Positions 1-46,759 of a stretch of DNA of 46,759 nucleotides are shown here, one piece after another. Each line of letters opens with the position of its first letter. Position 1 is the stretch's first letter. The stretch spans positions 1 to 46,759 of the forward strand of contig NZ_LIPV01000014.1 in the NCBI RefSeq assembly GCF_001418255.1. The letters are read 5' to 3'. The translations under genes and the position numbers were made by a program. The notes beneath the pieces are model-generated. The model did not search any database. It had not been told where the DNA came from and saw only the letters and a program-made list of their open reading frames with translations. The stretch is from Thiomonas bhubaneswarensis. Its GTDB lineage: Bacteria > Pseudomonadota > Gammaproteobacteria > Burkholderiales > Burkholderiaceae_C.

Positions 1-267
1 GACGTGCTGGCCTTCATGACCTTCCCGAAGGCGCACTGGCCGCAGACCGACTCGACCAACCCGCTCGAGCGCCTGAACGCCGACATCAAGCGCCGCACCC
101 ACGTCGTGGGCATCTTCCCCAACGATGGGGCCATCACCCGCCTGGTCGGTGCCATGATGCTGGAGCAGAACGACGAGGGGTCGCTGAACCGTCGATACAT
201 GCAGCTTGAAGGCCTCCAGTCGCTCTGCGATACTGCCCCGGCTCGGCTGTCCGCTGTGGCACGCTGA
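1..267 (+). CDS. IS256-family transposase, C-terminal fragment
   Basis: This is the C-terminal 88 residues of a Mutator/IS256-type DDE transposase, the enzyme that cuts and joins the element's ends. The frame is open from base 1, so the gene is cut by the window edge and the GTG at 4 is not a real start. The segment NPLERLNADIKRRT carries the family's final catalytic glutamate (in PLERLN), followed by the typical VVGIFPN and RLVGAMM blocks. The two catalytic aspartates lie upstream of the window. It has the same reading as the fragment at the other end of the window. Confidence 0.9.
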   Translation, partial: DVLAFMTFPKAHWPQTDSTNPLERLNADIKRRTHVVGIFPNDGAITRLVGAMMLEQNDEGSLNRRYMQLEGLQSLCDTAPARLSAVAR

Positions 268-329
268 GTACCGTGTAGCTCAGCCTATCCGGGCTGTGGA
301 CCTACACCACGTCGCGGGACGCGACCCCA
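1..329 (+). mobile_element. IS256-family insertion sequence, 3' end only
   Basis: These 329 bases are the transposase 3' end plus the terminal non-coding end of an IS256-family element. The reverse complement of 46431-46759 matches over the same limits, and similarity stops sharply at base 329, which marks the element's tip. The tip carries a short palindrome (GTCGCG-GGA-CGCGAC, about 311-325). The rest of the element lies outside the window, so the other terminal repeat and the target duplication cannot be checked. Confidence 0.85.
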
Positions 330-392
330 TCGGACGCAACGACTCGTTGCGATCTGCTATCCAGATACTTGGCTATCCCATTGATCTAAAAC

Positions 393-426
393 AAAAAATC
401 CCCAACCTCCAGGCTGGGGATTTTTT
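393..426. terminator. Rho-independent terminator, bidirectional, after gyrB
   Basis: An A6 run, a GC-rich stem (TCCCCAACCT pairing with AGGCTGGGGA, one mismatch, 2-nt loop) and a T6 run form a symmetrical hairpin that can terminate on both strands. It lies 45 bp past the gyrB stop codon, so it most likely ends the leftward dnaA-dnaN-gyrB transcription. It also insulates those genes from the IS256 copy. Confidence 0.85.
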
Positions 427-470
427 GGCAAGTGTGAGAATTTTGGCAAGTTAGATGAAAACCTACAAAC

Positions 471-2963
<2,493 letters not shown>

Positions 2964-3050
2964 TCAAAAACGGATGCCATGGCCATCCATGGAAAAAATC
3001 GATGCGGTGAGGCCGGGTGAGGCAGGGCCGGAGCCGGGGCGAGCGCCGGG

Positions 3051-4181
3051 TCAGATCCGCATGGGCATGACCACATACTTGAAATGGGGTTCGTCGGGCA
3101 TGGTGAACAGGGCGCTGCTGTTGCCGTCGAGCAGTTCGAGCCGCACCTGATCCGAGGTCATATTGGCCAGAGCATCGATGAGATACGCGATGTTGAAGCC
3201 GATCTCGATGGCATCACCACCGTAATCGACATCGATCTCTTCCTGGGCCTCCTCCTGCTCGGCGTTGATCGAGGTCAGCCGCAGCAGGCCGGGTTCGAGG
3301 TTGACGCGCACGCCCTTGAACTTGTCGTTGGTCAGAATGGCCACGCGCTGCAGCGCCGCCTGCAGGGTGCTGCGCTCGACCTGCAGCATATTGCGGTGGC
3401 CTTTAGGCACGACGCGCTGGTAGTCGGGAAACTTGCCTTCGATGAGCTTGCTGGTGAATTCCAGCCCGTCCATGGTAAGGCGGGCCTGGTTGCTGGCCAG
3501 CGCGATGTCGATCATGGCCTCGTCGTCGTCGCTCAACAAACGCGAGAGTTCGAGCACGGTCTTGCGCGGCAGGATGATTTCGCGGCGCGCAACCGCTTGT
3601 TCCAGCGGCGCGGTGGCCAGGGTCATGCGATGGCCATCGGTGGCCACCAGATGCATCTGCTGCCCCTCGGCGACCCACAGCATGCCGTTGAGGTAGTAGC
3701 GAATGTCGTGCTGCGCCATGGCGAAGTGGGTAAGGCCGAGCAGGCGCTTGAGCAGCTTTTGCGGCAGCCGCAGAGTAGGGCCATGAGCGGCAGGGTCGGT
3801 GAAGTCGGCCGCGGCGCGCACCAGAGGAAAGTCTTCTGCGGGCAAGGTCTGGAGACTGAAGCGGCTCTTTCCGGCGCGTACCGTCATCTTGCCCTCGCTC
3901 CATTCCAGCGTGACCGTTCCGGGGCTGGCCGCGCGCAGGATGTCGAGCAGCTTGCGCATGTTGACCGTGATCGCTGCGTCTTCCGCGCTCGTCTGCACCG
4001 TCTCACCGGCCTGGAGGCGGATCTGCACTTCCATATCGCTGGTGATGAACTGGGTGCCTTGAGCGTTGTGCTGGATCAGCACATTGGCCAGGATGGGCAG
4101 GGTTTGGCGGCGTTCGACGATGCCCGCTCCCTGGCCGAGCAGTTTGAGCAGTTCATCGCGAGAAGACGTCAATCTGTTCAT
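3051..4181 (-). CDS. dnaN: DNA polymerase III subunit beta (sliding clamp)
   Basis: The ring-shaped clamp that tethers DNA polymerase III to the template. The 376 residues match the usual length of about 370. The chosen start gives MNRLTSSRDELLKLL, preceded by a purine-rich AAGGAAAAG. A longer frame upstream lacks family similarity and runs into the DnaA-box region. Three repeated clamp folds are expected. Recognisable segments are RQTLPILANVLI near the N-terminus, the central YYLNGML and TDGHRM, and the C-terminal YVVMPMRI typical of the family. It lies between dnaA and gyrB, all leftward. Confidence 0.97.
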   Translation of the reverse strand: MNRLTSSRDELLKLLGQGAGIVERRQTLPILANVLIQHNAQGTQFITSDMEVQIRLQAGETVQTSAEDAAITVNMRKLLDILRAASPGTVTLEWSEGKMTVRAGKSRFSLQTLPAEDFPLVRAAADFTDPAAHGPTLRLPQKLLKRLLGLTHFAMAQHDIRYYLNGMLWVAEGQQMHLVATDGHRMTLATAPLEQAVARREIILPRKTVLELSRLLSDDDEAMIDIALASNQARLTMDGLEFTSKLIEGKFPDYQRVVPKGHRNMLQVERSTLQAALQRVAILTNDKFKGVRVNLEPGLLRLTSINAEQEEAQEEIDVDYGGDAIEIGFNIAYLIDALANMTSDQVRLELLDGNSSALFTMPDEPHFKYVVMPMRI

Positions 4182-4233
4182 TCTTTCTTTTCCTTTATTC
4201 AGAATAGGACTGATAGTAAGGGGCGGCCCAGCT

Positions 4234-4376
4234 TGTGGATAAGACAAAAAGTGCAGTGTTCATGCGGCTTGCATCGTTGCAAGGGGCTGTGGACAAACAG
4301 CCGGGAGACAAAGGACGGTTTGGAACAACTTGCCTCGAGCCGCACGACTTGCCGATTTATCCAGAAATTCTTCACA
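4234..4376. promoter_or_regulatory. DnaA-box cluster in the dnaA-dnaN intergenic region, probable part of oriC
   Basis: Within 143 bp there are four 9-mers matching or nearly matching the DnaA box TTATNCACA. An exact reverse-strand box is at 4234-4242 (TGTGGATAA). One-mismatch copies are at 4288-4296 (TGTGGACAA), 4357-4365 (TTATCCAGA) and 4368-4376 (TTCTTCACA). Clustering between dnaA and dnaN is a classic oriC location. I see no clear AT-rich unwinding element, so the functional origin could also involve the other side of dnaA. Confidence 0.65.
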
Positions 4377-4445
4377 CCCTACACAACGACTTGTTCTTCT
4401 TCTACGGGTTGATGCTGCGTTCGCGCCGGATTTGCTCGCAACCTC

Positions 4446-5894
<1,449 letters not shown>

Positions 5895-6346
5895 GCAGAA
5901 AACGAGGTTGGAATCGGTTCCCCAGGCCCTTCGTCTTTGGCGGCGCCAGTCGGGAAACGGGGTTGCTCAACGACTGTATCAGGGGGCTTGGCGAGGGTGA
6001 AAAAATCGGCTGCGAACGCCAAGCGAAAGCCTGTAAGTTTAACTCCGCTGCACAAGTTATCCACAGACCGGGGGCGCTTTTTTTGCTGTGAATCGGGTTC
6101 GCGAGGGAGGTTGCGAGGGGTGCTTATGGTGCAAGGCCTGTACGGCTTCGGATGGGGCAAATGGGCATGGAAAAAGAGGGTCTTGATTGACAAGCGGAGT
6201 GAAGCCGATTCCAATAGAGGGCTTTTTTTGAAGAATCTAGGCCTTCGATCGGCCAGGATTTGCGCGCCGCCCGGCGCGATCAATCAAGTCGGTGCTTCAA
6301 ACCGGACGGCTGTGATGTTGGCCGTTTTTCCATCAAGGTGAGTTTC
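5895..6346. promoter_or_regulatory. Divergent dnaA/rpmH intergenic region with an exact DnaA box
   Basis: This 452-bp non-coding stretch separates dnaA (leftward) from rpmH (rightward) and should hold both promoters. An exact DnaA box, TTATCCACA, lies at 6057-6065. A TTGACA at 6187-6192 is a plausible -35 element for rpmH, but its -10 partner is weak. T7 runs follow GC-rich segments near 6076 and 6223, without convincing terminator stems. No protein of recognisable type is encoded here on either strand. Confidence 0.65.
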
Positions 6347-6481
6347 ATGAAACGTACGTATCAACCTTCGAAGACCCGCCGTCAGCGCACCCATGGCTTT
6401 TTGGTGCGCATGAAGACCAAGGGTGGCCGCGCGGTGATCAATGCCCGCCGCGCCAAGGGTCGCAAGCGTCTGGCGGTCTGA
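6347..6481 (+). CDS. rpmH: 50S ribosomal protein L34
   Basis: The small basic ribosomal protein L34, 44 residues, exactly the family's usual size. The whole family pattern is visible: [18 protein letters not shown], then [22 protein letters not shown]. The start is the ATG at 6347, preceded by AAGGTGAG. An in-frame upstream extension has no family similarity. It begins the conserved rightward rpmH-rnpA-yidD-yidC-mnmE run. Confidence 0.98.
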
Positions 6482-6591
6482 GGTCGTCAGGCCATTGGGT
6501 TTGAGCGGTCTGCGGGTCTCGCTTGCAGTCCGACGGTGTCGCGCACGCCGAGGACGCGACACTCGATCCTTCCACCGCACTTCCGAGTGCC

Positions 6592-7011
6592 ATGAATATT
6601 GAAATGCTGCGGCAACCCGACGCGTTTGCCGCGCTTTTTGCTGCGCGATACTTTCAGCAGGCCGAGTTCCGCCTGCACTACCGCGCGGCGCCTGCCGAGT
6701 GGCTGCAGGGGGACGCGGCCCCCAGGTGTTGCTGGCTCGGACTGGTCATCCCCAAAAAATTCTGCAAGGCTGCCGTGCGCCGCAACCTCATCAAGCGGGT
6801 GATGCGCCAGGCGTTGCGCGAGCTGCATCTGCCCGAGTTCGCCCAAATGCAGGCGCCGGTGCTGATGCTGCGTTTGACGCGCAAGCTGCCGACGGATTTC
6901 CGCAGTGCGCGCTCGCCGGCCTTGCTGGCTTATGTGCAGCAGGCGGTGAACGCTTTGCTCAAGGCCTGGATCGAACGCACGGTGATCCTGGCTGAGCGGG
7001 GTTCCGCATGA
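6592..7011 (+). CDS. rnpA: Ribonuclease P protein component
   Basis: The protein cofactor of RNase P, which trims tRNA 5' ends. The chosen ATG gives 139 residues. A TTG at 6523 would add 23 residues without family resemblance, and an ATG 12 bases downstream is also possible. The RNR-type signature is visible in AAVRRNLIKRVMRQALRE, preceded by WLGLVIPKKFCKAAVRR. The N-terminal MLRQPDAFAALFAA matches the family's first helix. The stop overlaps the yidD start by 4 bases (ATGA), suggesting translational coupling. Confidence 0.93.
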   Translation: MNIEMLRQPDAFAALFAARYFQQAEFRLHYRAAPAEWLQGDAAPRCCWLGLVIPKKFCKAAVRRNLIKRVMRQALRELHLPEFAQMQAPVLMLRLTRKLPTDFRSARSPALLAYVQQAVNALLKAWIERTVILAERGSA

Positions 7012-7421
7012 AACACATTCTGATCGGGCTGGTGCGCTTGTACCGTCTGCTGCTCAGCCCCTGGGTGGGCGGGCAGTGCCGTTTCTACCCGACTTGTTCG
7101 CAGTACACCATCGAAGCGCTGGAACGACACGGTGCGGCGGCGGGAACCTATCTTGGAGCCGCGAGAATTCTGCGTTGTCAGCCCTGGTGTCTAGGCGGGC
7201 ATGAGCCGGTGCCCGAGGTTTTTACCTGGGCGCCCTGGCGTCATCGCGACGAAGCCGATGCCCAGGCGCAACAAGAGGCTGGCGACGCGACGCGGGATGC
7301 GTCACCGCCCGCCATGCACAATAGCGCGTCGACGTCGGAAGAATCGGTTTCGCCCGCAGCGTCCGGCCCTGGCGCGAGGGCGCCAAAACCCCCGTCTCCA
7401 CTCCTCTCTTCCAAGCTCTGA
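7008..7421 (+). CDS. yidD: Membrane protein insertion efficiency factor YidD, with a long C-terminal tail
   Basis: A small membrane-associated protein thought to help YidC-dependent insertion. The core (about residues 1-75) is typical: an N-terminal amphipathic/hydrophobic segment, then CRFYPTCSQYTIEAL, RILRCQPWCLGGHEPVPEVF. The family is usually about 70-90 residues, but this one is 137. The extra C-terminal part, about 55 residues rich in Ala, Ser, Pro and Gln, looks disordered. It overlaps rnpA by 4 bases and precedes yidC by 41 bases. Confidence 0.93.
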   Translation: MKHILIGLVRLYRLLLSPWVGGQCRFYPTCSQYTIEALERHGAAAGTYLGAARILRCQPWCLGGHEPVPEVFTWAPWRHRDEADAQAQQEAGDATRDASPPAMHNSASTSEESVSPAASGPGARAPKPPSPLLSSKL

Positions 7422-7462
7422 GGTCTTCGGGCCCTTCTGCATCACTTCAACAGGATTTGCGT

Positions 7463-9154
7463 ATGGATCTCCGCCGTTCGGTTCTCTGGGTGGTATTCAC
7501 CATGTCGATGATTTTTCTGTACAACGCATGGTTGCGCTACAACGGTGAGACCGATTTGTTCGGCACGCCGCCGGCCCATCCCGCGCACGTGGCGAGCGCG
7601 CCGACCAGCGCCGTGCCGCAGGCTGCGCCCAGTGCGGCCACTCTGCCGAACGCCACGAGCACGGCCTCGGGTGCGCCTCTGGCCGCGCCCACCGCGGCGG
7701 CTTCATCGGCACGCGCTGCGCAGATCGTTACCGTCCATACCGACTTGATGGAAGTGAAGATCTCCTCGCGAGGTGGCAATCTGGTATACGCCAAGCTGCT
7801 CAAGTACGAGAGCCGCACCGAGCCGGGCAAGAACGTGGTGCTGTTCGACGACACGGCGAACAACAAATACATGGCGCAATCGGGCCTGATCGGCGGCGAC
7901 TTTCCCAACCATGAAACCGAGATGACGGTGCTGCCCGGCCCGCGCGACATGGGCGATGCCAAGACCCTGCAGGTCAAGCTGGTCTCGCCCGATCTGGGCG
8001 GCATCAAGCTCGAACGTACCTACACCTTCACCCGCGACAGCTATGTGGTGAATGTGCAGAACACCATCACCAACACCGGCACCCAGCCGGTGAGCCCGCA
8101 GATGTATATGCAGATCGTGCGTGACGGCAATACCCCGCCGGGCGACGAATCGCACTTCTATCACACCTATACCGGCCCGGCGTACTACGACAACGCCAAC
8201 AAGTTCCAGAAGTTCGAGTTCAAGGATCTGAAAGCCAACGAGACGCCGAAAAAGGTCGACAGCGGTTGGGTGGCCATGATTCAGCATTACTTCGTCTCGG
8301 CCTGGGTGCCGCAGCCCTACGAGGGGCCGCGCGACCTCTACACCCGCAAACTCGGCGAAAACCTCTACGCCGTGGGCGTGATTCAGCCACTTGCGCAGAT
8401 CGCGCCGGGCAAGAGCATCAACACCGACGCCAAGCTATTCGTCGGCCCCGAGCTGGAGAGCACCCTGGGCGCGCTCGCCCCCGGCCTGGAACTGGTGAAG
8501 GACTACGGTTGGGTCACCATCCTGGCCAAGCCCATTTTCTGGCTGCTGGAAATGATCCACAAGGTGGTGCAGAACTGGGGCTGGTCCATCATCGTGCTGA
8601 CGCTGCTGATCAAGCTGGCGTTCTTCCCGCTGACGGCGGCCAGCTACAAGTCGATGGCCCGCATGAAGGCGGTCGGCCCGCGCATCAACGCGCTGCGCGA
8701 GCAGTACAAGGGCGATCAGGCCAAGATGAACCAGGCCATGGTCGAGCTGTACCGCAAGGAGAAAATCAACCCGCTGGGCGGCTGCCTGCCCATCGTGATC
8801 CAGATCCCGGTGTTCATCGCGCTGTACTGGGTGCTGCTTTCCAGCGTGGAACTGCGCGGCGCACCGTGGATTCTCTGGATTCACGACCTCTCGGCCAAGG
8901 ACCCGTACTACATCCTGCCGGCCATCATGACCGCCACCTCCTTCCTGCAGGTCAAGCTCAACCCGACGCCGCCCGATCCGATGCAGGCGCGGCTGATGTG
9001 GATCATGCCCGCGGCGTTTTCCATCATGTTCTTCTTCTTCCCGGCCGGTCTGGTGCTGTACTGGCTGACCAACAACACCACCTCGATCGCGCAGCAGTGG
9101 TTCATCAACAAGAAGATGGGTGTGGGCGTGCTGACCGACACCGCGGCCAAATAA
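7463..9154 (+). CDS. yidC: Membrane protein insertase YidC
   Basis: Inserts proteins into the inner membrane, alone or with SecYEG. The 563 residues are full length for the Gram-negative type: an N-terminal transmembrane helix ([20 protein letters not shown]), an Ala/Pro/Thr-rich linker (about 40-85), the large periplasmic beta domain (about 90-350), then the conserved five-helix insertase core from about 365. Hallmarks are [32 protein letters not shown] and [13 protein letters not shown]. The start is the ATG at 7463 after CAGGA. A TTG two codons upstream opens the same frame. Confidence 0.97.
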
Positions 9155-9185
9155 GGCTCGGCGGGAGACGCGCTGGCGCTGGGCC

Positions 9186-10604
9186 ATGAATCTGCTGGCG
9201 CGTGACGGCGATCCGATCGTGGCGGTGGCCACCGCGCCCGGGCGCGGTGCCGTGGGCATCGTGCGGGCCTCGGGCAAGTCGCTGGCTGACGTGGCCCGCG
9301 CCATCACCGGACGGGAGCTCGTCGCGCGTCATGCGACCTATCTGCCGTTCAGGGACGCTCGGTGCGAGGTGATCGATCAGGGGCTGGCGCTGTACTTCCC
9401 TGCGCCGCACTCCTACACCGGCGAGGACGTGCTGGAGTTGCAGATCCACGGCGGGCCGGTGGTGCTGCAACTGCTGCTTGCCCGGCTGCTCGAACTTGGG
9501 GCGCCCTTGCGCCTGCGGCTGGCCGAACCCGGCGAGTTCACCCGGCGCGCGTTTCTCAATGGCAAGCTCGATCTGGCGCAGGCCGAAAGCGTGGCCGATC
9601 TGATCGATGCCAGCACCGAAGCGGCTGCCCGCAGCGCCACGCGCGCGCTGGCTGGCGAGCTGTCGCGCGCTGTGGGCGAGCTGGCCGCCGAGCTGGTCGA
9701 ACTCAGACTGCTGGTCGAAGCCACGCTCGATTTCCCCGAGGAGGAGATCGATTTTCTGCGTCAGGCGCAGGCGCAGCAGCGCTTGCAGGCTCTGCAGCAG
9801 ACACTGCAGCAGGTACAGGTCAGGACGCGGCAAGGCGCGCTGTTGCGCGAGGGGCTGCGCGTCGTTCTGGCCGGACAGCCGAACGTGGGCAAGAGCTCTT
9901 TGCTCAACGCCCTGGCGGGCGCCGAGCTGGCCATCGTCACGCCCATTGCCGGCACCACGCGCGACAAGGTCAGCCAGACCATCCAGATCGAGGGCGTGCC
10001 GCTGCATATCGTCGATACCGCCGGGCTGCGCGACAGCGCCGACGTGGTGGAGCGCATCGGCGTGGAGCGCAGCTGGCACGCCATTGCCGACGCCGATGTG
10101 GTGCTGTTCCTGCACGATCTCACCCGCTTGCATGCGACGGGTTATGCCCAGGCCGAGGCCGACATTGCCCGCGGGCTGCCCCAGGGCGTGCCGCTGCTGC
10201 ATGTGTTCAACAAGCGCGACCGTGTCGATGTCGCAACGTTGACCTTGCAACTCCCGCAAGTCTGGTCGGATTGGGGGATGGAGGCGGGCGAATCAGTCTG
10301 GATCTCGGCCGCCAGCGGCGAGGGCCTGCAGACCTTGCGCTACCAACTGCTTGCCCTGGCCGGGGCGCAGCAGGGCAGTGAAGGCGTGTTCATCGCGCGC
10401 CAGCGGCATGTGCAGGCCCTGGCGCAGACGCGGCAGCACCTCGACGCCGCCCTGCGCCTGATCGAGCTCGACGCGCAGGCGCCGCTCGACCTTCTGGCCG
10501 AGGAGCTGAGACTGGCGCATCAGGCGCTGATGGCCATCACCGGGCAATACACCCCGGACGATCTGCTCGGCGCGATCTTCTCCAGTTTCTGTATCGGCAA
10601 GTAG
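9186..10604 (+). CDS. mnmE: tRNA uridine-5-carboxymethylaminomethyl(34) synthesis GTPase MnmE
   Basis: Works with MnmG (also in this window) to modify uridine 34 of certain tRNAs. The 472 residues include an N-terminal folate-binding domain ([47 protein letters not shown]), a helical domain, and an inserted G domain: G1 GQPNVGKSS (about 230-238), G2 GTTRD (256-260), G3 DTAG (277-280), G4 NKRD (342-345). The C-terminal FCIGK carries the catalytic cysteine. It ends the rightward cluster, 31 bp after yidC. Confidence 0.97.
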
Positions 10605-10619
10605 CGCCGCGCCGCAGGA

Positions 10620-11630
10620 TCAGCCCCGCCGAGGATTCAACCCATCGGCATTGAGCAGGGCGCTCATGTCGCCAGCGGCGAACTGCTGGATGATACGAAA
10701 CGCCTGCGCGAACATCTGTTCGTAGTGTGCCTGTTCGACGAAGCCGATGTGAGGCGTGCAGATGGCGTTTTCGAGCCGCAGCAGCGGATGGCCTTGCAGA
10801 ATCGGCTCGGCCTCGAACACGTCCACGGCGGCCAGCCCAGGCCGCCCGCGGTTGAGCGCGGCCACCAGGGCGTCGGGCGCGGTGAGCTCGGGCCGGGCGG
10901 TGTTCACCAGCAGCGCCGTGGGCTGCATTAGCGAAAGGTCGGCCAGGGTGACGAGATGGCGCGTGGCGTCGCTCAGGCGCAGATGCAGGCTGAGCACATC
11001 GCTGCTGGCGAACAGCTCTTCTCTTGAGCCCACGGCCTTGAAGCCATGCGTGACCGCGAGCGCGCGCGAGGCCTCGCTGCCCCAGACCTGCACCTGCATG
11101 TCGAAGGCCTGACCGTACCGGGCCACGCGCTGGCCGATGCGGCCATAGCCCCAGATGCCCAGCGTCTTGCCCGCCAGCCTTTGGCCCAGACCGAAGTTCG
11201 GTGGCATCGACTGCGATTTCAGCCCCGCCTGCTGCCATGCGCCGTGCTTGAGGCTGGCGACGTATTGCGGCAGCCGACGCATGGCGGCCAGCACCAGCGC
11301 CCAGGTCAGCTCGGCGGTGACGCCCGGATCGGTCTGCCCGTCCGCAACCGCAATGCCCAACTCGGTGCAGGCCTGCACGTCCACATGCGGGCCGATCCGC
11401 CCCGTCTGAACGATGAGCTGCAACTTGGGACATTTCTCCAGAAGCGCCCGGCTGATGGTCGTGCGCTCGCGGATCAGCACCAGCGCCTGCGTGTCGCGCA
11501 GACGCACGCTGAGCTGCCCCACGCCCTTGACGGTGTTGTTGAAAATCTTGAGATCGTGGCCATCGAGATGCTGCGCGCAGTCGAGTTTGCGCACAGCATC
11601 TTGATAGTCGTCGAGCACGGTGATCTGCAT
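10620..11630 (-). CDS. D-2-hydroxyacid dehydrogenase family protein
   Basis: An NAD(P)-dependent oxidoreductase of the D-isomer-specific 2-hydroxyacid dehydrogenase family, 336 residues. The Rossmann nucleotide motif is GIWGYGRIGQRVA (about 160-172). Catalytic residues are visible in order: Arg in VNTARPEL, Glu in DVFEAEPI, His in CTPHIGF. The substrate cannot be read from sequence; relatives act on glycerate, lactate, phosphoglycerate or related acids. The start ATG has no clear Shine-Dalgarno sequence. It converges with mnmE (15 bp apart) and diverges from the CoxG-like gene, suggesting a single-gene unit. Confidence 0.9.
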   Translation of the reverse strand: MQITVLDDYQDAVRKLDCAQHLDGHDLKIFNNTVKGVGQLSVRLRDTQALVLIRERTTISRALLEKCPKLQLIVQTGRIGPHVDVQACTELGIAVADGQTDPGVTAELTWALVLAAMRRLPQYVASLKHGAWQQAGLKSQSMPPNFGLGQRLAGKTLGIWGYGRIGQRVARYGQAFDMQVQVWGSEASRALAVTHGFKAVGSREELFASSDVLSLHLRLSDATRHLVTLADLSLMQPTALLVNTARPELTAPDALVAALNRGRPGLAAVDVFEAEPILQGHPLLRLENAICTPHIGFVEQAHYEQMFAQAFRIIQQFAAGDMSALLNADGLNPRRG

Positions 11631-11865
11631 GGCGGTCGGTCCGGGGAAAACAGCAGAGTCGGCCAGTGTAGACCCTCACTCGTGCGCTGCAGAAAGTCGC
11701 CGGACCGTGACGATCCGTAATGCCCCGATTAGGAGTTACCCGATTTTGCTGCGTTGCAGCTTGCATCTGCCACCGCCCACAGAATATAAGTAGCCCTTGA
11801 TATATGCCTGTCTGCCGCGCAGTTTGAAATCGATGCGGCAACGGTCAGACGACATGGAGACCGCA

Positions 11866-12435
11866 ATGGATGTCAAGGGGAAGTGGTTGTTGCCGACGAG
11901 TCCGCAGAAAACCTGGGAGGCGCTCAACAATCCGGAAGTGCTCAAGGCCTGCATCCCAGGCTGCGAATCGATCACGGATACCGGGTCTGGCCACTTCGAG
12001 GTCGTGCAGGTGCTGGCCGTGGGTGGATTCAAGACCCGGTTCAGCAGCACGCTCACCCTGGAAGATCCCAACCCGCCGCACAGCTATGTCTTGCGCTTCG
12101 AGGGCAACGCGGGAAGCGCTGGTTTCGGCCTTGGGCGCGCCCTGGTGGCCCTGCAGCCTACGGCCGACGGCGGCACGCAGATGAATTACCAGGCTACCGC
12201 CGAAGTGGGCGGCGCCATCGGGCAATTGGGCAAGGGCACGGTCGACAGCACGGCGCAGAGTCTGGCGGAGACGTTCTTTTCGCGCTTCGATCAGGTCATG
12301 CGCGGGCAGCTTCCGGTGGATGACGGGGCCGGCGTGCTCGATCGCCTCTGGGGCATGATGCCGCCCTGGGCCTGGGCCGTGTCCACCCTGGTGCTGGTCT
12401 TCATCGTGTACTGGGGCCTGCACGGCACATGGTGA
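11866..12435 (+). CDS. CoxG-like SRPBCC protein with a C-terminal membrane anchor
   Basis: Belongs to the CoxG / carbon-monoxide-dehydrogenase subunit G family, a START-like (SRPBCC) fold. In CO oxidisers relatives help recruit CODH to the membrane, but many occur without CODH and have no known role. Family marks are MDVKGKWLLPTSPQKTWEAL, NNPEVLKACIPGCESI and the central NYQATAEVGGAIGQLGKGTV. A single helix near the C-terminus (WAWAVSTLVLVFIVYWGL) anchors it. The start ATG at 11866 follows GGAG by 5 bases; upstream in-frame ATGs lack this support. No CODH genes are in the window, so a CO-oxidation role is unsupported here. Confidence 0.87.
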   Translation: MDVKGKWLLPTSPQKTWEALNNPEVLKACIPGCESITDTGSGHFEVVQVLAVGGFKTRFSSTLTLEDPNPPHSYVLRFEGNAGSAGFGLGRALVALQPTADGGTQMNYQATAEVGGAIGQLGKGTVDSTAQSLAETFFSRFDQVMRGQLPVDDGAGVLDRLWGMMPPWAWAVSTLVLVFIVYWGLHGTW

Positions 12436-12505
12436 GCATGCCGCAGGGCAAGGTGGGCGTTGGGCCGCCGTTAGGCAGGCGCCACGGTCGGGCTTTGGAC
12501 CGGCC

Positions 12506-12859
12506 TTATTCGGCAGGGCAGAGCGCGCGCACCACGTTGAGCACTTGCTGGCTCTTGATGTGATAGTGCACGAAGCGCCCGCGTCGGGTGGCTTCGACGA
12601 TGTTTTCGGCGCGCAGTTTGGCCAGTTGCTGTGACAGCGCGGCCTGGCGCATGCCGACTTCGTGTTCCAACTCGCGCACACAGCGCTCGCCATCGAGCAG
12701 CAGGCACAGAATGGCCAAGCGCTCGCGGTGCGCCAGCGCCTTCAGGATGCGCACCACATCTCCACCGGCCATGCTCTCCAGCCGCGCCAGCCGGTTCTGC
12801 GGCGTGGGCAGGATGAGATGAGGCGCGTTGGTGGAGGTGGACTGAGGGGCGATATTCAT
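12506..12859 (-). CDS. ArsR-family transcriptional regulator, BigR/SqrR-like
   Basis: A winged-helix dimeric repressor of 117 residues. The HTH region is CVRELEHEVGMRQAALSQQLAKLR and the wing is EATRRGRFVHYHI. There is no ELCVCDL metal site of the classic arsenic sensors. Instead it has Cys52 (in AILCLL) and Cys114 (in RALCPAE), the positions used as the redox dithiol in persulfide sensors of the BigR/SqrR/YgaV type, plus an extra Cys60. I infer sulfide/persulfide sensing. The start is the ATG at 12859; a TTG at 12889 would add 10 residues and place the palindrome inside the gene. It is divergent from an MFS permease. Confidence 0.88.
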   Translation of the reverse strand: MNIAPQSTSTNAPHLILPTPQNRLARLESMAGGDVVRILKALAHRERLAILCLLLDGERCVRELEHEVGMRQAALSQQLAKLRAENIVEATRRGRFVHYHIKSQQVLNVVRALCPAE

Positions 12860-12880
12860 GATTTGGAGTTTATGAATATC
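12851..12880. promoter_or_regulatory. Perfect palindrome, probable operator of the ArsR-family regulator
   Basis: A perfect 9-bp inverted repeat, GATATTCAT and ATGAATATC, separated by 12 bp. It covers the ATG start codon of the ArsR-family gene and faces the divergent MFS gene. The ATTCA/TGAAT arms resemble ArsR-family operators. Binding would block the regulator's own transcription or translation start region. Its action on the MFS gene, 155 bp away, is less certain. Confidence 0.7.
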
Positions 12881-13034
12881 AATTCCCAAGGTTTTGATTC
12901 AACACAATAAAAAGAGTCATCGACCGGGCGCGAACCGAATCGGGCCCGCCCGTCGGACCGCCCGAGCCTACGGAACACGGCCCGACGCCAGTTTGGGTAA
13001 GCTGCCAGACTTTTCCCGGCCTAGTCCACTGCCC

Positions 13035-14324
13035 ATGACCCACGTTCTGCGTCATCCCCCCGTTCGTCTTGCCCTGCTGTTCTGGGGCATAGGCGCGGCG
13101 GCCTATATGGTGGGGTTCTTTCTGCGGGTCACGCCGGGCGTGCTCAATGTCGATCTGATGCGCGATTTTCATCTCAATGCCGCGCAACTGGGCAATCTGG
13201 CTTCGTTCTATTTTTATTTTTACGCCGCCTCGCAGATCCCGACCGGGATCGCCAATGATCGCTTCGGCCCCAAGATCCTCATCGTGGTCGGACAGGCCAT
13301 CACCGGCATCGGGGCGTTGTTGTTCGCGCTGGCGGGCAGCTTCGAATCGGCGGCGGTGGCGCGCGCCCTGATCGGCCTGGGGCATGGAGTGGCCTGGGTG
13401 TCTTTGCTCGAACTATCGGCGGCCTGGTTCGCGCCCAGGGTGTTCGGCACCATGTCGGGCCTGTCGCTGGCCCTGGGCACGCTCGGCGCGGTGCTGGCGC
13501 AGGCGCCCTTGCTGATGTTGTCGCACAGCTTCGGCTGGCGATGGGTGCTCGGCGCGGTCGGGGTGCTGTGTCTGGGCTTGTCGTTGCTGGCGCTGCTGCG
13601 CATCCGCAATCGGCCCGAGGACCTGGGTTTCGACGGTTACCTGCCCGCGCGCAGGGTGCCCACGCTGGCCGAGGTCGGGCGCGGCCTGGGGGAAGTCTGG
13701 CGCTATCGCAATACCGTCCTGCTGTTCATGGCGCCGGGTGGGGTGTGCGGCGCGTTTCTGACTTTCACCACGCTCTGGGGCATGCCGTTCCTGACGCAGC
13801 AGCGATCACTGCCCGCGGGACAGGCTTCGTGGGTGGTGGCGGCCATGCTGGTGGCGTTTTCCGTCGGCGGCGTCTTGTGGGGGCGGATTTCGGATCGCTG
13901 GCGCCGTCGCAAGGCGCCCTATCTGCTCGGCGGGGTGATGATGCTGACGGGCTTTTCGCTGCTGGTGTTCTGGCCCCAGGCGCCCTGGGTTTTGATGCTG
14001 CTCGGGCTGCTGCTCAGCTCGGTAGGCTCGGGCGGCATGGTGGTGGGGTTCGCCTGGGCCAAGGAGTCGGTGCCTCAGCGGCTCGCTGGCACGGCCTCGG
14101 GCGTGCACAACACTGGGGTGATGGTGGGCGCGCTGGTGCAACTGCCCTTGCTGGGCTGGGTGCTCGATCTGTTCTGGAAAGGCCAGCAGTCGGGTGGGGT
14201 GCGCTTGTACGACGGTGTGGCGTTTCAGGCGGCCAACGGGGTGTTGCTGGCCTGGATTGCGGTGTCGGTGCTGTGCGTGCTGCTGGCGCGCGAGACGCAC
14301 GCACGGCCCCTCGCAACGAGTTGA
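13035..14324 (+). CDS. MFS transporter
   Basis: A 12-helix major facilitator superfamily permease, 429 residues. The loop 2-3 motif appears as GIANDRFGPKILI. The second half has the matching GRISDRWRRRKAPYL. The conserved helix-5 region is GTMSGLSLALGTLGAVLAQAPL. The family usually exports drugs or imports organic anions; the substrate cannot be assigned. The start ATG gives MTHVLRHPPVRLALLFWG; a longer in-frame reading upstream is basic and unlike a transporter. The divergent ArsR-type regulator could control it. Confidence 0.9.
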   Translation: MTHVLRHPPVRLALLFWGIGAAAYMVGFFLRVTPGVLNVDLMRDFHLNAAQLGNLASFYFYFYAASQIPTGIANDRFGPKILIVVGQAITGIGALLFALAGSFESAAVARALIGLGHGVAWVSLLELSAAWFAPRVFGTMSGLSLALGTLGAVLAQAPLLMLSHSFGWRWVLGAVGVLCLGLSLLALLRIRNRPEDLGFDGYLPARRVPTLAEVGRGLGEVWRYRNTVLLFMAPGGVCGAFLTFTTLWGMPFLTQQRSLPAGQASWVVAAMLVAFSVGGVLWGRISDRWRRRKAPYLLGGVMMLTGFSLLVFWPQAPWVLMLLGLLLSSVGSGGMVVGFAWAKESVPQRLAGTASGVHNTGVMVGALVQLPLLGWVLDLFWKGQQSGGVRLYDGVAFQAANGVLLAWIAVSVLCVLLARETHARPLATS

Positions 14325-14345
14325 GCGGGGCCGACCTGCGTGCGC

Positions 14346-14627
14346 TCAGTGGGCCTGCAGCGATTGACGTGATAGCGCCGAATAGCGGTCGAGAAAATCG
14401 TCGATCTCCTCGCTGCTGGGCTCCTGGGCGATGAGTTGCTGCACGCTGTGGCGAAAGCCCTCGGCCGCGCGACCGCCCAGAAAAATTTCCTTGCGGGCGA
14501 ATTTGTCGACGATTTCGTAACCTCCGCGCGACAGATCGGCTTCGGCACCATCCTGTGAAGCCTGTGCGCCCGACCAATCGAGCTGCAGGACACAGAAGGC
14601 GTCTGAGTCATAGATCATGGTTTGCAT
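14346..14627 (-). CDS. DUF3567 family protein
   Basis: A small cytosolic protein of 93 residues belonging to DUF3567, known from Burkholderiales and of unknown function. The family core is GGYEIVDKFARKEIFLGG, followed by an acidic helix (EPSSEEIDDFLDRYSAL). The start ATG (MQTMIYDSDAFCVLQLD) is fixed by a strong GGAGGAA 6 bases upstream; an in-frame extension of 54 residues is spurious. It converges with the MFS gene, 21 bp apart. Confidence 0.9.
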   Translation of the reverse strand: MQTMIYDSDAFCVLQLDWSGAQASQDGAEADLSRGGYEIVDKFARKEIFLGGRAAEGFRHSVQQLIAQEPSSEEIDDFLDRYSALSRQSLQAH

Positions 14628-14785
14628 GGTGTTCCTCCGCTGGATGGTGGGGAGATAGGGTTGCTCCAAGCAAAATTCAAGCCTGTGGTCTTCCGGGGCT
14701 GTGTCTGCACTCCAGATCGGCCTTCCCATGTCTGCATAACGGCACGGGATGGGCCGGGGTTGACCCCTCGGGGTGCGCCGTTTTC

Positions 14786-16018
14786 TCATGGCGCGGCGGA
14801 GGTAGGGGCTTGAGGCAGGGCCTGCTGCTCGGCGTGATCGAGGGTGAAGAGCAGGTAGCTGTCGGCGGAGTGCTGCAGTCGGATCTGCACCGGGAGGTTC
14901 TGCAACTGCGGCGACAGCCAGATCTGGGCGCCGAGCTGGTTGGCGTCTTCGGCGTGACGCACGATATGCCAGCAGGACAGCGGCCCTTCCGGGGTGGACA
15001 CGGTGGTCATGCCGGCGACGGTGAAGGTCCAGTCGGCCATGCCGCTGGGCCGGGCCACGGCGAAGGTGAGCTGGGCGCCGGGCTGGAAGGCCTCAGGATC
15101 GCGGGTGAGGCGGTTGGCGAGTTGCAGAAACAGGCTGGCGCTGTCCTGCACATGGGGTTGCAGCGGCAGAACCTGGGGGCTGGCGCTGAAGTGCAGGGTG
15201 CCGTCGCTGCGGTCGAAGCGCACCGATTTTTCGCGGGTGAAGATGCGCTCGGTATAGCGCGTGGGCGCGAGCCAGTTGCCGTCGATGCGGCCGACGCTGC
15301 GGTAGGCAAAGCCGATCAGCGCCTGACCTTCGAGGGTGGCTTCGTAATGATCGCCGTCGACGGTCCACACCAGGGCACCGCTGCCGTGCAGTTGGCCTCG
15401 CCAGTAGCCGGTGATGGTGTAGCTCAGTCGGGTGGACGGCGGCCAGGCGCGCGCTGAGGCCGGTGCCGCATCGCTCACGGGCGCCGAAGCCGACGACGCG
15501 GGCGCGCTCTGCCTCGCCGAGCTGTTCTCAGCCTTGCCGGCCGGAGCCGCACCGGGTTGACTGATGGCTCCGGGCGCGGCCTCCCCGCCCAGACTGGAGG
15601 CGACCTTCGGGCTGGGCGCGGATATTGGCGGCTGTGGCGCGCTGGTCTGCGGCGCAGGTGAGGACGCGGCAGCGGCCGGATCAGTGTCTGCCACCAGGGT
15701 TCGGTGCGGGCTGGGCGGCGGTGGTGTTTCGGGACTCGGCGCGGGCGCCGGGGAGACCGGGCGATGCCTGGACGGCTGCCGTGGCTTGGGCGCGGCGGCG
15801 TGTCGGGGCGGTGCCGTGGGTCGAGGCGGGTGGACGACGGGTGGCACGGGCTTGAGCAACTGGGTGTAGATCGGCTCGGGAAGGCGACCGCTGGCCCAGG
15901 GCGCAAAGGCGTCGCCCAGCCAATGCAGTGCGAGCAGATGCAGCAGCAGCACGCCCAGGCCGAGCAAGGCCATTGCCCACCAGGTCCGCAGCCGACGCCC
16001 GCGGCCCTCAGGTGGCAT
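14786..16018 (-). CDS. DUF3108 domain protein with N-terminal membrane anchor and long Pro/Ala-rich linker
   Basis: 410 residues. An N-terminal transmembrane helix (WWAMALLGLGVLLLHLLALHWL, broken here only by description; about 13-34) is followed by a linker rich in Pro, Ala and Ser (about 50-195), and a C-terminal DUF3108 domain (about 197-400) that should be periplasmic. The domain has TYTITGYWRG-like entry strands (LSYTITGYWRG), DGDHYEATLEGQALIGFAYRSVG in two blocks, and a later FTVAGMTTVSTPEGPLSCWHI. The architecture recalls TonB-like periplasm-spanning linkers. The domain's role is unknown. It stands alone, leftward, divergent from the PhaM-like gene. Confidence 0.85.
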   Translation of the reverse strand: MPPEGRGRRLRTWWAMALLGLGVLLLHLLALHWLGDAFAPWASGRLPEPIYTQLLKPVPPVVHPPRPTAPPRHAAAPKPRQPSRHRPVSPAPAPSPETPPPPSPHRTLVADTDPAAAASSPAPQTSAPQPPISAPSPKVASSLGGEAAPGAISQPGAAPAGKAENSSARQSAPASSASAPVSDAAPASARAWPPSTRLSYTITGYWRGQLHGSGALVWTVDGDHYEATLEGQALIGFAYRSVGRIDGNWLAPTRYTERIFTREKSVRFDRSDGTLHFSASPQVLPLQPHVQDSASLFLQLANRLTRDPEAFQPGAQLTFAVARPSGMADWTFTVAGMTTVSTPEGPLSCWHIVRHAEDANQLGAQIWLSPQLQNLPVQIRLQHSADSYLLFTLDHAEQQALPQAPTSAAP

Positions 16019-16209
16019 GGCGGCAACCTTTCGGACGCGCGGGGCCGCGTGGGCAAACGAGCGGGGCAGTGCGTGCGAACATGCCTCTCATTCTGCCGGG
16101 CGTCTGCCGTTCATCATGGACGGTGCGGGTTTTCGCGGTAGTCGGCCGCGCGTATGCTGCGGCCAGGGAGTGACATTGACTCCCAGGCAAGACCCACGAG
16201 GAACGAGTC

Positions 16210-16836
16210 ATGGCGCAGATACCGGAGTTCAAGGATTTCATGCCGGGCCTGGAGTTTTTCCAGACCTTGCTCAGGGGCGCGGGCATGCCGTCGCAGTTTG
16301 CCAACTGGGTGGCGCCGACGCTGGACGTGGAGGAGCTGGAGCAGAGAATCACCGATCTCAAGGCCGTGCTGGGCTGGCTCGAAACCCACACTCGCATGAC
16401 GCAGAACATGATTCAGGCGCTGGAGGTGCAGCGCATGACGGTGCAGGCGCTCAAGACCATGAATGTGGACATGCAGGCTTTCGCCAAGGGCATGGTGGCC
16501 GAGCCATCGCCCGCCGAGCGCGAGGCCCCAGAGCCGCAACAGGCACAGGCCGAGCCTGCCGCGCCCCTGTTCGATCCGATGCAGTGGTGGAACACCATGA
16601 CGCAGCAGTTCACCGAACTGGCGAATCAGGCGCTGCAGGAGGGTGGGCCGATGCACCCTCAGAGCACGACAACCGCCGCACCCGTCAAGATGCCTGCAGC
16701 GCGCCCGCCTGCTGCCAAGAAGACGGCGAACAAAGCAGCGAAGAAGGCCGCGACCAAGCCCCGCGCCGCCACCGGAGCGCGCAAGACGGGCACCGGAGCC
16801 AAGCCAGCGGCCAAGCGCGGCAAGGCCGCGCGCTGA
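16210..16836 (+). CDS. phaM: PhaM-like polyhydroxyalkanoate granule regulatory protein
   Basis: Resembles PhaM, which binds both PHA synthase and DNA and links storage granules to the nucleoid. The 208 residues have an N-terminal region (QIPEFKDFMPGLEFF), a conserved helical middle (about 38-90: LDVEELEQRITDLKAVLGWL and NMIQALEVQRMTVQALKTMN), an acidic/Gln-rich linker, and a C-terminal tail of repeated Ala-Lys motifs (AAKKTANKAAKKAATK) like histone H1 tails. The start is the ATG at 16210 after GAGGAACGAG. It converges with trxC, 10 bp apart. No PHA synthase is in the window, so the role is by family. Confidence 0.8.
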   Translation: MAQIPEFKDFMPGLEFFQTLLRGAGMPSQFANWVAPTLDVEELEQRITDLKAVLGWLETHTRMTQNMIQALEVQRMTVQALKTMNVDMQAFAKGMVAEPSPAEREAPEPQQAQAEPAAPLFDPMQWWNTMTQQFTELANQALQEGGPMHPQSTTTAAPVKMPAARPPAAKKTANKAAKKAATKPRAATGARKTGTGAKPAAKRGKAAR

Positions 16837-16846
16837 CCCGCGTCGC

Positions 16847-17263
16847 TTACATGCCGACCCAGCGCACCAGTTCCTGCGCGGGCATGACGCCGGACTGGCG
16901 TTTCACCTCCTGCCCGCCGCGGTACAGCGCGAGGGTGGGGATGCTGCGAATGCGGTTGCGCACCGAGACCTGCGGATTGGCGTCGGTGTCGACCTTGGCC
17001 AGCACCGCGCGGCCCTTGAGCAGCGTCGCGGCCTGCGCGAATTGCGGCGCCATCATCTTGCAGGGCCCGCACCACTCGGCCCAGAAGTCCACCAGAACGG
17101 GCAGTTCGCTCTTGGCGATGAAGCGATCGAAACTGGCGTCGGTGAGGGTGATGGGCGCGGCCGGGAGGAGATCCTTGCCGCATTGACCGCAGACGGGCGA
17201 GTCGCCCAGGCGGTCTTCGGGGACGCGGTTGAGCGTGGCGCAATGGGGGCAGACGACGAGCAT
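16847..17263 (-). CDS. trxC: Thioredoxin 2 (TrxC-type, with zinc ribbon)
   Basis: A cytosolic disulfide reductase of 138 residues. The N-terminal zinc ribbon has Cys5-Cys8 (CPHC) and Cys25-Cys28 (CGQC), the mark of TrxC. The thioredoxin domain carries the active site WCGPC (Cys65, Cys68) in VLVDFWAEWCGPCKMMAP and the cis-proline segment IRSIPTLALYRGG. TrxC is often induced by oxidative stress. The gene stands alone; its start is the ATG of MLVVCPHC. Confidence 0.95.
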   Translation of the reverse strand: MLVVCPHCATLNRVPEDRLGDSPVCGQCGKDLLPAAPITLTDASFDRFIAKSELPVLVDFWAEWCGPCKMMAPQFAQAATLLKGRAVLAKVDTDANPQVSVRNRIRSIPTLALYRGGQEVKRQSGVMPAQELVRWVGM

Positions 17264-17385
17264 GGCGGGCTATTGGAGAGCAGGAACGCGGAAGACAAGA
17301 ACATGCGGCACGGCGCGATGGTTTTCAAGGGCTGGCCTATCCGGCGTACATTGCGGTCATCGATCCGACCCTCATCCCGCCCATC

Positions 17386-17943
17386 ATGCCGAGAATCGCG
17401 TATCTGCCCCAACATCACACCGAGCCCGAGGACCTGGTGGCGGCCATACGCCAGCGGCGCGGTGGCGAGCTGCTCAATCTCGATCGCATGCTGCTGCACA
17501 GCCCCGCCTTCGCGCGAGGCTGGAACGACCTGCTGGGCGCGGTGCGCGGCGAGCTCGAACTCGACGCCGATCTGCGCGAGCTGGCGATCTGCGTGGTGGC
17601 GCGACTCAACGGTGCCGACTATGAATTCATGCATCACGCGCCGCTGTTTCTGGCCGCGGGCGGAGCGGCCGAGCAGCTCGCCCTGTTGCACGACATTCCC
17701 GCCGCGGTGGAAAATCGGCTGGCGTTCTCCACCCGAGAGCGGGCGGTGATGGCGCTGACCTATGACATGACGCGGCGCGTGCGGGTCAGCGAGGCGCATT
17801 TCGCCGCCATCCGCGCCCTGCTGCCGGCGCAGCAGGTGGTGGAACTGGTGGGCGTGGTGGCGACGTACAACATGGTGTCGCGGTTTCTGGTGGCGCTCGA
17901 CGTGGGCATTGAAGACCGGTCTGGGTCGGAGCCCGCGCATTGA
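17386..17943 (+). CDS. Carboxymuconolactone decarboxylase family protein (AhpD-like)
   Basis: 185 residues of the CMD/AhpD-like all-helical fold. The characteristic helix is LRELAICVVARLNGADYEFMHHAPLF. AhpD-type enzymes use a CxxC pair near this point; here only the first cysteine (in AICVV) is present, so a disulfide-based peroxidase role is unlikely. The downstream segment FSTRERAVMALTYDMTRRVRVSE matches the family. The start ATG (MPRIAYLPQHH) lacks an obvious ribosome site. It is divergent from trxC and 36 bp before a small membrane protein, possibly co-transcribed. Confidence 0.83.
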   Translation: MPRIAYLPQHHTEPEDLVAAIRQRRGGELLNLDRMLLHSPAFARGWNDLLGAVRGELELDADLRELAICVVARLNGADYEFMHHAPLFLAAGGAAEQLALLHDIPAAVENRLAFSTRERAVMALTYDMTRRVRVSEAHFAAIRALLPAQQVVELVGVVATYNMVSRFLVALDVGIEDRSGSEPAH

Positions 17944-17979
17944 CCCCAGATCGCAGGCAACCCACGCCGAGGAGACGAC

Positions 17980-18459
17980 ATGACGCATTTCTGGCTGCTT
18001 GCACTGCATTACCGCACCCTCAGTCTGATCGTTCTGGGCTTGGTGCTGGCGGGCCTGACCCTGCTCACCAGCTCGCGCGCGGCGCACGATCTGCGCGTGG
18101 CGCAGGTGCTGTTGCGGTGGTTTTTGCTGTGTGCGGTTGGCGTGGGTTTTCTGGTGCTGGGAGCGCAGCATCTGCTGCCGGGCGCAGCGCCCGACCCGGC
18201 GCGGTTTCAGCTCGGGCTGGCGGCGCTCGGCATGGCCGCGGTCGGCGTGGCCGCGGCCTGGGGCGATCTGGGCGCGAGGCTGGCGGCCTTGATCGGGCCG
18301 TCGGTGTGGATCGTCGGCGCGTTGCTGGGCCAGGCGGCGGCGCCGTCAGCCCTGTTCGGCCCCGCCGATCTGCTGCTGCCCCTGGTGGGCTTCGCGCTGC
18401 TGGCCTGGCAGTTCAGGGCGCAGCGGCACCGTAGCGTGTTTGCGCGTTCGCGGCTGTGA
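17980..18459 (+). CDS. Small multi-helix membrane protein of unknown function
   Basis: 159 residues, mostly hydrophobic, with about four predicted transmembrane helices (LSLIVLGLVLAGLTLL; LLRWFLLCAVGVGFLVLGA; LGLAALGMAAVGVAAAW; LLPLVGFALLAWQF). I do not recognise the family. A GAGGAGACG sits just before the ATG, supporting expression. The last 47 bases overlap the 3' end of the leftward BtuF-like gene, so the basic tail RAQRHRSVFARSRL is read through opposite-strand coding sequence. It follows the CMD-like gene by 36 bp. Confidence 0.7.
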   Translation: MTHFWLLALHYRTLSLIVLGLVLAGLTLLTSSRAAHDLRVAQVLLRWFLLCAVGVGFLVLGAQHLLPGAAPDPARFQLGLAALGMAAVGVAAAWGDLGARLAALIGPSVWIVGALLGQAAAPSALFGPADLLLPLVGFALLAWQFRAQRHRSVFARSRL

Positions 18460-19291
18460 GCCTCGACGAAAACGCGGCGAGCTGGCGCAGGCCGTCTATG
18501 GTGCGCACGCCGTACCAGCTGGCCCATTCTCCGGGGATGCAGTGCACGGCCGGATGCAGGCCGCGGCGTGCGAGCAGCTCGCGCACTTCGTCGGCATGCC
18601 TTGGGCCGAAGCGATAGGGCTCGCTCGACAGCAGCACCGTGTCCACCTGGGTCAGCCAGTCGGCAGACCAGTCGAAGGCCGGATAGCGGGTGGAACCCGG
18701 CTGGTGCAGCCCGTCGCCGCCGCGCACGTCGGGCAGGGTGTGCAGGCCGACGGCTGCGAGACTGCGGCTGATGTAGGTGTCGCGGGCGACGGTCATCCAC
18801 GGCTGGCGCCAGATCAGATAGAGCGCATGGTGTGGCGGCGGGGTGGGCGGCAGGCTGTCGAGCGCCAATCGCATCGCCTTGCGCAGCGCCGCGGCACGCT
18901 CGGGCACACCGGGTACGCCCGCGAACGCCGCGCCGAGCAGGTCGAACAAGGCGAGGTTGTCCTCCGGCGTCTGCGGATGGGTGACGATGACCTGCGGCAC
19001 GAAGCGGCGTAGCGCCTCCACGGTGTCACGGGTGTTTTCGTCCACGTTGACCAGCACATGGCTGGGGCGCAGCGAGCGCAGCGCATCGAGGTGGACATCC
19101 TTGGTGCCGCCGACCTTGGGCACGGCGCCGACCTGGTCGCGGGGATGGATGCAGAACCCGGTGCGGGCGACGATCTGCGCCTGCAGCCCGAGCGCGAACA
19201 GGGTTTCCGTCAGGCTGGGCACCAGGCTGGCGATGCGCGCCTGCGGGCCCGCCGCGACGACGGGCTGGCCGATGGCATCGTGCAGGGGCAT
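18413..19291 (-). CDS. BtuF-like helical-backbone metal receptor (cobalamin/metal-chelate binding)
   Basis: A periplasmic-binding-protein fold of the BtuF/FhuD class (two lobes joined by a rigid helix), 292 residues. Family marks are RIASLVPSLTETLFALGL, the segment VGGTKDVHLDALRSLRPSHVL, and PAFDWSADWLTQVDTVLLSSEPYRF in two blocks. Relatives bind cobalamin, haem or metal chelates for ABC importers. No signal peptide is visible (it opens MPLHDAIGQPVVAAG), so it may be cytosolic or mis-started. It begins 13 bp after the NRPS stop and is probably in its operon. No permease or ATPase partner is nearby. Its 3' end overlaps a convergent gene by 47 bp. Confidence 0.83.
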   Translation of the reverse strand: MPLHDAIGQPVVAAGPQARIASLVPSLTETLFALGLQAQIVARTGFCIHPRDQVGAVPKVGGTKDVHLDALRSLRPSHVLVNVDENTRDTVEALRRFVPQVIVTHPQTPEDNLALFDLLGAAFAGVPGVPERAAALRKAMRLALDSLPPTPPPHHALYLIWRQPWMTVARDTYISRSLAAVGLHTLPDVRGGDGLHQPGSTRYPAFDWSADWLTQVDTVLLSSEPYRFGPRHADEVRELLARRGLHPAVHCIPGEWASWYGVRTIDGLRQLAAFSSRLTAANAQTRYGAAAP

Positions 19292-19304
19292 GAGGAGAGC
19301 GGCT

Positions 19305-22300
19305 TCAGGCGGCGTCGATCCGGCTGGGGGCCGAGCGGGCTATCTGCCCGAGATTCTCGAAGATGAGACGGCGTGGCGCGAGGCGCCAGCCCAGCTGTTG
19401 TTCGATGGCGAGGACCGCGCGCATGGCCAGCAGGGAATGGCCGCCGAGGTCGAAGAAGTTGTCGGTGCGCAGAACCTGATCGACACCGAGCAACTCACGC
19501 CAGATGGCGGCGATCAGGCGCTCTTGTGGTGTGGCTGGTTGCTCTGCGGCGCGAGTGTCGGCCATGCGGTCGGGGGCGTCGGGCTGCGGGGCGGGCAGCG
19601 CGGTGCGGTCGAGCTTGCCGTTGGGCAGCAGCGGCAGCGCGGGCAACGGCACGATGTGCTGCGGCACCATGTAGTCGGGCAGGCGCGCACGCAGGGAACG
19701 GCGCAGGTCTGCGGCAGACGCTGCGGCGACACCGGGCGCGGGCACGATGTAGGCCACCAGGCGAACATCGTCCGGCGTGGGGGCATGGGTGGTGAGCACG
19801 CAGTCGGCAACGCCGGTCTGCTCGCGCAGCGCGGCTTCGATCTCGCCGAGTTCGACGCGGTAGCCGCGAATCTTGATCTGATGATCCAGCCTACCGAGGT
19901 ATTCGAGCTGGCCGTCGTGCCGCCAGCGGCCGAGGTCGCCGGTCGTGTAGAGCCGGGCCTGTGCGTCGACGCTGAACGGGTCGGGGATGAAGCGCTCGGC
20001 GGTCAGTTCGGGGCGCTGGAAATAGCCCAGCGCCACCCCGGCGCCGCCGATGTGGATTTCGCCGGGCACGCCGATGGGGCAGAGCTGGCCCCGGGGATCG
20101 AGCACCCAGACCTGGGTGTTGGCTATCGGCCGTCCGATGACGATGGGCTGCTGCGGCTGCACCCGCCAGCAGGTGGACCAGACGGTGGTTTCGGTGGGTC
20201 CGTACAGATTCCAGACTTCGGCGCAGGCGGCCAGCAGGCGGGGGGCGAGGTCGGCGGGCAGGGCCTCGCCGCCGATGAAGGCGCGCAGACCGGGGCCGCC
20301 GCGCCAGCCGGTGTCGAGCAGCATGCGCCAGGTCGAGGGCGTGGCCTGCATCACGCTGGCGCCGCTGCCTCGCAGCAGGTCGCGCAGGGCGTAGGGGACG
20401 CGCGACTGGGCGTGATCGGCGAGCACCACGCGCGCGCCTGCGGCCAGCGGCAACAGCAGTTCGAGCACGGCGATGTCGAACGACAGGGTGGTGACGGCCA
20501 GCAGCGCGTCGTCAGCCTTCAGGCCGGGTTCGCCGGCCATGCTGTGCAGAAAGTTGATCACGGCGCGGTGCGGAACGACCACGCCCTTGGGCCGTCCGGT
20601 GGAGCCGGAGGTGTAGAGGATGTAGGCGGGGTCTTCGGGCCGGGGCGCGTGGGCGGGGTCGGTCGCGAAGGCGGGAGCGTCGGCCGCGGCGTCGAGGGCG
20701 ATTTGCGGCACGCCGGTGGCGGCCAAGAGTGGCAGCAGGTCGGTCTCGGTGAGGATGCAGCGCAGCTCGGCGTCGGTGGCCATGTGGTGCAGGCGCGCAG
20801 GTGGAAAGCCGGGGTCGAGCGGCACGTAGGCGGCGCCGGTATGCAGCACGGCCAGCAGGGCGGCGAGCATGTCGGCGTGACGGTGCAGGCAAAGCCCGAC
20901 GCGGTCGCCCCGGCCGACGCCCGCATGCTGCAACAGCCCGGCGATCTGCAGCGCGCGGGCGTGCAGTTCGGGGTAGCGCAGGCTGCGGCCGCTGGCGTCG
21001 GTCACGGCAAGGCGATCGTGCCGTTCGGGGGCATCGAGCCGCAGATAGTCGGGCAGGTTGCGCGCGGGCGGGGGCGGTGCCTGGGTGGCGTTCCACGAGT
21101 CGAGCAGGGCGCGTTGCGGCGCGGTGATCAGCGGGTGAGCGCCAAGCGGCGCCTGCGGCTGGGACAGAAGCTGTTCGGTGAGCTGCACATAGCCGTCGAG
21201 CAGGCGCTGCGCGGAGTCGGTGCTGAACAGGTCGGTGGCGTATTCGAGCTGGATGCGGTGGCTGAATTCGGTGTCGATATGCAGCGACAGGTCGAACTGC
21301 GCGGCCACGCGGTCGAAGTCGAAGGGCTCGTAGGTGAAGGGCACGGCGACGGCCTGGCCCAGAGGGGCGTTGAGCACGTTGAACAGCACCCGCACCAGCC
21401 CCTGGGGATGATCGGCGCGCAGCGCATCCATGCGCTCGACCAGTTCGTCGAAGGGGGCGTCCTGGTGGGCGTAGGCCTGCAGCGCCGTATCGCGCACCTG
21501 CTGGACCAAGTCGTGAAACGACTGGTCGAGATCGACCCTGTTGCGCAGCACCAGGGTGTTGACCAGGGTGCCCACGAGCTGCTCGGTGGCGGCGTGATGC
21601 CGGTTGGCGATGGGGGTGCCCACGGCGATGTCGCTGCTGCGGGTGATGCGCGCCAGCAGCACGTCGAAGCTGGCCAGCAGCAGCATGAAGGGGGTTACGC
21701 CATGCGCCGCGCAGTAGCCACGCAGGGCTAGTCGCAGCGGCTCGCTGAGCGGCGCATGAACGCTGCGGCCCTGGAAGCTGGGCTGCGATGGGCGGGGGAA
21801 GTCGGTCGGCAGCGGCAGGTCGGCCAGGCCTTGCAGGCGCTGCATCCAGTAGTCGAGTTGCGCCTCGCGCGCGGCGGCCACAGCGGCGCTGCGCTGCCAG
21901 GCGGCGTAGTCGGCGTATTGCAGGGGCAGCGGAGGCAGGCCCATGTGGGCGGCATCGGTCTTGCCCTGAAGCAGACCGGCGTAGATCTGCATGGCCTCGC
22001 GCCCGAGGATGGCCAGCGACCAGTTGTCGGCGATGGTGTGGTGCAGCACCCAGAACAGCACATGGTCGTCTTCGCTCAGGCGCATCAGGCAGACTCGGTG
22101 CAGCGGCGCGCGGGCCAGGTCGAACGGGCGGGCGAGGAAGGCGGTGGCGGCCTGCCGGGCCGCGGCCAAGCGCGCATCGGCCGGGAGGTGGCGGAAGTCG
22201 AGGATGTCGAGCCCGGGAGCCACGGACGGCAGGATGACCTGCACCGGCTCCTGGCCGCGCAGGGCGAACTGGGTGCGCAGGCCTTCGTGCCGCGCCACGA

Positions 22301-25300
22301 GCTTGGCCAGCGCGCGCTCGAACGTCGGCAGATCGAGCGGCCCGCGCAGGCGCAGCGGCGCGGTGACGTTGTAGGCCAGGGTCTCGGGATGGAAATGCTG
22401 GATGACCCACATGCGGCGTTGCGACAGCGAGGCGGGCAGGTCGCCGCTGCGGTCGGCCATGGGAATGGAGGCCTGCTGCCGCGCCTCGTGCAGCCGCTCG
22501 TCGATATGGCGCGCCAGCGATTCGAGGGTGAGGTGGGTGAACAGCGCGGCCAGCGGCAGCTCGAGGTCGAAGCGCGCCTGGATGCGCGAGCGGACCTGGG
22601 TGAGGGTGAGCGAATGGCCGCCGAGGTCGAAGAAGTGGTCGCCGATGCCGAAATCGGTGGTGTGCAGCACTTCGCTCCAGATGGCCCAGAGGGTGTGCTC
22701 GGTGGGGGTGCGCGGCGGGGTGGACTCGACCGTGGCGGCGGCCTGCGCGAGAACTTGGGGCACGGGCAGTTGGCGCTTGTCGAGCTTGCCGCTGGCCGTC
22801 AGCGGCAGGCGGGGCAGGATTTGCCAGGCGGCGGGAACCATGTAGTGCGGCAGGCTGTCCTTCAGTGCCTGGCGCACCGAGGCCAGCACCGTACCGTCGT
22901 GTTCCTCACGCAAGACGAGATACGCGGCCAAGCTGGGCTCGCCCGATGCGGCCGTCCAGACGGTGACGGCGGCCTGGGCGACTGCGGGATGGCGCAGCAG
23001 CGCGGCTTCGATGTCGCCGAGCTCGATGCGAAAGCCGCGCAGCTTGATCTGGTCGTCGCTGCGACCGAGGATGTGCAGTTGACCGTCTTGCGACCAATAG
23101 CCCAGATCGCCGCTGCGGAACATCCGCGAGCCGGTATGTAAGGGATCGGGGATGAAGCGCGCCGCTGTCAGCTCGGGCTGACCGAGGTAACCGCGCGCCA
23201 CGCCCAGACCGGCGATGCAGACCTCGCCGACGACGTCGAAGGGCAGCGGGCGCAGCCGCGCATCGAGCACATGGATGCGGGTGTTGTCGATCGGGCGGCC
23301 CACCGGCAACGAGCCGCCGCTCTGGGTGATGGGGCCTTCGATGACATACAGCGCGCTGTCTTCGGTGGTTTCGCTCGGGCCGTAGAAATTGAGGAGACGC
23401 GTCTGCGGCAGCAGCGCCTGGAAGTGCGCAGCGAGTGCGGCGTCGAGCGGTTCGCCGCCGAACTGGAGGTAGCGCAGGCTGGTGCAACGGGGCAGCAGCG
23501 GGTCGTCGGCCAGAGCGCGGGCGGTGGACGGCGCCAGGGTCAGATGGGTTATGCCCTCGTCGATGACGTATTGCAGCAGGGCGTGCAGATCGCACTGCAG
23601 GCCGGGCGGGGCCAGGTGCACCGCAGCGCCGCAAATCAGGGGCACGAAAAACTCGGAAACCGAGGCGTCGAAACTCAGCGACGATTTTTGCAGCAGCCGG
23701 TCGTGCGGGCCGAAGTCCACCGCGCGGGCGTTCCACAGCTTGTGGTTGCACAGCGCGCGGTGGCTGAGCATCACGCCCTTGGGCTGGCCGGTGGAGCCGG
23801 AGGTGAAGATGACCACCGCAAGGTCGTCGGGTGTGTTCACCACCTCGGGCGGCGCGGCGGGGCCGCCCGAGGCAAGGTCGGCATCGAAGATTTGCAGGTC
23901 GGCGTCAGCCAGCGCTTCGCGTAACGCCGCGTGCTGGGCCTGCGCGGCCAGTAGCACCCGCGCGCCGGTCTGCCACACGATGGCACGCACGCGCTCAGCG
24001 GGTAATTCGGCGTCAAGTGGCACATAGGTGCCGCCCGCCTTGAGCACGGCCAGCAGCGCGACGACGAGCTGCGGACGACGCTCCATCAGAACAGGCACGC
24101 AGACGTCGCGCCCCACGCCCTGCGCGCGCAGGGCGTGGGCCAAACGGTTGGCTGCCCGCTCCAGCGCCTCATAGCTCAGTTCGGATGCGCCGAAGCGCAC
24201 CGCGCAGGCCTGCGCGGTGCGGCGCGCCTGCTCGGCTACGAGGGCGTGCAGGCATTGGGGATTGGGGCGCGGCTGCGGCGCGGGCTGCAGCGCGTTGAGC
24301 GCGGCAAGCTCGGCGGGGGAGAGCAGGTCGAGGTTGGCGAAAGTGCCCTGCGCATCCCCGGCCAGCTGCTGTAGCAGGTGGTCGAGGCGCTCGCGCAGAA
24401 AGCGGGTGTGCCGCAACGCCGCCGGGGCGCGCGGGTCGATGACGAAGTCAATGGGCGCGATCGGCGCGTCGGCGTAATGGCGCACATAGGCGGCGATGGG
24501 CGCGAAGCCGGGGTGGCCACTGAACGGCGCGAAGCTGAGCCGGGCGGCGCCGAGCGTGGCGTGTTTGCCGAAGTCCTCGACCGACACCATGAGGTCGAAA
24601 TGCATGCCGGGAACGCCCTGCCGCGGCGGCAGCCGGGCGATGGCGTCGTCGAGCGGGTATTGCTGGTGCCGCAGGACTTGCCGGGTGTCTTCGGCCAGCG
24701 CTCGCATGCCCTGGTGCAGGGACGTCAGCGGCGCGCTGTCGAGCTCCACGGGCAGGGTGTTGGCGAACACGCCCAGGGTACGCTTGTCGATGGCGTCCTT
24801 GCGGTTGTGCAGCGGCATGCCCAGGCGCACGCGGTCTTGCCCGGTGATGAGGGCGATATAGGTGCCCAGCATGAACAGCACGGCCTGCGCGGCAGACAGC
24901 CCCTCGGCGGCAGCGCGTTCGACATAACGCTGCCAGGCGCCGGGATCGGGGTTCCAGCGCATCAGGGCGGGGGCGGCGAGTACCTGCGGGACGGGTGCGG
25001 AAGCATGGCCCGTGGCCGCACTGTGGGCGAGGCGCTCGCCCCAGAAGGCGCGGTCGCGGGCGTGGCGTTCGGACTTCAGATAGGCCTGCTCGCGGGAGAC
25101 GAAGCGCGCATAATCGGCGCCGGGTGCGAGCGCAGGCGCTGCGCCTTGCGCCAGATCGTCGTAGCGCTGGCGGATGGCCTCGCCCACCAGCAGTACCCCC
25201 CAGCCGTCGACCAGCAGATGGTTGAAACTCAGCAGCCAGGCCCAGCGCGCCGGGGCGAGGCGATAGAGGACGAAATGCCAGAGGGTGTCGCCCATCGGGT

Positions 25301-25685
25301 CTATGCCCCGATCCTTGACGGCGGCGATGGCGCGCTCGGCGCACTCGGTCGCCTGCTCGGAAGTCTCGGTCTGAGCGGCACAGTCGATCACAGGCAAGCG
25401 CCAGGACAGCGTGGGCGCATAGTGCCAGCGGGGACCTTCTGGCGATTGTTCGATGCGCGCGCGCAGCATGGGCTCGGCGGCGATGACGTCCTGGGTGGCG
25501 CGTTCGAGCAGGGCGGGGTCGATGTCGCCTTCGATCTGGACGGTGAGACCGATGGTGTAGATGGCGCTTCCGAGCAGTTCCTGACGCAACAGGATGGCCT
25601 GCTGCGTCAGGCTCAGCGCGCACGGGGCCGCGGCGGGTGCTGGCTCCGTGGGGTGGGCGTGAGGGCTGTACAGGCAGGCCGACAT
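19305..25685 (-). CDS. Bimodular nonribosomal peptide synthetase, C-A-PCP-C-A-PCP, no release domain
   Basis: 2126 residues from the ATG (a TTG one codon upstream is also open). Residue numbers are approximate. C1 (25-470) has NHLLVDG in place of HHxxxDG. A1 (480-975) has FTSGSTGQPKG and SGKLDK. PCP1 (995-1060) has DLGGHSL with Ser1026. C2 (1085-1530) has HHTIADN. A2 (1545-2030) has LYTSGSTGRPKG and NGKLDR. PCP2 (2055-2120) has DLGGHSL with Ser2085. By alignment to the GrsA pocket positions, A2 reads D-I-L-Q-F-G-L-V-W-K, close to glycine codes as I remember them; A1 reads D-A-S-T-Q-G-F-E-D-K, which I cannot assign. No thioesterase, reductase or epimerase domain, and no MbtH or phosphopantetheinyl transferase gene nearby. 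A BtuF-like gene follows. Confidence 0.96.
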   Translation of the reverse strand: MSACLYSPHAHPTEPAPAAAPCALSLTQQAILLRQELLGSAIYTIGLTVQIEGDIDPALLERATQDVIAAEPMLRARIEQSPEGPRWHYAPTLSWRLPVIDCAAQTETSEQATECAERAIAAVKDRGIDPMGDTLWHFVLYRLAPARWAWLLSFNHLLVDGWGVLLVGEAIRQRYDDLAQGAAPALAPGADYARFVSREQAYLKSERHARDRAFWGERLAHSAATGHASAPVPQVLAAPALMRWNPDPGAWQRYVERAAAEGLSAAQAVLFMLGTYIALITGQDRVRLGMPLHNRKDAIDKRTLGVFANTLPVELDSAPLTSLHQGMRALAEDTRQVLRHQQYPLDDAIARLPPRQGVPGMHFDLMVSVEDFGKHATLGAARLSFAPFSGHPGFAPIAAYVRHYADAPIAPIDFVIDPRAPAALRHTRFLRERLDHLLQQLAGDAQGTFANLDLLSPAELAALNALQPAPQPRPNPQCLHALVAEQARRTAQACAVRFGASELSYEALERAANRLAHALRAQGVGRDVCVPVLMERRPQLVVALLAVLKAGGTYVPLDAELPAERVRAIVWQTGARVLLAAQAQHAALREALADADLQIFDADLASGGPAAPPEVVNTPDDLAVVIFTSGSTGQPKGVMLSHRALCNHKLWNARAVDFGPHDRLLQKSSLSFDASVSEFFVPLICGAAVHLAPPGLQCDLHALLQYVIDEGITHLTLAPSTARALADDPLLPRCTSLRYLQFGGEPLDAALAAHFQALLPQTRLLNFYGPSETTEDSALYVIEGPITQSGGSLPVGRPIDNTRIHVLDARLRPLPFDVVGEVCIAGLGVARGYLGQPELTAARFIPDPLHTGSRMFRSGDLGYWSQDGQLHILGRSDDQIKLRGFRIELGDIEAALLRHPAVAQAAVTVWTAASGEPSLAAYLVLREEHDGTVLASVRQALKDSLPHYMVPAAWQILPRLPLTASGKLDKRQLPVPQVLAQAAATVESTPPRTPTEHTLWAIWSEVLHTTDFGIGDHFFDLGGHSLTLTQVRSRIQARFDLELPLAALFTHLTLESLARHIDERLHEARQQASIPMADRSGDLPASLSQRRMWVIQHFHPETLAYNVTAPLRLRGPLDLPTFERALAKLVARHEGLRTQFALRGQEPVQVILPSVAPGLDILDFRHLPADARLAAARQAATAFLARPFDLARAPLHRVCLMRLSEDDHVLFWVLHHTIADNWSLAILGREAMQIYAGLLQGKTDAAHMGLPPLPLQYADYAAWQRSAAVAAAREAQLDYWMQRLQGLADLPLPTDFPRPSQPSFQGRSVHAPLSEPLRLALRGYCAAHGVTPFMLLLASFDVLLARITRSSDIAVGTPIANRHHAATEQLVGTLVNTLVLRNRVDLDQSFHDLVQQVRDTALQAYAHQDAPFDELVERMDALRADHPQGLVRVLFNVLNAPLGQAVAVPFTYEPFDFDRVAAQFDLSLHIDTEFSHRIQLEYATDLFSTDSAQRLLDGYVQLTEQLLSQPQAPLGAHPLITAPQRALLDSWNATQAPPPPARNLPDYLRLDAPERHDRLAVTDASGRSLRYPELHARALQIAGLLQHAGVGRGDRVGLCLHRHADMLAALLAVLHTGAAYVPLDPGFPPARLHHMATDAELRCILTETDLLPLLAATGVPQIALDAAADAPAFATDPAHAPRPEDPAYILYTSGSTGRPKGVVVPHRAVINFLHSMAGEPGLKADDALLAVTTLSFDIAVLELLLPLAAGARVVLADHAQSRVPYALRDLLRGSGASVMQATPSTWRMLLDTGWRGGPGLRAFIGGEALPADLAPRLLAACAEVWNLYGPTETTVWSTCWRVQPQQPIVIGRPIANTQVWVLDPRGQLCPIGVPGEIHIGGAGVALGYFQRPELTAERFIPDPFSVDAQARLYTTGDLGRWRHDGQLEYLGRLDHQIKIRGYRVELGEIEAALREQTGVADCVLTTHAPTPDDVRLVAYIVPAPGVAAASAADLRRSLRARLPDYMVPQHIVPLPALPLLPNGKLDRTALPAPQPDAPDRMADTRAAEQPATPQERLIAAIWRELLGVDQVLRTDNFFDLGGHSLLAMRAVLAIEQQLGWRLAPRRLIFENLGQIARSAPSRIDAA

Positions 25686-25849
25686 CAAAAAAGCTCGCTG
25701 CAGAAGGCGTCAGGCCCTCTATTCTGACTGGGGCGTGTGAACGCTGTGGATGGTTCCGGGCAAGGCAACCCTAACAGTCCTTCGATTCGTGAACTATTCC
25801 ACTATTGCGGGGTGGGCGCCGATTTGCGGGACGTTGTATCGGCCCTACG

Positions 25850-27466
25850 ATGGAGCCCTCAGCCGGTCTCGAACGGCTCGCCGCCCCGCTCAGCATGACT
25901 GAAGCCAAGACGCCCCCCCAAACCGCAGCAGACACCCGCGCCGAATGGCGTCTGGGGTGGGACGGCCTGTTCGCCGATGCTGCGCAGGAGGAGACGTTCG
26001 TTCGCGAGGAATGGACGGTCATCGGGCCGAGGGTGCGTCAGATCGGTCTGTACGGTTCGCTCGCGTTCCTGTCGGCCACCTTCACCGATCTCACGGTGCT
26101 GGGGGCGACCTGGGTTTATTGGAGTCTGCTGACGGCGCGGTTCGGCATCCTGGCCTGGGGTCTTTGGCTGGCGCGCGTGGGCAAGGCGCGCACCGTGCCC
26201 AATGTGCGGCGGGTTGCGACCGCGCTGCTCGGCTTCGAGCTGAGCATCATGGCGCTGTTTCTGCTGGTGGTGCTGGCTTATGGTGGCAGCGCCGACTACC
26301 ACTCGATTACCGCGCTGGCCCTGATTTTTGCCGGTTACGCCTATGTGCCGGTATTGCGGCGCGAAGCCATGTGGGTGGGCGGCCTGTTCACGCTGCTGTT
26401 CGCCGTGGTGATCTGGACCTCCCTGCACTACGACGCCAAATTCATCAGCATCGCCGTCGTGTTGTTCGGTTTTGCCAATATCGCGGGGTGGCAGATCGCG
26501 GTATCGCTGAGCCGAAGCATGCGCTTGGCCTGGGTCGATCGACAGCGCCTGCGCGTCGAGGCAGAGGCGGCGCAGCAGGCCAAGCACATGGCCGAGCAGA
26601 GCGAGGAGAATCTGCAGCGGCTCTTCGACGCGGCGCCGATGCCGCTGGTGCTGGTGCGCATGGCCGATGCCCGGGTGCTGCGTTTCAACGCCGCGGCCAA
26701 GGCGCTGATCGACCCCGATGGTGCCTTGCAAGGCGACATCTACAGCACCGATTTCTACGAAAACCCGGCACAGCGCGACCAACTGATCGCGCGACTTCAA
26801 GCCGAGGACGCCGTCGGCCAGGTGGAGGTGCGGCTGAAGACGGTGCGGGGCACCGCCGTGGACGTGCTGTTTTCGATGCGCAAGGTGCGGTTTGCCGGAG
26901 AAGACTGTGTAATCACCGGCATGGTCGAGATTTCGGCCCAGAAGTCGCTGGAGCGACAGTTGCGGGCGCTGGCGTTCACCGATCCGCTCACCGGCTTGCA
27001 GAACCGGCGAGGGTTTTTCACCCTGGTCGAGCGCGCGATGGCGCAATCGGCACTCGACTCGGTCGGGCCTTGCGTCGTGCTGATCGACATCGACCATTTC
27101 AAGAGAATCAACGACCGCTACGGTCACCCGGTGGGTGACGAGGTGCTGGTGCAGTTCGGCCAGGTCGTGCTGGCGCTGCTGCGCGATGGCGATGTGTTCG
27201 CCCGGCTGGGCGGAGAGGAGTTCTGCATCCTGCTGCCGCATACGCGAGCCGCGCAGGCGCTGGAAGTGGCCGAGCGGGTGCGCGAATTCGTCGCGGCCCA
27301 CCCTTTCCAGACCATGGCCGGTGTGGTGCGGCTCAGCCTCAGTCTGGGCGTTGCCGGCTGCGACGCACCCGTCCAGAGCATCGATGCCGTGCTGTCGATG
27401 GCCGATCAGGCGATGTACCGCGCCAAGCAGGGCGGGCGCAACCGCACCGAATTGCACTGTGCCTGA
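25850..27466 (+). CDS. Membrane diguanylate cyclase with MASE-like, PAS and GGDEF domains
   Basis: Makes the second messenger cyclic di-GMP. The protein has an N-terminal region of about six transmembrane helices (roughly 60-225), a short coiled linker (VEAEAAQQAKHMAEQSEEN), a PAS domain (NLQRLFDAAPMPLVLVRMADA onward, two blocks) and a C-terminal GGDEF domain. The active site is RLGGEEF. The inhibitory I-site RxxD is present as RDGD, five residues before GGEEF, so product inhibition is likely. Metal and base binding appear as DIDHFKRINDRYGHPVGDE. The start is uncertain: ATGs at 25850 and 25895 and a TTG at 25805 are in frame. Divergent from the NRPS. Confidence 0.9.
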   Translation: MEPSAGLERLAAPLSMTEAKTPPQTAADTRAEWRLGWDGLFADAAQEETFVREEWTVIGPRVRQIGLYGSLAFLSATFTDLTVLGATWVYWSLLTARFGILAWGLWLARVGKARTVPNVRRVATALLGFELSIMALFLLVVLAYGGSADYHSITALALIFAGYAYVPVLRREAMWVGGLFTLLFAVVIWTSLHYDAKFISIAVVLFGFANIAGWQIAVSLSRSMRLAWVDRQRLRVEAEAAQQAKHMAEQSEENLQRLFDAAPMPLVLVRMADARVLRFNAAAKALIDPDGALQGDIYSTDFYENPAQRDQLIARLQAEDAVGQVEVRLKTVRGTAVDVLFSMRKVRFAGEDCVITGMVEISAQKSLERQLRALAFTDPLTGLQNRRGFFTLVERAMAQSALDSVGPCVVLIDIDHFKRINDRYGHPVGDEVLVQFGQVVLALLRDGDVFARLGGEEFCILLPHTRAAQALEVAERVREFVAAHPFQTMAGVVRLSLSLGVAGCDAPVQSIDAVLSMADQAMYRAKQGGRNRTELHCA

Positions 27467-27505
27467 GCCAGGGTAAACCCACAGGCGCCCAAGGGATAAA
27501 AAGCG

Positions 27506-27524
27506 AATAGGAATGATTCGCAAT
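27506..27524. promoter_or_regulatory. Probable Fur box upstream of the hemP unit
   Basis: Read on the minus strand this 19-mer is ATTGCGAATCATTCCTATT, close to the ATTGCGAATCATTCTCATT type of Fur site seen before iron-uptake genes in betaproteobacteria. It lies about 80 bp before the micro-ORF and hemP, a suitable place for iron-dependent repression. Supported by pattern and by the hemP context only. Confidence 0.65.
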
Positions 27525-27604
27525 AAGATGGCTGCAACGTGATCGGCAAGATCACACCGCAGCCCCTGCGGGATGGGGCGCAAGCAGGCTCAAGGAGTAT
27601 GAAC

Positions 27605-27682
27605 ATGGGTGTTGCAGAACTGGGGCTCAGTCTCCTGGCGGCGGTGCTGCTGACCTGGGTCGTGATGGAGTGGTCCAAATGA
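27605..27682 (+). CDS. 25-residue single-helix membrane micro-protein upstream of hemP
   Basis: A short frame encodes MGVAELGLSLLAAVLLTW followed by VVMEWSK. It is nearly all one transmembrane helix, with a short charged end on each side (Glu5; Glu-Trp-Ser-Lys). The ATG at 27605 is 7 bases after a perfect AAGGAG (27592-27597); an ATG at 27599 is too close to it. Its stop overlaps the hemP ATG (ATGA), so hemP is likely translated by coupling. I do not recognise a family. It is too short for standard gene callers. Confidence 0.6.
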   Translation: MGVAELGLSLLAAVLLTWVVMEWSK

Positions 27683-27873
27683 ATGCCCTGCCAAGCAAGG
27701 CGATGCCATTTTCGGCCACGAAGGTCGAGTTGTCGCAACCGATGGCCCATTCGGGCTTGACGCTGCATTCGCGCGAGCTGTTCCGGCAGGGCGCTGTTGT
27801 GCAGATTCGCCATCACGGGCAGGTGTACCAACTGCGTCTGACCCGGCAGGACAAGCTGATTTTGACCAAGTAG
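27679..27873 (+). CDS. hemP: Hemin uptake protein HemP
   Basis: A small protein of 64 residues of the HemP/HmuP family, linked to haem and siderophore uptake control; in Burkholderiales HmuP-type members act as co-activators of haem receptor genes. The C-terminal family core is SRELFRQGAVVQIRHHGQ followed by VYQLRLTRQDKLILTK. The start ATG overlaps the stop of the micro-ORF, and there is no separate ribosome site. A Fur-type box lies upstream. No TonB-dependent haem receptor follows; the next feature is a repeat element, so the gene seems cut off from its usual partners. Confidence 0.9.
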   Translation: MNALPSKAMPFSATKVELSQPMAHSGLTLHSRELFRQGAVVQIRHHGQVYQLRLTRQDKLILTK

Positions 27874-27925
27874 GCGGTCTCTTTCCTCTTTCTCGCAGCT
27901 TCGCTAGCCAGCCCAGTGTGGATTA

Positions 27926-28193
27926 GGGCCTGTTAACGCTATGGGTGCACCCGCGCCGGGGGTTTGGGCGGATGCAGCGCGAGGCGCAGGCCGCGCCGTG
28001 GTGTGTTGCACCACAAGCGGACTGCAACGTGGCGATGCGCCGCCCAAACCCCCGGCCCGAAGGGTTGCCCTCAGGCGGGGCGTCTGCGGCGTTGTCGGGC
28101 ACAGGCAAGGCACCCAGCCTTGCCTGTGCCCTCCGCCTTGCATCCATCCCCGCCTGAGGGCAACGCGGGTGCACCCATAGCGTTAACAGGCCC
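27926..28193. mobile_element. MITE-like element with 33-bp terminal inverted repeats and nested hairpins
   Basis: The ends 27923-27955 and 28164-28196 are perfect inverted repeats of 33 bp (outermost TTAGGGCCTGTTAACGCTAT). Taking TA as the duplicated target (27924-27925 and 28194-28195) gives a 268-bp element. Inside are further perfect repeats: 27956-27971 with 28040-28055 (16 bp), 28064-28080 with 28148-28164 (17 bp), and the hairpin 28097-28111 with 28117-28131 (15-bp stem, 5-nt loop). No transposase is encoded. A TA target and GGGCCTGTT-type ends suggest mobilisation by an IS5- or IS630-type transposase, by inference. Confidence 0.8.
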
Positions 28194-28229
28194 TAACCCT
28201 CCGGCACGGATGCCAGCCATGCGATTTTT

Positions 28230-28508
28230 ATGTCCGACACATCTTCCTTCAACCCGCAATCTGCCGAGCCGCTGCTGGCGGGCACTCTGGCTTTGATGAC
28301 GTTCTATGCCGACCGGCCCAGTGTGGCGGCTATGCAGAAAATCGGCCGCAATCTGCAGTGTCTGCATCAGCACCCCGCACTCAGCGCGGAAATGAGCCTC
28401 GTCTGCAGGCGGCTGGCAGCTTACTGGCTGACACTCGGTTGCGACGTCGAACCCGCGGACGGGCCTGCGGCCTGCCGGTTTGCGGCGGCCTCGGTCGCCA
28501 CGCAGTGA
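28230..28508 (+). CDS. Small hypothetical protein
   Basis: 92 residues, not recognised. The central part (SAEPLLAGTLALMTFYADRP, then AAMQKIGRNLQCLHQHPALS) looks like a compact helical protein with three cysteines (in LQCLH, LVCRR, LGCDV). No signal peptide. The ATG at 28230 has only a poor ribosome site. It stops 3 bp before the parB stop codon, convergent. The even amino-acid composition and fit between the MITE and parB favour a real gene. Confidence 0.55.
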   Translation: MSDTSSFNPQSAEPLLAGTLALMTFYADRPSVAAMQKIGRNLQCLHQHPALSAEMSLVCRRLAAYWLTLGCDVEPADGPAACRFAAASVATQ

Positions 28509-28511
28509 AGT

Positions 28512-29411
28512 TCAGGACGGCGAATCCTCGGCTCGAAGCAGGGCGAGGAGGCCGTCGAGTTCGTCGAGGGAGCCAAAGCGCAGCGCGATTTCGCCGCGCA
28601 TCTTGCCCTGGCGTTGGGACTTGCCGCGGATTTCGACGGTGGTCCCGAAGCGCTCGGAGAGCTCTTCCTCAAGCCTTTGCCAGTCGCGGTCTTTGGCGGC
28701 TGCGGCGGCTTTGGCCGGGCGATTGGTCGGCGCGCCCTGATGGGTGCGAGCGACGAGCTTTTCGGCTTCGCGCACGCTCAGGCGTTTGGCGAGGATCTGC
28801 TGTGCGGCCTGAACCTGCTGCGCCTTTTCCAGCGAAAGCAGGGCACGGGCGTGACCCATGTCGAGATCACCGGCCAGAAGCATGGTCTGCACCGCATCGG
28901 CCAACTGCAGCAGGCGTAGCAGATTGCTGGTGGCGGTGCGGGAGCGGCCGACGGCCTGCCCGGCCTGCTCATGGGTGTAGCCGAATTCTTCGATCAGACG
29001 GGCGATGCCGCGGGCTTCCTCGAGCGGGTTGAGATCTTCGCGCTGGAGGTTTTCGATCAGCGCCATGGCCAGGGTGTCGCGGTCGTCGGCGTCCTTGACG
29101 ATGGCGGGAACGGTGTCGAGCCCGGCCAGGCGGGCGGCGCGTGTGCGTCGCTCTCCGGCGATGATCTCGAACCGGCCATCGGGCAGGGCGCGCACGAGCA
29201 CGGGCTGCATCACACCCTGCGTCTTGATGCTCTGGGCCAGCTCATAGAGTGCGCCTTCGTCCATCTGCGAGCGGGGCTGGTAACGGCCGGGAACGAGATC
29301 GTCCAGGCGAAGTTCGCGCAAGGCTGAGGCATCACTGTCGGTCAGGTCGACGGCGGGGCCGAGCAGTACATCGAGTCCGCGGCCCAGACCTTTGGGTTTT
29401 TTGGTAGCCAT
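28512..29411 (-). CDS. parB: Chromosome-partitioning protein ParB
   Basis: Binds parS and spreads along DNA as a CTP-dependent clamp to organise origin segregation. The chosen ATG gives 299 residues starting MATKKPKGLGRGLDVLLG, the standard opening for the family. CTP-binding motifs are visible: PGRYQPR, the GERRTRAARLAG block and ENLQREDLNPLEEA. The central HTH (YTHEQAGQAVGRSRTATSNL) contacts parS. The C-terminal dimerisation region ends LDELDGLLALL. It is separated from parA by a hydrolase gene; two exact parS sites lie upstream. Confidence 0.97.
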   Translation of the reverse strand: MATKKPKGLGRGLDVLLGPAVDLTDSDASALRELRLDDLVPGRYQPRSQMDEGALYELAQSIKTQGVMQPVLVRALPDGRFEIIAGERRTRAARLAGLDTVPAIVKDADDRDTLAMALIENLQREDLNPLEEARGIARLIEEFGYTHEQAGQAVGRSRTATSNLLRLLQLADAVQTMLLAGDLDMGHARALLSLEKAQQVQAAQQILAKRLSVREAEKLVARTHQGAPTNRPAKAAAAAKDRDWQRLEEELSERFGTTVEIRGKSQRQGKMRGEIALRFGSLDELDGLLALLRAEDSPS

Positions 29412-29434
29412 AGGTGTGGCGGTTGAAAACGGGT

Positions 29435-30007
29435 TCAGTCGTTGAAAGGGGAAGCCGGGTGCGAGCTGCGGCGCACTAGCTCGTCGAGAAGATGGCGGCC
29501 CTGCGGCCAATCACCCAGCCCCGATTCGGCGTTGACGTGGCCGCAAGGCCCGAGATCGACAAAGCCAGCACCCCAGCGTTCGGCCAGGCGCTTGGCGGCG
29601 GCAAGACGGCAGTAGGGGTCGTCGGCGCTGGCGGCGACGGTCGCGGGAAAGGGCAGCGGCGGCTGCGCCAGGGCGCGGCGCCAAGGCATCAGAACGGCGG
29701 GCAGTTGCGAGCCGTGCAAGTCGGGGGGCGCGACCAGCAGGGCGCAGACGACCCGGTCGGTATGCCGCGAGCTGCTGGCCCAGGCGTCGATCAGGTGGCA
29801 GCCCAGACTATGCCCGACGAGAGCGACGGGGGCGGTCTGCGCCAGAATCACGTCTTCCAGGCGGGCGACCCAGTCACCGCGGCGCGGCACCTCCCAGTCG
29901 GCCTGTTCCACTACGGTGTCGCCATAGCGCGCGGCCCAGCGGCGTTGCCAGTGCTCGGGGCCGGAGCCTAGCCAGCCGGGCAGCAGCAGGATGTGCGGTA
30001 GCGTCAT
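29435..30007 (-). CDS. RBBP9/YdeN-family alpha/beta hydrolase
   Basis: A small serine hydrolase of 190 residues. The opening ILLLPGWLGSGPEHWQRRW is typical of the RBBP9/YdeN group. The nucleophile elbow is GHSLG, with a probable catalytic Asp in ASADDPYC and His in GPCGHVNAESGLGDWPQG, all present. The substrate is unknown. It starts 10 bp after the parA stop, and parB starts 23 bp after its own stop, so it sits inside the partition operon. The start is the ATG at 30007; a 46-residue upstream extension overlaps parA and is spurious. Confidence 0.9.
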   Translation of the reverse strand: MTLPHILLLPGWLGSGPEHWQRRWAARYGDTVVEQADWEVPRRGDWVARLEDVILAQTAPVALVGHSLGCHLIDAWASSSRHTDRVVCALLVAPPDLHGSQLPAVLMPWRRALAQPPLPFPATVAASADDPYCRLAAAKRLAERWGAGFVDLGPCGHVNAESGLGDWPQGRHLLDELVRRSSHPASPFND

Positions 30008-30017
30008 GGCTGGCGCG

Positions 30018-30791
30018 TCAGGCCGCGACCGCGAGGCGATCGACCATTTCCTGGGCGAATTCGATGAACGCCTTAGCGCCCCGGCTGCCGGGATCGAACA
30101 CCACACCGGGCAGCCCGTAGCTGGGGGCCTCTGCGAGCCGGACATTGCGCGGTATGACGGCGTTGAACACCTTGTCGCCGAAATGCGCCTTGATCTGTTC
30201 GCTGACCTGCTGCTGCAAGGTGATGCGGGGATCGAACATCACCCGAAGCAGGCCGATGATACGAAGGTCACGATTGAGGTTGGCATGGACCTGCTTGATG
30301 GTGTTGACCAGGTCGGAAAGGCCTTCGAGCGCGAAGTATTCGCACTGCATCGGCACGATGACGCCATGCGCGGCGCACAGGCCGTTGAGGGTCAGCAGTC
30401 CGAGGGCGGGCGGGCTGTCGATGAGGATGAAGTCGTAGTTCGTTTGAACGGTGGCCAGCGCGGATTTGAGGCGGCGTTCGCGCTGGGCAAGATCGACCAG
30501 TTCGACCTCGGCACCGGCCAGCTCACGGTTGGCGCCGATGATGTCATAACCCGCCTTGGTATTGCGCTGCAGAGCCTGCCCAAGCTCGCTCTGACCGATG
30601 AGCACTTGGTAGATCGATGCTTCGAGGGTGTGCTTGTCCACGCCCGAACCCATGGTGGCGTTGCCTTGCGGGTCCAAGTCGACCAGCAGGACGCGCTGGC
30701 CGATGCGAGAAAGTGCGGCGGCCAGGTTGACACTGGTGGTTGTCTTGCCGACCCCACCCTTCTGATTCGCGATGCAAAAAATCTGCGCCAA
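30018..30791 (-). CDS. parA: Chromosome-partitioning ATPase ParA
   Basis: A Walker-type ATPase that positions origins together with ParB. The 257 residues open MAQIFCIANQKGGVGKTTTS, with the deviant Walker A KGGVGKTT at 11-18. Other marks are VLLVDLDPQGNATMGSG and FILIDSPPALGLLTLN. The start codon is TTG, supported by GGAGAG about 7 bases upstream and by the exact fit of the family N-terminus. It follows rsmG by 85 bp; that gap holds an exact parS site at 30813-30828. Confidence 0.96.
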   Translation of the reverse strand: MAQIFCIANQKGGVGKTTTSVNLAAALSRIGQRVLLVDLDPQGNATMGSGVDKHTLEASIYQVLIGQSELGQALQRNTKAGYDIIGANRELAGAEVELVDLAQRERRLKSALATVQTNYDFILIDSPPALGLLTLNGLCAAHGVIVPMQCEYFALEGLSDLVNTIKQVHANLNRDLRIIGLLRVMFDPRITLQQQVSEQIKAHFGDKVFNAVIPRNVRLAEAPSYGLPGVVFDPGSRGAKAFIEFAQEMVDRLAVAA

Positions 30792-30812
30792 GCCGACTCT
30801 CCAGAAAACCGA

Positions 30813-30828
30813 TGTTTCACGTGAAACA
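30813..30828. promoter_or_regulatory. parS site
   Basis: An exact 16-bp parS palindrome, TGTTTCACGTGAAACA, the conserved ParB-binding site of bacterial chromosomes. It lies 22 bp upstream of the parA start codon, so ParB bound here could also affect parA transcription. Confidence 0.95.
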
Positions 30829-30876
30829 GCTGAGCCCGAACTCAGCAGGCTGTATTGTGCCGGAGCGGGCCAGGGG

Positions 30877-31548
30877 TCAACGTTCTACGGCGCGCTGCAA
30901 CCAGACCAGGCAGCGCTGCGCGTCCAGCCCGGGCACCTGCAAGGGTTCGATGCGGGCGCGCACGAGGCAGCTCACGGCCGTGATCTCATCTTCGGGCGGA
31001 TGGCCCTTCATCGCACACCATTGCCCTCCCGGCGCGAGCAGGTGTGTCGTGCTCTTGACCAGCAGGGGCAGATCGCTGAAGGCGCGGCTGGTGATGCAGT
31101 CGAAGCCGTCAGGATCGGCCAGCGTCTCGACGCGCGCATGATGTACCTGTACGTTCTGGAGTTGCAGGCTGCCGCAAGTCTGCTGCAGAAAGGCGCACTT
31201 CTTCTGCACGGTGTCGACCAGATGCACAGCGGCATCGGGCAGGCCGATGGCAAACACGATGCCGGGCAGGCCGCCGCCCGAGCCGACGTCGAGCAGGCGG
31301 CGCGGTGCCAGCCGCTGCAGGGCGGGCAGGGCGGTCAGGCAGTCCGCCAGATGCAGTCGAGCCATGCCTTCGACATCGCGCACGGCGGTGAGGTTGAACA
31401 CCCGGTTCCAGCGCTGCAGCAGCGCGGTGTAGTCGAGCAACTGCTGCTTTTGGGTCGAGCTGAACGTCAGCCCGAGCGCGCACAGGGTCTGCTCCAGATA
31501 ACCCTCAAGGTCAAAGCCGCCTTCCGCGGTGGCGCCAGCGCGGGTCAC
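30877..31548 (-). CDS. rsmG: 16S rRNA (guanine(527)-N7)-methyltransferase RsmG
   Basis: Methylates G527 of 16S rRNA using S-adenosylmethionine. The 223 residues include [14 protein letters not shown], the SAM-binding [16 protein letters not shown], the acidic [12 protein letters not shown] and [11 protein letters not shown], all in family order. The chosen start is a GTG at 31548 that overlaps the mnmG stop (GTGA), which gives the usual length; an open frame of about 180 further residues upstream is the antisense-like shadow of mnmG. Second gene of the mnmG operon. Confidence 0.95.
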
Positions 31549-33479
31549 GCGACGGCATCCTTCTCCAGTTTCAGCGCCTGTTTGAGCACGCCTTTGCGCA
31601 AATGAATCAGGAGCAGGGAAACGGCAGCAGGGGTCATGCCCGAGAGCCGCGATGCGACCCCAAGGGTTTCGGGCCGCGCCTGATTCAGCCTTTGTTGCAC
31701 CTCGATCGACAGCCCGGACACCTCGCGGTAGTCGAGGTCTGCGGGCAGGCGCAGCGATTCGTGCTGCGCGGCCCGCTCCACTTCGCCCTGCTGCCGCTCG
31801 ATATACCCGGCGTACTTGATGTGAATCTCGACCTGTTCGCGTTCGGTGTCTCCCAGGGGTGCTTCCGGCGCAAAGTCGGGATGGGGGAAGGCGGTCAAAG
31901 TGTCGTAGCGCAGCTCGGGGCGACGCAACAGGTCGGCGAGGTTGTATTCGCGCTCGATGGCCTTGCCCAGCAGGGCCTGCGCCTGCTCGGGCGGCAGGGT
32001 CTGCGGCGTGACCCAGGTGGAGCGCAGACGCTGGATCTCGCGCTCGATGGCGTCGCGCTTGCGGCAGAAGGCGTCCCAACGGGCATTGCTCACCACGCCG
32101 AGTTCGCGGCCGATTTCGGTCAGGCGCAGATCGGCGTTGTCCTCGCGCAGGCTGAGGCGGTATTCGGCGCGACTGGTGAACATGCGATAAGGCTCGTTCA
32201 CGCCCTTGGTCACCAAATCATCGACCAGCACGCCCATATAAGCCTGATCGCGTCGCGGGCACCAGGGCTCACGCCCCTGCACCTGCAGTGCGGCGTTGAT
32301 GCCCGCGAGCAAGCCCTGCGCCGCAGCTTCCTCGTAGCCGGTGGTGCCGTTGATCTGCCCCGCGAAGAACAGACCGTCGATGGACTTGGTCTCCAGCGAG
32401 GTCTTGAGTGCCATCGGGTTGAAATAGTCGTACTCGATGGCGTAGCCGGGGCGTAGCAGGTGGGCGTTTTCCAGCCCCGGAATCGAATGCACCATGGCAA
32501 GCTGCACATCGAAGGGCAGGCTGGTCGAGATGCCGTTGGGATAGAACTCGTTGGTCTGCAGGCCTTCGGGCTCGAGAAAAATCTGGTGCGACGACTTGTC
32601 GGCGAAGCGGTGGATCTTGTCTTCGATGCTGGGACAATACCGCGGCCCCACGCCTTCGATGACTCCGGTGAACATCGGGCTACGATCGAGCCCGGCGCGA
32701 ATGATGTCGTGCGTCTGCTGCGTGGTGTGGGTGATCCAGCACGCCACCTGCGTCGGGTGCTGGTCGGCCGAGCCGAGAAAACTGAACACCGGGATGGGAT
32801 TGAGATCGCCCGGCTGCTCGATCAGCTTGGAGAAGTCGATGGTGCGGCCATCGATACGGGCCGGGGTGCCGGTTTTGAGGCGGCCCTGCGGCAAGGCGAG
32901 CGCCTTGAGGCGGGCGGAGAGCCGCTGCGCCGGGGGATCGCCAGCACGCCCCGCAGCGTACTGGTCGAGGCCGATATGAATCTTGCCGTCGAGAAACGTC
33001 CCGGCGGTGAGCACCACGGTGCGGGTGCGAAAACGAATGCCCGTCTGGGTGACCACGGCCGTGACACGCTCGCCCTGACCCGTGGATTCCACCAGTAGAT
33101 CGTCGGCGGCCTGCTGGAACAGCCAGAGGTTGGGCTGATTTTCCAGGCGTCCCCGAATGGCGCGCTTGTAGAGTTGGCGATCGGCCTGTGCCCGTGTGGC
33201 GCGCACGGCGGGGCCCTTGCTGGCATTGAGCACGCGGAACTGGATGCCAGCCTCGTCGGTGGCTTCGGCCATCGCCCCGCCGAGGGCGTCCACTTCCTTC
33301 ACTAGATGGCCTTTGCCTATGCCGCCGATGGACGGGTTGCACGACATCTGCCCCAGGGTTTCGATGTTGTGGGTCAGCAGCAATGTGGCGCAACCCATGC
33401 GCGCGGCGGCAAGGGCCGCTTCGGTGCCGGCGTGGCCTCCGCCGATGACGACGACATCAAAGTTACGCGGATAATCCAC
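31545..33479 (-). CDS. mnmG: tRNA uridine-5-carboxymethylaminomethyl(34) synthesis enzyme MnmG
   Basis: The FAD-dependent partner of MnmE in tRNA wobble-uridine modification. The 644 residues start at a GTG (33479) preceded by GAGGAGG; the product opens [20 protein letters not shown], the family's FAD-binding start. Other marks are [22 protein letters not shown], the second dinucleotide motif [28 protein letters not shown] and [20 protein letters not shown] in blocks. It is the first gene of the leftward mnmG-rsmG-parA-hydrolase-parB operon. An in-frame 109-residue upstream extension crosses parS and is rejected. Confidence 0.97.
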
Positions 33480-33548
33480 GGTGTGCGCCTCCTCTATTTG
33501 GACGTGCATTTTATGCGGGTTAACCCTGGATGCGGCTTTGAGGGGATT

Positions 33549-33564
33549 TGTTTCACGTGAAACA
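33549..33564. promoter_or_regulatory. parS site
   Basis: A second exact TGTTTCACGTGAAACA palindrome, 70 bp upstream of the mnmG start and 44 bp upstream of the Crp-type gene. It therefore sits in the divergent promoter region of both, and ParB binding here could affect either. Confidence 0.95.
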
Positions 33565-33607
33565 CGCTGCGCTGGCCCGCCCCGTTGCACCACAACGATC
33601 AACTTCC

Positions 33608-34279
33608 ATGGATAGCTTAGGCAAACTTCTTGAACTTTACCCGGCCCTCGCGGCCGTGCCGCCCGCCGAGCTCCGCGCGGAATGGGCCGACGGCGCTGCC
33701 GTGATGCAGGTGCCGAAGGACATGCGACTGTTCGCTCCAGGCGCACAGTGTGGAGGGTTTCCGCTCGTGCTCGCAGGAGAGGCGCGGGTATTCCGCATGG
33801 CCCCATCGGGGCGGCAGCTCGAGATGTATCGCCTGACGCCGGGTGAAATCTGTCTTGTGTCGTCGGCCAGCCTATTTTCGGGCGAGACGCTCACAGCGCA
33901 TGCGGACATGCAGACGGACGGGGCCTTGTGGCTGATTCGCCCGCCGCTGTTCGAGCGCTGGATGCAGAGCACCCCGGATTTCAGCCGCTTCGTGTTGGGC
34001 CAGTTTGCCACCCGCATGTCCGACCTCACCGCCCTGATCGATGCTCTGGCCTTTCACCGCCTGGATCAGCGCCTGGCTCAGGCGCTGCTGGGGCAGGGGC
34101 CTCGCCTGCAAAGCACGCATCAACAACTCGCCGATCGCCTGGGTACCGCGCGCGAGATCGTCACGCGCTTGCTCAAAAGATTCGAGGCGGCCGGGTGGGT
34201 TGCCCTGTCGCGGGAGAAAATCGACATCCTGCAACCCGCCGTGCTGCGGCAGGTGGCGGCGGGAGAAATCTCCGGCTAA
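33608..34279 (+). CDS. Crp/Fnr-family transcriptional regulator
   Basis: 223 residues: an N-terminal cyclic-nucleotide-binding-like domain (about 20-130: [31 protein letters not shown] in blocks) and a C-terminal winged HTH ([25 protein letters not shown]). The recognition helix reads A-R-E-I-V-T-R, keeping the Arg-Glu...Arg triad that E. coli CRP uses to read TGTGA. No N-terminal FNR cysteine cluster is seen, so an oxygen-labile iron-sulfur cluster is unlikely. The start is the ATG at 33608; a longer frame reads through parS. A perfect TGTGA-N6-TCACA site lies 24 bp after its stop. Confidence 0.9.
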
Positions 34280-34302
34280 ATTTCTGCGTAGCTACGCCTT
34301 CG

Positions 34303-34318
34303 TGTGACAGCGGTCACA
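34303..34318. promoter_or_regulatory. CRP-type palindrome upstream of the DUF2892 gene
   Basis: TGTGACAGCGGTCACA is a perfect inverted repeat matching the CRP consensus TGTGA-N6-TCACA. It is centred about 64 bp before the ATG of the DUF2892 gene and lies just after the Crp-type regulator gene, whose recognition helix is compatible with these half-sites. Confidence 0.75.
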
Positions 34319-34374
34319 GTGGTGTCGCGGCAATCGGTGTCCAATAGCGACATTCTTTTTTCAAGGAGTGGGCT

Positions 34375-34566
34375 ATGAAACTCAACGTTGGCGGCATCGA
34401 CCGCATTCTTCGCATTGTTGTGGGTATCGTGCTGATTGCGCTGACACTGATGGGCACCATCGGCGTCTGGGGCTGGATCGGCATCGTGCCCTTGGTGACC
34501 GGGCTGTTCAAATTCTGTCCGCTGTATTCCATCATCGGCATGAATACTTGCCCGATGAAAAAATAA
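34375..34566 (+). CDS. DUF2892 (YgaP-like transmembrane) family protein
   Basis: A 63-residue inner-membrane protein matching the two-helix transmembrane domain found at the C-terminus of YgaP rhodaneses. It opens MKLNVGGIDRILRIVVG, continues with two hydrophobic helices, and ends FKFCPLYSIIGMNTCPMKK with the family's two cysteines. The ATG follows AAGGAGT. Stand-alone members often accompany sulfur or redox genes. A CRP-type site lies upstream and a terminator downstream, so it is probably a single-gene unit under the neighbouring regulator. Confidence 0.9.
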   Translation: MKLNVGGIDRILRIVVGIVLIALTLMGTIGVWGWIGIVPLVTGLFKFCPLYSIIGMNTCPMKK

Positions 34567-34597
34567 GAAAAGGCCGCACGAGCGGCGCAGGTACAAG

Positions 34598-34631
34598 AAC
34601 GGCGTCGCCCGTCACGGGGACGCCGTTTTTT
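34598..34631. terminator. Rho-independent terminator after the DUF2892 gene
   Basis: A perfect 9-bp stem (AACGGCGTC with GACGCCGTT) with a GC-rich loop is followed by T6. It lies 31 bp after the DUF2892 stop and just before the convergent TauE/SafE stop. Confidence 0.85.
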
Positions 34632-34636
34632 CTGGG

Positions 34637-35392
34637 TCAGAAAAACGCGTCATGCGCGGTCTTGAGAATCAGTGCAGCGACCACCAGCAGAAACACCGCT
34701 CGCACGAAGTGCGTGCCCCGACGCAAAGCCAGCCGGGTTCCCAGCAGGCTGCCCGCGATGTTGCACACCGCGATCAGCGCCGCATAGGGCCACATGACAT
34801 GCCCCTTGCTGGCAAACACCAGCAGCGCGGCCAGGTTGCAGGCGACATTGACCACCTTGGCGCTGGCCGAGGCGTGCAGAAAGTCGAAGCCAAAGCCGCG
34901 CACGAACAGAAAAATCAGGAAGTTACCGGTGCCCGGGCCGAAGAACCCGTCATAGAACCCGATCAGCAGCCCGCCGCCCACAGCAAGCAGCCTCTCGGTT
35001 GTGCCGCTGAGATGCGGCGCATGGTGATGGCCCAGGTCCTTGCGCTTGAGGGTGTAGAGCAGCACCGCCAGGAGGATGAAGGGCAGCGCCTGGCGGAAAT
35101 CGCTCGACTTGACCTGGGTGATGAGCCAGGCGCCGCCGAGCGCACCGACAAAAGCCGCGAGGGTGGCGGGCACGACGGTCGACCACGGCGGTTGAACCCG
35201 GCGCACATAGGACCACATCGACGCCGAAGTGCCCCAGATGGCGCCGCCCTTGTTGGTGCCGAAAAGCGTGGCCGGTGCCGCGTTGGGGAAGGCGGCGAAG
35301 AGGGCCGGAACCAGAACCAGGCCGCCGCCGCCGACGATGGCATCCACGAATCCGGCGAACAGGGCGGCGAGGCCGAGCAGGATCAATTCCAT
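34637..35392 (-). CDS. TSUP family (TauE/SafE) transporter
   Basis: An integral membrane permease of 251 residues of the TauE/SafE superfamily, whose members carry sulfite, sulfonates, thiosulfate or organosulfur compounds. The two repeated halves are visible: FAGFVDAIVGGGGLVLVPAL in the first and LLIGFYDGFFGPGTGNFLIF in the second. Eight or so helices are expected. The start is the ATG of MELILLGLAALFAGF. It stands alone between terminators, leftward. The substrate is not evident. Confidence 0.92.
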   Translation of the reverse strand: MELILLGLAALFAGFVDAIVGGGGLVLVPALFAAFPNAAPATLFGTNKGGAIWGTSASMWSYVRRVQPPWSTVVPATLAAFVGALGGAWLITQVKSSDFRQALPFILLAVLLYTLKRKDLGHHHAPHLSGTTERLLAVGGGLLIGFYDGFFGPGTGNFLIFLFVRGFGFDFLHASASAKVVNVACNLAALLVFASKGHVMWPYAALIAVCNIAGSLLGTRLALRRGTHFVRAVFLLVVAALILKTAHDAFF

Positions 35393-35423
35393 GGATGCGA
35401 CGTTCGGGGATGAAGGGGAATCA

Positions 35424-35459
35424 AGAAAAAAGCACCGGAACCGGGGTTCACGGTGCTTT
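35424..35459 (-). terminator. Rho-independent terminator, leftward
   Basis: On the minus strand CAAAGCACCG and CGGTGCTTT form a 9-bp stem followed by T6. It lies between marC and the TauE/SafE gene and ends leftward transcription about 200 bp beyond the marC stop. The 190-bp interval between the marC stop and this hairpin holds no recognised protein and could be a long 3' UTR or a small RNA. Confidence 0.75.
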
Positions 35460-35652
35460 GGGCGTTGCCTGCGCTGCCATCAAGAGCAGCGTATTTGTCG
35501 TGGAGCAACCGGATGGTTGCCAGTCTCCTCAGTCCCTCTTGTTGGGGTGCGTCGGATCGAGCCAATCGCAATGAAAAGTATTGTTCAAATTTTGTGCGCC
35601 GCACGCACTAGGGCGAACCCTGAGAGATCCAAATGGGTGCATGCAACCCATC

Positions 35653-36276
35653 TCAGCGCCCCAGCCCCGGAAACAGCTTGATCAGACCGTCGCTCATCAT
35701 CTCGACCGCGAGGGCAGAGAGGATCAGGCCCATCAGGCGGGTCATCACGTTGATGCCGGTCTTGCCGAGAAAGCGTGCAATCGGCTCGGCCGCCATGAAG
35801 CAGAGCGCGGCCGCTGCCGCGATGATGACGCCATAGCTGATCAGCACGGCATGCTGCCACCAGTGATGGGTGTTGCTGGCGTAGATGATGACCGTACTGA
35901 TGGTGGCCGGGCCGGTCAGCAGGGGAATGGTCAGTGGCACGACCGCCACGCTGGCACGGTCGGCGGCCTCCTCGACCTCGTCGCTGGTCGATTTGGTCGC
36001 GCCGGTCTTGGCGTTGAGCATGCTGATCGCGGAAATCAGCAGCAACATGCCGCCGCCCACCTGAAAGGACGCGATGGAAATGCCGAAAAAATGCAGCAGA
36101 TCCGCGCCGATCAGCGTGCTCACGGCAATGACGATAAACGCCGAGATCGAACTGACCAGGATGGTCTTTTTCTTCTGCTCGGGGGTGAAGCTCTCGGTGA
36201 ACAGAATGAAAAAGGGAATGATGCCCAGGGGGTTGACGATCGCCAGCAGGGCGATCAGCGGTTTGACCAGATTCAT
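35653..36276 (-). CDS. MarC-family integral membrane protein
   Basis: 207 residues with about six transmembrane helices, MarC/YhgN (UPF0056) family, function unknown; despite the name it has no proven role in multiple antibiotic resistance. The family start MNLVKPLIALLAIVNPLGIIPFF and the block SVAVVPLTIPLLTGPATIST (two-part read) are typical. The ATG is clear. It is leftward, 44 bp after the hemN stop, and may be read with hemN, though the products are unrelated. Confidence 0.92.
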   Translation of the reverse strand: MNLVKPLIALLAIVNPLGIIPFFILFTESFTPEQKKKTILVSSISAFIVIAVSTLIGADLLHFFGISIASFQVGGGMLLLISAISMLNAKTGATKSTSDEVEEAADRASVAVVPLTIPLLTGPATISTVIIYASNTHHWWQHAVLISYGVIIAAAAALCFMAAEPIARFLGKTGINVMTRLMGLILSALAVEMMSDGLIKLFPGLGR

Positions 36277-36320
36277 CGGGACGGGAAAGAGTGCGCGCTG
36301 CGCATTATCCTCCCGGCCCT

Positions 36321-37724
36321 TCAGATCACCCTTGAATAGCGCGGTTGCAGCAGCTGTTCGCGCGGCTGATGCAGGTAGGCATCGAACTGCATGGCCACGA
36401 CGCGCACCAGCAGACGACCTTGGGGCGTGACGCGAACCTGCAGCCCTTGCGGGCCTTCGCGCACGACCAGTCCCGCTTCCTCAAGCGGCTTGAGACGCTG
36501 CAGATCCTGGGCGAAGGTCGAGGCGGCGTCTACCTTGAAGGTGTCGGCAAGGGCGGCGAGGTCGAGGTGGAAGTCGCACATCAAGCGCTGGATAGCGGTG
36601 CGGCGCATGTGGTCTTCGGGGGTGAGGTGCACGCCGCGCGCCGTGGGCAGTTTGTTGAACGCCAGCATCTCGGTGTATTCGTCGATGGTCTTGGCGTTTT
36701 GCGCGTAGCAGTTGCCGACGTTGGAGATGCTCGAGACGCCGAAGGCCAGGAGATCGAGTTCGGCCTGGGTGGAGTAGCCCTGGAAATTGCGGTGCAGCTT
36801 GCCCTCGCGCTGGGCGCGGGCGAGCTCGTCGTTGGGCTTGGCGAAATGATCCATGCCGATATAGACATAGCCTGCCTCCTCCAGCCGCTTGATAGCCAGG
36901 CCGAGCAGGCCGAGCTTGACCTCGGGGCTGGGCAGGTCTTCGGCGTTGATGCGGCGCTGCGGCTTGAAGATATGGGGCAGATGCGCGTAGCTGTAGAGCG
37001 AAAGCCGGTCGGGCGAAAGCTCCATGACCTGGTCGAGCGTGCGGGCGAACGAATCGAGATTCTGGAAAGGCAGGCCGTAGATCAGATCGAGGCTGATGGA
37101 GCCGAAACCGTGGGCGCGTGCGGCGTCGATGACCAGACGGGTTTCCTCGACACTCTGGATGCGGTTGACCGCCTGCTGCACTTCGGGGGCAAAGTCTTGC
37201 ACGCCGACGCTCATGCGGTTGAAGCCGAGCTGGGCCAGATGCGCCACGCGCTTCTCGTCCACCTTGCGCGGGTCGATCTCGATGGAGAATTCGCCGCCAG
37301 GCCGCAGCTCGAAATGTTCGCGCGTCATGGCCATGAGCCGCGCGGCCTCCTCGTCGTTCAGGAAGGTGGGCGTGCCGCCGCCCCAGTGCAGCTGTGTCAC
37401 CGGCAGGCGGGTCTGCAGCACCCCGGCGATCAGTTCGAGCTCGCGCTGAACGCTGTCGAGATAGGGGGCCGAGCGGCCATGATTCTTGGTGGGAATCTTG
37501 TTGCAGCCGCAGTAATAGCACAGCGTTTCGCAGAACGGGATGTGGAAATACAGCGACACGGGCTCTTCCGGGCGCTGGGCGCGCCGCCGCAGTTCCTCGA
37601 CGTAGTCGCGCGGACCGAAACCCGAGTGCATACGGTCGGCCGTGGGGTAGGAGGTGTAGCGGGGGCCGGAGATGTCGAAACGCTGGAGCAGCTCGGGCTG
37701 GAAGTCGAGAGATTGATTCATCAT
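36321..37724 (-). CDS. hemN: Oxygen-independent coproporphyrinogen III oxidase
   Basis: A radical-SAM enzyme that decarboxylates coproporphyrinogen III in anaerobic haem synthesis. The 467 residues have the cluster motif CETLCYYCGC (CxxxCxxC with the extra Cys typical of true HemN), preceded by GPRYTSYPTADRM and followed by GGGTPTFLN and QDFAPEVQQAVNRIQ. The C-terminal HemN domain includes GMDHFAKPNDELA. The start is ATGATG at 37724/37721. An FNR-like site lies about 38 bp upstream. The same frame stays open far upstream, but that part is antisense to kup and is spurious. Confidence 0.96.
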   Translation of the reverse strand: MMNQSLDFQPELLQRFDISGPRYTSYPTADRMHSGFGPRDYVEELRRRAQRPEEPVSLYFHIPFCETLCYYCGCNKIPTKNHGRSAPYLDSVQRELELIAGVLQTRLPVTQLHWGGGTPTFLNDEEAARLMAMTREHFELRPGGEFSIEIDPRKVDEKRVAHLAQLGFNRMSVGVQDFAPEVQQAVNRIQSVEETRLVIDAARAHGFGSISLDLIYGLPFQNLDSFARTLDQVMELSPDRLSLYSYAHLPHIFKPQRRINAEDLPSPEVKLGLLGLAIKRLEEAGYVYIGMDHFAKPNDELARAQREGKLHRNFQGYSTQAELDLLAFGVSSISNVGNCYAQNAKTIDEYTEMLAFNKLPTARGVHLTPEDHMRRTAIQRLMCDFHLDLAALADTFKVDAASTFAQDLQRLKPLEEAGLVVREGPQGLQVRVTPQGRLLVRVVAMQFDAYLHQPREQLLQPRYSRVI

Positions 37725-37761
37725 AATGATTGAATGTTTGCTCAAAGGCGACGCAGTGGTC

Positions 37762-37775
37762 TTGATCTGACGCAA
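37762..37775. promoter_or_regulatory. FNR/ANR-like site upstream of hemN
   Basis: Read toward hemN the 14-mer is TTGCG-TCAG-ATCAA. One half-site is perfect and the other has two mismatches against TTGAT-N4-ATCAA. Its position about 40 bp before hemN fits anaerobic induction, which is known for hemN in other proteobacteria. The match is imperfect. Confidence 0.45.
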
Positions 37776-37913
37776 GGAATGGCGTGGTCGGAACACCCTT
37801 GCTGCAACGCAAAAACAACAGCGGCTGCCCGGAAGTGGCCCGGTAGGCCCGGAAGTCAGGGGCGAATGGACTATCCTGCGACGCGCATCTTCCGTTGGCC
37901 TCGCGCAATACCC

Positions 37914-39809
37914 ATGCAGACAGCAACCCCATCCGCGACTGAGCACAAATCCAGCATGGCGGCCCTGAGTCTCGGCGCTCTGGGCGTGGTGTACGGCGAC
38001 ATCGGCACCAGCCCGCTGTACGCCTTCCAGACGGCGTTCAGCCCCGACCACGGCGTGCCTTACAGCGCGGACAACATTCTGGGCGTGCTGTCGCTGATCT
38101 TCTGGGCGCTGACCCTGATCGTGCTGGTGAAGTATGTGCTGCTGGTGCTGCGTGCCGACAATGACGGCGAGGGCGGCATCCTTGCCCTCATGGCACTGGT
38201 GATGCGGCGCTATGCCAAGGGCACGCGAGGGCGCACTGTGGCCATCACCCTGGGGCTGATCGGCGCGTCGATGTTTTACGGCGACAGCGTCATCACCCCG
38301 GCGATTTCGGTGCTCTCGGCCATCGAGGGCCTGGGCGTGGCCACGCCGGTGTTCAACGACTGGATCGTGCCGATCACGGCGGGCATTCTGGTGGGGCTGT
38401 TCGTGGTGCAGAAGCACGGCACGGCCGTGGTCGGACGGTTTTTCGGCCCGGTCATGCTGCTCTGGTTCACCGCCATTGGCGTGTTGGGCTTGGCGCAGAT
38501 CGTGCACAACCCCACGGTGCTGCTGGCCATCAATCCTTACTACGGCGCCGAGCTGTTCGTGCGCGAGCCTACGGTGGCGCTGATTCTGCTGGGCGCGGTG
38601 TTCCTGGTGCTCACCGGCGGCGAGGCGCTGTATGCCGACATGGGGCATTTCGGCCGCAAGCCCATTCAAATCGCCTGGATCGGCCTGGTCATGCCCGGCC
38701 TGGTGCTCAATTATTTCGGCCAGGGCGCGCTGGTGCTGGCGCACCCGGAGGCGACCAAGAACCCCTTCTTCTATCTGGCGCCGCAATGGGCGCTGTGGCC
38801 GCTGCTGGCGCTGGCCACGGCCGCCACCATCATCGCCTCGCAGGCGGTGATCTCCGGCGCCTACTCCATCACCACGCAGGCGATCAAGCTGGGCTATCTG
38901 CCGCGCATGCGGGTGCTGTTCACCAACGAGAGCAATCAGGGGCAGATCTACGTGCCCTTCATCAACTGGTTGCTGATGATTTTCGTGCTGCTGCTGGTGC
39001 TGAGCTTCAAGACCGCGGAGAACCTCGCCGCGGCCTACGGCATCGCGGTGAACATCACCATGATCGTCACCACCGCGTTCTGCTGGATGATCGCCCAGCA
39101 TCGCTGGGGCTGGAGCGCGGCGCGGGCCAATGCGGTGTTCGGGCTGTTCATGCTGATCGATCTGGCCTTTCTGTCGTCCAACGCGCTGAAGGTCGATCAC
39201 GGTGGCTGGTTCCCGCTGCTGTTCGGCGCGGTGGTCTACACCCTGCTGGCGACGTGGAAGCGCGGCCGTACCCTGCTGCGTCGCCAGCTCGAAGAGCATG
39301 CACTGAATCTGCAGGATTTCGTCTCCAGCCTGTCCACTTACCCCCCCACCCGCGTCGAGGGCACGGCCATCTACCTCACCCCCAGCGCCACCACTGTGCC
39401 GCACGCGCTACTGCACAACCTCAAGCACAACAAGGTGCTGCATGAGCGGGTGATCTTTCTGTCGGCGCAGACCATGGACGTGCCGCACGTCAGCCCCGAC
39501 GTCGGGCTGAAGCTCACGCCGATGGAGGAGGGTATCTATCTGCTCCACGTGGAACTGGGCTTTCAGGACGAGCCCGACATCCAGCGTCTGCTCAAGGAGT
39601 GCGAGCGGCTTTACGGCCTGGAATTCCAGCTCATGGAAACCTCCTTCTTCCTGGCGCGGCAGACCATCATTCCGTCCAAGTTGCCGGGCATGGCGCTGTG
39701 GCGCGAGGTGCTGTTCTCGTGGATGAGCCGCAACGCGCAGGAGGCCTCGGACTACTTCCGCATCCCGCCCAACCGCGTGGTCGAACTCGGTACGCAGGTG
39801 GAAATCTGA
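37914..39809 (+). CDS. kup: Low-affinity potassium transport protein Kup
   Basis: A K+/H+ symporter of 631 residues. The hydrophobic N-terminal two-thirds (about 12 helices) carries the family signature LGVVYGDIGTSPLYAF, then LVKYVLLVLRADNDGEGG, FYGDSVITPAISVLSA and GGEALYADMGHFGR. The C-terminal cytosolic part contains SFFLARQTIIP and ends with the common RVVELGTQVEI. The start is the ATG at 37914 (MQTATPSATEHKSSMAAL); 60 residues further upstream in frame are not Kup-like. Divergent from hemN. Confidence 0.96.
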   Translation: MQTATPSATEHKSSMAALSLGALGVVYGDIGTSPLYAFQTAFSPDHGVPYSADNILGVLSLIFWALTLIVLVKYVLLVLRADNDGEGGILALMALVMRRYAKGTRGRTVAITLGLIGASMFYGDSVITPAISVLSAIEGLGVATPVFNDWIVPITAGILVGLFVVQKHGTAVVGRFFGPVMLLWFTAIGVLGLAQIVHNPTVLLAINPYYGAELFVREPTVALILLGAVFLVLTGGEALYADMGHFGRKPIQIAWIGLVMPGLVLNYFGQGALVLAHPEATKNPFFYLAPQWALWPLLALATAATIIASQAVISGAYSITTQAIKLGYLPRMRVLFTNESNQGQIYVPFINWLLMIFVLLLVLSFKTAENLAAAYGIAVNITMIVTTAFCWMIAQHRWGWSAARANAVFGLFMLIDLAFLSSNALKVDHGGWFPLLFGAVVYTLLATWKRGRTLLRRQLEEHALNLQDFVSSLSTYPPTRVEGTAIYLTPSATTVPHALLHNLKHNKVLHERVIFLSAQTMDVPHVSPDVGLKLTPMEEGIYLLHVELGFQDEPDIQRLLKECERLYGLEFQLMETSFFLARQTIIPSKLPGMALWREVLFSWMSRNAQEASDYFRIPPNRVVELGTQVEI

Positions 39810-39941
39810 GCTGCGTTGTGCGGTATTTCACGGCTTGGTGATGCCCTTGAGGGCTGCCGCCCTTGTGCGGCGCCGCCAGTGTGCCGATGATGCGGGCATG
39901 GTTGATGCTTCAACCCCACTGACCCGCACCAGGAGGACACC

Positions 39942-40901
39942 ATGCTTGCCGTAGCCGCCTACAAAACCGTGTTCGATGTCAGCGCCGTGGAACGCAAGCT
40001 CCAGGGTATGGGGCCGGATGCCAACGAGCATCTGCGCGGCACCTACCAGCGCATGCTGGCCACCGGCGGAGATCGACTTGCGATCAAGCCGCAGGACGCG
40101 CCCGAGATGGACCAGCTCTGCGCCGAGCTGCCCAACTTCGGCGCCCCGCTGCGCGACATCCAGCGCAGTCTGGCGCTGTGCGCCGACAGCCGCGACCCGG
40201 TGGAGATCATGCCCATGTTGCTGCTGGGCGACCCCGGCATCGGCAAGACGCACTTCGCCCGTCGGGTTTCGGCGCTGCTCGGCACCACCTGCGCGGTGGC
40301 GCCGATGAATGCCCTCACTGCGGGGTGGATACTGTCGGGCGCCTCATCGCAATGGAAGAACTCGCGCCCCGGCAAAGTGTTCGACACCCTCGTGGGCGGT
40401 GAATACGCCAACCCGGTGCTGGTGATCGACGAGATCGACAAGGCCGCGGGCCACGCCCAGTACGACCCGCTCGGCGCGCTCTACAGCCTGCTCGAAGCCG
40501 ACACCGCGCGTACTTTCACCGACGAGTTCGCCGAAGTGCCGATCGACTGCAGCAGCGTGATCTGGATCGCCACCGCGAACGACGCCAGCGGCATCCCCGA
40601 GCCCATCCTCAACCGGCTCAACGTTTACGACATCGCCGCGCCCGATGCCGAAGGCACGCGCAACATCGCCGTCAACCTGTACCGCGAGATCCGCAACGCC
40701 CACGACTGGGGCGCAGCCTTCCCCGAGCAACCCGACGACGACGTGCTCGATGTGTTGCAGCAGTGCAAGCCGCGCGAGCTGCGCCGACTGCTGCTGGGCG
40801 CTTTCGGCGCTGCCAAGCTCGACAAGCGCACGGCGCTGCAACCCAGGGATCTCGACTTCGAGCGTCTGCGGCGTCAGGCGCGCATCGGCTTCATGCACTG
40901 A
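39942..40901 (+). CDS. Lon-type AAA+ ATPase lacking a protease domain
   Basis: 319 residues. The AAA+ module closely resembles that of Lon: Walker A GDPGIGKTH (about 96-104), Walker B VLVIDEID (159-166), YDPLGALYSLLEAD (Lon has DPASALLEVLDPE here), sensor 1 IATAND (209-214) and the arginine finger in PILNRL (Arg225). There is no Lon substrate-binding domain and no Ser-Lys protease domain, so it probably remodels proteins without cutting them. The ATG is preceded by AGGAGG. Its last 11 bases overlap the convergent TlpA-like gene. Partner unknown. Confidence 0.85.
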   Translation: MLAVAAYKTVFDVSAVERKLQGMGPDANEHLRGTYQRMLATGGDRLAIKPQDAPEMDQLCAELPNFGAPLRDIQRSLALCADSRDPVEIMPMLLLGDPGIGKTHFARRVSALLGTTCAVAPMNALTAGWILSGASSQWKNSRPGKVFDTLVGGEYANPVLVIDEIDKAAGHAQYDPLGALYSLLEADTARTFTDEFAEVPIDCSSVIWIATANDASGIPEPILNRLNVYDIAAPDAEGTRNIAVNLYREIRNAHDWGAAFPEQPDDDVLDVLQQCKPRELRRLLLGAFGAAKLDKRTALQPRDLDFERLRRQARIGFMH

Positions 40902-41436
40902 GCAAGGGCAAGACGACGCGCCGGAGCTTCTCTGGCGTCCATGCCGGATGCGGGTCGTTCCAGCCGTCGTAGGCCAGGCGTCCGGCGCGATCGATGGCAA
41001 AGCTCACCGGAATGCGCCAGATGCGGCCATACGCGCCGAACCATGGGCTGGGCAACAGCCCCACCGGGAACGACAAGGTCTCGGCCACCGTGCGCACCTG
41101 CGCCAGCCGGTCCGGCCCGTCCAGGCAAAAGCCCAGCACGCGCAGCCCTTGTGCTGCGTGGGCCGCAGCAAAGCGCGACAGAATGGGCAGTTCCTCGCGG
41201 CACGGATCGCACCAGGTCGCCCAGAAGGTGAGGATCACCACCTGCCCGCGCATGTCGGCGGTGGACAAGGTCTGGCCGTCCAGGGTGTGCAGCACCGCGA
41301 CCGGGGCGGGCTGGCCGATCGCCATGCCATCCGCCCAGGCAGCGCGTGCGCCCAGGCCAGCCGCGGCCAGACCCAGCAGCGCACCGCGCCGCAGCAGCCG
41401 GCGTCGGCTCAGTGCGGGCAGGTCAGGGGTGTTCAC
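40891..41436 (-). CDS. TlpA/ResA-like periplasmic thioredoxin
   Basis: An exported thiol-disulfide reductase of 181 residues. A twin-arginine-type signal (SRRRLLRRG at about 10-18, then a hydrophobic run LGLAAAGLGARAAWA) directs it to the periplasm. The AhpC/TSA-type thioredoxin domain has the active site WCDPC (Cys76, Cys79) in FWATWCDPCREELP. The TlpA group often reduces Cu-site cysteines of cytochrome oxidase or its chaperones, which fits the adjacent PCu(A)C gene, whose stop lies 3 bp upstream. Last gene of a leftward four-gene cluster. Confidence 0.9.
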   Translation of the reverse strand: MNTPDLPALSRRRLLRRGALLGLAAAGLGARAAWADGMAIGQPAPVAVLHTLDGQTLSTADMRGQVVILTFWATWCDPCREELPILSRFAAAHAAQGLRVLGFCLDGPDRLAQVRTVAETLSFPVGLLPSPWFGAYGRIWRIPVSFAIDRAGRLAYDGWNDPHPAWTPEKLRRVVLPLLSA

Positions 41437-41439
41437 ACC

Positions 41440-41952
41440 TCAGTGCTTCATGCCCTGCATGTGGTCCATGTCCATCCCCTTCATGTCTCCGGGCCCGGAT
41501 GCGGTGGGCTTGCGCACCTCGAACTCGGCGGTCACCGTTTGACCGTCCGAGAACTTGAGCGTGACGGGCACCTTCTGCCCCGGTTCGATGCCTGGCTTGG
41601 GCTGCATCAGCATGATGTGATAGTCACCCGGGGTGAACGCCATGCTCTTGTGCGGGGCGATGGGAATGGCATCGACATGCACCATGTTCGACATGCCGTT
41701 CTTGTTCACCGTCTGGTGCAGCATGACCATGCCGTATTTCGGGCTGGAGGCGCCGACGAGCTTGACCTCCTTGTCGGTGTCATTGGTCACCTTGGCGTAG
41801 CCGCCGGCGGGCAGATTGGCCGGAAGCCAGCGAATCCAGGCATCCGTGACCTGGATGCCCGCGGCAAAGGCCGAGCCGAGCAGCCCCAGGCTGAGCGCGC
41901 CTGCGGCAAGACCGCGCAGCGCTGCGCGGGAGAGGGAAGCATGTGAACGCAT
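41440..41952 (-). CDS. PCu(A)C-type periplasmic copper chaperone
   Basis: A secreted copper-binding protein of 170 residues. The signal peptide (RAALRGLAAGALSLGLLGSAFA) is followed by the domain with the family's Met/His copper ligands: MLHQTVNKNGM, then APHKSMAFTPGDYHIMLM. The tail GDMKGMDMDHMQGMKH is rich in Met and His and may bind extra copper. Relatives deliver Cu(I) to the CuA site of cytochrome c oxidase. The start is the ATG at 41952 after AGGAG; the nine upstream in-frame residues are not needed. Confidence 0.93.
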   Translation of the reverse strand: MRSHASLSRAALRGLAAGALSLGLLGSAFAAGIQVTDAWIRWLPANLPAGGYAKVTNDTDKEVKLVGASSPKYGMVMLHQTVNKNGMSNMVHVDAIPIAPHKSMAFTPGDYHIMLMQPKPGIEPGQKVPVTLKFSDGQTVTAEFEVRKPTASGPGDMKGMDMDHMQGMKH

Positions 41953-41987
41953 CGTGAACTCCTGTTGAAGGTGGAACAAATCAGAGC

Positions 41988-43058
41988 TTAAAACGCCGTA
42001 CTGATTCCCAGGCTGGCGGTCCAGTGCGGGAAGAGTTGATAGCCGTCGAGCTGGCTGTACACCGGCAACTGCACGAAACCATAAGCCTGCCAGCCCTTGT
42101 CCACGGTTACAGACAGGCCGGGGCTGAGGTACGCCACGGTGCCCGCGGTGTCGGTGGTATCGGCCAGAGCGCCCTGGTCATGGCTCTTGCGGGTGAGGTT
42201 CACCTGCAGTTGCGGCACCCAGTCCGGGTGCGCCTCGTAGCGTACGCCGAAGCTCAGGCTGGCGAGATTGCCGGGGCGGTAGTCGGCGCCGGGCGAGTCG
42301 AGCTTGTGCGCCACCGCGGACTGAAACTGGCCGTTGACGAAGCCGTCGAAGTCCTGGCTTAGGGGCTGGTAGTAGTAAGCGCCGACGATCAGATCGGTGC
42401 TGCCCGTGCCCGGCTGCAGGCTGGTGTCCACCAGTTGTCCGGCGCTCGGCCCGCTGGAAAACGCAATGGGGTCGCGGCCAACGGTGCCGGTGCCGTCGGC
42501 ATTCGGCCCGCCGTAGCGGCCGGTAGGCAGCTTCACACCGAGCTGAACGCCCAGGTTGTGTGTGGGCAGCAGACCTTGAAAGCTGCCGATGAGCTTGATG
42601 TCGCCCAGCCCTCGCAGCGTGGCGCCGCTGAGGTTGTCTGCCGTGAGCTGGTCCGGCGTGGCCGCGCCGTAGGTGCTGTGGCTGCGGTCGATGTAGGGAA
42701 TCTGCAGGTTGAGCGACCAGTCGGAGTTGGGGCTGTAGCTCAGTCCCAGCGTGGTGTAGCGGTTGATGGTGTCGTGTTCGACCTCCTGGTTTGCCGCCGG
42801 GTTGAGCGCGGCCACGCTCGAGGCCGATACGCTGCCCGTGCCGCTGCGCAACTGGCTCTGGTTGATGTAGTCATACTGCAGGTTCACCCGCCAGCCCGAG
42901 GCGGCGGAATAGCCCATGGCGGCGTCGGTACTCAGGCTGCAGCCACAGGTGGCACAGGCCTGAGCCGTGAGGGGAAGGCAGAGGGCGCCGAGCGCCCAGG
43001 TCAGGGTAAGCAGCGCGCGCGGGGAAAGGCGCGAGCATGTGCGCAAATGAGGGCGCAT
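41988..43058 (-). CDS. Outer-membrane beta-barrel protein with an N-terminal CxxCxC motif
   Basis: 356 residues. A signal peptide (LLTLTWALGALCLPLTAQA) is followed by CATCGCSLSTDAAMGYSA and then repeated amphipathic strands typical of a beta barrel (WRVNLQYDYINQSQL; TTLGLSYSPNSDWSLNLQIPY; LGVQLGVKLPTGRYGGPN). It ends in Phe, as outer-membrane proteins usually do. The Cys motif just after cleavage could bind metal. The substrate is unknown; the copper-chaperone neighbour suggests a copper link. The start ATG at 43058 follows GGAG; the longer frame upstream covers the next gene in another frame and is spurious. Confidence 0.83.
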   Translation of the reverse strand: MRPHLRTCSRLSPRALLTLTWALGALCLPLTAQACATCGCSLSTDAAMGYSAASGWRVNLQYDYINQSQLRSGTGSVSASSVAALNPAANQEVEHDTINRYTTLGLSYSPNSDWSLNLQIPYIDRSHSTYGAATPDQLTADNLSGATLRGLGDIKLIGSFQGLLPTHNLGVQLGVKLPTGRYGGPNADGTGTVGRDPIAFSSGPSAGQLVDTSLQPGTGSTDLIVGAYYYQPLSQDFDGFVNGQFQSAVAHKLDSPGADYRPGNLASLSFGVRYEAHPDWVPQLQVNLTRKSHDQGALADTTDTAGTVAYLSPGLSVTVDKGWQAYGFVQLPVYSQLDGYQLFPHWTASLGISTAF

Positions 43059-43147
43059 GAATGATGCTCCAGTCGGTTCGGATCGCCCGCGGTCGCGGGC
43101 GGGGGCGCAACGCCATAGGCGAGCACGGCGCCGCGAGATCGAACGGA

Positions 43148-43546
43148 TCAGGAGACTTGGGGTGGAGCCCGCGGCTGCAGCGGGCTGGGCCGTGGCGCCG
43201 CGTAGTGGGGCGCCGATGGTTGCGGCAACAGCCGCCGTGCGGGCGGCGAGGCGAACGCCAGGGTTGGTCCGGGCGCCGCGGGCATGGCCCACTGCGCCCC
43301 GGCGGCGTTCAAGGCGGCTGCGGGATTGAGCAAGACCCGCAGGTGATGCGCATGCCCGCCGACGCTTGCCTGCGCTGCGGGCGAGGCATGCTGTACCGAC
43401 GCAGCGCCGGTCGTGCAATACGGCAGCGACACCCATTGCGCCGCAGGTTGCCACGCCCACGCCAGAGGCTGCAAGGCCAAGGCCAGCACCACCAGCCAGA
43501 TCAGGCGGGGAAGCCGCAGGGCGAACGGACGAGGGGTGGCGCGCAT
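43148..43546 (-). CDS. Small exported protein, DUF2946-like
   Basis: 132 residues. An N-terminal hydrophobic signal or anchor (LPRLIWLVVLALALQPLAWA) leads into PYCTTGAASVQHASPAAQ and a His-containing segment (VGGHAHHLRVLL), then a Pro/Ala-rich end. The pattern (short, exported, one Cys near a small-residue stretch, Pro-rich tail) resembles DUF2946 proteins found beside copper genes, but the match is loose. It is the first gene of the leftward cluster, 89 bp before the barrel gene. Confidence 0.6.
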   Translation of the reverse strand: MRATPRPFALRLPRLIWLVVLALALQPLAWAWQPAAQWVSLPYCTTGAASVQHASPAAQASVGGHAHHLRVLLNPAAALNAAGAQWAMPAAPGPTLAFASPPARRLLPQPSAPHYAAPRPSPLQPRAPPQVS

Positions 43547-44125
43547 GAGCCAGGATATTACTCAGACGGCCGAGATTTGCGTTGCAATAAAACGTTTCGC
43601 TTGCAGCCGTGGTAATCGGCCGCCAGTCCAGGGGGTGACGTGGCCTCGCCCGGACACGACACAAGCCCGTTCAGCCGGAGATGTGCAACATCAAGCCGAC
43701 CACGGTCAGGACGTCGGCCGACGGCTCCTGCACCTCACACCCGCGTCCAGCGGCTTGTGCCGCAATACCTGGGCGCCGGCGAGCAGCGGCGCTGTCGAGC
43801 TGCCGCCGGTCAGCCCGATGATGACGGAAAACAGCTCGGCAGCGATCCAGCCGGTAAGCAGCTTCACGGCCAGTTATTCAGGGCGGCGTGGTTGCGCGTC
43901 GTCGATGATCTGGGCGCCGAGGGAAATTTCCAGGAAGCCGTGGACCATCGCCCGGCCGCTTTCATGGCGTCAAGATGAAAGCGGAACCCAGAGTGAAGCA
44001 CTCATGGTGGGCCAGATTTCTGGTCTGATTTTTGCTTAAAAGGATGCGTGTTGTCATAGGCTTCATGCAAGCCCCGCGGAATGATGTCGAGCGGCTTGGG
44101 AGCTGTCCTCGAGAAATCATTCGCC
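43547..44125. other. Non-coding or decayed stretch
   Basis: About 580 bp without a convincing intact gene. On the minus strand near 43740-43960 two neighbouring short readings, broken by a stop, resemble membrane-protein remnants (GFLEISLGAQIIDDAQ; LLTGWIAAELFSVIIGLTGG). I read this as possible gene decay, not as a gene. The promoter of the leftward copper cluster should lie in its first 100 bp. Base composition begins to shift toward AT near 44030. Confidence 0.5.
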
Positions 44126-44971
44126 ATGAAAATCGCGATTTGCTTTTTTGGAATCACTCGGTCCTTGCGGCACACGTTCGAGTCCATTTCTTCAAATGTA
44201 TTGAAGCCCTGCCGCGATGTTGGCGACACCGAGAATTTCTGTCACTTTTTTCAACTTGGCGATATCAATAATCCGAGATCCGGGGAGCGTGGCGAACTGG
44301 ATAGAAACGAATACAAGTTGTTGTCCCCAGATTGGCTCCAACTGGATGAGCCGGATCAATGCTTGGAAAATTATCCCATCGATCGTATTTTCCATTATGG
44401 TGATTATTGGGGCGACGATTTCAAATCGCTTAGAAATTTGCTGCATCAACTGCATTCAATCAAAACGGTCACGCAGGCCGTCCAATCGCATGATTTTGAT
44501 CTGGTGATTTTTGCCCGCCCCGATCTTTTGTACCATGATTCAATTCGTCGCCCTCTCCTTCGAGTGGTGCAATCGAGAAATGAAAACGAAGTCTGCGTTC
44601 CGGATTGGCAGCACTGGGAGGGTGGGCTCAATGATCGGTTTGCAATATGCAAGGGTGCAGACGCCATCCACGCCTACGGTTGTCGCGTAGATGAGGCACT
44701 CTCTTATTGCGAAGAGTATGACGCACCCTTGCATGCCGAAAAGTTATTGAAATTCGCTTTGGATAAAATGCGGATTCCAATCAGCACGATGACCACCAAG
44801 GCCAGTCGGGTGCGGTTTGACGGCACGATGAAAGAAGAGGTCTTCTGGTCTGGCAGCAGGCGACTGGAAAGGCTGCGACGCTTGTTTTCGCAGTACTGTC
44901 CCCCAATGAATAGTTCGCAGGGTGTTGAACTCACAGCCAAAGCGTCGAACGACGCGCGGGCTTTGAATTGA
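44126..44971 (+). CDS. Unrecognised protein, AT-richer than its neighbours, possibly polysaccharide-related
   Basis: 281 residues from the ATG giving MKIAICFFGITRSLRHTFES. This opening, a beta strand then a small turn, recalls uncharacterised proteins in polysaccharide loci (DUF7796-like), but I cannot confirm the family. Visible segments include RIFHYGDYWGDDFKSLRNLL, FDLVIFARPDLLYHDSIRR (an ARPD acidic motif as in glycosyltransferase-like folds) and VCVPDWQHWEGGLNDRFAI. No signal or membrane helix. An ATG 15 codons upstream is also in frame. Codon use is clearly more AT-rich, and the gene lies next to two insertion sequences, so recent transfer is likely. Confidence 0.7.
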   Translation: MKIAICFFGITRSLRHTFESISSNVLKPCRDVGDTENFCHFFQLGDINNPRSGERGELDRNEYKLLSPDWLQLDEPDQCLENYPIDRIFHYGDYWGDDFKSLRNLLHQLHSIKTVTQAVQSHDFDLVIFARPDLLYHDSIRRPLLRVVQSRNENEVCVPDWQHWEGGLNDRFAICKGADAIHAYGCRVDEALSYCEEYDAPLHAEKLLKFALDKMRIPISTMTTKASRVRFDGTMKEEVFWSGSRRLERLRRLFSQYCPPMNSSQGVELTAKASNDARALN

Positions 44972-45078
44972 ACCTCGGGGTTGTGCGCTGTTTTCATGCC
45001 CCGACCGCCCCTTTGGGGGTTGCCTCCCGCTGCCCGCATGCTGGTGCAGACTTGGTTTGAACCCAGATTGTTCATTAG

Positions 45079-46398
45079 CAAGCCGTTGAAAAAGTGCTCT
45101 TCGAACGCATCAGGGGCGCTGATTTCGAAGAAACGAGCCGCCCAGAGGCGGCTGTGCAGCGTTGCGACGTGCATTTCGGCCTGTTTGCAGGCCATCTCGC
45201 CCATTTCGGGCGCACGTATCCCAGGACTCACGCATGATGCGCGTCCCACCAGCCGCCGAGGCTGCCCATGCGCACCAGGTTGTAGGTGGCAAAGCACAGC
45301 AGCGCCTGGCTCGTGAGCTTGGCCTGACCGATCAGTTTGGTCTTGGCCAAGCCGCCCACCGTCTTGATCCAGCCAAAGGCCTCCTCGATGCGTTTGCGCA
45401 CCTTCAGACTGGTCTTGTAGCCCTCGTGCCGCTGGATGCGACCATCGACTGCCGAGTGCTTGTCCTTGGCCGCTACGTGCGGCGTGACTTTGAGTTGGCG
45501 GCAACCCTTGATGAAGGCCTTGCTGTCATAGCCCTTGTCGGCCCCGACTGTGGCCCGCTTGTTTCTGCTGCCCCGCCGTTTGAGCATCGCCAGCGCCGCC
45601 TCGCGCTCGGCCGTGCCGCTGGCGTGGGTGATCTCAACGTCCACGATCAACCCGTTGCGGTTCTCCATGAGGATGTGCCCCATGTGGTACAGGCGAGACT
45701 TGTCGCCCTGGCTCTTCTTGAACAGGCGGGCATCGGCGTCGGTGGTGCTGGCGTGGGTGTCGTTGCAGCGCTCCTGCCCTTTGAAGTCCACCTCGGGGTT
45801 GCGCCCCGGCGGGCTGGCGCTGTCATCGTCCTTGCGCTTGAAGCTCTTGTGCGAGGCCCAGGCCTCAATGAGCGTGCCGTCCACGCTGAAGTGTTCGTCG
45901 CTGGCGAGCCGACCCCACTGGGCGCTGAGCTTGACGCGCTCGAAGAAGGCGCGAGCGAGGTCTTCATTGAACAGTCGTTCGCGGTTGGCGCTGAAGGTGG
46001 AGTGGTCCCAGACCTTCTCTTCGATGTTCAGGCCCACGAACCAGCGGTAGAGCAGGTTGTAGTTGACCGCCTCGACCAGCTGGCGTTCGCTGCGGATGGA
46101 GAACAGGATCTGCAGCAGCAAGGCCTTGAGCAGCATCTCCGGCGGCACCGAGGGGCGGCCGCGGCGGGCATAGGCCGCTTCGAACTCGCTGCTCATCGTC
46201 GTCAGCAGCGCATCGACCACGGCACGCAACTTGCGCAGCGGGTGTGCCTGCGGAACTCGCTCTTCAAGGCTGATGTAGCTGAACATCGTCCCCTGGAAGT
46301 CTTGGTTGCCTCTCATCGTGCTCGTCTGCGTCGTTCTCGGATGGCTGCAGATCGTAGTGGCCGACGCAGGCACCGGCGGGGGATTTTTCAACGGCCTG
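45079..46398 (-). mobile_element. Complete IS5-type insertion sequence with TTAG target duplication
   Basis: A 1320-bp element. The ends CAAGCCGTTGAAAAA (45079-45093) and, inverted, CAGGCCGTTGAAAAA (46384-46398) differ at one base. Both are flanked by TTAG (45075-45078 and 46399-46402), a 4-bp YTAR-type duplication as expected for the IS5 group. It carries one full-length transposase gene with an intact DDE triad, so it may still be active. It inserted 32 bp from the tip of the IS256 copy. Confidence 0.9.
45228..46316 (-). CDS. IS5-family transposase
   Basis: A DDE transposase of 362 residues. The N-terminal DUF772-type region has PHPLRKLR-like and RRGRPSVPPEMLLKALLLQI segments. The catalytic triad is visible: Asp in HFSVDGTLIEAW, Asp in VGADKGYDSKAF, Glu in RIEEAFGWIKTVGGLAKTK. 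The C-terminus ends LVRMGSLGGWW. The start is the ATG giving MRGNQDFQGTMFSYI; MFSYISLEERVP ten residues on is an alternative. An in-frame extension upstream leaves the element and is rejected. No internal stop is seen. Confidence 0.92.
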   Translation of the reverse strand: MRGNQDFQGTMFSYISLEERVPQAHPLRKLRAVVDALLTTMSSEFEAAYARRGRPSVPPEMLLKALLLQILFSIRSERQLVEAVNYNLLYRWFVGLNIEEKVWDHSTFSANRERLFNEDLARAFFERVKLSAQWGRLASDEHFSVDGTLIEAWASHKSFKRKDDDSASPPGRNPEVDFKGQERCNDTHASTTDADARLFKKSQGDKSRLYHMGHILMENRNGLIVDVEITHASGTAEREAALAMLKRRGSRNKRATVGADKGYDSKAFIKGCRQLKVTPHVAAKDKHSAVDGRIQRHEGYKTSLKVRKRIEEAFGWIKTVGGLAKTKLIGQAKLTSQALLCFATYNLVRMGSLGGWWDAHHA

Positions 46399-46430
46399 TT
46401 AGGCGGCGCTTCGCACCTGCACACGGGCAT

Positions 46431-46759
46431 TGGGGTCGCGTCCCGCGACGTGGTGTAGGTCCACAGCCCGGATAGGCTGAGCTACACGGTACTCAGCGTG
46501 CCACAGCGGACAGCCGAGCCGGGGCAGTATCGCAGAGCGACTGGAGGCCTTCAAGCTGCATGTATCGACGGTTCAGCGACCCCTCGTCGTTCTGCTCCAG
46601 CATCATGGCACCGACCAGGCGGGTGATGGCCCCATCGTTGGGGAAGATGCCCACGACGTGGGTGCGGCGCTTGATGTCGGCGTTCAGGCGCTCGAGCGGG
46701 TTGGTCGAGTCGGTCTGCGGCCAGTGCGCCTTCGGGAAGGTCATGAAGGCCAGCACGTC
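46431..46759 (-). mobile_element. IS256-family insertion sequence, 3' end only (inverted copy)
   Basis: The reverse complement of this 329-bp stretch matches 1-329, with the same limits: the element tip at 46431 and the cut at the last base of the window. The body of the element lies outside. It is separated from the TTAG duplication of the IS5-type element by 28 bp. Confidence 0.85.
46493..46759 (-). CDS. IS256-family transposase, C-terminal fragment
   Basis: The same 88-residue C-terminal piece as at the left end, on the opposite strand, including NPLERLNADIKRRT with the final catalytic glutamate and the RLVGAMM block. It is cut by the window edge. The matching frame shows the two copies are recent duplicates or were assembled from the same reads. 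Confidence 0.9.
   Translation of the reverse strand, partial: DVLAFMTFPKAHWPQTDSTNPLERLNADIKRRTHVVGIFPNDGAITRLVGAMMLEQNDEGSLNRRYMQLEGLQSLCDTAPARLSAVAR

Follow-up and report, generated by a model that had tools for sequence, protein, structure and literature searches.

A bimodular NRPS gene directly upstream of a BtuF-fold receptor gene near the chromosome origin of Thiomonas

The locus and its surroundings

The window analysed here is one whole contig (C14; 46,759 bp) of a 3.2-Mb, 23-contig Thiomonas genome. It carries a set of origin-region genes, gyrB, dnaN, dnaA, mnmE, parB, parA and gidA, around two adjacent genes on the reverse strand, which encode a bimodular NRPS and a BtuF-fold protein, referred to here as the receptor (Table 1). 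The prediction of a BtuF-like receptor 13 bp behind the NRPS and close to the origin was borne out, and the presence of the pair is confirmed; chance open reading frames are ruled out by the domains, the synteny and the dN/dS values. An in-frame TTG at 25688 is an alternative start of the NRPS, giving an ORF at 19305-25688 (2127 aa), and residue numbers were counted from it. A consensus scan found neither a terminator-like nor a promoter-like site in the 13-bp gap. The two genes may be co-transcribed. The convergent DUF6790 gene overlaps the receptor 3' end with its last 47 bp. On the other side, the position of the GGDEF gene is constant in those Thiomonas loci that are long enough to include it.

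The Pfam scan of the window covered part of its ORFs. None of the scanned proteins belonged to a metallophore system (chelator-forming enzyme, TonB receptor or ABC importer), and the sole exporter-type gene among them was an MFS transporter. The claim that thioesterase, MbtH and exporter genes are all missing nearby held for the first two, while the MFS gene lies 4 kb off.

Table 1 Features of the window. Positions are those of the whole contig.
Feature	Position	Strand	Remark
gyrB	471-2954		
dnaN	3051-4247		
dnaA	4446-5894		
mnmE	9186-10604		
MFS transporter	12894-14324		~4 kb beyond receptor 3' end
DUF6790 protein	17980-18459	+	convergent to receptor; part of the older neighbourhood
Receptor, BtuF-fold (TroA_like), 292 aa	18413-19291	-	PF01497 and NCBIfam match
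Pro253 codon of receptor	18533-18535	-	Asp replaced at a nearly invariant site
13-bp gap, NRPS stop to receptor start	19292-19304	-	
Bimodular NRPS, C-A-PCP-C-A-PCP, no TE	19305-25685	-	ATG start at 25685
PCP2, last domain	19335-19541	-	protein ends soon after, without TE
A2, adenylation domain	19584-21041	-	hand-read code, Gly-like
C2, condensation domain	21120-22445	-	motif HHTIADN; best PDB match TycC (2jgp)
PCP1	22491-22715	-	LGGHSL serine
A1, adenylation domain	22764-24281	-	hand-read code DASTQG(F/Y)EDK
C1, N-terminal condensation domain	24309-25616	-	motif NHLLVDG; best PDB match RzmA-Cs
GGDEF diguanylate cyclase	25805-27466	+	divergent neighbour of NRPS
parB	28512-29510		
parA	30018-30791		
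gidA	31545-33806		
PCu(A)C-type copper chaperone gene	41440-41979		~16 kb from NRPS start

Domains and likely product of the synthetase

Pfam matched Condensation, AMP-binding, AMP-binding_C and PP-binding in two stretches each of the NRPS and detected no other family. With the serines of both PCPs present, this gives the order C-A-PCP-C-A-PCP; nothing follows PCP2, where the protein stops, and Pfam gave no match to a TE, R or terminal C domain for release. The architecture and the missing TE had both been predicted correctly.

For the alignment and for the motif and dN/dS counts we used eight of the 11 Thiomonas NRPSs, leaving out the incomplete ones of G201, G203 and G207; in G203, A1 is missing from the 5' portion of the gene as assembled. 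The seven others are 66-70% identical to the NRPS of the window. The catalytic motifs NHxxxDG (C1), HHxIxDN (C2) and GGHS (both PCPs) are kept in all eight, and dN/dS by domain ranged from 0.05 to 0.44 (three pairs). The hand-read A1 code, whose residue mapping we assume to be right, is likewise the same in 8/8, and the A2 code reads DILQ(F/L)GLVWK in seven and DIAQWGLVWK in one. We take the A2 code to resemble glycine codes. On this reading of the code, a two-residue product with a probable glycine at its end, as predicted, would still be expected, and an N-acyl start is likely to be added to it.

In the PDB ranking for C1, RzmA-Cs came first (7c1k, E 2e-33), followed by EntF as the next other protein (E 5e-16). 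RzmA-Cs is described as an acyl-CoA-using starter C domain in which the second His is key (PMC7804268). Like this starter domain of the rhizomide synthetase RzmA (7C1H/7C1K), C1 is N-terminal, opens the assembly line and keeps the second His of the HHxxxDG-type motif, which is invariant in 8/8 aligned Thiomonas NRPSs; unlike in RzmA-Cs, all eight have Asn in place of the motif's first His. By the ranking of matches, C1 is putatively of the starter (Cs) type; against this assignment, its best matches beyond Thiomonas are only 28-31% identical (399 order and 398 phylum genomes). The best identity of A2-PCP2 outside the genus is 58%.

A C-A-PCP-C-A-PCP arrangement without a TE is also found in four other bimodular NRPSs: three come from family f55 of the same class (L187, L188 and L190), and the fourth belongs to the family of the window genome (G091, L198). 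Those of L187 and L188 are 32.5-32.6% identical to the NRPS of the window over the full length. Viewing of the neighbours, rather than a profile search, revealed no receptor gene adjacent to any of these four; unlike in the window, the L188 gene adjoins a LuxR-type regulator and an outer-membrane efflux protein, and the L198 gene a dihydroxy-acid dehydratase. The nearest paralogue seen is a bimodular NRPS of the Thiomonas genome G206 (contig C38, L186), which is 42.6% identical to the NRPS of the window, lies on a different contig from the receptor and runs off its contig before PCP2, with no receptor noticed within 9.4 kb. The 3' end of the NRPS could be read in 10 other loci of the genus, and all end likewise, without a TE. 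A truncated gene that had lost its TE is unlikely, given the same end in these 10 loci and the four distant TE-less homologues. The synthetase is an ordinary orphan NRPS of a kind seen elsewhere. The literature matches listed for Thiomonas include no title on a Thiomonas NRPS.

In the mechanism that we propose, C1 would use an acyl-CoA to acylate the first residue on PCP1, and C2 would couple this acylated residue to a Gly-like residue on PCP2. Since the NRPS has no TE, the N-acyl dipeptide would be freed by an enzyme acting in trans or by a nucleophile. The PCPs would be activated by a PPTase encoded elsewhere. The whole genome contains two PPTase-superfamily matches (C6 and C8) and no match to MbtH, and matches to the thioesterase family PF00975 are confined to other contigs, in three open frames 234-286 aa long. 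A starter-like C1 makes an N-acyl-X-Gly thioester the likely product, which would not be an evident metallophore.

Fold, location and distribution of the receptor

The receptor matched PF01497 at 32.8 bits (cut-off 27.5) and the NCBIfam model NF038402 TroA_like at 109 bits (cut-off 30); this model of helical backbone metal receptors describes a subfamily without a stated ligand. The AlphaFold model of the receptor, based on an alignment of 44 of the 81 receptors, had a mean pLDDT of 91 and a pTM of 0.88. In Foldseek, BtuF came first and the top matches were BtuF and heme-binding proteins, with TM-scores by target length of 0.69-0.86 among the first 20. The model thus predicts a BtuF-like class III (BtuF/TroA) fold. 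Our best guess from this fold is that the receptor binds a small ligand, perhaps a tetrapyrrole or corrinoid.

The receptor shares its fold with class III solute-binding proteins of the BtuF/HmuT type, to which it is 14-21% identical, but unlike them it has neither a signal-like leader nor an adjacent permease among the scanned neighbours. A simple hydropathy criterion (not SignalP) recognised a signal-like leader in none of 80 orthologues of the receptor, among them 11 in which no start codon lies more than nine residues ahead of the first conserved strand; a PBP encoded on contig C8 of this genome, used as positive control, does satisfy it. No FecCD permease lies beside the receptor, and above the cut-off the genome has FecCD only on C1 and C8. 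Because of the missing leaders and the absence of a FecCD permease among the scanned neighbours, the receptor is, by sequence, cytosolic.

These observations bear on the proposal of an NRPS-made metal ligand that the receptor would sense, or bind during uptake. The gene order fits this proposal, as does the BtuF-like fold, since proteins related to it bind cobalamin, heme and ferric siderophores. It is nonetheless very unlikely: the receptor has no signal-like leader, the FecCD permeases of the genome are encoded on other contigs, no TonB receptor or chelator-forming gene occurs among the scanned window proteins, and elsewhere the receptor is kept without the NRPS. We rejected a metallophore system, finding no supporting genes among those scanned and a receptor that is cytosolic by its sequence; with it falls the idea of a receptor sensing a secreted metal ligand. 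Of the original prediction as a whole, the domains, the missing TE, the Gly-like A2 and the short gap stand, whereas metal-ligand sensing is not supported. The prediction is not wholly unsupported, because the receptor changes described below track the genus and a single loss of the NRPS.

Strong receptor matches (E <1e-30) occurred in 46 of 200 family genomes, our own included, and 20 of these 46 were taken further. Outside Thiomonas the gene lies behind argS-SPOR-DsbA-SDR, near SIS/HAD/LptC or in other settings. In L168 and L169 (2 of 111 loci searched) its immediate upstream neighbour is a fusion gene of the methylmalonyl-CoA-mutase type that includes MeaB and B12-binding domains. The receptor family might comprise cytosolic cobalamin-binding carriers or chaperones, with the NRPS as an unrelated hitchhiker in its transcript. 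The closest folds, which include BtuF with cobalamin or cobinamide, and the position behind a B12-dependent mutase speak for such a role, which would also be compatible with our preferred reading. We consider it rather doubtful, as the two mutase loci are related to each other, the argS-SPOR-DsbA-SDR and SIS/HAD/LptC neighbours are commoner, and the receptor scored 20.7 against the BtuF equivalog with its cut-off of 234. We infer that the receptor, a BtuF-fold protein widespread in Burkholderiales, binds a small ligand in the cytosol and would have a role independent of the NRPS. This Burkholderiales-wide family without an export signal, for which no role was found, is worth following up.

Age of the pair and receptor changes in Thiomonas

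The receptor is present in 13/13 Thiomonas genomes, and in 11 of them the NRPS lies upstream of it, although only partly on that contig in G201, G203 and G207. Both genes are on the same strand, and their spacing, measured in 10 further Thiomonas loci, is 7-49 bp, in keeping with the predicted tight arrangement; the orthologues of both ORFs occur in the same order in other genomes of the genus. Two Thiomonas genomes differ. In G208 the contig ends ~60 bp before the receptor, and elsewhere only a weak match to a different C domain was found. In G206 the GGDEF gene is followed by the receptor with no NRPS between them. Compared with the first 90 residues of the NRPS, this G206 gap scored 64, which 0 of 500 dinucleotide shuffles reached (maximum 58). 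The restriction to these residues was chosen after a comparison with whole NRPSs had failed, the gap reaching 29 bits and mononucleotide shuffles 34. The G206 locus thus appears to hold a 5' remnant of the NRPS, and most likely this lineage lost the NRPS at the locus.

Among 80 genome-contig receptor loci, the NRPS lies beside the receptor in five, all of them contigs of Thiomonas genomes already counted (G200-G203 and G209). None of the 75 non-Thiomonas loci has it upstream of the receptor, and in 72 of these 1 kb or more of upstream sequence is visible. It is likewise missing at the receptor in all 18 loci taken from other genera, four of which are contigs among the 75. Two loci, G032 and L104, keep the receptor and its DUF6790-CMD-trxC side but have no NRPS; L103 shares this side, with only 222 bp visible upstream. 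Arrival as a ready-made pair is ruled out by the outgroup receptors that lack the NRPS and by G032 and L104 with their DUF6790-CMD-trxC neighbours. Since 11 of the 13 Thiomonas genomes have the pair and none of the 75 non-Thiomonas loci do, the receptor is most likely older than the pair, the NRPS having joined an existing gene in the Thiomonas ancestor. The comparison with relatives showed co-occurrence of the two genes inside the genus and not outside it. An obligate unit is contradicted by the very result named beforehand as refuting it: the receptor gene persists without the NRPS, in G206 flanked by its usual Thiomonas neighbours and in G032 and L104 with the DUF6790-CMD-trxC side.

Our preferred reading, to which we give a probability of roughly 55% as a whole, is that a stand-alone bimodular NRPS making an N-acyl dipeptide came to sit directly upstream of the older gene for a cytosolic BtuF-fold protein in the Thiomonas ancestor, and that the pair has for the most part persisted since then as a single unit with a short gap. 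The NRPS itself is ordinary and the pairing mildly interesting.

We compared the receptors at 65 alignment columns with an identity of 98% or more among 76 orthologues from outside Thiomonas. Twelve Thiomonas receptors were tested, leaving out that of G207, which is split over two contigs, and five duplicate Thiomonas contigs. Eleven of them break one or two of these columns and that of G206 breaks seven; the outgroup receptors break 0-2, which is in part built into the choice of columns. D253P, which replaces a nearly invariant Asp, occurs in 12/12. In eight other groups, assigned by record titles and four of them with only two members, there were no clade-fixed changes in seven and one in the eighth. 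In G206, 7 of 29 invariants changed in the C-lobe and 0 of 36 in the N-lobe (Fisher p 0.002), with lobe borders (124/150) set after seeing where the changes fell; without the genus-wide D253P and V156A, which is shared with the window, five changes private to G206 remain and the C-lobe count is 5 of 29 (p 0.014). Identity to G032 is 56% for the G206 C-lobe and 70% for that of G205, the N-lobes being at 77% vs 75%. We used only the contrast between the lobes because the flanking genes of G206 have diverged too (GGDEF 57-60%, DUF6790 49-56%). The G206 receptor dN/dS is about 0.33.

These changes may point to a receptor co-opted in Thiomonas for intracellular binding of the NRPS product or of its metal or cofactor complex, in storage, self-protection or delivery. 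Such co-option would agree with the short-gap adjacency kept in 11 genomes, with D253P in every Thiomonas receptor tested while seven of eight other groups have no fixed change, and with the C-lobe changes where the NRPS is missing from the locus. We consider it less likely than not, since it draws on a single loss, seen in a MAG of a diverged lineage whose GGDEF and DUF6790 are also more diverged, whose receptor dN/dS is still about 0.33 and which has the other bimodular NRPS on a different contig; G208, whose NRPS was not found, has a normal receptor. A purely accidental pairing is disfavoured by D253P and the G206 C-lobe changes, and a coupling, which would draw on the one loss event, is possible, as is a lineage-specific link between NRPS and receptor. 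Recruitment in Thiomonas of the cytosolic BtuF-fold protein for a self-made peptide (or its metal or corrinoid complex), with a ligand cleft that would have changed with the NRPS and would decay upon its loss, is unlikely; if true, the cell would have an internal receptor for a peptide of its own making. That one lobe of the receptor changes alongside a neighbouring synthetase within this genus deserves follow-up.

Two further observations concern the receptor. D253P at its nearly invariant site and the additional changes where the NRPS was lost count against a fully independent receptor, and the long branch of the G206 receptor was the first hint of these changes.

Receptor orthologues, a Peripla_BP_2 gene and a copper chaperone gene

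Outside Thiomonas, two mutually related loci among the 111 searched carry a gene fusing methylmalonyl-CoA mutase, MeaB and B12-binding parts, which is immediately followed by an orthologue of the BtuF-fold receptor. This adjacency provides a lead towards a cobalamin role of the receptor. Elsewhere in the own genome, a Peripla_BP_2 protein gene, whose product is apparently exported, adjoins a PPTase-superfamily gene. The window also encodes a PCu(A)C-type copper chaperone, approximately 16 kb from the NRPS start, for which no connection with the NRPS-receptor pair was seen.

Variation among NRPSs

The NRPSs at L063 and L040, a closely related Thiomonas pair, share 94-98% DNA identity outside codons ~900-1330 and only 66-77% within this stretch, which spans the end of A1, PCP1 and the first half of C2 and has the appearance of having been exchanged by recombination. 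In a Thiomonas MAG (G203), the 5' part of the NRPS at the locus matching the window's comprises C1 followed by PCP1 without A1, possibly through an assembly error.

The own genome harbors a second assembly line (L059), comprising a PKS-type protein with AMP-binding, KS, AT and aminotransferase domains and an NRPS that contains two C domains, a single A domain and two PCPs and likewise lacks a TE family match. A further bimodular, TE-less NRPS, in G091, neighbors a dihydroxy-acid dehydratase gene.

Contig ends

The two ends of the contig carry the same 329-bp sequence in inverted orientation, which encodes the C-terminal part of a transposase of the Mutator family (PF00872). Copies of a single insertion sequence appear to mark the points at which the assembly is interrupted.

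Coordinates of the features described
Location	Coordinates	Feature
L168	2120-6694	Fused B12 gene, receptor orthologue
L169	6208-10765	Fused B12 gene, receptor orthologue
L074 (G000:C8)	70-1875	Peripla_BP_2 gene, PPTase-superfamily gene
Window	41440-41979	Copper chaperone gene
L063	11755-18324	NRPS
L040	5921-12475	NRPS
L185 (G203:C42)	9124-11196	NRPS 5' part
L059 (G000:C7)	2424-14842	Second assembly line
L198 (G091)	10857-17717	Bimodular NRPS
Window	1-329, 46431-46759	Inverted ends
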